Source: Chloranthus sessilifolius (Eukaryota > Streptophyta > Magnoliopsida > Chloranthales > Chloranthaceae). From it: a stretch of 64,000 bases of DNA. Below are positions 1 through 64,000 of this stretch, one piece after another; position 1 is the stretch's first letter; every line of letters begins with the position of its first letter. The position numbers and the translations under genes are program-made. The notes beneath the pieces are model-generated. The model searched no databases. It worked only from the letters and a program-made list of their open reading frames with translations, and was not told where the DNA came from. Location of the stretch: positions 3,562,088 through 3,626,087 of the forward strand of contig CM037593.1 in NCBI GenBank assembly GCA_021018995.1, written 5' to 3'.

Positions 1-1260
1 CTTCCGCTCCAGGCCCTCAGCTAGTGTGCGCCACTGCGTCCCACGTAGCCCTTGAGTGCCCACGTGAGGTCACCGACCCATGTGCACCGCGACGCCGGCA
101 CGGGGCCACGTGGTAACCTCACCCCAGGTGACACATGGCATCGCCGCAGCGCCGCATTACTGCAGCGATGTTCTAGGCCCACTCCTAACCTAGAAAGCCC
201 ATGCGCTCGTCCCGCAACGCAGGGCCCCATGTGTGGGAGAATAGCTTCACAGCTCCCTTCCCCCTATATAAGGGTAAAATAGTCATTCGGCCAAAATGGC
301 TGGAGAACCTCAAACCTATTGGTTTGACATACCGCAACGCCCTCCCGCATCGCTAGCCCACTTGGCTCTGTCGCGACCGCGTCTTACCCACATCCAACCG
401 TGCCGCGCCCTCGCAACACGACCACGTCGCCAGGCCCTCTTGGCCCCATGTCGCGTGCCCTCCTGGTACCACATGTCGTGCCCCCAAGCACCGTGCCGCA
501 ACTATGTCACGTCCGTGTCGCGTCCACGTCGCGACTACGTCATGAGGCCCTCATGGCCTTATGTCCAACATAGCACTATGTCGTGACCACGTCGCATCCG
601 TGTCGCGACCATGTCGCAAGGCCCACATGGCCTCATGTCGCGTGCCCTCATGGCACCACATGGCGTACCCTCATGGCACCGCATCACGTCTGAGTCGTGA
701 CTATGTCTCGTGTCCACTCGACACCATATTGGGTCTGTCATTGCACCCAGATGTCGCGTGCCCTCTTGGCACCGCATCGCATATCGTACAAGCTAGATGT
801 CACGTGCCCTCTTAGCACCACATCGCGTGCTGTCCTAGCACCGCCTCGCGTGCCTTATAGCACTCGAATGTCGCGTGCCCTCTTGACACCACGTCACGTG
901 CCCCTACGCAGAGCACCTCATTATGTGCCTTATGGCACTAGGACGTCGCGTGCCCTCTTGGCACCACGTCGCGCGCTCCTATGCGAAGCACCGCATTATG
1001 TGCCTTATGGCACTAGGAAGTCGCGTGCCCTCTTGGCACCACGTCGCGTGCTCCTATGCGAAGCACCACATTATGTACCTTATGGCACCAAGACGTCGCG
1101 TGCCCTCTTAGCAGCACATCGCGTGCCCCTACGCGAAGCACCGCATTATATGCCCCCACATGCGTCCACTCGCCGTCGCATCGTGTATAGGGGACCCCTG
1201 TACGCGTTGCAGGGCCGCGTGCCTCTGCGCCCACGTGTGCTACACGGCTAGCTGCAGGGT
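1..1260. repeat. GC-rich repeat element, possibly an LTR-retroelement fragment
   Basis: This stretch is much richer in G and C than the rest of the window. It has a TATA-like box (cctatataagg) near 262-272, followed by a segment (about 295-365) that matches one at 43,977-44,040 (both contain ccgcaacgccctcccgcatc). Downstream it dissolves into degenerate repeats of the theme tcgcgtgccctcttggcacc. Promoter-like box, shared head and repeat-rich tail suggest part of a long terminal repeat or a similar old retroelement, but no coding domain or target duplication is visible. The open frame at 697-1,251 simply follows the repeat. Confidence 0.4.
891..1165. repeat. 75-bp tandem repeat, about 3.6 copies
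   Basis: Copies begin at 891, 966, 1,041 and 1,116, exactly 75 bp apart. Each contains gaagcaccgcattatgtgcc and tcgcgtgccctcttggcacc with a few substitutions. Because 75 is divisible by three, the open frame across the array repeats every 25 codons. That explains its length without requiring a gene. Confidence 0.85.
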
Positions 1261-1758
1261 CCGCTTGCCTTCGTGCTAACTAAGTGCCCAGTTCCAAGGT
1301 CGTCATGCCTTCATGCTGGCGTACAAATTAATGAGGCCGTCATATGTTGCTTTCAGTTTTCAAGACTGCTATAAAAGTGATGTTCAACTTCCAAAATCTT
1401 AAGACCTACAACTCGGATTGAGATGATTCTTTGATCAAAGTTGATCCTCAAAATGTGATCTTTAATAGTATACCAAATTTAAATGATGAAAACCATTATT
1501 TTTTCTCAGAAATACAAAATATTATATTGGCTTCCATAAAACAATGTTCTAAATTGCAGAAAATTGATAATTCAAAGAGAAAGCAAAGTTGTACCAAATA
1601 TTTAATGTAAGAAAATGATGGCCTTTGCTGTAGAGAGAAGGCTGCACTTGCTCAGCCGATTTGAGATGAAGTTGAGGATTTAAAAAGTCACTTTGCCACT
1701 ATCAGGTGAAAGACAAGAAAGCGGGGCCAATAGGTAAAATACTCTCCAGAGGCCTGAA

Positions 1759-2400
1759 CTAGAGCAAGTGCTCCTTCTCAGATATGTGCTCAACTTCCTT
1801 AACTTGCACACCTCTCAACCCGCCACTCATGGAAGGTTTTATTGGCATTAAAGACCCCTCATGGTCTTCTACAATGATTGAGTTCTCCAAGTTTGCCATC
1901 CTTGGAGTTACCACAAAGAAGTAAATGTAAAGTACCAAGAAACCCATAAATATCCACTTTATTACAATACAAGGATTCCGAAGAGATTTGTGATATTTCC
2001 AAATCATATCCTACTCTAGCCATTAATGCAACAAATAATAAGTTGCATGGCATAGTTTCAAGTGTTGTGCATGAATTTCAATGAGTGCATTGCATGGCAC
2101 GATGCATGCTCATTAATATCAAAATAAGCTTTAGAATACACTTAAGAAATATAAGAATTACAAAATTGGATCACAATCCAATACAGTGCATCATATAAGC
2201 AATCAAGTAACGCACATAAGATGGAACAGTTCAAATAAATTCATGTATTACAAAAGCTCAATTTAATCCCTCTGATCAGTTAAGACTGGTCCAACATGAT
2301 TTTATCATGCAACCCAGTTTGTAGCATGGGCAGTCCCTCTAGTGCTCGAGTTTGCACATCATTACCATACCAGGATTCAGTCGTTATCATGATAGGTTGT
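1759..2400 (-). other. Two unrecognised open stretches, possible gene relic
   Basis: On the minus strand an open frame (2,007-1,759) ends in a hydrophilic stretch containing MANLENSIIVEDHEGSLMPI after a hydrophobic start. A second open stretch (about 2,400-2,278) contains ESWYGNDVQTRALEGLPMLQ. Their composition is less repetitive than the surroundings, so they could be exons of one decayed gene. I do not recognise the family, and no splice pair joins them convincingly. Confidence 0.2.
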
Positions 2401-2953
2401 GTTTCCATTTTTTTAACAGTTTATGTGATGTGTTAGACCCCTTAGACATTTCCTATCTACAAGAATCGAGTTTTATCTACAATGGAAACTGTAGGTGGAT
2501 GTAATAATCTGTATTTCACGAGAAACTCTCTAAGGCCTCGCTCAGGCGTTTCCTGGCTTTTCCTAGAAAAGCTCTGAATCCTGGCAACTCATAATCTTGT
2601 TGATTCTTTTGATTTCTGTCTTTTCCCATATGTGTTCTTGAGTTGCTCTGATTCGTGGTTTTTCTCAGAAAAACTAATTTCTCAATTGCTCTTCAATTTT
2701 TTTCTATAAAGTTCAGAATCAATTGAATCAGTGGTTGTGCTACCGCCGTACGAATTTTAATCATCGGACTACTCGTCGTACTCGAATTTGACTAAAATTT
2801 TACGGGTTACCCATCCGCTCAAGGTTGAACTTATTTGACTGATTTATTTTCAAATAAAATTTCTCGAGACATACTTACTAAATTATATACGCAACTCCAA
2901 TATAGTAGTATAATGTCATGAATATTATGAACGTTGGGGCCCAATTAAAACAA

Positions 2954-3354
2954 GGGAGTCATTACTTGCACTCGGAAACTTGGCCCATGCACCGAATTTA
3001 AAATAAAGACTCGCAAGTTTGGTGACCTCTACTATTTGAAAACACCATCTAAATCGTCTGATTTAGCGGCCATGATTTAAAGATATTAAATGCAAATGAT
3101 TAGCGCGAAACATAATCTTCGTCATGTGATTAACTATAGTCAAAGGCTATTATCTAATTCAACAGTTGACCGTAACAAATCATATGATAAAGATCATGTT
3201 TTGATCCAATCTTATGTACTAAATATCTCTAGATCGTGAACTTCAAATCGGACGGCCCAGATTACATTTTCATCATCACATGTCCCTCAAATACCAAGTC
3301 TTTCTTTTAACTTCGGTGCAAGGGCCAATTTTCCGAGTGCAAGTAATGGCTCCC
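2954..3354. mobile_element. Mutator-type MITE, 401 bp, with 9-bp target duplication
   Basis: The ends are inverted repeats of about 33 bp with few mismatches, starting GGGAGYCATTACTTGCACTC. The element is flanked by the perfect 9-bp direct repeat TTAAAACAA (2,945-2,953 and 3,355-3,363). A 9-bp duplication and tips starting with G fit a MULE-derived MITE. The interior from about 3,015 to 3,290 is clearly related to the unit of the tandem array at 62.2-64.0 kb (caagtttggtgacctctact is shared exactly). Confidence 0.85.
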
Positions 3355-3501
3355 TTAAAACAAACTTCATTCTTATAAATGTGTGCATAAGGAAAAAGAA
3401 GTATGTATATGTACATTGGGGCTCCAAGTGTAGTCACCTCATAGCTACAAAGGGAGAAGACAAGGAAGCCTTAAGCGCACCCACCGAATCAATTTTGAAT
3501 T

Positions 3502-3915
3502 GGGTAGCTTTAAGTACACCCACCGAATCTTGCTTGGCACCTATTCGAAAAATCAGTGATTGCTTTAAATCAGATGATGAGGAGCGTTTTTCGCTCCAAT
3601 CTTCCACATAAGGGATCTTGAGATCATGGCGCACCTATCATAGGGTTAGTTTTCACTTCCACGTGGCACAGTTCCTAAAAACGCAGCCCTAAAGTCACGT
3701 TTGAGCGTGAGGTGTGCATGTGATTTTAGGGCCACTTTTTTGGAATCTATGCCACATGGAATTGAAATTTATCAATTGATAGGTGCATCATGATCTCAGG
3801 ATCCCTTTTGTTGAAGATTGAAGTGAAAAACTATCCCCATCATCTGATTTAAAGCAATCAATGGTTTTTAGCGTAGGTACCCAACAAGATTCAGTGGGCG
3901 CGTTTAAAGCTACCC
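3502..3915. mobile_element. Foldback MITE, 414 bp
   Basis: Two long imperfect inverted arms face each other. The left begins GGGTAGCTTTAAGTACACCC; the right, read in reverse, begins GGGTAGCTTTAAACGCGCCC. Pairing continues inward through the shared core gattgctttaaatcagatga. The flanks (ttttgaatt, ttttaattc) may be a decayed target duplication. Related half-elements occur near 41,640-41,765 and 53,960-54,010, and a related complete element at 50,372-50,799. Confidence 0.65.
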
Positions 3916-4496
3916 TTTTAATTCGCACCGTTGGGACTCACAAATGATGGAGCTGCAATAAGGTGTAAAGCTTTGGGAGGAGTATACAACGTTGGGGTAA
4001 GAATCCTGGCTTTTCTGAGACTTTTGGACAAAGTGGCCTTCTCGTGCGGGGACCACTTGAACTTGCGAACGCAAGAAACTTGCGGAAAGACGGTTTCTTA
4101 CCCCACTTTTGGAGTTGGAACCAAGAATCCTGCTGATTCGGGACTCTCGAACGAGCCCTAAGCAATTAGGGCTACAACAGCTTTAAAGTTTTGCAAATTG
4201 AAACTTGGATAAAAGTGTATATCTTGAAGCCAAGGGCAGATTTAGAATTCTGTGAAAAGTTTAAGGGTAAAATGGTCATTCGACCTTTTAGACCTAATGG
4301 AAACATTTTAAATTGTTAAGTGATAAAATGGTAATTTTATTGGGAAGGACTGAATTGAAAATATTAAAAAATTGCAAGGGTAAAGTGTAATTTTAAGCCT
4401 ATGGGGCAGATTCGTAATTTCTCTAAATCCTAAGGGCATTTTCATAAATCTCAAAAGGGGAATTTAAAATTTATTTTTTCTTTTATGTGGTTCATA

Positions 4497-4742
4497 TGGA
4501 GTCACATGTAAACATGCATGTGCATGCATGGATGTGAAATGTGTGTGCATGCATGGATGTGACACGTGTGTACATGCACATAGGACACGTGTAAGCATGC
4601 ATGGAAGTGACACGTGTGTGTGTGCATGCATGGATGTGACTCGTGTGTGTTCATGTGTGTCGTATGTGCGACACATGTGTGCATACATGTCTGACATGTG
4701 CATGCATGCATGTGTGGCGTGCATGACACGTGTGAGCAAGTG
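4497..4742. repeat. CATGCATG/ACGTGTGT minisatellite
   Basis: Degenerate units of roughly 24-30 bp carry the theme tgcatgcatggatgtgacacgtgtg. The six-frame translations rich in His, Met and Cys here are repeat artefacts. Confidence 0.75.
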
Positions 4743-4939
4743 ATTGGTCTAGTTAGGAGATGCCCCTTCCTTAGAAATCTATAAATGGGGGGAAAGGGAT
4801 GGAATGACATCCCCCCACTCACCATTGTGAGAGAGGGGGGGAGAAAGGAAGAGGAAGAAGAAGGCTCGGGTCCAGCCAGGTCGGGCGCAGTCGAGTCTAA
4901 GCCCAATCGCGGTCATCCTATCAGGTAAGTCCTCCTTCC

Positions 4940-5790
4940 TTAACTCAGCTAGTTTAACTAAATAAGATTAGAGGTACTTTATCTTAGTTAAGGGGATTAT
5001 TGAGGGTAGACTAATCCTGGTTAGGACTAATTAACCCCAATGAGTCCAGTTTATCTTGGTTAAGGTTGATCAACCCCGATCAGTCCAGCTATCCTGGTTA
5101 TGGCTAATTAACTCTGATTAGCCCAATTAACCCTAATTAAGGCTAATTAATCTCGATTAGTGTTTATTAAGTATGATTAAACATGATTAAACAAGGTTAA
5201 GAATGATTAAGCTTAAGTAAACATTGATTAAGCCTAAAAGCAGTAAGATTAAGCATAATTAGGTATGATTAAGCTTAAATGAAGTATGATTAAGCATGAT
5301 TAAGCTATTAATCAAGATTAAGCAAAACATGTTAAGCATGAGCAAGCAAGTTAAGCATGATCACGTAAGTTAAACATGATTAAATAAGTTAAGCGAAATT
5401 AAGTTAAACGTGATTAAGTAAGTTAAGCAGGATAAACTATTACGTAGGTTAAGATGGATTGAATTGTTTAAGCAAGTACGCTACGTGTGACTAAACTGCT
5501 TAAGCAAGTAACCTAATGTATGATTAAGTTGTTTAAGCAAGATGGATTGAACTGTTTAAGCAAGTAAGCTAAGTGCGACTAAACTGTTTAAGCAAGTAAT
5601 CTAATGTATGATTAAGTTGTTTAAGCAAGCATATGAAACATGAGTAAGTACGTTAAACATAATTAAGAAGGATAAGCATGATTAAGTATTGTAAGTATGG
5701 TTAAGTTGTTTAAGCAAATAATTTAAATATAACTAAGTTGTTTATGCAAACAAGGTAAACATGGTTAAGCTAATGATGCAAGTTCTCCTC
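4940..5790. repeat. TTAAGCATGATTAAG degenerate tandem repeats
   Basis: About 850 bp are made of variants of gattaagcatgattaag and tgtttaagcaagtaa with variable spacing. Two roughly 65-bp segments (about 5,455-5,525 and 5,543-5,617) nearly repeat each other. No coding content is visible. Confidence 0.75.
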
Positions 5791-7133
5791 CTTTAATCCC
5801 CATGGCTATTTAATTATATTCCGAAAGTTTAAACCTTGTAATTTTTAAACCTAGTCTCAATTTCTATCCTATTATTTCAGCCCTATGTATGCTGATAATA
5901 TGCATAGATTCTAAATTTCTTTAATGCCATATGGGTATTGAATTTCAGCCATGTTATGAGAATATCCTTTGGAGTCTGTGTCACTAACCTTCGACTAGTT
6001 ATCATGATATGCACTGATCTAATGTTGAAACTACCAAAGCTTCATGAAAATGAGAAATTCATGTTGTATATCACCTTTGACGAAATTCTGATTTTATTAT
6101 GCATTAATTGTTTTCATAATCCCTAAATTGACTTTATAAAAAGGGGATGTCCCAATAAAGAATTGAAAGGCATATATTTTTTCAAAAGAAAAGGCCCACT
6201 ATAGCTATTGTTGAAAGGCCATAGTGCAGAGAAAATGAGATTTTGAAAAGGAAAATATGATTTTGACGCAGAAAGTTCATCAAGGTCATGTATAATAAAC
6301 CCATAATGTATTATGCTAAGGATAGCATGATGGAATTGAGACATGAAAAAGTATGAGAATTCATCCATGTATCCTTAGTTAAGGAAATTAGTTTTTTATG
6401 CTATTTAAATACTTATCATCCGGCAAGAGTTGTGAGATACTCCAGCATGAGCCTAAGATAGAATTTGACATGTATAAGCTACCCAGCTGAATGTAGAGTA
6501 TCTGGTATTCGTGCGCAAAGTTCACATAAAAGTGATTTTAGCTATCTGTTAACTTAACCGTTTTATGTTCGTTCGGTTATTTAAGTTCAATGGATTTCGG
6601 AAATTGAAAATGTACAAATCAAGTGGGTAATTTTGATTACATCTAGGAGACATGTTTATGATTGGCAGTAGTTAGTTTTGATACCTAAGACATGCCTACT
6701 TCCTGTTTGATTGTATTTATAACATGATTTTCACATGCTTGATGATTCATTTCCTGCTTTTATATGCTTCTATCAAATCATGTATTTTACGTCTTTGATC
6801 CTTGTCTATTACTGGACAGCGTGTCCCTGCCTCCTTATTAACTAGACATTCGGGACTTGCTGAGTTGTTTCTCCTTTCACTTACTCTTTATCTATACAGA
6901 GAGGTAAATGACGAAAAGTACAAGGCAGTGCAAAGTAAAAATAATTAATGAATTCATTAAATTAATGAACAGTATGCAGTAGTGGACTTTAGTTGTATCC
7001 AAGTTAGGTTAATTTATCCTGTAGCTGTTTAAATTTTTTATTAATTCTGCTAATTACTTCTGTTTCTAATTCCCTGTCGACAGATCCTTTTATGTAACAT
7101 CCGAAATTCGTGTATGAATTTTGGGACATTACA

Positions 7134-9265
7134 GTGGAGACCAGCCATTAAATATATGGTACATCAACCCAATCATACTAACTCTCATTCGATGATTCAT
7201 TTTGGGAGACATATTTCGTGAGGTAGCTATCGTTATAAATCATTACAGGTTTAACCCAACTTTTCATGCACGACTCTGATTTTATGAATAGTATGGGAAA
7301 GTCCAATCATGCAGGATCATAATCTAAAAAATTATAAATAAATAGTATGAAATTTTGTGCCACAATCAGTCCCTTCTTTTTGAGGTCCATGACAAAAAAA
7401 AACATAATTCTTAATATTCCATGTCATGGCAGAAACCCCGGAAAAGAGTTCGAAAATACAAAGGGTAATTTGAGTTTCATCCATGCTTAATAATTCAATC
7501 AGCAACAGCAGCAGCGGCAGTAACAGATAAGTTCAAAATAGTGTACAACATTGAACTTTATCATATCAGAAGATTCAGAACAGAACATATATACAGTTTA
7601 CTCGAGAGTATAAAAAACCTTGGAATTCTTAAGCTGTAGTGACTTCCATATTTTGCATGAAGGCAAACGGAGCGATCAGCACAGAGAAATGCAATTTTGG
7701 AATAATCATCAGACAGTACCTAATCCAACAACAAAAGCATAGTCACCATTACCCTTAGGAACCACGAACAATCCAAACAATTACCAGAAGCAAGCATATC
7801 CCAAATCTAGTAAACAAGACAATCTATTTTAATTTTACAAATAAACACATCCCCTACTACTCAACCTCCCCATGAATTGTTACCATAACAATACTACAAA
7901 CACTAGGCATTGAATAAGGACTATCGAAGTAATAATTACATAGTTTACATCAAAGTAATCAGCTATGAATAATCAAAGCAGCAGTGAACCATGTTAGGCA
8001 CATAAAAGAAAGCAAAAACTACATCCCAGCAAACATGCTTTACTTCAAGAAAGTTCCCTCAGTCTCGCGGGTTTGAGCAAGGCTTCTTAGAGCATATAGG
8101 TGGGTTCAAGATGGCTTAACCAGGTCCCCTTTGCTTCAAATTTCCAAAAAAGATCAGGTGTGGGAACTTCTACAAGATGGCTTAACCAGGTCCAAAAAAG
8201 ATCAGGTGTGGAAACTTCTACAAATTTCCTAGGCCAATTACAGTGAAGGAGATTCCGGAAATATTATTAGATGTGACCATTGCCCAGGGAAGGAAGAGGA
8301 TGGGTAGGATAGAAGAGATGGGGAATTTGCACGACCATTTTGAAACTTAATTCCATCGTATCTATCAGGAGGTAAGGAGGTGCTTCATTCTCTCACAAAG
8401 GACGGTGTTCTAGGACTTGCGTCGCTGATCAGTACAAAACTTCTGCTCTTTCTCCTACGGAACTAAATTTTCCTTTCTTCTGATTAACTCTTTCACAACA
8501 TTCCTCCTTCCGTTAACAACTTATTCCTTTATTTCAATAATTGACCTTTCTTCTTAAAATGAAAAATAAATAAAATAAACGTATTAATTATTACTATTTG
8601 TTGTTTCTCTACTTCATTATATTTCATTTGAAGTTATGAGCCTGTTTACCAAACCCTCTAGGCCTCTACACCATTAAATCTGAGAAAAAGGATAATAATC
8701 TCTTCAATTGCATCCAGATAAAATACGCACCTCTTCTGTTTATCTCTAATTGTATTTTTATTTGACATTTTTTTTATGAGAGAAAGAAGGTGAGTGAGTT
8801 TTGTTTATTATTTATTTATTTATTTATTTATTGGTGTGCAAGGCAGCATCATAATTCTCTGGAGATGATACCGATCTTATTTGCTTTGATGGGTTTGGGA
8901 GGGGAGGGCTTGAGAATCAGTGTTTTCTTGATTGTTTGGTTCAATATTTTCCAACGATATTCAACATTTCAACTCAGTTGTACAGTCATACCACCCCCCC
9001 TGCAAACTAAAGAACATCTACCAATTGGTATGATTTTATGCAAAGGTGACGGTACTTGAGATCCATGGCCCTGTAACTCTAAAACCCGTGATACTTAAAT
9101 TACTGATACAAGAACCAATCTTCTGCTTCACAAACCAAGAAGAGTAGAAGAAGTAATACGCATCTTTAACTTAAAGAGAAATCTGGAAGTCCCAATACAT
9201 TAGAAAGGGGTTTTAGTCCCTGCTAAATCAAGGAGAAAAATGTCAGATAATGCTAACTGGATCCA
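7134..9265. other. Intergenic AT-rich DNA without recognised genes
   Basis: I see no conserved coding stretch here. Small features are a short local duplication near 8,107-8,220 (aagatggcttaaccaggtcc occurs twice) and an (ATTT)n run near 8,805-8,833. The remainder is AT-rich sequence with stops in all frames. Confidence 0.6.
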
Positions 9266-9858
9266 ATGTTCTGGTTAAGTAATACAGTTTTCTTCACCCC
9301 AAATGAGTTGGCATCAGGTACCCAACCAAGCACCGTCAGCGGAGCTCAGGTTAATCTCCTTCCGCCAAAGTTACGAAATGCACAGATATTTTGGAGCGCC
9401 AAATCAGAGAAAGGTGAAACGCATACTTTCACTGATTTGTGTGCTCATAAAGCGATGTGCAATCCCTGAGGCTTGGCTATTTTGGCAGAGGAGATTGACA
9501 TGAGCATTGCCGGGGATGCTCAAGTCGGGTACCCAGTACCAAGTCCACTCCAAATATGCCAAAAAAAAGTAAGACAACAAAGCTCAAAAGGGATTTGAAC
9601 ATTGATGCACTGACGAATGCCACAAGTAATGCGACCAGAAAATTAAAGCAGGTGATGATGGAGGGTAGTAGTAAGATCGGATTAAGGTTAGTATTGAGAT
9701 TGAAGGGGCTGTACGGTACTTTCAAGAGGGAATTACGAGATACCTTGAGGAACTGGTTGCAGGTTCAGAAGAGGTCCAAGAAGGGGAAGGGGCAGGGGCA
9801 GGAGAATAATGAGCAGAAACGAGGTTCAGATTTCACAAATTTTGAGGGCAGAAAGTAG
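9266..9858 (+). other. Unrecognised open frames
   Basis: A 100-codon frame (9,556-9,858) encodes a very basic, Lys/Arg/Gln-rich chain with a tail rich in KKGKGQGQENNEQK. A 67-codon frame (9,266-9,469) lies upstream in another phase. The base composition is closer to coding than that of the neighbours. I recognise no domain, splice structure or promoter, so this may be part of a decayed element or gene. Confidence 0.2.
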
Positions 9859-10078
9859 GCCAGTTATGGGATATTTTATGGGCTGTAAGTGGGCTTTAAA
9901 TGAGGCCCATAAGGTGACTTAAAAGGTCACATGATATCCTACGTTATCACGTGACCTGAAAGAAGTAAGAGGTCAAGATTATGTCTCCTAATTTTCCTTG
10001 AGAAACTTGAGATCAGAAATCCGATCTCCTATATATTTGTGTGGCAGGTCACTATGAAATCTGGGATCCAAGACTTCA

Positions 10079-10245
10079 AATATATATATATATATATATA
10101 TATAATTCTATGGTAAAGAAAAGGGAGAATCCAAGTCATACTAAATTGGGGCTGTGAGACTTTTAAGATGGAGAAGAAATAGGAGAGCACAAAATTTTAA
10201 AGATTTAGTGCCATGTGGATCACAAAGTCACAAAAAGTAGTTTAT

Positions 10246-10324
<79 letters not shown>

Positions 10325-10327
10325 TAT
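10079..10327. repeat. Microsatellites (TA)n, (CT)n
   Basis: There are TA dinucleotides at about 10,079-10,104, then a compound (CT)n-(TA)n tract at about 10,250-10,327. Confidence 0.95.
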
Positions 10328-10460
10328 TGCAGAAAAAGGTGAGTCATCTTTATATTAAATTCTGAATTTTACTATAATCCCTTCTTCTCTTACCATGCTA
10401 CATCAAAAAGGCAGCCTAGGCATGCAAAAATGCAAGTGTAGAGAGATCAAAAAATTTGAC

Positions 10461-11069
10461 TCAATAGTATAAAATATACCCTTGTTTTGTTCCAACAGGT
10501 ACCAAATCAAAAGGTGAACCACCATTTGTGAGTGGTCCCACAAAGATTTGGGAGTAATTAATCAAATGATTCATAGTAGAGCTCATTCCATTCAATAATG
10601 AGATCACAACATAATTTGTTCCATCGAAAATACTTTTGATGAATGTATCTGTGTCAGTTGCAGAAATGGTGACTGAATACAATTTTGGAAGGAATTATGA
10701 TTGGGGGATCAGCCACTTGCACAGATTTTTTAGCAGCTTTTTGCAGTGTCTCGGGCCAAGGACGGAAGATTGCAGATGTCGTGAATATGGAAAAGTCATG
10801 AAGGACCTGTGATCTTTGATTGAGACGAAATCTGCATGATGAAGTGTTTAATCAGTTGGTCAGGCTCCTCAAAGAACAAATGTGCACAGCAGGTTTTGGA
10901 CATTGGACTCAAAAACAATAAAGGGGTCACTGTCAAATCCTTCTATAAATTTGGCCACTGATATCATGTGAGTTACTGAGTGAGTATCTACTTGGAAATA
11001 TGGTGCACCATCGAAAATCTTATTCTTCTGTTGGGCAGTGGCCTGGTTACTATTGATAATAAAAAACAC
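10461..11069 (-). other. Unrecognised minus-strand open frames
   Basis: Two frames share a similar phrase: KSIFDGTNYVVISLLNG in 10,682-10,461 and NKIFDGAPYFQVDTHSV in 11,069-10,869. This could be an old duplicated coding fragment. The phrase FDGTNY recalls gag-like proteins of copia elements, but nothing else supports that, so I leave it unassigned. Confidence 0.2.
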
Positions 11070-11168
11070 AGGGATTATCTACTTGGAAATATGGTGCACC
11101 ATCGAAAATCTTATTCTTCTGTTGGACAGTGGCCAGGTTACCATTGATAATAAAAAACACAGGGATCA
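10987..11168. repeat. 91-bp tandem duplication
   Basis: The segment starting tctacttggaaatatggtgc at 10,987 is repeated at 11,078 with only a few differences (for example gggcagtggcctgg against ggacagtggccagg). The high identity suggests a recent local duplication. The second copy abuts the LINE fragment. Confidence 0.85.
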
Positions 11169-12245
11169 GATGTTAGTGAACAGATGTGTGATGTGCTGCT
11201 ATGAGGAGGAAACAATGAAACACTTGCTGCTGCACTGCTCCTTTTCTTCTAGGATATGGGAGAAATTTTTTCTATTGACAGGTATCTGTTATGCATTCCA
11301 AAACAGGTGCAATGAAGGGTAGTAAACTAAGTCTTTTGGGTATAGAACTACTTTAGTTGCATATAGCTAACGGAGGTCAGGACTGGCCTAGGTGCAAGGT
11401 CCCCTGTTCCCTCCACCTTAGCTTCTCGGTAAACTGATGGGGGGTATCAATATATATCTTTTCCACCTAGGTAAAAGGAGGATGCCGCTATATATGGTAC
11501 ACAGAAGTATGCTTGCTTATTGGGAAACTGGACCTCGCTATAGATCACGAGCATCAGACTCTATTGAATCGCACTCACGAGAATCAGGGCATGGATCTGG
11601 CTAGGGGTATGTATCTGTTGCTACCGCGGGCTATGGATCTATCTTTACTGGCACTGGGTCTTGATAATTTTCTGGATATTGGTATGTATTTGGATCAACA
11701 TACTCTACTGAAGCAATTGGATCACTTGCTTACATACGTGATTATGCAGCTGGCCCAGTGTGCATACCAAAACAGGTGCAGATGTCTTTCATGTTTGAGA
11801 AGGGGGACCTTCCAGTATGCCTGAGCTGGTTTATGGAAATTGAGGACTCCTGCTATAATGTGGAATTATGGACTGTTGCGATCGAGGAACAAATTAATTT
11901 TAAGAGCTGTAGCCAAGCAGGGGTTGATGGTGATTAAAAGAGCCAGGGAGGACCCTTCTCTTAAGCTGGGCTGTCGAGACAAACTACGTCCACAAGACCC
12001 CTTCTGAGAACAACGTGGATTGCTGAGATAATTTGGATGCTCAGCTTCCTCGACTACTTCTCTTGGCTGGCTTTCCTTGATGTCTAGGGTATTTGCATCT
12101 GTCTATATCCCAGTGCCTCTATCCTGCTGTTCCAGTATGGAATTTCTGTTTCTTTTTTCTCCTTTCGTACCAAGCACCTTGCTTAGCTTCTTGTACTTTT
12201 TCTCTCTTTAATAAATTCTCTTTTTACCAATCCCGGAAAAAAAAT
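11160..12245 (+). pseudogene. LINE (L1-type) 3' fragment with zf-RVT domain
   Basis: The frame at 11,166-11,320 contains NRCVMCCYEEETMKHLLLHC followed by SFSSRIWEKFFLLTGI. This is the Cys/His-rich zf-RVT domain found after the reverse transcriptase of plant L1 elements, whose usual pattern is CxxC, then HLLLHC, then W. Downstream sequence ends in a 3'-UTR-like tail with aataaattctctttttacca and an A-run at about 12,236-12,244. The endonuclease and reverse transcriptase are absent, so the copy is 5' truncated and inactive. The middle (about 11,340-11,850) does not look like LINE coding sequence and may be an insertion: similar phrases (gcattccaaaacaggtgca, gcataccaaaacaggtgca) stand on both sides of it. 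Confidence 0.6.
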
Positions 12246-13079
12246 GAGGTTAATTCATTGACACTCTATATTTCAAGATGAAATTGAAAAATGAATTCCG
12301 TCTCAAACAAAAAGGATCCTGGAATCCACTTCATCGATCCAATTGTGCTAAAATCACCAAAGTGTAATGGGTGTAATCATCACAAATCGCAATGCAATGG
12401 ATCTGGTACAAAATGATTCACTTCCTCTACTTCAGCAAAGTTTCACATTTCTCACTTTAGAGGACCTTAGCTGTCATCCAAAACAAATAATATGCTTGCA
12501 TAAAAATCATTTCAATCAAGTTGTGGCTACGATAACCCTAAATTATAATCAAGGGTAATAAAATTTCAAAAAGATGAGTTAGCTGATATTGGCATCTCAA
12601 TACGAAACTTAGATTGGAGGACTGGTTAGCATTGTTTGATTTTTTGGCCTCTTTGGCTTTTTATATGTATTGGCTTATAGCTTACCATCATGGTAGTTAA
12701 GGAGACGCTATAGCGAATGGCGACAGAAAAAAGCCAAAAAAGTGAAAAAGAAAACACTATAGCTATGCAATTGTCTCTATTTACGAAAGGACCTTTTAAG
12801 AACTTTTATAATTATAGAGGGGGAAATTTTGTCATTTAACAAAAAATTTAAGGACTTCTTAGCATTTTTGTGTTATTTTAAGGACACTTTCAAAATAAAA
12901 AATTATAAATGACTTATAAAGCTAAAGATTTTCAATATGCATTTTGTGAGTGTTTCCTACAAACCCTAGAGATGGTCTCTCGCTACGTCCCCCATCGGCT
13001 ACTAGCATGTTTTTCTTTTTATTAGTAATCAGCTATTGGCAATTGACCGTTAGAAAATATGGAGCAATCAATTCTTTTT

Positions 13080-13412
13080 GGGAAAATTTCATATAAACCC
13101 CTGAACTTTCAACTCAATGTCCAAGAGGCATCTGAACTTTACTTTATACAACATAACCCCCCGACGAATACAAACCCCCCATATTAGACCCCTACCGTCA
13201 ACCTCTGTCCCCCTGCTCAACGGAAACTGCTAACGAAGCAGTTAAGGGGCATTATCTGCTTACGTGCCTTGCCAACGTGGCAGTCAGCCATTTATAACTT
13301 GCTGGAGACGCCCCATCTCTCTCTCACGTTCAGAAATTTGGCGCTAAAAGCTTTTCTTTTTCTTCTTCTTCTCCTCTTCTCTTCAGCCGAGCAAAGCTCA
13401 ACACCATCTTCT
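13080..13412. repeat. Left terminal inverted repeat of Pack-MULE
   Basis: Pairs with 15,738-16,058. It contains the phrase gccccatctctctctcacgt, mirrored at the right end. It is slightly longer than its partner because of an extra TCT/CTT-rich run near 13,357-13,383. Confidence 0.88.
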
Positions 13413-13622
13413 TCAACCATCTTCTCCAGGAAATCTCTAAAGGCATCACCGTCGGCAGCTTTTGACAATGCATCATCCGCGATTCGAAGCACGCCAAAGA
13501 TTTTGCGGTTGTTGGAGGAGAAGATGGTACTAGAATGGCTCCTGGACTAGAGAAGCTAAGCATCCTCCCATTCCGGCTAGGCATCCAACTTCCACAAGTT
13601 GGAGACTGTAAAGCAACAGTAG

Positions 13623-15605
13623 AGAGAACGACACATCGTTACATGGAAACCGGAAGAGGGTGATCTGCTTCGCGAGCAGATCGCAGTAATCGGAACCGAT
13701 CGATAACGAGTTTTCTTACCTCTCGATTGCATTCAGTAGTTAGATAGAGTAGAACTTATTAATGAATCAATCAATAATAATAGTAATAGTAAATAATTAT
13801 TTGGATATGGATTTTGTTTTTCTTATATAGATGGACGACGATTGCGGCTAAATTCAAGGATAAAACTAGCAGACAATGCAGGAGAAGGTTGATATAATTA
13901 CTAGTTTACTACTTAGACGGATTAGTAAATGCTCTGTTTTTTATGCTCTTTAATCTGATGATAACATCATTTTGTTATTGCAGATGGTACACTTACTTGA
14001 ATTCAGAATGCATGAAAGGGGGGTGGTCGCCCGAGGAAGACATGATCTTATGTGAGGTACTAATTTTCTGATAATCAGAGGTTTATATATGCATTTGATT
14101 GGGTAAAATGAACATTTTTTTGTGGTTTTCTTATGGGTTTAAATCTTGGTTTTCCGAGATGATGAAATGTGAAAACGAGACTATGTAGGCTTGTTTCAAG
14201 CTTCAACCATGTCTGGAATCCCAAACGTGAACCGAGACAGTTTGTTCATTAATAGGTAGTCTCTGTAATAGCTAAGGAGTTTGAGAGCTACTTTCTGTGT
14301 CTAAGTTTGAATAGGGATGAGTTATCTTTTAATTTGAAATCTGAATATAACATGGTACTTATGCTTTTGTGGATGAGATTTCCTCATTGAGGGTCTAGTT
14401 TAGTCTGTTTTTTTCATTTAATTTGTAGCATATTTTCTTGTTTATTGTCATTATCCTGAGTTTTCTATGGATGTCTATAGTTTTCTGCAGTTTCTATCAC
14501 TGTGTTAACTTTTGGGTCGTTGGGTAAAATGGATTTTTTTATAATCCTACAATAGTATCTCAGTTTATGGAAGTTGTTTAGTGGTTAAAGTATATTCCTT
14601 TTCATTCTAGTATTCTTCACAAAAACAGAGCCACTATTGCAGATTGAAACCTACATCTGAGTTCTGTTGATGCAATAGCATTTTACTTCTATTCAATGTG
14701 GCTGTCTAAATGTCTGAGGCTTTTGTGCAGGCTCAAAAGATTTTTGGTAACAAATAGACTGAAATCGCAAAGGCTGTTTGAGGTAGGTAACTTCCGCTGC
14801 TGAGGTTTGCAGTATTCCTCCGTGCTTTTTATTTTTCTCTTGCCCATAACAAGTAAAATGACAAACTGAAAAAATATCTTTACGTTGGCCTAGTCCAAAG
14901 CAATGTTACCAAGTTTGCTCCGTTTAGATTGTGAACCCGTTCACTAGGGGGAGGATGAGTTTCAAATGAAAATATGATTATATCTAACATCTTGTTAAAT
15001 GAACAAAATCTTCAAGCTTGTTGGTTGGTACTTGGTAGTTCCTTTGAAAATGTTTTAAACCTGGATTCAAAACACCTCAACTGCACATTTCCCTTTGGAT
15101 ATCTTTATTTGTAGCTAACAGAACTTCAGGTGCAACCCACATATGGTTCTTGAAAGATTTGTGGGTTGGAACAAAAATAAGCCCTAGGATTACTTTATTG
15201 CAACCGACAAAACTTCAGGCACTAATCAACCATTGGTGCATTGAAAGATGTGTAAGCTGCAAATAAAATCACCCTTTGCCTTTACATTATATTAAAATCT
15301 CTCATCTGGTTTAGTCAAACAGGACCGGACCAAACTACAAACCGATTTGCAGTTCGTTACTGTTTCTAACAAATTGGCTAATCGAGGTCCAGATAACATT
15401 AGATGATTATCAAATTTATAGACATAATATATACCCTTTTGTATCATAACTTGTATATTTTCTCTGTTAAAACAGAGCAGATAATGCGGTGAAGAACCGC
15501 TTCTCTACCCTTTGCAAGAAACGAGCAAAACAGGAAGCATTATCGAAAGAGAACAACATTGTATGCATCAACCAAAACAACAAGAGAGTTATATTTCAAA
15601 ATTGA
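13623..15605 (+). pseudogene. FLP: Captured FOUR LIPS/MYB124-MYB88-type R2R3-MYB fragment
   Basis: Five exon remnants follow the order of the plant stomatal-lineage MYB family FLP/MYB88, which regulates stomatal divisions. Exon 1 (about 13,623-13,703) reads ERHIVTWKPEEGDLLREQIA. Exon 2 (13,831-13,887) reads WTTIAAKFKDKTSRQCRR. Exon 3 (13,984-14,056) reads WYTYLNSECMKGGWSPEEDM. Exon 4 (14,731-14,782) reads AQKIFGNK, stop, TEIAKAV, stop. Exon 5 (15,476 to about 15,605) reads ADNAVKNRFSTLCKKRAKQE. GT donors and AG acceptors survive around exons 2-5, and codon phase fits (CRR|R-W across the exon 2/3 junction). The DNA-binding repeats are represented but hold in-frame stops, including TGG to TAG at a conserved Trp. 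The C-terminal part of the gene is missing and the right TIR follows. I infer a transduplicate, not the source locus. Confidence 0.88.
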
Positions 15606-15737
15606 TGTTTTACAGTCGGAACATCAAAAACTTGCACCCTTTAAGAAGATCAGGTGCACAAGAAGATTTATTATTTATCCATGCAATTATAGCAGAATCA
15701 ATTCTCCTAAAAATTAATAGAGACCCCAAAACATCTG

Positions 15738-16058
15738 GAGAAGATGGCGTTGAGGTTTGCTCGGCTGAAGGGGAGAGGAGAAGAAGAGCTTTTGGTGCCA
15801 AATTTCTGAACGTGGGAGAGAGATGGGGCGTCTCCCACAAGTTATAAATGGTTGATTGCCACGTTGGCAAGGCCACGTAGGCAGATAGCGCCCCTTAACT
15901 GCTTTGTCAACCGTTTCCGTCGAGGGGGGGACGGAGGTTGGCGGTAGGGGTCTAATTTGGGGGGTTTGTATTCATCGGGGGGTTATGTTGTATTAAGTAA
16001 AGTTCAGGTGCCTCACGGACATTGAGTTGAAAGTTCAGTGATTTATATGAATTTTCTC
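15738..16058. repeat. Right terminal inverted repeat of Pack-MULE
   Basis: Inverted partner of 13,080-13,412, ending at the 9-bp repeat ATTCTTTTT. The open frame running into it from 15,512 is a fusion of MYB exon 5 remnants with TIR sequence. Confidence 0.88.
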
Positions 16059-16899
16059 ATTCTTTTTTGGTGATTCTTCTTTTGGGCTGCATAACTTGGA
16101 ATGTTAGACGCTCTTGAGAACCACGCTTCTACACATGATGCATGGCGTATCTTGTGTGTTAGGTTAAGAGACTTCAGGAGCACAAATATCCGTGTATCTC
16201 AAGATTTGTATGATGCATGGCGCATCCTCTGTGCCAGTTTAGGCATCTAATAACGACCCTACATGAATCGTTTGTGTCCATGATAATCACACTTGTTTGA
16301 ACCCAATATTCATTAGAGAAGTAGAAAATTTGACTGAGCCGATGTATTTATCATCTGCAGACCATTAGAGTAGTAAGAGAGAGAGAGAGAGAGGGATGCT
16401 TGATATTTACTAATATTTGTTCATGTTGCGAATTTGTTGATATTTCATATTTGATAAGTAATAATAGATTCATATTTATTGATATTTTTTAATGCCTACA
16501 ACCTCAACTCCTCAATATTAGAGCGATGCTTAATAGTTGAATTTTTTTTCTTCCTCTATAAAAAATAAAAAAAGAAGACTAATGGATAAAATATATAAAG
16601 AAGTAAAAAATAGTCTTCCGTTAGTAACCTATTGAGTAGCAAGCCTCTTCGCCATGACCTCGCCACACCGCCATGACAACCTTGCTTACCACTGTCATTG
16701 CCCCATCTTTCCTCCTAGACTGGATAACCCATGTATCTTTAATCCTCTAATTTATTAGTAAAATTTACATGTTCAAAAAAAAAATCATGATGAAGGATAT
16801 TCCAAACTCCTCTTTTCTTTATTGCCTATGTTATAAGCTGAGTTAGGTTTTTTATAACGTGATTATTTTAGGCACAAGATCAACATCAAGAATACTAAA

Positions 16900-17602
16900 C
16901 ATGGTTGTCAAGGTCACGCTATAACTTCGTCGTTGCCTCGCCATGGCAAATGGCGATGGGAACGCCATATATAACCAAATAGCCATGATAGCTAAATAAC
17001 GACGCCATAGCGTCGCCACAGCGGAATAGCATTATGGTGTTGCTATGCACGCTATTTAATTTTTTGGATAATAGCATATAATACTTATAAGTTATGAAAT
17101 TTTTATAATATATAAATTACAAAAGTTAACTTAGAAGTTACAAAACCCAACTTATATGTTACAAAATCATAGACTCTCTCTCTCTCATCAAAGCAGCTAC
17201 CAACACCAGTGTCGACGAAATCTTAGTGTCAACAACACTACCGTATGTGTACTTAATATTTCAAATTTTTAATATTCGATATTTGTTAATATTTCATATT
17301 TATTTATTTATACTTACCATGTTGAAAATTTGTTGATGTTACATATTTGATTTGTATTTATTGATATTTTTTTATTCCTAGAATATAAAATTCTCAATAT
17401 TAGAATCAAAGTCTGATCCTTTAGCGGTTGAATTTTTTTCTTCCTATAATTTTTTTCTTATATAAAAAAAATTACTACTAATTAATAGATAAAAAAAATT
17501 AAATTACTATAATAAATAGTCTCGTCATGGCTTCGCTATAGCCACACCATAGCGTAACGAGCCTCTTCGCCATAACCTCACCACACCACCTTAACTACCT
17601 TG
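16900..17602. mobile_element. hAT-type MITE, 703 bp
   Basis: The left tip is CATGGTTGTCAAGGTC; the right tip, in reverse, is CAAGGTAGTTAAGGTGG. The flanks ATACTAAA (16,892-16,899) and ATACTAAC (17,603-17,610) match at 7 of 8 bases, the target size for hAT elements. Subterminal regions are rich in gctat/catggc motifs. No coding capacity is visible. It is a sister of the element ending at 16,684, only about 215 bp away. Confidence 0.72.
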
Positions 17603-17629
17603 ATACTAACTATATTGGAATTATTTTAA

Positions 17630-19220
17630 AGGCTAGAGATCTCTTTAGCCTAATATTTGGAGACCCACCCTAATACAAGTGTGTGCTACCATATAGTTTA
17701 TGACCTTTTTTACCGTAATGTAGGCTATCAAATAGGCTATTTTCGTTCCATTATAGGTTCTTTTATTTACAAGTTTATTTGTTAATTAGTCTAGATTTGA
17801 ATTAGATTAGGACTCTTATTTTTTATCTTTTGCTGAAGTTTTACATTCGCCTTAATGTGGACATGGAGCATTATATGACTGTTGAAATATTTCCAAATTT
17901 GAGAATTTTGTATTCTCTTCTATTTGCAAGTTCTTCGGCTATTTTTGTTATTGCCCTCTCTTATTGACTAGAGAGAATTGATTACAAGTTGCAGTTTTCA
18001 TAATTGGTATTAAAGCAAGTTCCATCATAAAGAAGAGAACCCTGAGTTGAAATTAGCAACTTAAGACTAGATAAATTGGAGCAAGTCAATGGAAAAATCA
18101 AAGGCTAAATTAAATTTGCATGTGCATAGAATGAATCCAGAGAATGAACGTGATGATATAGTGAAATCGACGTAAAGCAAAGGAGGACTTGACGATTTCC
18201 CTATACATAGACATAGGGATTCTGATAGACTTCCATTTGAAGTGGATCAACTTCAAACCATGAGAGAATTCAAGGGCATCACAGGTGCTTTGTATGCCCT
18301 TGAAACCTTCAATTTTCATGCCAATTTTGAAAATGAAGATTCCGTTGAAGTATTCCCAATACCAATGCATATGATGGGCCCATCTTATGACCAAAGCATA
18401 TGATGAGCCCATCAATGAAATCAAAGTCAAGTGGTCATCATGAATTGAATGTGAAAATTTCCTTGGTCCCATTATATAAGAAAATTTCAACCATCACGAG
18501 TGAAGGTTATAAAGATCTATGACACGAAGAAGTCCACCTCCAAGTGCCTAAGCTACTAGAGGAGAAGGAAGAAATTTTCAGCAAATCATAGCCGTCAAAC
18601 TAGGGATACCCAAAATGGAGCACATCAAAATACCTAAATGACGGAAAGGATGGCTCACAAAGGACAATAAATGGATCATGGAACTTGAATTGCAATAGCT
18701 GGTAAAAAATTGTTCAAATGTACATGAAGGTCGACTAATCTAAGTCGAGTCTCTCTCAATCTAAGGGGAGGACTTGGTGGGGGGGTTACGATAAGAAAAA
18801 AGAAGGCTGGAATACAGCCCTCAAGTGGAGGACCCAAACACTGAGTCACATAATCACATCACCACGGGGGGAAAATCTCTTAGGAAAAAAATAAAGGGGA
18901 GAGAGATTTATTTTGTCTATCTTCATCACCTATATGATAGTAGAGTTAGTCTTTCATTTTTCTAAAGCAGACAATTTAAACCTGAATTCAACTTTAAGAG
19001 TCCTAACATTTTGGATTATATATCGTCTAAAATGTAGGAGATGCACCCCATTACAACTTCTTTATGAACTATACACATGTAATCTGTCATATATATATTA
19101 TGACTTCTTTTTTCAGAACCAGACATTTTACGTTCGTTTAGGGAATGTTTCATATGTGGACCTGGAGAATGTATGACTGTCCATTTTTAATTAAAATATT
19201 TCTAGATTTTAATATATTGC
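17630..19220 (+). mobile_element. LTR-retroelement remnant, broken
   Basis: Two similar blocks (about 17,840-17,915 and 19,120-19,210) share tttacattcg/tttacgttcg, gtggac, tggag and atgactgt in the same order, and look like the ends of two old LTRs. Just after the first, TGGTATTAAAGC (from 18,005) resembles the initiator-Met tRNA primer site used by many plant LTR elements. A purine-rich run, aaggggaggac near 18,760-18,770, precedes the second. Between them is about 0.75 kb without a recognised polyprotein domain. It is a degenerate, probably non-autonomous fossil; exact ends are uncertain. Confidence 0.45.
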
Positions 19221-19367
19221 ACACAAGCACATGCACATGCGCACACACATAATTACAGTACAAACTGAGGCATATAATGGCTGGGACCAATTACAATACA
19301 AATTACCCCATAATTTGCCAATACAAATTATCAACCAAGTTATAACATAGATGAATTCTAAACAAAC

Positions 19368-19459
19368 CTGAAAATTGATGATTTCAGAGACCAAGTGCCT
19401 TTCAAACTTCAGTGACAGTTCACATAACTCATATACTTTAACTTGCGGAGGATAAATAC
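19368..19459 (-). CDS. NOL10: NOL10/Enp2-like nucleolar protein, exon (downstream of pair)
   Basis: On the minus strand this 92-bp exon follows a CAG acceptor and ends at CAG|GTTTGT. It starts in phase 1 and, with the preceding exon, continues ASG|IYPPQVKVYELCEL and then SLKFERHLVSEIINFQ. This matches the start of the beta-propeller region of NOL10/Enp2, a nucleolar WD-repeat protein of the early small-subunit processome. The SLKFER block is strongly conserved from yeast to plants and human. There are no stops and the phase matches the exon at 29,132-29,230 across a 9.67-kb intron. The next expected exon (continuing with a DDYSK-type phrase) was not found at lower coordinates in the window. 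The locus could therefore be a real gene with very long introns or a truncated copy. Confidence 0.72.
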
Positions 19460-21554
19460 CTGTATGACCACAGATCCTGATAAGCATAATATTATGTACC
19501 AAAAAAAGAGGGAAAATTTAACTAACTAATTACCCGTTGAAAAAATATTTATCAATTTAACGGAATATGAATATAAGACAGAATCAAAGGTTGGCTATGT
19601 AATGCAGACAAAATATTATAATGCACACAAAAGAAAATAAATCTACACAAAAGAAAAGAATAAAATAGAAAATAACTCCACACTAAACCAGAAAAGGTCT
19701 CATCAAAGATGAATCTTCATTCAAGAAGCAAGAATATTATTGAACTAAAAAATTATTTTCATCTTCTTCATGCATATCATATTATCAGCAAAATTATGAG
19801 AACCTCTAATCTATTTTTAAACTCGCCCATTGACTTTACCAAATCGTCTTACTTCTTTTTCTAGCCAATAACAGAAGCTCTTGATTCAGTAATCAACACA
19901 TCTTCTTTTAATATGGTCCAGTAATCTTTTATAGTGCCTCAAATATCCATAAGCCCTAACACAAACCCTAACAGCAGCATAAATATAAATCCACACGATA
20001 CCTCTACATTCTCCAGAACGCCTAAAGGACTCGAAATTAGGCCTCGTCTTGCCACTGAATTGAGAAAATCTGTTGAAATAATCATTGAAACTTTTGAAGA
20101 AATCTTCAAAACATGCTATAAAGGCACTAAATAAATAACTAAGCACAAAGGTTTGCCTTCTGGATCTACTGCATCATATGGAATAATATGATTCCTGCAC
20201 CCTCATCCAAGAATAGAAAAACATTCAATATGAATCCAAAAAACAAACCAATAGTGCAAACAGAAAGGCCTGATAAGCTAACCTGGGTATTTTGAGATTT
20301 TTTTTAAAAATTCCTACAATCTGTTCTACGAATTTCAAGGAAAATAGGATTTGGAAGAAGCAAATGGAAAGAAATATGTACAACCTGCAATACAGAAGAC
20401 ATACCTCAGCTTCAACAACTGACATGTTGGCATATTTTGCAGCATAAAGGAAGTTAGCACTCCTAATTGGGCAGTCAATGCCATCCTTAATTAATGAAGC
20501 AATTCATTACTTCCCAAAAGCTTGTCGTATCGTAACACATGGTGGAAGCTGTGGAAATTATTCCTCAACAAATGCTTCAAATCATTTTGACCTCCAAATT
20601 GTTGTTACCTAGTTCACTCGGTTTGGATTCGAGTTTGCAGTTCGCCATTGTACAGCGAACCCGGTTCGTTGTAGTAGGATGAGTTTTGCGTATAAAATTA
20701 TTAATTATTTATACTATTTTTAGGATTTATTATACAAAGTTCACAACTGTTTCAAAAAGCTTACTTGAAGACGCATGGTTAAGCAGGCAAAGTGGTAAGC
20801 GTCACGTAAGAGGTTCAAAACCTCTCTTTCCTCTTTTTTAGCAATTTAGAAACTTAAAAATGTACAAAGCATATATCCGGTTCACTGCCTATGGGGAAAC
20901 CGGAGAGATTCAAACCCTGAACCGATTCACATCGAACTGGTTCCTGGTCCAGTACTAGTTTCAGCGCTTGCTCAAAACAATGAAAAACATAAAATCCGCG
21001 TAACCCATTTTGTGAGGCTCTACATCTCATTCCATAGCCAACACACACAATTTTACCCGGACGCAAGTCATAAATCCCATGTAGGGCTACCCTCATTAGC
21101 CTACAAGCAAAATCATTAATGAATTTGATGGCAGCCAATCCTTTAACGGCTTTCAACCCACATGAGACGACAGGGTCATAATACATCCCTCTGCGGCAAG
21201 CTATCAAGAAGGAAATTCCTGTCAGTTTCCTTAACGGTTAGAAAGCGACCACTTGTCATCTTCCATAATGGTTCGGCCAAATCGCTACCTGCCAAACACA
21301 GTAGCAGCTCGTGATCCCCACCACAGTGATATAATTATATGACGGAAGGACAATTATGGCCTCCCCTGATTCAGCAACCAGGAACTAGTAGGACTAGTAG
21401 TTCCCACAACATGGCAAATAGTGCCACAGTTAAGGAATCCAATTCCCAAACCACACGTGCGTTAAAAGCAAGCAATGATACAAGGCCACCTATTCCATTA
21501 ACAAGATATTTCATGTGGAATGAGGAATCATCCCTCCGTTAATGAGGTATCACC
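19460..21554 (-). other. Intron of NOL10-like gene, proximal part
   Basis: This is the acceptor-side part of the long intron between the two NOL10-like exons. It contains one exon-like stretch (annotated at 20,405-20,486), a tRNA-promoter-like segment near 20,784-20,823, and imperfectly inverted ggttcg-rich stretches (about 20,625-20,665 and 20,876-20,955) of the kind seen in old MITEs. Nothing else recognised. Confidence 0.5.
20405..20486 (-). pseudogene. Unidentified exon-like stretch
   Basis: On the minus strand AAG precedes an open stretch reading DGIDCPIRSANFLYAAKYAN then MSVVEAE, ending exactly at a consensus donor GAG|GTATGT. It looks like a conserved coding exon (27 codons, phase 0), but I cannot name the family, and it does not fit NOL10/Enp2. 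It may be a fragment carried in by an element or part of another decayed gene lying within the intron. Confidence 0.35.
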
Positions 21555-21925
21555 TGACGGGGACGTTGACATTGTAGACATCGGATGCGCACCGTTTCGC
21601 ATGTACCGGCATCGGAAGAAGCGGAACGGAAACGGAAACCAGAACCAGATTTAAAGAATCAACGTGCTGGAGCAATGCACAGTCGAGCGACCGACACCTG
21701 GAATCGATCGATCGACTGTGTCCAGTGAGGGATTTCATTCAAGCGACATATATATATATATATAAATCAATCGATCGAGTACCACTTTTGATCGATCGAT
21801 TGAATTGTGACCAGAGACCATATAATTTTATATATATATATATATATAATCGATCGATCGAGGCGTCTCGTCGATCGATCGATTTTTCGCGAACATGAGT
21901 TCCGTCAAAATTTGAAGTTGAGTCG
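21555..21925 (+). repeat. First LTR (partial) of the chromovirus
   Basis: Begins TGACGGGGACGTTGACATTG and matches 26,601-26,935 (TGACGGGGATGCTGACATTG). Both contain runs of the theme atcgatcgatcga and a short TA tract. Confidence 0.8.
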
Positions 21926-24900
21926 ACCAGCTAAACGAGGATGATGAGTACCTCGAACCACACCGTGAGCGTAATGGTCCACGTTTCGAACACAATGGTT
22001 ACCAACATGATCGGAACCGGAATCATAGGATGGATCATCGTGGAGATGACGACCCGGAAGGGAAACTCCTTAAAAACGTCCGAGTTAAGTTCACAACCTT
22101 CGATGGAAGCTTAGACCGTAAACTCTTCCTCGATTGGTTATCCGACATGGACCAGCACTTTGAGTGGTTTGGCATGAGCGATGAGCGATGTGTCAGGCTC
22201 GCCAAGATGAAACTCATTGGCCAAGCCCGACTCTTTTGGGTAAACATTGAACGCATCAGAATGAATGCGGATTGTGCTCCCATTACCTGTTGAGAGGACA
22301 TGAAGGAGCGACTTACAGAGAAGTACGTTCCTTCCTCATACTACCATCGTTTCCTCAATCAATGGCAAAATCTACGCCAAGGTAGTATGCCCGTAGAGGA
22401 TTACATTGGAAAATTTGAAGAATTCATGATGAGAGCCAAAGTATCTGAAGACCCTCAAGTCACTCTATCCAGATTTTGCACCGGATTGAGGTTTGACTTG
22501 CAACAAGAGTTGGTCTCTCACCCCGTTGAGACTCTTGCCGAATGTTACACCGTCGTTCAAGACCTTGAACAATATTTGAAAATGACGGTGGTGAGGCGAT
22601 CTGAGTCTCATATCAGTCAACCTCGTACTGGCGAGGTGAGGAGTAGTGCTGGAAACCCACTCACCAAACCCACACAATCCACATTCGATATGCAGTTTGA
22701 CAAAGGAAAGGGCGTGGTACGAGAATACTTGAAGGGCGGTTCTCACATCAAGTGTTACAACCGTCAAGGGTTGGGACACTATGCCGCCCAATGCCCTAAG
22801 AGAAACCCGCAAAGGACTCTCTTTGTTGAGGGAGAAGGCAACGAGGATGACAGAATTTTGAAAGAAGAAATCTTTGAGCTGGATGCCGCACCTAGTGATG
22901 CCAGTGGTCGAGCTCTTGTTGTGAGGTGTGCCCTTGCACAGCCACAACCGGGTAAAAAGGAGGATTGGCGTAGGGAGAATATCTTTCACACCTTCGCCAA
23001 ATGCAGAGAGAAGAGTTGTAAGATCATCGTGGACAACGGAAGTTGCACCAATGCAGTGTCAACACATACCATAACCCACTTAGGGCTTACACTCAAAGCC
23101 CACCCGAGATCATACAAAGTTGTGTGGGTTGACTCTTCCTCCATTCCTCTCAGAGGTGTCGCGTACCTATTCAGCTAGGTTCGTATTCGGACACCTTGTG
23201 GTGCGATGTGGTGCCAATGGATGTTGGTCACATCATCTTAGGGAGGCCAGGGCTTTATTACTTGAACGTGACTATTTTTGGTCGATCTAACATTTGCACG
23301 TTCATTCATAAAGGCAAGAAGATAACTATTAACTTTTAGCTCCCAAAGCACCGCCGACCAACAAAGTCGAAAAGGACATTCAGTCTAAGACCATTAACAT
23401 TGTGAGTCCTTCGGAGTTTGAAAAGGTGTCGTTAGACGAGAGTGTAGTGTACGTTGTCGTCACCATTGAGAGTACCACCGACTTCGTAAGGGAGTACCCC
23501 AAGGAGGTTGAGCCGATAATGAAAGAATTTGCAGATGTCTTCCCCGAAGACTTACCCAATGAGCTTCCTCCCATGCGTGACATTCAACACGCGATCAATT
23601 TGGTTCCCGGATCTACCCTACCAACCCTGCCACATTACAGGTTAAATCCGGTTGAGCACGTCGAATTGACTCGGCAAGTCAATGAACTCCTTCAGAAAGG
23701 GTTCATCCAAGAGAGTCTAAGCCTTTGTGTCGCACCCGCCCTACTCACTCCTAAGAAAGATAGTACATGGTGCATGTGTGTGGATAGTCGTGCAATCAAC
23801 AAGATTATGGTTAAATATCGATTTCCCATACCGAGGCTCGGCAATATGCCTGATATGATGGTTGGCGCCACTATCTTTTCCAAAATAGATCTTAAAAGTC
23901 GCTACCATCAAGTTCACATTCACCCTAGCGATGAGTGGAAAACCGCCTTCAAGACCAAAGATGCTCTTTATGAGTGAATGGTCATGCCTTTTGGGCTATC
24001 GAATGCCCCGAGCACATTCATGAGGCTCATGACCCAAGTGTTGAGGCCGTTTCTCGGCAAATTCCTTGTCGTATACTTTGGCAACATCTTGATTTACAGC
24101 CATGACAAAAAACAATACATTATCCACCTAAGGTTGGTTTGTGAAACCTTGAGGGGAGAAAGGTTATATGTGAATCTCAAGAAATGCACATTCATGCAAC
24201 AATCCGTTGTATTCTTCGGATTCATTGTCTCGACTGATGGGATGGTTGCAGACCCCGAGAAGGTTAAGGTCATTGTGGAGTGGTCTAAACCTAGGAATAT
24301 TTATAATGTCTGTAGCTTTCACGGATTGGCCACATTCTGTCGTCGTTTCATCCGAAACTTTAGCACCATTATAGCTCCTATTACCGATTGAAAAGGGAAG
24401 TTTCAATGGAGCAGAGCCGCGACGAAAGCCTTTGCCGAAATAAAGGATAAGATGTCTAGTGCACCCGTCATGCGCCCACCAGACTTTTCTAAAGTCTTTG
24501 AAATAGCCAGTGACGCGTCGGTTGTGGGAATAGGCGGAGTGCTTAGCCAAGAGGGCCACCCAGTGGCCTATTTTAGTGAGAAACTTAATGAAGTAAAGCA
24601 AAAATATTCCAACTATGACAAGGAGTTTTATGTGGTCGTCCAATCTATTTGATATTGGAAGCATTACCTTAGACCGCAGGAATTTGTGTTATTTTCTGAC
24701 CATGAAGCCTTACACTTCCTTGCTTTACAAAAAAAGTTGAACCCGAGGCACGCAAAGTGGGTTGAGTATCTTCAAGGGTTCACATTAGTGTTAAAGCATA
24801 AGGTGGGTGCCGATAACAAGGCAGCTGATGCACTTAGTCGTCGAGTGGCGACTTTACAATCTATGAGCACCGAGGTCATCGAATTTGAGTAGTTGAAATA

Positions 24901-26063
24901 AGATTATCCTAAGTGCCCATATTTCGGGGTGGAATACGTTGCTCTCTTGGAAAATCCAAGCTGTGTCAATTCCAATAATACCCTGCAAGATAGGTATTTG
25001 TTCGAAGGAAATCGCTTGTGCATCCCTCGCACCTCATTGCATGACTTTCTCATTTGGGAGTTACATATCTGAGGGATTGTCGAGCATTACAAGCGCAACA
25101 AGGCCATTTCGCTCGTGGAGGATTGGTTTTATTGGCGTAGCCTTATGAGAGATGTTTCACAGGTCATGAAACAATGTCGTACATGCCAAGTGGCCAAACA
25201 AGATAAACAAAATACTGGTTTGTACACCCCATTACCTGTGTCGCACACCCTGTGGCAAGACATCTCTATGGATTTCGTGCTCGGAGTTCCCAAAACTCAA
25301 CGGAAACACGATTCCATTTTTGTGGTGGTTGACTGCTCTCTAAGATGGCCCACTTCATACCCTGCTCCAAAACCTCCGATGCAGCTCACATAGCCAAATT
25401 ATTTTTCGGAGAGGTTGTGCGTCTCCATGGGTTACCCAAGACTATTGTGTCGGATCAGGACGTGAAGTTCACCAGTTACTTCTGAAAAATTTTATGGCAC
25501 ATGATGGGTACCATACTTCAGTTTTCTTCGGCCTATCATCCTCAAACCGATGGTCAAACGGAAGTCACCAATAGGAGCTTGGGAAATCTCCTTCGTTGTC
25601 TAATCGGTGATCATATTAGGAGCTGAGATTCTGCGTTACTAATAGCCGAGTTTGCATACAACAACTCTGTCAATAGGTTCCTAGGCATGAGTCCGTTTGA
25701 GGTCATACATGGGCATAGGTCAAGGACACCATTAGATTTAATCCCCATGTCTGCATCATATCGAGTGTCTGAGTCCGCGAACGCTTTTGCACAACACATT
25801 CATAGTTTGCACGTCGAAATTAGACAAAAGATTAATTCAAGCAATGAACATTACAAGATAACTGCGGATGCGCGTAGGCACTTCAAAGAATTCCAAGTCA
25901 GGGATCACGTGATGGTTCGGGTTAGGCCTGAACAATTCCCATCGGGAGTCGCAAAAAAGCTCCAAGCCCACAGAGCTGGGCCTTTTAGAATTATGGCAAG
26001 GAGCGGACCTAATGCATATGTTCTCGAACTTCCGCCGAATATTGGGGTCAGTTCTACTTTCAA

Positions 26064-26485
26064 TGTGGAGGACTTAGTCCCTTCTTTGAGCTCAACCCCA
26101 CCAACTCCTTCCAAGCAGCCCTGAGCCCAAATCCCAACCCTACCCTGCAACCTCTACCATTCCCTTCTCCACGCAGGCAGAGGAGAGATGAAATCGAAGG
26201 GATACTTGATGATTATGCGGTATCCACCCATGGTGGAGGATTTCAGAAATACTTGGTTAAGTGGATGGAAAAAATGTGGAGGACTTAGTCCCTTCTTTGG
26301 GCTCAACCCCACCAACTCCTTCCAAGCAGCCCCGAGCCCAAATCCCAACCCTACCCTGCAACCTCTACCATTCCCTTCTCCACGCAGGCAGAGGAGAGAT
26401 GAAATCGAAGGAATACTTGATGATTTTGCGATATCCACCCATGGTGGAGGATTTCAGAAATACTTGGTTAAGTGGATGGAAAAGA
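26064..26485 (+). repeat. 211-bp tandem repeat near the chromodomain
   Basis: The phrase tgtggaggacttagtccctt starts at 26,064 and again at 26,275, giving two adjacent, nearly identical 211-bp copies. They span the integrase tail and the beginning of the chromodomain of the fossil chromovirus. Confidence 0.85.
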
Positions 26486-26600
26486 CGAATTCCGAGAACA
26501 CATGGTTAACTGAAGACGAGGTGCGACGCCTACCCCGACATGCTCGATCGCTATCACCATGCCGCTTCATCGGTGAGAAGCATTTTCGGCCCGGGAGAAT

Positions 26601-27150
26601 TGACGGGGATGCTGACATTGTAGACATCAGATACGGAATGTTTTGCGTGTACCGGTGTCGGAAGAAGCGAAACGGAAACGGAAACCAGAACCAGACTTGA
26701 AGAATCAACGTGCTGGAGCAATGCACAGTCGATCGATCGACACCTGGAATCGATCGATCGACTGTGTCTAGTGACGGATTTCATTATAGTGACATATATG
26801 TATATATAAATCGATCGATCAAGTACCACTATCGATCGATTGAATTGTGACCAGAGATCATATAATTATATATATATATATATATAATCGATTTTTTGCG
26901 AAAATGAGTTCCGTCAGAATTTGAAGTTGAGTTTTAAGGGCAAACTTGTCTTTCTTTTTTGTTTATTTTTGTTTTAGGGTTTTATTTTAAGACCTCCTAT
27001 ATAAGGTCATTAAGAAAAACAATGTAATTAGTTTTTGATTAATGAAAAAGAGTTTTTGCTTGTGTACTTGAGATGAGCCTCCACGAAGAGTGATTCTTCG
27101 CTTCCCGAAAAGGGTTTGGTGTGAATCCAAGGGTGTGAAACTCAAAATCT
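26601..27150 (+). repeat. Second LTR of the chromovirus
   Basis: Starts at TGACGGGGATG and includes a TATA-like ctatataagg near 26,998-27,007 and a likely polyadenylation region (aatgtaatta, attaatgaaa) near 27,023-27,046. The 3' limit is uncertain because the first LTR lacks the corresponding part. Confidence 0.7.
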
Positions 27151-28583
27151 ATCTTCTATCTATCTCTTCATCTTTTATTTTCTTTCTCTGTTTGTTTTAA
27201 TCCCATAAACCTTAAATTCAGTCGTTACCTTTTCAAAATTTTCAAAATCAGAACCATTGATTCAAACCAACTCATAAATCCCTAATTTAGCCACCCAACC
27301 AGAAATACCCTCAAATTCATAAACCATAGATCTCATCATAACCATCGAATCGATCTGATTCGAACCCAAGATCTCATCTGAGTCGTTAAACCAACCCGAA
27401 TCAGAATCCTTAGAGGACACGTGATTCCATCATTAAACCCCAGGCAACGCTCTAATCTGGAAAAGCTAGAGTTCTACCTCTATGATCGATCTGCCCCGCA
27501 AGGCTAACGGATCTAGCGAACCCTACTCGAATCAAGCGCGATTCTCCAATGGAAAACTACGAAACCTTAAGGTATCCGCATTATTTTGATGTTTATTGTT
27601 TAATTAATCTGGTTTAATTTCGGCAAATCCTCACTTCATAAGCATTCACGTAGTATAGGGTCTTGTCCCGCATCATCATCCCTCCCATTTCAACGGACCG
27701 GTCGAGCAGAATCATAACTGCCATATTGGGTTCTATAGATACCAGCCTTCAGCTCCACAGCCATTGACATCGACGCCAGCAATAGTGATGCATGCTCTCG
27801 CTCAAGACCTCAAGTTCAATTTCTTCTCCAACCTCAAGCAAGAGATGCAGCGATATGCCATTGAAGCCTTTCTAGGAGTTTTCTTTACTTCTTCATATGA
27901 GATTGTAAGAATTAGAGGTAAGACTTCCAAATATTGGAATTGATGGAGATTGTCTACAAACATCAACAAACGGTGTGCCCCTTCAAAAAGTAAACGCCTG
28001 CTGAAGATGGGATTTTGTAGCAATTAATTCGCAACTCTATACTCAAATTTGTTAATCACAATGTCATATTCTATATTACAGAATAAAGAACATTTAGATG
28101 TAAATGAGTGAGAAGCCTTTTCTACATTTTAAGTATTAATAATTATAAATATAATAAGTTCTAATTGCTGTTGCCCTTTGTGTTACCCAGACAGTAAACT
28201 AATATTTGGCTAGTAAGAAATGAACTGTGTTAACTCATATATTGTGGGGCCTCCTTAGTCCTTAGGGAGGCCCATTCTCTTCTGCAGTTATTCATCATGT
28301 ACACTTGAGGACAAGGCTAAGAATAAAATCGTAACCGATAAAAATTGGTCAAACAAATAGATGACATTGTTCGCCTGATTGAAATACTGATAAACTTGCA
28401 GTATCAACAATATGAGTACATAAAAAGGTTGAACAAAAAAGGTGGAGTTCATAAACCTAAAAGAACAACATTCTGTCTCCACCTACCAAAGCAAGTGAAA
28501 TACTAGTGAACAATGAAGATCCCTCATGCTTAATGGCTCCATTTAAATACTAGCAAGTTTACATGCTCTGATCTTGCGAACAC

Positions 28584-28585
<2 letters not shown>
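27151..28585 (-). other. Intron of NOL10-like gene, unassigned stretch
   Basis: This follows the chromovirus. A segment at about 27,640-27,915 has a long open frame on the plus strand (including MHALAQDLKFNFFSNLKQEM) that I do not recognise; it may belong to another old element. The remainder is AT-rich without features. Confidence 0.4.

Positions 28586-28621
<36 letters not shown>
28586..28621. repeat. (TA)n microsatellite
   Basis: About 18 TA units directly at the left border of the foldback MITE, which probably inserted into TA-rich DNA. Confidence 0.95.
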
Positions 28622-28623
<2 letters not shown>

Positions 28624-28799
28624 AAAATGATCATATGACTCAAGTCATGAAATATACTTCCTTGACTCTAGCAACCATTGGCTGCATGTCAGTATGTCAC
28701 ATCAAGTGACTTAAAAATTCAACTTGATGTGACATGCAGCCAATGGTTGCTAGTGTCATGGAAGTATATTTCCTGACTTGAGTGAGAGGATCATTACTC
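28622..28799. mobile_element. Foldback MITE, about 178 bp
   Basis: Two inverted arms of about 80 bp surround a short loop. The left contains agcaaccattggctgcatgt; the right contains its reverse complement acatgcagccaatggttgct, and pairing extends through ctcaagtca and atatacttcc. A secondary inverted pair (gtcacatcaagt / acttgatgtgac) forms the loop region. The element sits between TA tracts, so a TA-target (Stowaway-like) origin is possible, but the duplication cannot be told from the microsatellite. Confidence 0.75.
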
Positions 28800-29131
28800 T
28801 ATATATATAATGGCCTCTAGCAACACCTTCAAAAATCAAAGGTCAATTAACATAAAAAAAGAAACGGAAGAAAATCATTTTTGTGAAAGATTTGTGTGCA
28901 TTTGCAATAATTCTAAAATATTGTTTTGGTCTGTACATGCAAATGTATGCCATGTGATAATAACAATGTAGATATGTATATTACCCAACATTAGAGCATT
29001 ATAATAGCTAACATGTAAGCCACTGGATTAAATAATTGATACCTATACCTGACTGGTGCAATATTTGACAAAATATCACCTAACTAGCTACAGAAAAAAT
29101 AATAATAATAATAAATAAAGGTTTGACATGC

Positions 29132-29230
29132 CTGACGCAATAACGAACTCCCCATCAGGAGTTGCCTTAACTTTCGTTGTTGCAGTCTCGAACCTCAAGT
29201 CCTGGATCAAATCCACCCTTTGCATGTAGT
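29132..29230 (-). CDS. NOL10: NOL10/Enp2-like nucleolar protein, exon (upstream of pair)
   Basis: The minus-strand exon starts after a TTTAG acceptor at 29,231 and reads YMQRVDLIQDLRFETATTK, then VKATPDGEFVIASG. This is the N-terminal part of NOL10/Enp2, where the phrase LIQDFEFP...IKVTPDGQ..ATG is conserved, just before the YPPQVKVYEL segment found in the exon at 19,368-19,459. The donor reads CAG|GCATGT, so the intron would be of the GC-AG class, a rare but known plant class. The reading phase across the junction is exact. The first exon, with the family's usual initiator region, was not found up to 64 kb; it may be outside or lost. There are no stops in the exon. Confidence 0.75.
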
Positions 29231-30059
29231 CTAAATATGAAGACATCAGCAAGCAAAGCCAAACAGTGCAAGTCATAATGAGATCCAATGCTACCATTGG
29301 GAAAAGTTCACACACCTATCATTTTTGTTTTAATGAAAGAAAACGAATAATTTATCATAATGTACACATTATTGCCAACTATCTGCCACATAAGAACAAG
29401 GAGTCGTCGTAGGTATCAGGTTATAACCAGCTAAGAGATAAGAAGAAAAACCGGATACATTGCACAAATTAGAGAATCTCGGCTTATGATGCTTCAAGAA
29501 ACAATTACAAAATAAAAAACCAGGCTTATTATGCTTCAAGAAACAATTAAAAAATAAAAAATCATAAAATTTTACTCTTCAAATTCAAGTCATCCCCATA
29601 ACATACCCTACATGAAGTAGAATCATTCTGTGGAGAGAAAAAGACTGAATTTGCATTCACAATCTTTTGTCATTTGTAAGGTATACATCGTTCCATCTCC
29701 AACCAAATCAAGGTAGACGTCTGCTTTGCAGTGGAGAGAACTAATACCAAATCATCATCTATGGATTTATATATATATACCAACATAATCCAATCCACCA
29801 AATGTCCTGAACTGGTGAAGCTAAAAATTCTTAAAACCAAGGTCCAATACACATGTTTGAAAGGCTATAAATAATTTAATTACATGAGGAAGTAGCAAAG
29901 TCCTTTACTACTAGCAAAGTCCTTTCTCGATTGGATGACAGAATCTGAACCCGTGACACTAATAATAGTGGAATCAAAGGTGCATAGTCTACCATTTTCT
30001 AAGAAACATTTTGGTGTTGATTCCATTAGTTTAATTCTTAATAATAATTGTTGAAAATT
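29231..30059. other. Upstream of NOL10-like exon, nothing recognised
   Basis: AT-rich sequence with a 33-bp repeated phrase near 29,484-29,560 (ttatgatgcttcaagaaaca, ttattatgcttcaagaaaca). No first exon of the NOL10-like gene was seen. Confidence 0.4.
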
Positions 30060-30214
30060 ATAAATAATAAAGATAGGACAGGGGTACTCTAGTGGAATCA
30101 AAGGTGCATAGTCTACCATTTTCTAAGAAACATTTCGGTTTTGATTCCATTAGTTTAATTCTTAATAATAATAGTTAAAAATTATAAATAATAAAGATAG
30201 GACAAGGGTACCCT
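29967..30214. repeat. 124-bp tandem duplication
   Basis: The segment beginning agtggaatcaaaggtgcata at 29,967 recurs at 30,091 with few changes. It includes the tail region of the neighbouring SINE candidate. Confidence 0.85.
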
Positions 30215-30330
30215 GGAGGCCTGGGCTCATGGACCAGCAAAGATGTCTGGTCAATTCTCATAGGGGTGTCGCATGAATGGGTGGGGACTTGAACAAAACC
30301 AATGGCAAAAGATAAACCTAAATAAAACCA
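30170..30330 (-). mobile_element. Candidate tRNA-derived SINE
   Basis: On the minus strand GTTCAAGTCCC (30,284-30,294) matches the RNA polymerase III B box (GGTTCRANNCC). It is followed by a GC-richer body and an AT-rich tail. No clear A box or target duplication was seen, so the call rests on the B box, body and tail. Confidence 0.3.
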
Positions 30331-30729
30331 TGCAATCAACTGTGCATAAATGGACGGTGAAACCTCATTCACCGTTCATTTGGCGTGTGGTTCAGCACAG
30401 TTTTTTAATATTTTACTTTTTCAATGATGACGATCATCAGGGCACTCATTCATGTACAACCTGATCACGTGATTAAGTGATCGGGTACATAGCAGCCAAA
30501 TGAGTGTGGCACCAGCCATCTTGGCTGGTTCATGGGTTTATTTTTATAAATAGTAATATTAAAATTTACAAATAAATAAAAAAACATAATTGAACTCAGA
30601 AATAAGGCCAACTTTCCAACATATGCAAGACAGATGTGATAAAACAAGACATTGCCCACAGAGATCATTCTATAAGCATAGCACAACTCAAGTCAAGCCC
30701 GCTTGGGAAGCATGACTGACAAGATTCTG

Positions 30730-30732
<3 letters not shown>

Positions 30733-30774
<42 letters not shown>
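30733..30774. repeat. (TA)n microsatellite
   Basis: About 20 uninterrupted TA units. Confidence 0.95.
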
Positions 30775-30775
<1 letters not shown>

Positions 30776-31087
30776 CCTATAAAAAGTCCATAACTAACGG
30801 ACAAATTATCCCTTTCGGTTTTTTGGTTCTATCAGTATAAGACAAAATGGGCAAAACACATACGGCAAAAGAGACCAGAAAACTAAGAGTCTTTTAATCC
30901 TCTCTCTTTAATACTAATAGAGAAAAACAAAACGCTAGAGAAAAACAAAACGCTAGAGAAAAACAAGACCCTTCGGTTCTATCTAATAAAACACAAGACC
31001 CCTCGGTTCTATCTCAAAGTTATCAAAGTCTCCATCTTTTAAGGCAAAAAAGTAGTCTTGGCTGCTTTAGTTTCTGCCGATTCTCAA

Positions 31088-31560
31088 ATTGAGTTCTCAA
31101 GAGTTCTTAGACTCAAAACCCTGCTGGTTTTTATCCACAGAGCTCAGGTTTATTTGGGTTTTTTTTTTTTAAATCCCTTATGTTTTTCACTTCTTTTTGT
31201 TTCCTTTTATCTTTTCTTTTGTAGAAATCAAGTAGATCCTGAAAGCCTGAAAAAGGATTGAGATATCAAGAGTTCTTAGAATCAAAACCTTGCTGGTTTT
31301 TATCCACAGAGCTCAGGTTTATTTGTGTTTTTTTTTTTAAATCCCTACTGTTTTTCTATCCACAGATCTCAGGTTTATTTGGGTTTTTTTTTTTTAAATC
31401 CCTTCTGTTTTTCTCTTCTTTTTGTTTCCTTTTATCTTAGGTTTATTTGGGGGTTTTTTTTTTAATCCCTACTGTTTTTCTCTTCTTTTTGTTTCCTTTT
31501 ATCTTTTTTTTTGCAGAAATCAAGTAGATCCTGAAAGCTTGATAACAGATTGAGTTCTAT
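31088..31560. repeat. T-rich imperfect tandem duplications
   Basis: The phrase ctggtttttatccacagagc followed by tcaggtttattt occurs at about 31,122 and 31,293, with shorter echoes near 31,360 and 31,440. Near 30,830 and 31,562, ctatcagtataagacaaaat and ctatcagtacaagataaaac repeat the same leader. The region is a stepwise duplicated leader/intron ahead of the AIL fragment. Confidence 0.75.
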
Positions 31561-31889
31561 CAGTACAAGATAAAACGAGCAAAACACATGAGAACCACCC
31601 AGAAGACCTTCCGGTTCAGTGTTTTTTTGGGTTCTTCTCTTCAAAGCGCAGGTATGTTCGTTTCTCAAATTTTCTCTTTGTTATTTTTTTTGGGTTTTTT
31701 TGCATCTGAATTTTTTTTTAATCTCCAATATTCATACCTGTTTTGTGTTTTTTGCATCTGAAATTTTGTCTTTATTTTTTTCTTAGGTTTTTTTCATCTA
31801 AAAATTTAATTGGTCTTTTGGGTTTTGGAGGTTGGGATTTTTTATTTTTTTTGTTTTTCTTATATATATTTATCTATAATCTCTCGATT

Positions 31890-32005
31890 TTCAAGGACAA
31901 AAGGAGGAAAGGAGAAAAGCCATCAAAAAACTCTATTGAAACAGTGCCTAGGAAGTCCATTGACACATTTGGGCAAAGAACTTTTATCTACCGTGGTGTA
32001 ACAAG
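31890..32005 (+). pseudogene. Captured AINTEGUMENTA-like (AP2) exon fragment
   Basis: The frame reads ETVPRKSIDTFGQRTFIYRG then VTR, ending at a donor AAG|GTTTAT. The phrase R/K-K-S-I-D-T-F-G-Q-R-T-S-I-Y-R-G-V-T-R is the hallmark start of the first AP2 DNA-binding repeat in the plant ANT/AIL/PLETHORA transcription factors, which act in meristem and organ growth. Here S is changed to F before IYRGVTR. The remaining AP2 repeat sequence (HRWTGRYEAHLWDN) is not found, so only the fragment up to the intron was kept. It lies in the putative Helitron on the same strand as the other captured pieces. A lone AP2 exon without its partner exons cannot encode a functional factor. Confidence 0.7.
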
Positions 32006-32491
32006 GTTTATTTAGAGGTAAACTCGTGAAAAAAAATCTAATTTATTTATATTTTCCTTTGTTGGGATTTAGATTCTGTTCATTATTGAGTAAACGGAAA
32101 AAAAAATCGTATTCTTTTTTCTCTTATTATTTTTTTTTCTTCTTATTTGATTTTATTTTTAATAGACACCCTTATGATCCTAATGGTTTTTAGAGCATTG
32201 AGACATTTTGGATTTTGGATTTTATTTTTCAAATGATTCTTTGGGATGACCTTCCATCATCCAGATTCACGTTTTTTAAAATCATTGTTGATGGATTTTT
32301 CTGAATTTTTTGGGTTTTTTTTTTTGGAGATTTTGTCATTTTTTTTTTATAAATTTTGATGGGCTTTGTGTTCTGTTTTTTGGTTGGGTTTTTTTCTCTC
32401 GATTTTGATGGGTTTTCTTGGTTTTTTTTTAATCATTTTTTATGGGTTTTCTCCTGAATTTTTTAGGATTTTTTTTTGGGAGATTTTCTCT

Positions 32492-32645
32492 CTTTTTTTT
32501 ATATGTCCATCGGTGTTCGGGCCAGCTTGCGCGCACCTCGACTAATCCCATGGGGCCCTGGAGCTAACGACCGGGTAATACTCCAGTGGCCCTGAGGGGA
32601 CTCGAACTGGTGACCATTGGGGAGTAAAACCCAAGGCCTGGGCTT
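32492..32645 (-). mobile_element. tRNA-derived SINE of the angiosperm type
   Basis: On the minus strand AGTTCGAGTCC (32,598-32,608) is a B box. The 3' half contains GATTAGTCGAGGTGCGCGCA then AGCTGGCCCGAACACC, a 3' module that I recall as widely shared among angiosperm SINEs, followed by GATGGACATAT and an A-run. The 5' part with the A box is missing or eroded (5' truncation). It sits in T-rich intron-like sequence inside the putative Helitron, so it arrived with the captured DNA or after it. Confidence 0.75.
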
Positions 32646-32910
32646 TTTTTGGATTTGGATGGGTTTTTGTTTTTGGTTGATTTTGTTGAGTTCTTTTAAA
32701 GGGTTTGATGGGTTTTTTTTAATCAATTTTAATGTATTTTTCAAAGAGTTTTCATAGGTTATTTTTTTCGATTTTTATGGGTTTTTTTTTTTTTATTTTG
32801 ATTTTGTTAGGATTTTTTATTCATATATTTGGATTTTTTAATGATTTTTTTTTTATATATTAATTTTGAGGTTATTGAACATGATTTTTTATTGTTCTCT
32901 TTCCATGTAG

Positions 32911-33005
32911 GATACTTCTCAGAGACAATTATGAATCAGGGTTCAGGGTTCATGTTTATACTATGATCGTTGATTTCGATCATCATCTTGTCGATCAACC
33001 GCAAG
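32911..33005 (+). pseudogene. Unidentified exon-like stretch in the Helitron
   Basis: After an acceptor (catgtag) an open 95-bp stretch reads LLRDNYESGFRVHVYTMIVD then FDHHLVDQPQ and ends at a donor CAAG|GTAATT. The splice sites and coding-like composition make it a likely captured exon. I do not recognise the protein. Confidence 0.4.
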
Positions 33006-33252
33006 GTAATTTTAAGATTTGTATTATTCTAATTTTTTTCTTTTAGTTTTATGATGGAATTTGGGTTTTATTGCTAGGCTTTTTTGTGATCAGAGACGAG
33101 GTTGAGAGGTCTCAACGACTCACCAGACTCGAGGGAAATTTTCTTTCTTTCTTTTTTTTCTTTTCGACTTTTTTCATCTGGGTGGGTTTTTTTTTCAAGT
33201 TTGATTAGTTTTTATAATGTTTTGGTCTAAAATTGAATTGGGTTTCTGTATA

Positions 33253-33440
33253 GAAAGCTTAATAACAGGCTTGCTAATTAGAGTTGTTTCGTGATATTTC
33301 GACTGAGAGCTTTTTATCAGGGAAAAATGGAAGAGACGATTCTGATTTATGACTATCTCCCTAACAGGACACTGTATGATCTTCTGCATGGGAAGTGCAC
33401 TTGACCAATTTACAACTGGTGCATAGCATTGACTAACTAA
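33253..33440 (+). pseudogene. Receptor-like kinase fragment
   Basis: Following an acceptor-like ctgtatag, the frame contains KMEETILIYDYLPNRTLYDL then LHGKCT. This matches the kinase-hinge segment of plant receptor-like kinases, usually E..LIYEYMPN.SL...L. After a stop the reading resumes in the same neighbourhood with NWCIAL, recalling the WxxRLxIA motif. The piece is a small part of subdomains V-VI only, with stops, and cannot be functional. It lies between the unidentified exon and the NUDT9 exons in the putative Helitron. Confidence 0.5.
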
Positions 33441-33908
33441 TGGTTCATAGATAATAAAAAAATTTAGAATCCACTTTTCAATATTATCTATCTCCATCAT
33501 ACTAGGAATGTGCTCTGATACCATGTGATAAGAACCTGTGTATCATAAATAAAAAAGAGAATTAAGATAGAGAAGGGATCGATTCAAAGTGATTGGCCTT
33601 CCTATGACGAGCCTCGTTATTATTCAAATTCCTTCCTAATATAGTAAATAAGTGGTTCCTCTTTATAGAGTATATCAGCGGTATGATACATTAATTGAAT
33701 GCAGATCAGGCAGTAAAAATTTATGATTAGCAAAAAAAAAATATTAAGGAAGATGCCTTATTTTTCAATGTACTCATCTCAAAACAAAATCATTTTTCAT
33801 GATTCCTGTCTATTTGTTTATGGGATGTTATTTTAGATTCTAAGAGGCGTGATTAGATCAGACAACCGATAAGATGCATTAAAGGAAAAATCTGAAATCG
33901 GGTTAGTT

Positions 33909-34145
33909 GTTCCTTACATGATCTTGCCCAAAAACACGTGAACAACTTAAAAAGTGATAAGCTTACTCAATTGAATTTACTGGAAAACATCTGAAATGAT
34001 GACCTGTCTCTATTCTTGTTAACAGTGTTCCTTACATGATCTTGCCCAAAAACACGTGAACTTAAACAGTGATAAGCTTACTCAATTGAATTTACTGGAA
34101 AACATCTGAAATGATGACCTGTCTCTAAAATGATGACCTGTCTCT
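33909..34145. repeat. 118-bp tandem duplication
   Basis: The phrase gttccttacatgatcttgcc starts at 33,909 and again at 34,027, followed by the same sequence with small deletions. A shorter triplication of atgatgacctgtctct lies at its end. Confidence 0.85.
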
Positions 34146-34219
34146 ATTCTTGTTGTGAATAGTGTTTTTCCCAAAATTATGTTCTACCATCAGATTTGCA
34201 CCTAAAAACGATATACCCA

Positions 34220-34222
<3 letters not shown>

Positions 34223-34276
<54 letters not shown>
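34223..34276. repeat. (TC)n microsatellite
   Basis: About 27 TC units. Confidence 0.95.
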
Positions 34277-34279
<3 letters not shown>

Positions 34280-34709
34280 CTTTTTAATCACCCTAATTAG
34301 GGTGTACTTCTCTTTAGTCAGTTTATTAGTTTCTACTTAAACTTTAGAGAAGAGAATTGATTTTTTAACCAGGCCTTTAGGTAATATATGTAACGTAACT
34401 TTAATTTAATATGGCTAAACTAATCTGACAGCTAAAGTCTATATGGTTATATTCACCTCACAGACATGAATATATGCTTTAGGCATCTTACCATATCAAG
34501 TTATCGACTAGAAATTGAGCCATATTCCTTTATTGTACAATATTACCAATAAGCAACAAGCATAAATAACAGAAATTGAAGAATTTCCTGTATCAAGAAA
34601 AGGAAGTGACTTGAGCATCTTACATGTTGTGATTTACTTGAAGAGATGCTAGGTTCTGTAAATTCTTGATATGTGAAGGTATTTAATCACTTGTCTATTT
34701 TTACGTGAA

Positions 34710-36496
34710 GGTTAATGTGAATTTCAGTCCAGCTTATTACAAGATTGCTCATCCGGATATTAATTTGGAAGCAATCATAGATGAGGTGGGTAATTTGTCG
34801 CGATTCTGACTACTATTTTTGAGTATTCTAAGCTAATTGTATGCTCCTCTTTAGACATGATTATGTTTAAACTTCTCATCTTTGATAAGAAACAATTGAA
34901 TTATTTTATTGTCTGAACTCTGAAACCCTTGTTGGTATGCAAAAGTCTGGAAAGCGTATGACCAAGTAGAAGATTATGAACATTTTTCAGTGATTTCTAA
35001 TTTTACTGTTTATGCTTCACACAAGCTTACTACAACTTGCGGCAAATCCCATAAAAATTTATTTGATTTTTATTGAATTTTTTTTTCTTTAATATTTTAC
35101 GAGGTAAGAGCTCATGAAGTTATGGATGAGGTCTTCGTTAGTAACTAAATAAGAGGAATCACTGTAATGACGTTGGCTTAGATTTGAGTAGAAATTTTCT
35201 ACTAAACTTTACATAATTTAGAAACTAAAGGGTTCTTCTTGAATTATTAGACTTCACACTTAACTATCCATGCAATAATTTGCCTTAAATCAGTTTTATC
35301 AGAAACTTTAATCAAATTACTCCAACCCCTTCAGGTTAAACAGCTTTGCTTCTTGGATGTGACTGCATTATTACCCACATAATCAATGCATATTGGTTCC
35401 CAATGTAGATCGAGTCATTTTTAAATTCTTTTACATGATTAATATGGTCTCCATCAGATCTTATTGGATATTCTTTTGCATTTTGTAGATATAGAATCAG
35501 CGGATTCATGAAAATGCATCACTATATAATGGTACGAAGTTTAGGGTATGTGAGCCTGCCTCCGTATGCAAACTTAAATCAATAGTTTCTTTATGCTAAC
35601 CTTCGAAAAGTGACCTTTTGTAAGTTCTCGCACTTCCATTATTCCCCCTCCGGTCATTGGGTTGTTTAGTGTAGGTAATTCTCTAAACACGCCAAGATGA
35701 TTTAGAAAATACAGGCTGTTGTAAAACAAAAGAGTTGTTTTTTTTAAATGTTCTCTTTGTTCACATATAAGTAACTGTTGGAATCTCCTCTGTCATGGAG
35801 AAGCAACAGATTGACCCAAAGTATGGGGATCAAAGACAAATGGTAGAATTTTACACTGTTCATGATGCAAGTGGAGATTCGATGAAAATAGAATAGAGTT
35901 TTTTCGAAACGGTTATTTATGAACTTCATATTTTGATTTTTTTTTCCTTAAATCAGGTTGCATTTAGATGTGCAACCCATGTAGGGTCTCAATCTAACTA
36001 GATCTTAGTGAAAATTGTTTCAAGGTCCCACTTGAAAACGACTTTGAGTGGGCACACAGCTAAAAGCAAGTTAGCCACCTTCTCATTTTTATTATCTGCA
36101 AAATGGAAAAAACCTTGCTTTTTTTATCGGTAAAAGAAAAATTTATTAAAAAAGGGAAGAGAACTACATAGCTGAGCTGCAGCAAGAAGCTAAGAGCAAC
36201 AGGCTGAAAGGCCAGAAAGACAAGAAAAAAATGACAAAAACCAAAACCATGGACTTTTTGTTAGAATTGCATTCTTTCTTTTCTACTTATTAGAATTTTA
36301 TTCATGAAGTGTCAAGTTTATGAAGTGTCAAGTTTGACATTACACATCACTTTGATAGCTTTGTTGGGAGTGAACATATCTCTATCTCTCGATTGGCTTT
36401 ATGCATTTTGCAGTATGGAGGACATTGCTTGCATGATATAGGGGATTCTAACCAAATGCCACATGTATGCCTTCACCTTGGTTTGACAGATTACAG
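34710..36496 (+). pseudogene. NUDT9: Captured NUDT9-type Nudix hydrolase exons 1-3
   Basis: Three exons with consensus splice sites follow the N-terminal part of plant Nudix hydrolase 9. The first (about 34,710-34,785) reads VNFSPAYYKIAHPDINLEAI, donor GAG|GTGGGT. The second (35,489-35,545) reads NQRIHENASLYNGTKFR after an in-frame TAG where the family has Trp. The third (36,414-36,496) reads YGGHCLHDIGDSNQMPHVCL then HLGLTDYR and ends at CAG|GTGTAT. Family members continue with a TFVGTN-type phrase and the Nudix box further on; neither is present, so the catalytic part was not captured. Introns are retained, so this is DNA-level capture. The intron after exon 3 contains an internal imperfect duplication (about 36,600-36,680 and 36,740-36,830) and runs to the Helitron end. 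Confidence 0.75.
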
Positions 36497-37249
36497 GTGT
36501 ATCTCTCATTATGCCATTTTTTAGTGAGGTTTACTATGTGATGGGTTCTTCTTTCTGAATTCTGATTATGTTAGATGCAAAGTTAGGGCGTGTTCTGTCT
36601 AGAGCTAAAATCTAGCATTGCCAATTGTGTTAGTGCAGTCATAAGATTTGCTACAAGAGCAATAGTAATATAATTCTAAATTCATCACTTGCTATTTTAC
36701 GATTAGCCAAATGCAAGTTTATGGACAAGGTACCGTGTAGAACTTAAGCTAAGGTACCTAGCGTTGTCAATTATGTTAATGCAAATATGCAATCATAAGG
36801 TTTACTATGAGAAAACAGCAGTGATGTATGATTTTCCTATATATATCAGTTTCTATTTTGAAAACCCTTTATGCTGTCTCTTTAATATATATATTGTCAC
36901 TTAAAACATGCGTTATCATGTTTTCTGGATTACCATGAGGAGCTAGCATCAATACTTAAACAAGTAAATATAGTATTCTATAAAGTTGATATAGTATTCA
37001 CTGGTACTTTTTACTAGCAACAAAAAAAACAGATGTTACTCGCTAGAAATGATTCTGCACTAGCCAAAAACCTGTTGAATTCTGATGAAAAAGGATTCAT
37101 CTCTCCTAACCATCATTGAAACACCCGAATGATGTTTAAATGATCTTTCACCATTACTGGTGTAAGACCATTTAAACATTGTCCCTAAGATCATTTCATT
37201 GATCTTCTTTCAATTGGGTTTTCAAAAAATTAGACTTATAAATAAGTTG

Positions 37250-37283
37250 CCTGCACGTGCATCGCATGTGCAGGGCCCACTAG
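37250..37283 (+). other. Helitron 3' terminus (hairpin plus CTAG)
   Basis: Hairpin CTGCACGTGC / GCATGTGCAG with one mismatch, then nine bases ending CTAG at 37,280-37,283, then T. It closely resembles the terminus at 61,213-61,242 in layout and in the GTGCA-rich stem. Confidence 0.8.
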
Positions 37284-37985
37284 TATATATATATATATAT
37301 ATATAAACAACATTTACCATAACATAGTTAAGTAAATATACGAACTATATATATATATAAACAACATTTACCATAACATAGTTAAATAAATATACGAACT
37401 ATACCGCGCACCTTTATCTTTCCGAAGGGATTTCAGCTTCTTAGGAGGAAGCCATGTGGCCAAAGATCGTTGGCCAGATATTGAATACATCTTTACACCA
37501 TTTATGGAAGTAGACTTCATACTACCTCCCTGATTAGCCATGCTTAGTAGATATAGAATTACTCCAATGGAAAAACTGCATTAAAAAAAAAATCAAAAGA
37601 TATATAAGCTCATACAATAGCGCATAGATTAGTAAAACAATTAATTGGTTCTGGTCAATAGGAGAAACAGAACAAACATTCCGCAATCTTCAACCAAAAA
37701 AACAAGGAAAGGATAAGAAAATTCAATTTTTAATATGAAATTCTATTGAAAAGATGAGTTCTTGAAAGAGGGAAGCATGAAATAAACTCAAATAGTAAAT
37801 TTCAAATTTTAGAGCACGGAAAACAAATCAAAGGAAAAAGGAAACCTACCCTTGTGGATGAGTCTTAGCTACTGCAGAACCCCTGCGAAGAAAATAAGTC
37901 AATTAGGGGAGATTTGTGGCAAATTATGGGGTATGCCATGGTTGTCAATCTCTTACAATACACGATACGATACGCAATGCTATAG
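37284..37985. other. Short intergenic segment after Helitron
   Basis: Contains TA runs and a roughly 60-bp tandem duplication (ataaacaacatttaccataa at about 37,303 and 37,358). The rest is AT-rich and without recognised genes. Confidence 0.5.
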
Positions 37986-38080
37986 AAAATAAGTCAATTA
38001 GGGGAGATTTGTGGCAAATTATGGGGTATGCCATGGTTGTCAATCTCTTACAATACACGATACGATACGCAATGCTATAG
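37891..38080. repeat. 95-bp tandem duplication across LINE/MITE junction
   Basis: The unit starting aaaataagtcaattagggga at 37,891 repeats at 37,986. It spans the LINE target site, the first LINE bases and the left end of the hAT MITE. The duplication must therefore postdate both insertions. Confidence 0.85.
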
Positions 38081-38716
38081 AAAACGATGCGTATCTATCA
38101 TGTGTACCGTATTTTACTGTATCTTACGATATACGTTGCGATACATGATACAAACGATACATGTGATTTCGATTAAAACCACTTTTTTGTTTAAAAAAGT
38201 ATCACTTATTAAAGAAACAACAAGAATAAAGAAAGAAGAGGAAGATGTCTACTAGAAGAAAGAAAAAAAAATTTAAATGATAATTTAACTACTAAAGAAG
38301 ATGGTGGTGTTGATATTGGGGATAGAAATGAAGAATGAAGACTTGGAATTTTTTATTTTTTACATTTTGTAAAAAAAATTGTGATTATAAACTGGTAATT
38401 TTAAGAAACAAGGTTCGAATTTTCTTTAATTAGAATTTGGGACTAGAGAGACACATCATACAAATATATAAAAGTATACAATACGCACTCACACCACACT
38501 TATACTTGAGCAGCTATAGAGTTCCTTTTTGTATAATGAAAATTGAAAAGTCATTGATTTTATGCGACTAGATTTTTATTTTATAAATCCATCCAACGAA
38601 ATGTTTTGTTCTATTTATTTGATTTAAATTTTAACTTCTAATGTGACAGATGATGGAAATGAGTGACTTTGACAGATAGTATTTAAAATATGATCATAGA
38701 TTGTTACATATTTTTT

Positions 38717-38787
<71 letters not shown>

Positions 38788-39230
38788 ATATATTTATAAA
38801 AATCTAAGTTTATCTTACGATACTCGAGACAATACGATACACGATACTCGAGACAATACAATACACAATACGATACACAATTTGACAACCTTGGGGTATG
38901 CAACGATGTGGGCTCTTTGGCTAGAACGAAATAGTCGGGTGTTTAGAAAAATTGCTAGGCCTTTCCAGCTTGTGGTTACTATGGTAAAGGATCTTCTGCT
39001 ACAATAGCTGCTAACTCGTGGAAGTAGCGATGGGGATGATAGTGCCAGTGGGACAATTTGCTTCGATATTAGAGGGGCCTCCTACTCCTGCCTTGGGTGT
39101 CTCGGTGATTCTTCCTTTGCGGTTGCCTATATCTCCGGGGTCTCTTGGTGAGGTAGTTTTTTTGGTCTTGTACCTTTTTGCTTGGTTTTAGCATATGCTT
39201 TGATTTGTTACCGATCAAAAATAAATAAAT
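38001..39230 (+). pseudogene. 5'-truncated LINE (L1-type) tail
   Basis: Apart from the nested MITE, the frame reads GYATMWALWLERNSRVFRK, the W-A-L-W-x-E-R-N-x-R-x-F signature of the C-terminal region of plant L1 ORF2. A 3' UTR and an aataaataaataaata tail follow. The phrase aaataagtcaatta stands before the LINE (37,987-38,000) and after its tail (about 39,231-39,244), a plausible target duplication. Only the last few hundred bases of an L1 are present, so it was dead on arrival. Confidence 0.7.
38032..38893. mobile_element. hAT-type MITE, 862 bp, nested in the LINE
   Basis: The tips are CATGGTTGTCAATCTC and, in reverse, CAAGGTTGTCAAATTG. The element is flanked by the perfect 8-bp repeat GGGTATGC (38,024-38,031 and 38,894-38,901). 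Removing it restores the LINE phrase ggggtatgcaacgatg. Subterminal motifs are cgatac/gtatcg variants. It contains a long (TA)n tract at about 38,724-38,785. Confidence 0.85.
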
Positions 39231-39244
39231 AAATAAGTCAATTA

Positions 39245-40986
39245 TGTAGCTTCGGACTTCAAAACCCTAGGTAGAGAAAGACCTTGTTTTGGTGTAGAGC
39301 ATGGAAACATGAGAGCAAATCAAAATCAAAAACCCTAAGTTCAGGTGTTTCCTAGCTTTTCCCATATGCACTTTTAAGTTTCATATTCCTGGCTTTTCCC
39401 ATAAAAGCTTATAATCCTATCGTTCTTAAGTTCATCTCCAAAAAGCTCAAAATCGATTCAATGGGTGGTTGTTCTACAGCCCTACAAGCGCTATTTAATC
39501 ATCGGTAGATGTGTCGTACTCAGATTTGACTACAATTTTACATTATGTCAATTCATGCGAGGTTGAACATATTTGACGGGGTTTTTTTTTTAAATATGAT
39601 TTGATGAAAGATTATGACTAACACATTATATACATATAGCGAACCTAAGGCAAACTCGAATGAAAGTGTAATGTTGGACAATATTAAAACAGCTTATATA
39701 CATTCTTTATAAATAAAAAATAAAAATAAATAAAAATGCATATTCGACTAGGCCATTTCTACAATTGGCCTAATTAAAAAAAATACAAAGGATAAGATCA
39801 AAAGAAAAGAACAAAAATCTCCAAAGAACGGAACTATCATACAAAAAAATGGGCTGGGCTGGGCTCAAATGGACATTATACAGCTAACTAGGGACATCAT
39901 ACAAGTGATGCTCACGAGAACATGATATCTCTTCAAAATTAAAAACAGGAAGCCAAATGGGACTATCTAATAACAACTCTGGAACTCAAACTGACAGCTA
40001 CCTACACAATTATTGCCGTCATAGAATATTAAAAAGAGGAACCGACATGGAACTCAGATGGATATCATACAAAATAAAATAAAATAAAACAAATGAGCAC
40101 CATATCTGCAACTGGGAATCGGTTGTTTTGTGCTACTTTTGTGAGACCTTCATACCACTTATATAGAGATCTAAGGAAGAGGATGAGATTGAATAAAATC
40201 TCTCTGGTCAATAACTCTAATGGCTATCTTTGCAAGATTCAGGGCTTAGATATGGGAACCACCACCTATCCAGCTTAGCTTTCCCAGTAGCCCCTATGCA
40301 ACCTTCGGGTTTAGAAGGACTCCACAGTAACAAGTGTTAGTTGCCTCCATGATCAGCTAGCACCTGTATAGGAGCTCCTCAAAACCCAATGGATAACTAG
40401 TACCTACTGTGTGCCTTGTGAATGATGATTTGTCTCTTAATGCTACAAGTCACGCAGATCACAGGTGAACAGATGTAGGAAAAGGGCTATTTACACTTAA
40501 ATTTCATTTATAGACGTTGGGAAAAGAGAATGTTGGAAGGGGGTGTTCTTCTATATATCTTGAAGGCAATAACTATACCTCGCTCTACTCAAAATTGGAG
40601 CATTTCTGAGACAAAAGCAAGGAAATGGAAACGTCACTATCGCTCGGGGTGTGAACAAAATCGTGTGGGGCCCGCCAAGGAAAAAGCTCAAAAATTGCCT
40701 ACATTCTGTGCAGGACCTCAGAATCCTGACTTTTCCGAGCTCTTGAATGAGCCCAAGACTCGCTTTCACTGTTTTGTGGCAGCGCAGAAAACTTCTGGAC
40801 TTACAAAATTTGGGAGTTGGTATTAGATACCTGAATACCCGCGTTCAAGTGGCAAGTTGACTTGGTTCATGTAAGTCACTGTTTGGGACACTTGGCAGGT
40901 GGTTTCATCATGTGTTGGGGGATTTGAAGGCTATGATCTAAAAAAGGGAGGATTAGCCAATAGGAACCGAACCTTCTTACATTTTA
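39245..40986. other. Intergenic, one LTR-like similarity
   Basis: Mostly AT-rich without genes. The stretch 40,600-40,830 shares phrases (agaatcctgacttttccgag, gaatgagccc) with 4,005-4,165 (agaatcctggcttttctgag, gaacgagccc), so both belong to one old repeat family. The open frame there follows the repeat, not a known protein. Confidence 0.4.
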
Positions 40987-41522
40987 CCTGACAAGGTCTA
41001 ACCTTTCATGTATTACTCAATACAGTCTCGGACCCTCAACTTTTACTTCTGTTTTTTAACTTTGGAAATAGGGTCTAATAATTGACATATTCTCAAATTA
41101 AATTCAAGTGAAAAAATAGTTTAGACGAAAAATGCCCCAATCGATCGGACTCATATGAGACCGATTAGTCCACTATAAGACCGATCGAGTCGGTCTCATA
41201 CGGGACCGATTGATCTTGAAATAGACCAGTAAGTTCCATACAAGATCGTACGGCCCCACATGAGAGTGATCATTCCTATATGAGACTGACAAATCCATTA
41301 TAAGACCAATCGGTCTCATATGAGACGACCCATCGGACTTATAGTGGATTGATCGGTCTCATAGGGAACCGAAAGGCATTTTCGTCCAGCTCATTCTCTC
41401 ACTTAAATTGAATTTCAGCACATGTCAATTACTAGACCCTATTTCCAAAGTTTTTGTTTTTCTTTAAGTTGAGGGTCTGGGACCCTATTGAGTAATAAGC
41501 GAAACGTCGAACCTTGTCAAGT
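40987..41522. mobile_element. Long-TIR foldback element, about 536 bp
   Basis: Inverted arms of about 125 bp (left tcatgtattactcaatacag and ctttggaaatagggtctaat; right attagacc/agaccctatttccaaag and cctattgagtaata) surround a core made of variants of ggtctcatatgagaccgat, itself palindromic. Its exact tips and target duplication could not be fixed. No coding sequence is visible. Confidence 0.7.
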
Positions 41523-41634
41523 ACATATCGGATAGTAGGAGACCCTCTTAGTGTAAAAAAACTCCTTAAAAAAATCTGAGTCACTTTTATCACGTTATTT
41601 GCCCTAATCTTCGGCATTCATCAAATGTGGTTCT

Positions 41635-41770
41635 TGGATCACTTTTCAAGATGTGTGCCATGTGGAATCAAAATCGGACCATCTAATGGTAGGCCAATGA
41701 TCTGAAGGTCCATCGAAAAAAAATCTCCATCGTCTAATTCAAAGCAGTCAACAATTTGAGCATGTGAAAT
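41635..41770. repeat. Half of a foldback MITE
   Basis: Contains gtgtgccatgtggaatcaa, gaccatctaatgg and tctccatcgtctaattcaaa followed by gcagtcaac, matching one arm of the element at 50,372-50,799 (gtgtgccacgtttaatcaag, gaccatctgatag). The partner arm is missing. Confidence 0.6.
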
Positions 41771-42642
41771 CCAGGTTGAGAAGAGCCTTGGGTTGAAAAT
41801 AAAAGTACTCATTTCAAACAATTAAATTTCTCATTTTCTAGAGAGAACAAAAAAAAATCTCCCAAAACTACTCTATTGCTCAGATACGTAGAATGGTCAT
41901 GTGCATCGCACTTAGAATTCTGCTAATAAAGGTTAATAGTATTAGAGGTTGGGACCAAGGATTTTCTTTTATTTTGAGAGGGGGGTGGGGGTCATAAAAT
42001 AATTTTTTTATTTTAAATAAAGGGAAAGCCAAACCAAATTTCTTGACGTCATTTCCATCATTGCTAATGTGCTTTGAATTTGTCCATACAAAAGCCAATA
42101 TGAGATCTTTAAGTAAATATACCCAAGATTTATATATCAGCCTCTCAAATCCATTAGACCATGACTACAACATTCCATTGAATACTTGATCTATTGAACA
42201 AATAAGTCATTGTAGAATCATAATAATATCACGTAAGAAATTAAATAAATTTATAATTTTCAATAGATCGGACACCATTATAATGTCAGGACATCCACTT
42301 ATCATGCAATAACTCTAATCAAAAATTCAACACATCATAACCAACAAAAATGATCAAAAATATGCACACAAGATGCACAAAGTAATGACAGCTCCTGCGA
42401 AACACTAGAGTCACAAGGTGATAACAGCTACCAATAGACCATGCTGATGACAATACATAATAAATTGAGAAATACATTTCAATATTAAAAATATTTTAAT
42501 ATTTTCAGAAAATTGATCATTAATCGCTATTAAAATGATAATATCAACGTCGGCAAATTCAAACTGAAACCAAATCACAATCTGCATCAATTTATTGTGA
42601 AGATCTTAGAAACCAATAAGTTGGCTTCAATACAACTAAACT

Positions 42643-42963
42643 CAAGGATGTCAACAGGCCGGGTTGGGCCTAAATTTTGGTTGTCCAATGGGAAAATGGC
42701 ATACGCTCAACCAACTCAACCCAACGCCCAACTCGAAAACTTGACTTGACCCAGTAAAACCTCCATATTTTCCATATTATATATATAATTTCTGGCCGGA
42801 TCGGATTGACCCACCTCGAAGGGATTTTTCCCCAGCCCCACCGAACTTCTTAGTCAACCCGAGCCGACCGAAGGACGGGTCAGATGCTCATGCCCTACCC
42901 AACCTCGACTAAACTATCAGATCGCGTCAAGCATCGGCTCATCTCAACCTGTTGGCAGCCCTA
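42643..42963. mobile_element. hAT-type MITE, 321 bp
   Basis: Tips CAAGGATGTCAACAGG and, in reverse, TAGGGCTGCCAACAGG match at 12 of 16. Perfect 8-bp direct repeats ACTAAACT flank it (42,635-42,642 and 42,964-42,971). Subterminal gggttgggc/caacccaac motifs are typical of hAT MITEs. Non-coding. Confidence 0.85.
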
Positions 42964-43569
42964 ACTAAACTACTTCAAATATACTAAATTACAAGTAGGA
43001 AACCCTAATATCTTATGCCTAGTGGCATACCTGAAGGAGGAAGTAGGGAACACTATGGAAGAAATGGGCTCTCGGCCTTGATTCAGGTCATCCAGCAATT
43101 CTCCGTGGCAATAGAAGAACTCAAACACGTCTCTTTGACAAGTCTACTTCTTACAACGAAGACCATGAAACCATAGGTTTTAAACACAGAGAGTGCAGAA
43201 TACAAACCATCTTTTCCACCACAATTGTATCACCACCATATACAAACAAATGAATAATCCTGGTGACCCCATAACTATTAAAATTGTAATATTAGTCCAA
43301 TTTTATCAATAACAAAAAATAGTTTTAGAAACCCTCGAATTTCGAGGTAGGTTCTCTCGAGAAACCCTTCATAAAAAAAGAAAAAAAAAAAATTAAAAGA
43401 AAGGAAGTTTCAAACATAAGAGGAGAAGATCTAGGTTTTCAAATCATGGATCACCATGTTAAAGAGGAGAGAGAAGCCCTTAGATTAGAGCCCAAAAAAC
43501 TCTTCCTGCAACCCCCGCTTTTAAAGAAACTCCCATTCAAATCAGGGATTTTGAGAGAGAGAGAGAGCG

Positions 43570-44472
43570 GGATGTCACGGAGTTACTCTTTAGCGACGTG
43601 AACTCTCGTGCGGCAACTAGCTTTTCTCAATCTAGCTCAGCCTACTCGTGTTTCAAACCTGCACGGTAGCGCATTAGGTTAGAAACTATGCGGATTCCCG
43701 AATGCAACACATATAGCTATACGCAGCGATAGTCCGAGGGGCAGCCCCACTTAGAGTTTAGGTCCGCACCATGAGGGTGGTCGTGGACCACCAATATGAT
43801 GGCTCCAGCGCACAACGCGACAGGAGCGACCTAACACCTATGCGAGGCCCGGATGTGCGAAGTCAAGCCCACAAGGCTATCATACGCGTTCCGTAGGGGA
43901 TCACTTAGGCCAGCGACACGTCACGTGGCTGTTAGATCCTTTCCCCATATATATGGTTTAAACATCAATAGTGCCTAAATGGCAAGAGGACCTCAAACGT
44001 ATTGGTTTGGCATACCGCAACGCCCTCCCGCATCGCTAGGCGAACTTGGCTCAGTCGCGTCCGCATCACGTGCCTTGCTGGCACTGCATTACAACCAACT
44101 GCCACCATGTCGCGTGCCCTCCTGGCCCACGACCGAAGCTCTTGGAGTATCAATGGCGAAGCCCTCATGGCTTGGTAATGCTCTGACGATGCTCCAGCTT
44201 CAACCCACCAATGTCTGACGCACTAGTGGCACAAGTGGCCCTGCGGCTGGCTCGGATGGCCACGCCGCGAGCCCACGTCACAGGGAGCTTACCTAGTGGA
44301 GTGGGGTGGAGTGGGAGGCGGGAGAGCGTCGTCCGCTGAAACTCTCTACTATCCGTATCCGCTAAAATTCTCTACTAATACCCCCATATAAGCTAGACGA
44401 GAGGTTTTTGAGTACCTCTATTCGCGCCTACCAGATTACTTTGTGAGAGCCGACGCTTAAATCTGTTCCCAC
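43570..44472. repeat. GC-rich repeat element, relative of 1-1,260; possible LTR fossil
   Basis: It starts near tgtcacggagttactctt and ends near atctgttcccaca. It has TATA-like boxes (catatatatgg near 43,945; ccatataagc near 44,385) and a middle segment matching the window start (accgcaacgccctcccgcat). Start, end and promoter-like boxes are what a Ty3/gypsy-type LTR would show. No internal domain or clear target duplication was seen, so this could be a solo LTR or fragment. It is degenerate. Confidence 0.4.
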
Positions 44473-44616
44473 ATTAAATCAACGATGGTGATCGTGATGG
44501 TGATCGTTTTTCCATGCCAATCTCAAGTTTATTGGCCAACCAGCACCTTTGAGTGAGTTAGGTGCAGACATAAATGCTATTTTCGTCAAACAGAGCTCAT
44601 TTGTTTTTGTTTTTTA

Positions 44617-44843
44617 GGCTGTGTTTGGGTTAGGTCTTATAAGCGGTTCTCTGTCAGAGCAGAAGTAGATAAAATCTGCTCAGATAGAGAGCAAACAGAT
44701 AGCAGTTTTTTCACTTAAAACAGCTCTCCGCCATAGCAAATAAAGTGAGGAGTTGTGCTACCAAACTTGAAAGGAGTTCTCTACCGGAGCCACAAAGCAA
44801 AAGAGCTGCTCTTTGCCCTGAAAGAGTTGATCCAAATGCAACC
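44617..44843. mobile_element. Candidate MITE, about 227 bp
   Basis: Ends GGCTGTGTTTGGGTTAGG and, in reverse, GGTTGCATTTGGATCAAC are similar, and subterminal motifs (gagcagctc-like) are mirrored. The tip shape recalls Tourist/PIF or hAT MITEs. No clean target duplication was seen. Confidence 0.4.
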
Positions 44844-44919
44844 TGAGAGAGAAAAAAGAGTTACTCGAGGTTTTTCATACTAATTGTCAAAAAAATATAA
44901 ATAAATACCTTCTGATTCG

Positions 44920-45295
44920 GTTATATAACGGAACCGCACCGAAATCGAAAGTTCGGTTTCAGTTCGGTTTCTGCAAAATTGAACCCGAACCGATACATTT
45001 CGATTTCAGTTAACCAAATTTTTCAACCCTCAAAACGAAACTGAACCGATCTGGTTTCGGTTTTGGTTGGTTCGATTTAATTTTTTATTTTTCTTCATAT
45101 TTTTTGTTTTTTTTTTATTTTTTTTTTCTGTTTTCCCACCCTACCCAGCTGGTTTTCAATTTTTAGGTGTCAAACTTGAAACCGAATCGATTCGGCTCGG
45201 TTACGGTTTTCAATCGGTTTGGGTCCAGTTCGGGCCGGTTCGGTCATATCGGTTTCTGGTTGATTTTCAATTTTCAGTTCAACTCTGCACCCCTA
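44920..45295. repeat. GGTTTCGGTT-rich hAT-like repeat
   Basis: Many inverted copies of ggttcgg/ccgaacc, with a right end reading ctgcacccctac like hAT tips (TAGGGGTGCAG in reverse). The left end was not fixed. The open frames here are composition artefacts. Confidence 0.35.
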
Positions 45296-45360
45296 CTTGG
45301 ATCACACAATGGGGATTTTTTTATCTCAATCTTCTACACCATAAATCCTTATATTATGAT

Positions 45361-45581
45361 CAAGGTGTCAAAATCGATATCCGACTCGAGTATCAGTCCT
45401 AGGAGGACCGACATGTATCAGCCTATTAAAAATATAAATATAAAAAAATAGTGGTATCGACCGATAGCTGATACATATTGGCCGATACGGTATCGATTTC
45501 CGAGTTTGAGGACTGATACCTATCGGTTTGCCAAAAAACCGATACGTATCAATATCAGGCGATTTTTTATACCTTACCTTG
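45361..45581. mobile_element. hAT-type MITE, 221 bp
   Basis: Tips CAAGGTGTCAAAATCG and, in reverse, CAAGGTAAGGTATAAAAA. Flanks ATTATGAT and GTTATGAT match at 7 of 8 bases. The body is rich in cgatac/gtatcgg motifs, like the element at 38,032-38,893. Non-coding. Confidence 0.7.
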
Positions 45582-45589
45582 GTTATGAT

Positions 45590-47300
45590 ATTCAAGTCAG
45601 ACAACACACATGATGCAAGATTGAAATTACTTGTCACATGTCCCAAAAAATAATTATTGAACAAAAGTTACCTGGCGGATTGGTTGCATAATAAATTGTT
45701 CTTTTGAATTTACCTAGAGCTAGATTTTATGTTGTGTCGGTTATTAGAAGTTTAAAACACACAAATCATGTCACTCTTTAAGTCATACATGTCTCAAAGC
45801 CCACACAGCCCGTAGCTTGCACATCATACACCCATGGTTAGTCTACTTATGAGCTGAATCAATTTTGAACAGCACTCATATTTTTAAAACAACACAAATA
45901 TGGTAACCAACCCAAGGGATCATTTCTTTTTTAAACATCACACCATGTTTTAACAACTATCATGTAATTAGTAGACCATGATAAAAATATATGATGTTGA
46001 CGATTGGGATGAAAAATCATTTCTGTCATAGGGCTCAAACAGTCAACTCCTTTAAAATGGGCCGTTAAAACTAATTTTAGAGATTTACAAGTTAGTTCAT
46101 TTTGAAAGTGTTTGACCATTTTGATCACACAATTGAGATGTATTTGCATGCAACTTCGACCCACCAAATGTTTTATCATAATTTCTAAATGACATTATCA
46201 TAACTTAAAATTTCACCTTAATTTCGCAAATAGTTTTGTGAGATGTCCCTAAAATTGGCGTGAGGGTCATCTCACAAATTTTATTTTTAACACTGATTAA
46301 ATAATTGACTTTGGTTAATAATTTTTAATTTTTCAACATATTTTTTCATAATTTTCAATCCTTTTTTTCTTTTGTTTTCTTTTTTTGTTTTCCGATTTGT
46401 CCCGAATTTCCCCTTGCCGACTTATTCCCAAACTCCAATTTGGTGACCATGTGTGAAAACTAATTTACAAGGAACTAATCACTAGAGAGTACAGATGGTC
46501 TTGTCACTCTTTTGGCTAATAAATTTGCAATCTTGTGTGCTAATAAATTTATATTAAGATTTTTAGCTAATCTCATCTATAATTGAAGCAAGCTTCTACA
46601 AATTATTGGCATCCCTATAAACTCATCTAATGACATTAAGCTAATCTCCTTGAACATATTCAAGGGCTTCTCTCCATCAACAGAGAACTATAATTCCTTT
46701 AAGCACCAATGCCTCTGCTTAACTTTCAGTCATTATACTAATTGGCTCAAAGCAGGCCACTTTACAGTGAACCATGTCCTCTCTAAAAGTGCGTACCTGT
46801 GAACCCGTCAGACCAGCTTTTCTAAGGAGCTTTCTCCAAAATTGAGTTTGTACATTCCGCCTTCAATCCTAATATTATTTTATTTTCTAAAATTAGTCCA
46901 CACAAATCAATTCCCAGTTTCTAAACCTATCTTGATAGCGGATTCCAAGAAAATCCCGAAGAATCAACCGTTGTTGTGTAATTAAACTAGTAATACTTAC
47001 ACTAAGAATCTTACGCTACCTCGTAATTGAATGTATGGTTATTCCTCCTTCCAAATGCCCCAAAAATGAGCAAAAAGAAGCAATCTCTACATGATCCTAC
47101 GCTGCTTGCCAAAAGGAACAATGTTCTAACCTTCGGAAATAACTCCAAGCCTTCGAGGGAAAGTCCAGGATATGCAAAAGCAAAGAAGACCGCATTAGCG
47201 CTTCTTCCTACCTACCACAAACGAAAGGTGGACCAATTTTTCTACTTCCCGACTCTTAAGATGATTAATTATCAAAATTTTATACTTCCCAACTGACTAT
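45590..47300. other. Intergenic, no recognised gene
   Basis: AT-rich with no conserved coding stretch. A 90-codon open frame at 47,027-47,296 (including KAKKTALALLPTYHKRKVDQ) is not recognised. A short tandem phrase aatttgcaatcttgtgtgct/aatttatattaag lies near 46,520. Confidence 0.4.
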
Positions 47301-47329
47301 AAAAAACTTGAACTAGAGTGAGGCATTAG

Positions 47330-48320
47330 TGCCCCGCAACTATGGTAAAGGGAGCACACCATCTGAAGTTGTGAGGTACCTAGAGAACATGTTGATAGAA
47401 AAACAACTGACAGAAACCCAAACCCACACCTTTATTAAAAGTTTTGTCAAGAATATACACCTCCTCTAACAGGCCTAACAACCTCATGTACCACTCATAT
47501 CTCCCTGCCTTTCAAATCCTAGAAAGCCTAGGACACACAATCCTTTCTTCTATCTTTACAAAACATTCACCGAAAAAAGCCTCCTTATTTGACACAAATC
47601 TATAAAAAGGTGCAAACAAAACCTAATCCGATCCATTATCCAAATCTTATATTTTATTCCCTTCCAAGCCATTTATAGAACCCATATATCGATTCTCAAA
47701 CACCCAGCCCAATCCCCTTCACAGGTAATATATCCACGCTACCAACTCCTATCCTTAATCCCACCCTTAGCTTTGACAACCTTAATCCACAAACTATCCC
47801 GCTCAACCCTAACCTCAAAATCATTTTCTAATAAGGAGACACTCCTTTGCCAAATCCATATGCAATACCAAGACGAACACCAGTTTTTGATAGAAAATAA
47901 ATAAATACCAACATGCTCCCAATTTACAAGGTGAAATTTCTTTCTTGCTCTCCTTCTCTCTCATAAGAAATCTTTCTAAATTATTGGATATTCTTAAGCT
48001 TATCAGCTACCAAGCAAGGTAATTTACAAAGTTACACGCACTATATCAAAAGGCTACCCAAAGTTGACTTAATCAACGCGACTCTCCCCCAAGCAAGATA
48101 AGTTCCTGTTTCAGATTGCTAATTTCTTAAAAATCTTAGTAATCGGATTCCATAACAATTTTGCTAACTTTCCCAATCTGATGGGAAGCCCCAAGTTCAT
48201 GACCAGGGGATCATCAACTTGGCACCAAAATACATTTGCAGAATGTTGGAAACCTCTTTCGAAATATCAAAACAATTGATGTCGCTTTTACTCACATCAA
48301 GAGGGGGGGCAAATTAAGTG
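47330..48320 (-). pseudogene. Decayed LINE (L1-type) reverse-transcriptase C-terminus
   Basis: Read on the minus strand, 48,190-48,000 gives, across more than one frame, LGLPI, KIFKKLAI, CLGGES and LIKSTLGSLLIY. This follows the L1 phrase LG.P.....W...........LSLGGRVTLIKS.L.SLP.Y that ends the reverse transcriptase of plant L1 elements. The sequence continues towards 47,330 with further ORF2-like pieces. Many stops and shifts are present. The 5' portion is absent. Confidence 0.5.
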
Positions 48321-49262
48321 GTTATACACATTGGTAAAGGATGGTAAGTCTCACTATCTTAGTTAGTAACTGGCTTGAGCGTTGTACTAGTAGTAATTAC
48401 TAATTACTCCTATCTTAGTACAACGAGTCAAATTATCTCCCAAATATGGTATAAAATCTAATAAATGAGTAGATTACTATTGATCCTCATCGAAGATGAA
48501 TCAGATTATGACCAGCTTCCTACTATGATATAGTTACCAAAATGGGCGTTTTACAAAAATTTCTCATTTTTGTCAAACAAATATTTATTTGTATAATTTT
48601 AAATACTTTTACTACTTTTTCCCAAATGTTTCTCAATATTTTTCTAAATTTATCCTTTTTTTCATTTTTTTCGCTTGCCGATTTTTAATATTTTTCCCGA
48701 ATTCCAACTTGGTTAGTTACCAATAGCACGGAAATGGATTATAACAAACTCAATGCATAATAACCAAAGGATCTGACAGAAACGACATATTTAGATCTGA
48801 ATAACCGAGGGTGAAGAAGTTTGATGAGAACTATGAAGTAAACAACATGATACAGTGAAGCCACTCAATAATTTAGAAAGATTCAGTACTCTCCACAAAA
48901 TCACCACCAATACAACAATTTGAAGAAGCTCGAAACACAGAGGAAAAAACCTTCCAAAATATATAAACTCGAACCAGAAACATACCAGCAACGATGATCT
49001 TTGATGCGTGAAGAACAACTAGGGTTTTGGAGAGAGAGATCTGAGTTTGCAGACATTTGACCAGCTTCCAATCCATCTCAAATCCTCCGCTCCACGAGAT
49101 CAAAATCTTAAAACATACCTAGATCAATATTCACCGGCTCCCGATCTCCCAATCATCTCAAATCCTCTACGGTTTGTCCAGAGAGATAAAGAGGAGAGAG
49201 GCTAGAGTTTAGAGAGAAAGAAGGAAGGGTTTGGACTTTGGATACGAAAAGAGGCCGTTTTG

Positions 49263-49350
<88 letters not shown>

Positions 49351-50371
49351 TCCTTACTACTATTATAAAAGTACAAAAGAAAACGGAACGGGAAGAAAAG
49401 TTTTCATCTTCTTCATCTCGATCAAGTGTATTAACAGAGGCGATTTATGGTTCGTTCGAAGGCGTTTGGAAAATCTCGTTTTCCTTCGAAGGTATGTTTC
49501 GAAACTCGAAACCCTTCAATTTCTCCAAAGGTAGCAGCATAGCTAGAACTTAGATCTTAGTTACTTTGACTTTCACTTCAATTTCTCTGAAAACCTTGCA
49601 CGATGAATACGCTTGAGATTTATTTTTCACCTTTTTTTAATTTTCCGAAAGCTAAATGCCATCAAGATTAATTGGAGTTCAAAATAATTAGAAAAATTCA
49701 AGAATATGTAAAATTTGAGAACGAGAGAGGGAGAGAGAGAGAGGCACCTTCAAAATCCGCGTATTCGTTGATCGTCTCAACTTCAAGATCGGCGGATCTT
49801 ATCTTTCTCCCCAAATTTATTCGATTTGCAGGTTTAATTAGCAAAAAATGAAGTTTCAGCTATCAGATTTCAGTTTTCTCATGGTTTTTTCGTCATCGTT
49901 TTGGGTTTTCTTAAGAGCACCATCGCCGTCGCTCACCGCTTAGCAGCAAATCTTATTTGCCCGCGAACTCCCAAATCCCAATATACATAGAGTTTGAGAA
50001 ACGCCTCTCTCTGACACATCCGACGTGGCCGTTTAGGACCCACTCGATCTCTCTCGCATATAAAGAGTTAATATTGTGTACCTAACAGAGCGTGCAGCGA
50101 ATGGTGTGTGGGTCATTTATGACTTAACACGTGGGAGATGTTTTGATAATCTCAACCGTCCAATCACAATTGACACTTAAACTTGACACTGCCCTCAAAA
50201 AACCGTTAAATTCTTGATTTGATAAATATTGGATGGTAAGTGATATGTTTAAACGTCCAATAGAGATCAGATGTTTCATCTTTGCTGATCATTTTGTCCC
50301 TTTGGTAGCTTTCTCGCTGGTTACTTGTTCAATCTGTCATCCATAGAATTAGACTCCTGAGCTAACAAGTA
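48321..50371. other. Intergenic with transcription-start-like segments
   Basis: Around 48,790-49,230 (minus) and 49,390-50,050 (plus), pyrimidine- and purine-rich leader-like phrases (aaaaccctag in reverse near 49,020, ctctctct runs) and short open frames resemble plant 5' ends pointing away from the central TA tract. No domain is recognisable, so no gene is called. Confidence 0.3.
49263..49348. repeat. (TA)n microsatellite, about 43 units
   Basis: The tract is uninterrupted; its translation as Tyr-Ile repeats is meaningless. Confidence 0.97.
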
Positions 50372-50799
50372 AGGGTGGCATTATTTGCACCCGTTTTTCT
50401 TGTGAAGAGCAGACAAATCTTAATCATAAAAAAAATGTTGACTGGCTTGAATCAGATGATGGAGATCGCTTTTCATCCCAATCTTCGACAGAATAGATCT
50501 TGAGATCAGGGCTCACCTATCAGAAGGTTACATCTTGATTCCATGTGGTACACATTCCCAAAAGTGACCGTAATCATGAGTATCATGAGAAAGGGTTCTC
50601 AAGTGTCACTTTTGGAGATGTGTGCCACGTTTAATCAAGATTTGACCATCTGATAGTTGTGCAATGATCTCGAGATGTTTTGTGAGGAAGATTGAGACAA
50701 AAAATGATCTCCATTGCCTGATCAAGGCAGTCAACTGTTTGTTATGGTGGAAACTCATGTCCTCTTCACGAGAAAAACTAGTGCAAAAAATGCCACCCT
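50372..50799. mobile_element. Foldback MITE, 428 bp, hAT-like
   Basis: Long inverted arms start AGGGTGGCATTATTTGCACC and, in reverse, AGGGTGGCATTTTTTGCACT, and pair through gaagag, gttgactg and gatggagatc phrases almost to the centre. Direct repeats ACAAGTA(A) flank it (50,365-50,371 and 50,800-50,806). The AGGGTGGCA tip and the 7-8-bp duplication suggest the hAT superfamily. It is the complete member of the family seen as halves elsewhere. Confidence 0.8.
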
Positions 50800-50822
50800 A
50801 CAAGTAATTGGTAAACACTTGG

Positions 50823-50995
50823 GTAGCAATGGGCCGGGCTTGGGTAAGCACAAGCCCATCCCGATAGATATGGATTTGGCCCAAGTTTGGCTCGAGTCTG
50901 TGGCGGGCTTATGATTGCAAGCACAAGCCTAGGTTGCAACAAACTTTCAAAGCCCAAGCCCAAGCCCAACTTGGCCTCGCTCGTTTATTCATAAA
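50823..50995. repeat. hAT-like GGGCTTGGGC repeat
   Basis: Starts gggtagcaatgggccgggct, the usual look of a hAT tip, with inverted gggctt/aagccc motifs inside. The other end is not clear. Confidence 0.35.
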
Positions 50996-51210
50996 TTTAC
51001 AAAATTTAGCTCCATATTTATAGAAATTAAAATTTTATATATTGCAAGAGGCCTCAGACGCTATCCATGAGGGTAGAACGTTTGGGCGCTACCTTTGATT
51101 CAGCGGGGTATCATGTGGGACCCAACCCTAGCATCGAGTGCCATGGTAACTTGCCCAAGATCAATTAGGTACCATCTTAAAAATAAATTTATAGGAAAAT
51201 GTATTTTCTC

Positions 51211-51847
51211 ACCATTGAATATTTAGGTCACATAGAGTTAGTCTACAATTTAGCTATCCAATGAAAGCATCTGATGGTTGTTGTGAGGTTTTAATGATTA
51301 CAGGTATTTCTGACTGATGGATCGTTAAAGAGCATAAAAGAAGAAAATTAAAGGCTACACAAGAGCTAAGGACAAAAAGGTCAAATAAAGCATCGAAATC
51401 CGTAAAGTAGTTCGACACCCATCAAAAGAGAGAAGCCTTTACCCTTAGATATCAATCAATTGAGGACTAAGTGTCAATCGATTAACACATGAAGACAAGT
51501 TTTGCGAATCAAAAGTCAATCGATTGAGAACTTATCCTCAATCGATTGAGGCTATTAGGTATAAGGTTTGCTCGACCCTATAAAATGAAAGCTACGACTT
51601 TGTGAAAAGTGATTATTTTTCATTACTCATTTGTGGTTTTTTGGTTTTCACTTTGGAATTTCAGAATTTTCTTTTCTTCATTCTTCAAGGGTTCTTCCTT
51701 TCTCCTTCTTCTAGAGTTTTATCTGGGTAGATTGTACTTTTTGCTTTTAAAGAAGAAGGAAAAAACAAATCATTAAAACCTCACAACAACCATCGATGAT
51801 GTTTCATTGATAGCTAAATGTAGAATTAGGTGCTAAATATCCATTGA
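51211..51847. mobile_element. Foldback element, about 637 bp, with LTR-like core
   Basis: Inverted arms of about 95 bp mirror each other (left gatggttgttgtgaggtttt, right aaaacctcacaacaaccatc; outer ccattgaatattta / taaatatccattg). The core has four copies of tcaatcgattga, a TATA-like ctataaaatg near 51,580 and a T/C-rich leader, which looks like promoter sequence of an LTR element rather than of a MITE. Confidence 0.65.
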
Positions 51848-51865
51848 CATCGATCGATCATGTGA

Positions 51866-52593
51866 CAAGTGCAAGCGAGGCGGGCAGGCTTGGAGTCGAC
51901 TCGGCTCGGCTCTCTACCTTATACGAGTAAAGTTGGAACTTGGCTCTAGGCCCTTCAAGCCAGAAAAGTCTGAGCTCCAGCTTGACTCTATCGAGCTTGA
52001 CTCGGGCCGAGCCGAGCTTCTAGCTAAATAAGTTTTATTATAGATAATTTTTTCTAATATTATTTTATACATTATCTTCTTTTTTTAATAAATGAAAGCT
52101 TTAATAAAATGAAATAAATGAGTGTCATAATATCTTTTAATCTCTTAGTCCTTTTGGATTTAATAGATCGATTGGAGAAATTTGTGTTTAAATTTAATGT
52201 GCTAAATATTGATTTGGAGCATAGGTGTTGGGCATTGGTGTTAATTGGTTGGTCAATTGTCGTACCAGTTGTTGTTCATTGAAATGAGTGAGAAAGAGAT
52301 TTAATAGTTGTTGAGTGAGTGAGCTTAAATAGGTGTTAGAAGGGATATATATTTATCCATTATATTGTTAGATGAATTTTATTATAAGGGGAAAAATATA
52401 AGAAAAAAATTAAGTATTATATACTATTATCAGGCCGAGCCGAGCTTTACAAGCTCAACTCTAGCTCGGCTTTACTTCAATCGAGTTTCAAATAAAAAGC
52501 TCGACTCTAGCTCTCGAGCCGAGCTTAAGATGGCAAAAGCTCTTATTTTCGGGCCAAGCCAAGCCGAGCTGGTTCGGCTCTCTTGTGGCCCTA
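51866..52593. mobile_element. hAT-like element with GAGCCGAGCC arms
   Basis: The left arm contains gactcggctcggctc and the right arm gagccgagc / aagccgagctggttcggct. The right tip in reverse reads TAGGGCCACAAGAGAGCCGA. The left tip is less clear and the flanks do not match exactly. Non-coding. Confidence 0.45.
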
Positions 52594-52721
52594 CTGTCAT
52601 GTCCACCAATGATGGTTCGGCTCTCTTGCAGCCCTTCATCACAATTAGCGTGAAAGAGAAGTGTGTATGGTTAGTGAGAAGGATGCAAGGAGACCAAGTA
52701 AGAATCCAGGGAAGAGAAATT

Positions 52722-52895
52722 CCCATTGAATTAAACGACTTTTTATCGAATTATTCCCAAATTTGGTCACAAACTTTTATATTAATATTTTTTTCTGCAT
52801 AGTAGCTAAAAAACCCATTAACATGTTCTGATTAGATTGAATTAAACGACGTTTTATCGAATTATTCCCGAATTTGGTCACAAACTTTTATTTTT
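52722..52895. repeat. Tandem duplication, about 118-bp period
   Basis: The phrase gaattaaacgactttttatc followed by gaattattcccaaatttggt (from about 52,729) recurs from about 52,848 with two or three changes. Confidence 0.8.
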
Positions 52896-53999
52896 ACATA
52901 GTTTAAAATTCTAAAAATTACACTTTTTTATATTTACGCGATGTAAAGCAATATCTATGTCGTCTTATTTGAAGGCCACAATATAAAGATTGATGGTGCC
53001 AAAGATTGGAACAAAAAAAGGCGATATCGCCTCTTTAACCAAGGAAAAAATGATTGCCTAGATCTCAGAATCTAACACAAATCAATGGGTCAAATTTTAA
53101 TTATAGAAATCATGTGGCTCCATTATGCTAAGACAATTTTCAAATGTGCCCATTGTCCCACATCTACACCGTTAAAAGCACAATATCATGAATTTAACAC
53201 TCCTAAATTTGTGTCTTAAACTTTGACTATGCTGATATAATCTCATTCACGATATGGTGCACCCCCTGCCGATCCTATAGCTATCCTTACCTAATATCAA
53301 TAGAAACAATATTTGCCAACTTAAGAATCAAGTCTATCATCGTCCAAATAGTTGACAATTTGATTAAAGGAATTTATTCACATTTCCTCATAAAGTAGCT
53401 AGCATGCAAGGCAATAATATCCATTAGTCAACAAGTCAAAGTAACATTAAATGTGTCCACAAATAAAGAAAACTTTCCATGTATTTTAATATTTTAAGTA
53501 ATCGAGCAATATTAACAACATATAGTAACTCTTCTTTCAAAGAAAGGAATTATATATACAATAATAAAGAAATATGATAACCTCAATGAGCACGAGAGAA
53601 AAAGGCTATTACTTATTTATATAATGAAGGAGTAAGTGCAAGGATCAAATGTAGTGTTCTCTACAAGAACCTAAGATTGATCCTTTCTTTTTGCTACAAA
53701 TGTATCAAAGATCAATAAGAATAGAAAAAGAACAACAAGAGTAGCTGGTATCTGAGATAGACTTCAATTTTTATCTTTAATATTCGTTCTATGGATATTA
53801 ATAATTAATATTCTTCTAGAGTGGATGATTGCTAGTCTCAAGAGTTACTCTCTTTCTTTCAATATATTTTAGAATTAGCAATTTTGCCATAAAGGTACTC
53901 TCTCCTTCCTTATTTTCATCACCTTCAAAGAAACTTACAAAGTTAAAAAAAATCCCTATGTGAAAGATTGGGCTGAAAAATGATCTTCATCAACTAATA
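52896..53999. other. Helitron 5' flank or leader, nothing recognised
   Basis: AT-rich DNA without coding stretches. The 5' terminus of the following Helitron should lie here but I could not identify it. A remnant similar to one arm of the 50,372 MITE family (aaaaatgatcttcatcaact) lies near 53,975. Confidence 0.4.
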
Positions 54000-54133
54000 C
54001 AAATAGTTGATGGTTTTTGTTAAAGGTGGCCTCTAAGACAACTCTATCTATGTGATTATTTCATATATAATTATAGAAATTATGTGGCTATATTTTTTTT
54101 TATAATAACATATTATATGATCAACATGATTAG

Positions 54134-57100
54134 ATGAAGATAAGCGTTGATTATACTATTGCTTGTCAAAAACGAAAACGTGAATATAATCGACGACGAT
54201 ACAATGACTTCACAAACAAGCAGAAGGAAGCTCGAATTCAAAATATCACGAAACAAAAAAAACAAGCTACACAATCTTTACTCAAAGCTCAAATAAGACC
54301 TTTGACTCAACAACAAGGTTTGTAGTGTTCTTTTATGTTTATAGTCATTTAGTTTAACCAATTAAGAATTGACATAGAGGTTTGACATCCGTTATTTGAT
54401 GCAAATAGGTTTTATGACAATAGATCATGGTGATATCAATGAACCAACATATGAGCCAATGTGTTCTGAATTGCATCAGCTTTAATATGTTGATAGTTGT
54501 ATTTATTGTGGTGCAAAGAAGTTTCAGTGTGAACCACCAACATTTTGCTGTTACAATGGACAAATTACTCTAGCCCCTACTACTGTTCCTGAAAATTTAT
54601 TAAATTTATTTACATCTCAAAACAATGAATCTATTGAGTTTCAAAGAAATATACGAGCGTACAATAATATATTCTCTTTTACATTATTTGGAGTACGTCT
54701 TGATAACGATATTGCAAATTCAAGATGCGGTGTATATACATTTCGAGCGCAGTGGCAAATATATCATAATTTACCGTCTCTCTTACCAATCAAGAATAAT
54801 CCTTGCTTTCTTTAATTATACTTTTATGATACTGAGAATGAAACTCAAAATAGAAAGGGGATAATACAAGAGGCAAACTTGTCAGAGTCTACTATTTTCA
54901 ACTTGATGAACATTCTTCGTGTAAATCCTTATGCTCAGTTCTTACGACGCTTGAAAGATATTTCATCGTTAGAAACATATAATATCTTGATCAAAAGCGA
55001 TGTCTAAGTTGATCAAAGAGTTTATAGTACATCATCAGCTTCACAAGTTGCAGCTATATGGATTGAATGAAATAATCCCAATGGAGTCCAAGAGAGAGAT
55101 ATCATAGTCCACGCACATTCAGGAAAATCTCATAGAGTTAAACACTATTTTGGTTGTTACAATCCATTGCAATATCCTCTTTTATTCCCATATGGAGAGA
55201 TTGGATGGCATCAAAATATATACAAGCGTGATACTCTAAATGGAAGTGGGACACAATTCAGTGAAAATTTAAATCGTGTTGATTTTACATCTAGGGAAGA
55301 TATATTTTATCAAGAAGGGGAAGGTAGTTACCCTTATATATTACATTATATCTATTATATGTTCTTAATGATTTATTTTATCAACTTTTATCTACTTGTA
55401 ATTTACAGATATAAAACGACAAAATCGTGGAATGGTATCATGCTGACAATACTACTCTTATAAATTTTAAATTCGAGATTTTGAGAATTCTATCATTTTA
55501 TGTGTCACACGATTGCTACAGCAATACGTTGTCGATATATACATAAAGTTAGAAACAACTCGATTAGACTTTTTCAGACAAAGACAATCTGCTATTCGAG
55601 CAGAATTATATCAAGGAATTGTTGATAGTATTTTGGCTGAAGAAAGAAGAGAGGTTAATGCGGGAACAAGAATTGTGCTTTTAGTATCTTTTATTGGAGG
55701 CCCTAGAGATATGCGTCGTAGATATCTTGATTCAATGGCTTTAGTTCAACGATTCAGAAAACCTGATCTTTTCATTACAATGACATGCAATCCTGAATGG
55801 AAAGAGATACAGGAGGTATTAAAATCAGGACAACTTACTCAAGATAGGCTCGATTTAGTAGCAAGAATATTTCGAGCAAAATTACATGACCCAAAAGAAT
55901 AAATATTTAATAAATCGATTTTTGGACAAGTTGCAGCACATGTTCATGTAATTGAGTTTCAAAAGAGAGGACTCCCACATGCTTATATTTTAGTTATAAT
56001 GCAGTCTGATTTAAAAATTACAAATCCATCTTTTTTTGATAAATTTGTTTGTGCGGAAATTCCAGATCCAGAAAACTATCGAAGTTTATATGAAAAAGTT
56101 ATAAAACATATTATACATGGACCTTGTGGAGAACTCAACAAGAAAAACTCATGTATGCAGAAGAGATCATGCAAAAGTCATTATCCTCGAAAATTTTCCT
56201 TAAAAACAATACAAGGCAAAGATTCATACCCAATTTAGAGAAAAGATGATGGGCGACAAGTCTTAGTTTACAATGCAATGCTAGATAATCGATGGGTTGT
56301 TCCTTATAACCCATATCTTTTGACAAGATATAATTGTCATATCAATGTAGAGATATGTTCCGATTTGAAAGCAGTGAAGCACCTCTATAAGTACATTTAT
56401 AAGGGTCATGATCGTATAACTGTAACGGTTGCAAGTGAAGATGGGGATAATGTTATAGATAAGATTCAATTATTTCGAGATGGAAGATGGGTGTCAACAC
56501 AAGAGGCCATGTGGAGAATTTTCGAGTTTAATTTAAACGAAATCTATCCCTCAGTCATTAACCTACAGTTGCATCTTCAAAATATGCAATCAGTATGTTA
56601 TTGGGAAAATTAAAATTTAGAATAATTGATGCAAACAGAGAATGTCTCCAAAACGTCATTAGCCGAGTTTTTTCAAATGAATGTCGTCAATGAAGAATCA
56701 AGAAAATATCTATATAGAGAATTCCCAGAACCTTATGTTTTAAACAAACAAAACAAGTGTTGGAGTCCTAGAAAGAAAATGATTGTAATTGGTCGAATCA
56801 ATGCAGCCAATCCTTCAAAAGGGGAAAGATATTATTTAAGACTGTTATTGAATCATGTACGAAGTTCAAAGTCATTTCAAGAGCTCTTACTTGTAGATGG
56901 AGTTCAATGTTCAACATTTAAACAATCTGCACAGAAATGTGGTTTACTTGAAAGTGATGAAGCATTTCAGAGTGTTTAAATGATGCTACCAACTTTCAAA
57001 TGCCATTAGAACTTCGTAGACTTTTTGCAACTATATTAGTCTATTGCGAACCCAATGATATTAGAAAATTGTGGAGTGAGCATTTTGAAGCTATGTCACA

Positions 57101-58704
57101 AGACTTTACAAATACAAATTAATCTGATGAGTTACAAATTTCAAACACTCTGTCAAGTATAAATTATTTCTTACAAAGTATGGGAAAGAAGATTCAAGAT
57201 TATGATTTGCCTAAGATGAAAATTATCAATAATAATGACACATATATCAGAGAAATTATTGATGAGATGAATATTCTGATCCCTCATGAAGATTATTGTG
57301 CCTTTTCAAACTTGAATTCAAAACAAAAATTGGCTTATGAAACTATAATGAGTCAAATAAATTCTAACAAAAATGGCATTTTCTTTGTTGATGGGTCAGG
57401 GGGTACAGGCAAAACATATCTATATCATGCAATTCTTGCTACAGTAAGGTCAAAAATATGATTGCTCTTGCGACTATAACATCAAGTGTAGCAGCTGCAA
57501 TAATGTCAGGTGGACGGACTCCACATTCAAGATTTAAAATTTCAATAAATATAAATGAATCGAGTGTCTGCAACATACCCAAACAAAGCACAGTTGTAAA
57601 TTTACTACGTACATCAAAACTTATAATATGGGATGAGGCACTAATGGCCAAAAGACATGTAATTGAAGAATTAGACAGAACTTTAAAAGACATAATGAAT
57701 GATGGTTCATCGTTTGGTGGAAAAATTTTAGTCTTTTGAGGAGATTTTCGTCAAGTGCTTCCTGTCGTCCTACGTGGGACAAGAATCAAAACTGTAGATG
57801 CAAGCTTAGTCATGTCATATCTTTGGCCAAAAATGAAAAAATTACGATTAGAACAAAATATGAGAGCAATATCAAATTCTTATTATAGTAACTTTCTCCT
57901 TCGTGTTGGCAATGGTGAGGAACCAATAATTTCAGAAAATTTGATTTGTATTCTAGACGAAATGATGATTAAATATGAAGATGATAAAATATTTGAGAAT
58001 CTATTAATTGATAGTGTATTTCCTTTACTAGAACAATATGCTCATTCTGTGGAATATATCACTTGTCGAGCAATTTTAGCTACTAAAAATGAGTTCCTCG
58101 ATGGTCTAAATGAGAAATTGATTACATGCTTTCCTGGAAAAATTATAACTTATCATAGCTTTGATTCTGCTATTGATGATACCAACAATTATTATCAAGA
58201 AGAATTTATAAATTTGCTGATTTCGAATGGTCTTCCACCGCATAAGTTAGATCTCAAAATAAATTGTCTGATCATGCTACTACGAAATTTGAATCCTTCA
58301 AATGGATTATATAATGGCACTAGAATGATTTATCGAGATTTTATGAAAAATATTATTCTAGCAGAAATTACCGTTGGCCAATATGTTGGAAAACAAGTTC
58401 TACTTCCCAGAATACCTATTTGCCCAGCGGAAAATAAAGGGTACGCATTTAAATTTAAGCGTAAATAATTTCTGATTCGCCTCAGTTTTGCTATGACAAT
58501 AAATAAAGCACGAGGCCAAACTATTCCAAATGTTGGAATATATCTCCCCCAACATGTTTTCTCACATGGACAGTTATATGTCGCATTATCAAGAGGGACA
58601 TCGATGACAACTACAAAAGTGTTAATCAAATCCGATGCAATCAACTGTCAGAAAAAGAACTTATACAAAAATATAGTGTATGGAGAAGTTCTTTTATCAA
58701 ACAG
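54134..58704 (+). pseudogene. Helitron Rep-helicase (RepHel), decayed
   Basis: An N-terminal basic segment, CQKRKREYNRRRYNDFTNKQ (from about 54,164), is typical. A Rep N-terminal region follows at about 55,150-55,900 (LLQQYVVDIYIKLETTRLDF). The HUH region at about 55,930-56,220 has HVHVIEFQKRGLPHAYILV, with the two-His motif, and HIIHGPCGELN. The tyrosine motif is KAVKHLYKYIYKGHDRI (56,366-56,415). Helicase motifs include Walker A DGSGGTGKTYLY (57,391-57,425), Walker B IIWDEALMAK (57,623-57,650), GDFRQVLPVV (57,741-57,770), LRLEQNMRA (about 57,843) and the C-terminal MTINKARGQTIPNVGIYLPQ with YVALSRGTS (58,493-58,610). Catalytic residues are mostly still visible, but there are at least ten stops or shifts across the 1,500-codon span. 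A short intron-like insertion (about 55,325-55,410) has gt/ag borders. Confidence 0.85.
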
Positions 58705-58814
58705 GTATGTGATATATTCTATATTGTTTTCTCGCATATATAGTTTTTAATAGATTAATATTTTCTTATTACTTCTAAATAATTATATCGATAAGTTTCA
58801 ATGTTTAAATGCAG

Positions 58815-60597
58815 GTAGCAAAGTCGAATAAAGAATTAAATCCTCCAGCTCACATGACAATTAATTCGCTCCAATTAAATTAACGATTGTGGACTATTAG
58901 AACAAGTGTAATCGAGCAAGAGTAATCAACTTGATAGATGATGAGGTAAAATAATAACTATTCATTGTCTCATACTTTATGTTATATCTAATAATTATTT
59001 CCTTTATAAGATACACAAATTGAAGCAATAATGTTTAATGAAGCAATTACTAAGTTTGAAAGCACACTTGAGAAAGGAAAATATTACTTTATATCCAATG
59101 CATAGTGAAAAGCATAAACCCAAATTATAGACACGTTCATAAAAGTTTTGAACTACATTTTATTATTGGTACTATTATTCTTAAGGATTTTAGTGACATT
59201 CGGCTTCAAAGAGTTAAATATAACTTCATTCTTTTAAATGAAGTTAATTCATATTCTGCAAAAGAAATATATTCGGTATGCTTTATTTATTTTTTAATTA
59301 CTATCTACTTTGATCAATTAACTTAATAATTTTATTTATATTTCGTATAGACATCGTGGGAATAGTTATCGAAGTCAAAGACTCAGCAATTGTCACAACT
59401 ACAAAAACCAATCGAGATTTATTAAAACGTGAAATTATCATTATTAATGAATGGTAATTTTCTATTATAGATATCATTTCTTCTATTTTATGTTTATTTA
59501 TTATATGCATTATGTGATTTTTTTGTATCTTAATAGTTCCATTCAAATTAAACTTACATTATGGGAAGAGTTGGCAAAAAATGAAGGTGAAACGCTCAAT
59601 CAAATGGTCAATCAATTGCCAATTATTGTAGCTACTTCATTGATTATCAATGAATTTCGAGGTACGCATATTAACAATTCGTTTATCAATTTATATGAAA
59701 TTATTATTAATATATATTCATTTATCTTTTATTCATCAGGAGTTATTTCTCTTACTACAATACTAACAACCATAATCCAAATCAATCTAAGCATACCAGA
59801 AGTTGAAGATATAAATAAATGATAATATAATGTTATAATTTTTTTTCCTTATTTTTTTTTAAAGTCTTAATAATTCTTATATTACAAATAAAACAGGCGC
59901 AATACAAGTCTCAATCTTAAAAGAAAAAGTTCATTTCAATTAAATTCAAATAATACTTTCGTGAATGTGGAACAAGTTTCACTTAACGAAATAGTCAACT
60001 GCAGACTCTCTTCACCATCTGAGGTATTAACCTTAACTAGAAGTTATATTTTTTTCTTTAGAATGATCATTTTATTCGTTATTTTATTTTTAAATAATAT
60101 TTATTTTAAAAGGAAAACAAGCTGAATGCAAGAAGTGTAAAAATCAGAATGTTGAATACACGTTACGATAATAACTTTAATATAAATAGACTTATCAATT
60201 CTATTTAAATTTATAATTTAAGTTCAGAACTAATTATTAATATGTATATATATATATATATATATTGTAGTTATGCTCTTCGTGTATAAATTGGTGATGA
60301 GAGTGGGGAAATATGACTCACATTATTTCAAAATGAAGCAAAGATTCTTATTGGTTCTTCCCCAAAAGATCTTATGCTTTTAAAATTGAAGGTAATATTT
60401 TTTATTTTATTATATTTTCTTATCAAAAAAATTATAACTAATTATATTTTATTATATGCAGGATGGAGATAAATAATTTCAAATTCACATGAACAAATAT
60501 TTGAAAAATGAGTATTTCTTTCAAAGCATTAAATACGACACTACGAATGATGAAGACAATAAAATCCTGAAGAAAGTCAAAGTCGAGAAGGAATAAA
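58815..60597 (+). pseudogene. RPA1: Helitron-borne RPA1-like ssDNA-binding gene, decayed
   Basis: A multi-exon gene resembling the large subunit of replication protein A, often carried by plant Helitrons. DBD-A to DBD-B: TKFESTLEKGKYYFISNA (about 59,045-59,105) and SINPNYRHVHKSFELHF. DBD-B: DIVGIVIEVKDSAIVTTTKT (exon from about 59,352), then IQIKLTLWEELAKNEGETLN (exon 59,539-59,661) with PIIVATSLIINEFRG. TTIIQINLSIPEVEDINK is in the exon 59,741-59,821. DBD-C: a zinc-finger-like AECKKCKNQNVEY near 60,120-60,160 and IGDESGEI, stop, LTLFQNEAKILIG (60,280-60,370), where the stop TGA replaces the expected Trp. Most introns keep GT/AG ends. There are several in-frame stops. It may have helped single-strand handling in rolling-circle transposition when intact. 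Confidence 0.8.
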
Positions 60598-60688
60598 TAC
60601 CCATTTTCAATTTAATTGAATTTTTTAGATAATACTTATTTGTTAGTTTTTATTTATTTATCCTCATGTTCTATATTGACAATACAAG

Positions 60689-60689
<1 letters not shown>

Positions 60690-60758
<69 letters not shown>
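60690..60758. repeat. (TA)n microsatellite
   Basis: About 34 TA units inside the 3' part of the Helitron. Confidence 0.95.
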
Positions 60759-60761
<3 letters not shown>

Positions 60762-61212
60762 TTTCTCTTGGATATTACCTTTCCATACGAAATATTACCC
60801 ATGTTCACTTGCAAAATACATATAAATATATATAGATCTGTCAAGGAGGTGATGCTGTCAATTCATTTCATTGCAATAGATAAGAAATTTCTCTTAGATA
60901 TTACCTTTCTATACGGAATATTACCCATGTTCACTTCCAAAATGTAGGGAGCGCTTCTGCCGTCCATGGGATCAAAGATCTAGTGGAGATCAATGTGGCA
61001 TCCAAAACACTATTTGAGTGCGATGGGAAGCATAAAGAGACAATTTAGATCAATTTCTATAAAAAAATTCAAATTCTTTTTAAAGCTTCTGTTAAAGTTT
61101 GACTAATTTTAATGGCTTTAATTTCAATGATCAAAAAATACATGGTGGAGATGAGTTTCCTAATTTTTTAATATTGAAATATCAAGATCAATCATTTAAA
61201 AGTCTTAATATC

Positions 61213-61242
61213 CACGTGCATTTGCACGTGCACTTTTACTAG
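61213..61242 (+). other. Helitron 3' terminus (hairpin plus CTAG)
   Basis: Perfect inverted repeat CACGTGCA / TGCACGTG with a 2-nt gap, 12-nt spacer, CTAG, followed by T. This is the rolling-circle termination signal layout of Helitrons. Confidence 0.88.
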
Positions 61243-62204
61243 TAAATATATATAATGAGAAAAAGTGACTCTTCGGTCGGGCCCGATAGCTTTGCACGTG
61301 ACGGGGGATAATATGCACGTGACGAGAGAATAATTTAAAAAACCACTACTTTTAACTTAAAAAGCCACTGGTTTAGGCACTAGAATATCACACCACTATT
61401 TTAAGCAGTGATTTATTTTAAGCTGCTAGAGTAGTTTTTTCCTCATTTTAACGTAGTGATTAATCACCCTTCCATACATTATTTGACCAAAATTTCAGGT
61501 CAAAATTTTGTTCCGGTGTGGACCGAAACCGATAAGATTTAGTTGCGAATTAGATAGAAATTTTGAACCATGAATACAATACAGTTTGCCAACTTTAATA
61601 ATATGTTTCACTCAATTATATCAATCGCTTATGCTTCAGTTGGTTCTCCTTCATAGGATTGATGGGATATAAGCCATCATATCTTTGAAATCATTTGTGG
61701 GCAATTGAGTTTAAGTCAGAACTGAGGGATGGAGCTGATTTTTGGCATGAGAAGTAAAGTTTAATTACCCTATCTTGAACCACATACTCTCCACACCCAT
61801 TTAGTGGTGCCCTACACATGAAATGAGAGATGAGGGGATGGTTGAACCCCATGATTTGCCAATTCAGCCATCCACTTTTGTAGTTTTCTTTTTTTTCTAA
61901 TTAGAAGCATTTGGTAATCATGCCATCTTTACTTTTATGGATTCTTGTTCAAACCTTTAATCATGATGATAACAGTGTTCTTGTGGTAGCTACTTTTTCC
62001 TTTTATTTATTTATTTATTATTATTATTAATTTTTTTTTTCTTCAAAATAGAGTTGGTTTTAGTAGGGGCATAGCCAGGACTTTCTTTTAATGGGGCTAG
62101 TGATGATTGGTAAGTGTTATGTTGTTTTAGAGTTAGTTGACAATGGGTGTTTACCCATCATGTGTATTAAAGCAGTTCACACATTTTTGTAATTACATGA
62201 TATG
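61243..62204. other. Intergenic flank
   Basis: Host side of the Helitron. Contains ATTT and ATT runs near 62,000-62,030 and nothing recognised as coding. Confidence 0.5.
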
Positions 62205-62233
62205 CACAGACTTCTATGCATTGGAAGTCTGTG
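62205..62233. repeat. Hairpin at the border of the tandem array
   Basis: CACAGACTTC and GAAGTCTGTG form a perfect 10-bp inverted pair with a 9-nt loop; pairing extends outward with two mismatches. It stands exactly where the first array unit begins. Confidence 0.8.
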
Positions 62234-62948
62234 CTCATCATACAGTTACAAAGATGTGTGGGCTGTTGCATCCACGCATGATTGGTGGACGCTCATTGTA
62301 AATTAACTCATTGTTTTATCATATATTTCGGGGCTTATCCGTCATTTAGCTTTATCACTTTGACGGTATATATATATATATAACCTCTTAGAAATTAAAA
62401 ATGATATCTTTAAATAATAAAATAAGTGTATTAAATAATTTGCATGCATTAACAATTTAAATCATTAAATGGGAAAATTTTGATAAAAATTTGGAGTAGG
62501 GAGCCATTACTTGCACATGCTTTTCAAGTGATTACACAGAAGTTAAGAAAGACTTGCAAGTTTGGTGACCTCTACTATGTAAAAATACCATCTAAGCCGT
62601 TTGATTTGAAGCTTATAATTTAATGATATCAATTGCAAAAGATTAGAACAAAATATAATTTTCATCATTTGATTAAATGGAGTCAAAGGCTATTATATAA
62701 TTCAACAATTGACTACAATAGATCACATGACAAGTATCGTGTTTTGCTCCAATTTTATGTACCAGAGATTTATTGATCATGAACTTCAAATCAGACGGCC
62801 CATATTGGAAGTTTGTGCTCATCATACAGTTACAAAGATGTGTGGACTGTTGCATCCACGCATGATTGGTGGACGCTCATTGTAAATTAACTCATTGTTT
62901 TATCATATATTTCGGGGCTTATCCGTCATTTAGCTTTATCACTTTGAC

Positions 62949-63017
<69 letters not shown>

Positions 63018-64000
63018 CCTCTTAGAAATTAAAAATGATATCTTTAAATAATAAAATAAGTGTATTAAATAATTTGCATGCATTAACAATTTAAATCATT
63101 AAATGGGAAAAATTTGATAAAAATTTGGAGTAGGGAGCCATTACTTGCACATGCTTTTCAAGTGATTACACAGAAGTTAAGAAAGACTTGCAAGTTTGGT
63201 GACCTCTACTATGTAAAAATACCATCTAAGCCGTTTGATTTGAAGCTTATGATTTAATGATATCAATTGCAAAAGATTAGAACAAAATATAATTTTCATC
63301 ATTTGATTAACTGGAGTCAAAGGCTATTATATAAATCAACAGTTGACTACAATAGATCACATGACAAGTATCGTGTTTTGCTCTAATTTTATGTACCAGA
63401 GATTTATTGATCATGAACTTCAAATCAGACGGCCCATATTGGAAGTTGGTGCTCATCATACAGTTACAAAGATGTGTGGACTGTTGCATCCACGCATGAT
63501 TGGTGGACGCTCATTGTAAATTAACTCATGGTTTTATCATATATTTCGGGGCTTATCCGTCATTTAGCTTTATCACTTTGACGGTATGGATTATATATAT
63601 ATAACCTCACAGAAATTAAAAATGATATATTTAAATAATAAAATAAGTGTATTAAATAATTTGCATGCATTAACAATTTAAATCATTAAATGGGAAAATT
63701 TTGATAAAAATTTGGAGAAGGGAGCCATTACTTGCACATGCTTTTCAAGTGACTACACAAAATTTAAGAAAGACTTGCAAGTTTGGTGACCTCTATTATG
63801 TAAAAATACCATCTAAGCCATTTAATTTTCATCATTTGATTAAATGGAGTCAAAGGCTATTATATAATTCAACAGTTGACTATAATAGATCACATGACAA
63901 GTATCGTGTTTTGCTCCAATTTTATGTACCAGAGATTTATTGATCATAAACTTCAAATCAGACGGCCCATATTACATTTTTACATATCATATGTCCCTAA
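62221..64000. repeat. Tandem array of about 0.6-kb units derived from a Mutator-type MITE
   Basis: Units start at 62,221, 62,805 and 63,439 with ttggaagt(c/t/g)(t/g)gtgctc; the third runs off the window. Lengths are 584 and 634 bp, the difference being mostly the internal TA tract (about 9 units at 62,367, about 35 at 62,951, few at 63,594). Each unit has a gaagt...gacggtat half followed by gggagccattacttgcacat and a stretch matching the 401-bp MITE at 2,954-3,354. The third unit lacks about 60 bp present in the others. It continues into cccatattacatttttacat, the sequence expected next in the MITE, where the other units jump back to ttggaag. The short open frames here are not genes. Confidence 0.88.

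What the first reader, a model, noticed from the sequence alone, without database searches (positions are those of the whole stretch)
30897..37284. Helitron that appears to have captured pieces of at least three or four unrelated genes
Seen: a hairpin plus CTAG end followed by T at 37,283, and upstream, all on one strand, an AIL/AP2 exon, an unidentified exon with splice sites, a receptor-kinase piece and three NUDT9 exons. Known: plant Helitrons acquire multiple gene fragments, usually in one orientation. Inference: one chimeric element that could be transcribed into a fused, exon-shuffled RNA. The 5' end (30,898) is the weakest part.
Basis: partly seen in the sequence, partly recalled or inferred. 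Interest (0 to 1): 0.85.

Follow-up and report, generated by a model that had tools for sequence, protein, structure and literature searches.

The report
Helitron carrying three captured gene pieces
This is a plant rolling-circle transposon (Helitron) that picked up pieces of three unrelated host genes and was copied to several places with them; it is a known kind of element, and this copy looks too damaged to make a fused protein.

Summary
The main claim holds, with corrections. The window lies in a 2.17-Gb plant assembly. The 3' end at 37,283 (hairpin, CTAG, then T) is a family terminus with 40 scored genome matches, a lower bound. The proposed 5' end at 30,898 is wrong: the family begins 124 bp upstream, at TCTAT-AACCTATAAAAA (AACC = W30,774), where the window copy has a (TA)n run. 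The joined flanks match three diverged paralogous sites; the two fetched lack the element. So 30,774-37,283 is one insertion of about 6.5 kb. Parent loci were found for three pieces, each in sense and with intron sequence: an AIL gene on C9 (W31,933-32,214), an LRR receptor kinase on C4 (W33,303-33,410), a NUDT9/NUDT22-type gene on C2 (W33,409-36,894). The "unidentified exon" is a high-copy, mostly non-coding module. The chimera occurs in at least three independent insertions. A fused protein from this copy is not supported: a stop precedes the RLK piece, the RLK donor is lost, NUDT9 exon 3 has a nonsense codon. RNA could not be tested. New member of a known kind.

The parts
30733..30773 (.). 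(TA)n run at the 5' border, at the place where other copies have TCTAT
30774..30855 (+). conserved 5' terminal region of the Helitron family (AACCTATAAAAA...)
   Evidence: 42 matches to W30774-30897; 29 of 30 loci tried could be aligned
   Evidence: homology of L038 runs through it, W30756-30948
31633..31877 (+). family-internal block; before AIL here, after AIL in L029, L032, L034, L036, so the window copy is a mosaic
31933..32214 (+). captured AIL piece: 73 bp of exon 1 (to 32005) and 209 bp of intron 1; parent on C9 (L037)
   Evidence: 81.6% over 283 columns, alignment; parent AP2 exons
32504..32638 (-). later insertion, SINE-like by eye (tRNA-like boxes recalled, not scored); absent from the C15 copy L026
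   Evidence: ARAGORN reports no tRNA in the window
32905..33253 (+). high-copy module holding the 'unidentified exon' 32911-33005
33254..33303 (+). 50-bp piece of unknown origin, also at C6:6.52 Mb and C8:94.09 Mb
33303..33410 (+). captured LRR receptor-kinase piece: exon end (to 33390) and first 20 bp of its intron; parent on C4 (L093)
   Evidence: 92.6% over 108 bp, junctions, LRR and kinase domains in parent
33409..36894 (+). captured stretch of a NUDT9-type (human NUDT22-like) gene with introns and upstream sequence; parent on C2 (L047)
   Evidence: 91.3%, 82.6% and 90.0% in three pieces; right limit; parent exons
34711..34785 (+). NUDT9-type exon
35489..35545 (+). NUDT9-type exon with TAG where L026, L047 and L048 have TGG
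36414..36496 (+). NUDT9-type exon
37184..37283 (+). Helitron 3' terminus: hairpin 37250-37274, GCCCACTAG, then T

Best explanation
A non-autonomous Helitron, W30,774 (plus the adjoining TA run) to 37,283. It took up genomic DNA of an AIL gene, an LRR receptor-kinase gene and a NUDT9-type gene in steps, was copied by rolling-circle transposition with a RepHel protein supplied in trans, and has decayed in this copy. Shown: borders (5' one to within the TA run), family, sites without the element, parent loci, junctions, several insertions. Inferred: rolling-circle mechanism, the helper protein, the order of capture, and capture by template switching at short matches (2-bp overlap at one junction).
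For: 3' end: CTAG in 26 and CTRR in 28 of the 29 rows, T next in 28. 5' end: 42 matches; 11 of 29 aligned rows keep TCTAT before AAC. Both ends in one orientation, 2.2-8.0 kb apart, at six other places: C6:1.94, C14:7.07, C15:12.79, C14:56.98, C12:103.96, C13:5.39 Mb. No terminal inverted repeat: best local score 14 against a mean of 14.2 in 200 shuffles. Joined flanks match three places as one stretch; the two fetched lack the element. Parents. AIL, module, RLK and NUDT9 pieces together also at C15:76.89 and C3:27.80 Mb, where homology stops at the 3' border.
Against: The window copy has no TC at its 5' end. The sites without the element are only 74-75% alike and TA-rich, so the cut is not placed to the base and a short TA duplication is not excluded. 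The C6 duplicate ends in CAAG and the C3:27.80 copy has lost the CTAG. The C15 and C3:27.80 copies show no recognised 5' end in the stretch held. No RepHel in L025-L048.
Confidence: 0.95

Rival explanations
1. The element is as first drawn, 30,898-37,283, next to unrelated DNA.
For: A|TC...TAATACTAATAG at 30,898 looks like a plant Helitron start, and a similar pattern stands at 53,284 before the window's RepHel genes.
Against: Homology runs through 30,898 in L038; 42 matches to the 124 bp before it; those bases are missing from the two sites without the element.
Confidence: 0.02
2. The 3' end belongs to a Helitron, but the gene pieces are decayed host genes that lay here before.
For: Each piece keeps intron sequence.
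Against: The same pieces occur together at C15:76.89 and C3:27.80 Mb without the window's flanks; the parents lie on C9, C4 and C2; the pieces are absent from the two sites without the element.
Confidence: 0.02
3. The chimera is an expressed new gene under selection.
For: All three gene pieces are in sense; several splice sites are kept; the AIL exon is open over 24 codons in the window and in the 9 other loci translated, parent included.
Against: Nonsense codon in NUDT9 exon 3, lost RLK donor, stop before the RLK piece; AIL donor lost in the C15 copy; module frame open in 6 of 28 rows.
Confidence: 0.04

Closest known systems
Gene-capturing maize Helitrons (helA), PMC3288121 (abstract and sections 7, 8, 9 read)
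   Same: CTAG 3' end, fragments of several genes from different chromosomes, stepwise capture, internal pseudo termini, loss of internal sequence
   Different: Other genome and other terminal sequence; (TA)n at the borders of many copies; one captured fragment (AIL) seen in 11 element places
Maize Helitrons with chimeric, alternatively spliced transcripts, PMC4528327 (outline with abstract and introduction)
   Same: Exons of disparate genes in one Helitron
   Different: Transcription shown there, untested here; this copy has a nonsense codon and a lost donor
MuTAnT Mutator-like elements at TA microsatellites in Medicago, PMC4486113 (search listing only)
   Same: TA-microsatellite surroundings
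   Different: Mutator-like class; the window element has Helitron-type ends

Membership tests
Helitron (plant, canonical) | 3' end CTRR | tested here: met
   CTAG in window; CTRR in 28 of 29 rows. Three further copies seen: L026 CTAG, L002 (C6) CAAG, L034 lost
Helitron (plant, canonical) | hairpin shortly before the 3' end | tested here: met
   11 pairs, 3-nt loop, 9 nt before the end
Helitron (plant, canonical) | 5' end TC | tested here: inconclusive
   TCTAT before AAC in 11 of 29 aligned rows; (TA)n or other sequence in the rest, the window included
Helitron (plant, canonical) | insertion between A and T without target-site duplication | tested here: inconclusive
   T follows in 28 of 29 rows; A precedes TC in 6 of the 11 TC rows, T in the other five, which share one flank; sites without the element TA-rich and diverged
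Helitron (plant, canonical) | no terminal inverted repeats | tested here: met
   first 100 bases against reverse complement of last 100: 130 of 200 shuffles score as high; window copy only
Helitron (plant, canonical) | RepHel in an autonomous partner of the same family | tested here: inconclusive
   none in L025-L048; a Helitron with RepHel pieces and another end lies at 53-61 kb of the window
Helitron (plant, canonical) | rolling-circle transposition | not testable with these tools
   -
Gene-capturing Helitron | fragments of two or more unrelated host genes with parents elsewhere in the genome | tested here: met
   AIL C9, LRR-RLK C4, NUDT9-type C2

The most novel reading that the evidence does not exclude
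The AIL exon-intron fragment, seen in 11 element places, makes this Helitron family a dispersed source of transcripts or small RNAs that act on the parent AIL gene, a developmental regulator. Captured sequences acting as siRNA reservoirs are described for maize (PMC13317346, passages seen); here nothing was tested.
Probability: 0.06. Interest if true: 0.55.

Novelty: new member of a known kind. Interest (0 to 1): 0.3.

Why it matters
It is a well-documented case of multi-gene capture within one genome: family termini, paralogous sites without the element, three parent loci and near base-level junctions. That permits tests of capture models (junction overlaps, order of capture, loss of splice sites afterwards). 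It also shows how a convincing internal look-alike can mislead 5' border calling. It does not add a new kind of element or mechanism.

Tried and rejected
Rejected: the 5' border at 30,898. The C6 copy as a border test: it is colinear over all 10 kb fetched, W28,760-39,055, so it is taken as a segmental duplicate. C2:162.94 Mb as one more Helitron copy, once further NUDT9-type exons were found downstream. C4:159.63 Mb as the NUDT9 parent: only W36,078-37,076 matches. Selection on the 'unidentified exon': over 27 rows against the window, differences at codon positions 1, 2 and 3 are 12.5%, 14.9% and 5.6%, and 8.8% in the adjoining intron; frame-shifting indels affect these counts.

Led nowhere: the joined NUDT9-type peptide, the AIL exon and the RLK exon of the window gave no Pfam match up to E 1 and no PDB match below 0.02 (best for the RLK piece a plant protein kinase at 0.027). 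Rfam gathering scan of the window: 0 matches. ARAGORN: 0 genes. Paper search for Helitron, captured and AINTEGUMENTA: two papers, seen in the listing only. The species was not determined.
Full report
Setting. The window is C10:3,562,088-3,626,087 of a plant assembly of 2.17 Gb in 32 contigs; that it is a plant is read from its genes. Coordinates 'W' are window coordinates.

3' end. W37,230-37,283 folds into 11 pairs (one G-T) with a 3-nt loop at 37,250-37,274, followed by GCCCACTAG and then T. The last 101 bp match 40 places (40 scored of 143 candidates), of which I looked at the terminal letters of 30. In the 29 rows (window, 26 loci at places, of which one is L030, and L032, plus the window's own place counted once), 26 end in CTAG, 2 in CTAA, 1 in CCAG, and T follows in 28. 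Outside these 29, one search shows L026 with CTAG, the C6 duplicate with CAAG and the C3:27.80 copy without it. The 3' flanks shown mostly begin with TA repeats. In L076 and L083 the 3' end is followed by (TA)n and another copy's 5' end, so copies can sit head to tail.

5' end. L038 (C14:53.84 Mb) is homologous over W30,756-30,948. W30,774-30,897 gives 42 matches (40 scored of 78 candidates). Of 30 loci tried, 29 aligned (L031 gave none); 11 of 29 keep TCTAT directly before AAC (L067 by reading the row), the others, the window included, have (TA)n or other sequence there. A precedes TC in 6 of the 11; in the other five, which share one flank, T precedes. The family start is therefore taken as TCTAT-AACCTATAAAAA, with AACC at W30,774. 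The ends bear no inverted repeat.

Insertion. The joined flanks of the window copy match C10:22.24, C3:19.50 and C15:30.34 Mb as single stretches at 74-75%; two of the three were fetched and aligned and lack 30,774-37,283. At least ten further places match the 5' flank alone, so the flank is itself a repeat. The sites are TA-rich and diverged, so the cut is not placed to the base. The C6:32.17 Mb copy is colinear over all 10 kb fetched (W28,760-39,055) and is counted as a segmental duplicate.

Captured pieces. (1) AIL: W31,933-32,214 aligns to L037 (C9:106.74-106.75 Mb) at 81.6%, across the exon 1 donor and 209 bp of intron. L037 shows exons of a gene with two AP2 regions (by eye); one AP2 domain joined from its exons scores E 2.5e-13 in Pfam, while two single long exons of it gave no Pfam match up to 0.01. 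(2) RLK: W33,303-33,410 aligns to L093 (C4:121.84 Mb) at 92.6%; that gene has LRR and protein-kinase domains. From recall it resembles TMKL1; not tested. (3) NUDT9-type: W33,409-34,029, 34,026-34,223 and 34,238-36,894 align to C2:162.938-162.942 Mb at 91.3%, 82.6% and 90.0%. About 580 bp of C2 is missing from the window at 34,223-34,238; L043-L046 carry part of it. Further exons lie at C2:162.947 and 162.968 Mb. Joined parent exons match human NUDT22 in the PDB at E 1e-11; the Pfam NUDIX score is below its cut-off (12.2 against 21.1). The name NUDT9 is the plant name from recall. I saw five exons of the C2 gene and did not establish that it is complete. The RLK and NUDT9 pieces overlap by two bases (W33,409-33,410) at their join. 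The 50-bp piece and the RLK piece meet at W33,303.

The unidentified exon. W32,900-33,430 gave 52 matches (40 of 92 candidates scored); many end at W33,072, 33,088 or 33,253. In 28 rows from 24 loci (window, L025, L026, L034 and 20 fetched) the acceptor AG is kept in 27, the donor GT in 23, and the window's frame without stop in 6 (window, L025, L026, L104, L105, L106). It is a repeat module, in tandem at some places. Its origin is unknown, as is that of W33,254-33,303.

History. Of the 18 matches to the AIL piece, 11 places are element places (window, its C6 duplicate and nine others) and one is the C9 parent; the rest are second pieces of these or short partial matches. RLK joined to the start of the NUDT9 stretch is in 11 places. 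NUDT9 exon 4 is in 7 places, the C2 parent and 6 taken as element places, one of which, C4:159.63 Mb, is a partial piece without ends. AIL, module, RLK and NUDT9 pieces occur together in the window, C6, C15:76.89 and C3:27.80 Mb, thus in at least three independent insertions; C3 lacks NUDT9 exon 3. C12:74.03 Mb has NUDT9 and the 3' end but none of the other pieces in the stretch held. The C15 copy lacks 32,504-32,638, and the C3 copy has a long retrotransposon-like insert (Copia by eye) within its AIL piece. The block 31,633-31,877 lies before AIL in the window but after it in L029, L032, L034 and L036, so the window copy is a mosaic. This fits stepwise capture as described for maize (PMC3288121, sections 7-9). 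The order is inferred.

Coding potential. In the in-silico splice the frame through the AIL exon continues through the module and stops before the RLK piece; it has no Met codon within 31,722-32,005. The parent's RLK donor GTAAGT reads GGAAGT in the window and C6; all six other element copies checked keep GTAAGT, five of them after CATG or TATG. The AIL donor GT is kept in the window but lost in L026. NUDT9 exon 3 has TAG in the window and C6 and TGG in L026, L047 and L048; L034 gave no match there. A fused protein from this copy is therefore unlikely. RNA was not testable.

Against the reading. The window copy has no TC; no RepHel was found in L025-L048; the sites without the element are diverged; the C15 and C3:27.80 copies have no recognised 5' end in the stretch held.

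Verdict. A gene-capturing Helitron with three identified parents, a corrected 5' border and damaged coding pieces: a new member of a known kind.

Noticed in passing
53284-61242: A second Helitron in the same orientation with Helitron_like_N and PIF1 matches at 55.5-58.5 kb, candidate start A|TCC...TAATATCAATAG at 53,284 and end CTAG|T at 61,239-61,242; its end differs from that of the element studied.
   Followed up: partly
21555-26892: LTR-retrotransposon-like stretch: gag-pol-like ORFs (label by eye) between direct repeats 21,555-21,854 and 26,601-26,892, 89% alike; described only.
   Followed up: no
28760-39055: Duplicate of the region on C6:32.1645-32.1745 Mb, blocks 92-97% alike, reaching both ends of the stretch fetched.
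   Followed up: partly
L076, L083: Copies of this family head to tail: 3' end, short TA run, then the next 5' end.
   Followed up: no
L110, L113, L114, L115 (module of W32905-33072): The exon-like module occurs twice in tandem, about 190 bp apart.
   Followed up: partly
37304-37403: Tandem duplication of about 50 bp in the 3' flank.
   Followed up: no
62220-63973: Tandem repeats up to 98-99% alike near the window end, about 81% like 3,002-3,263.
   Followed up: no
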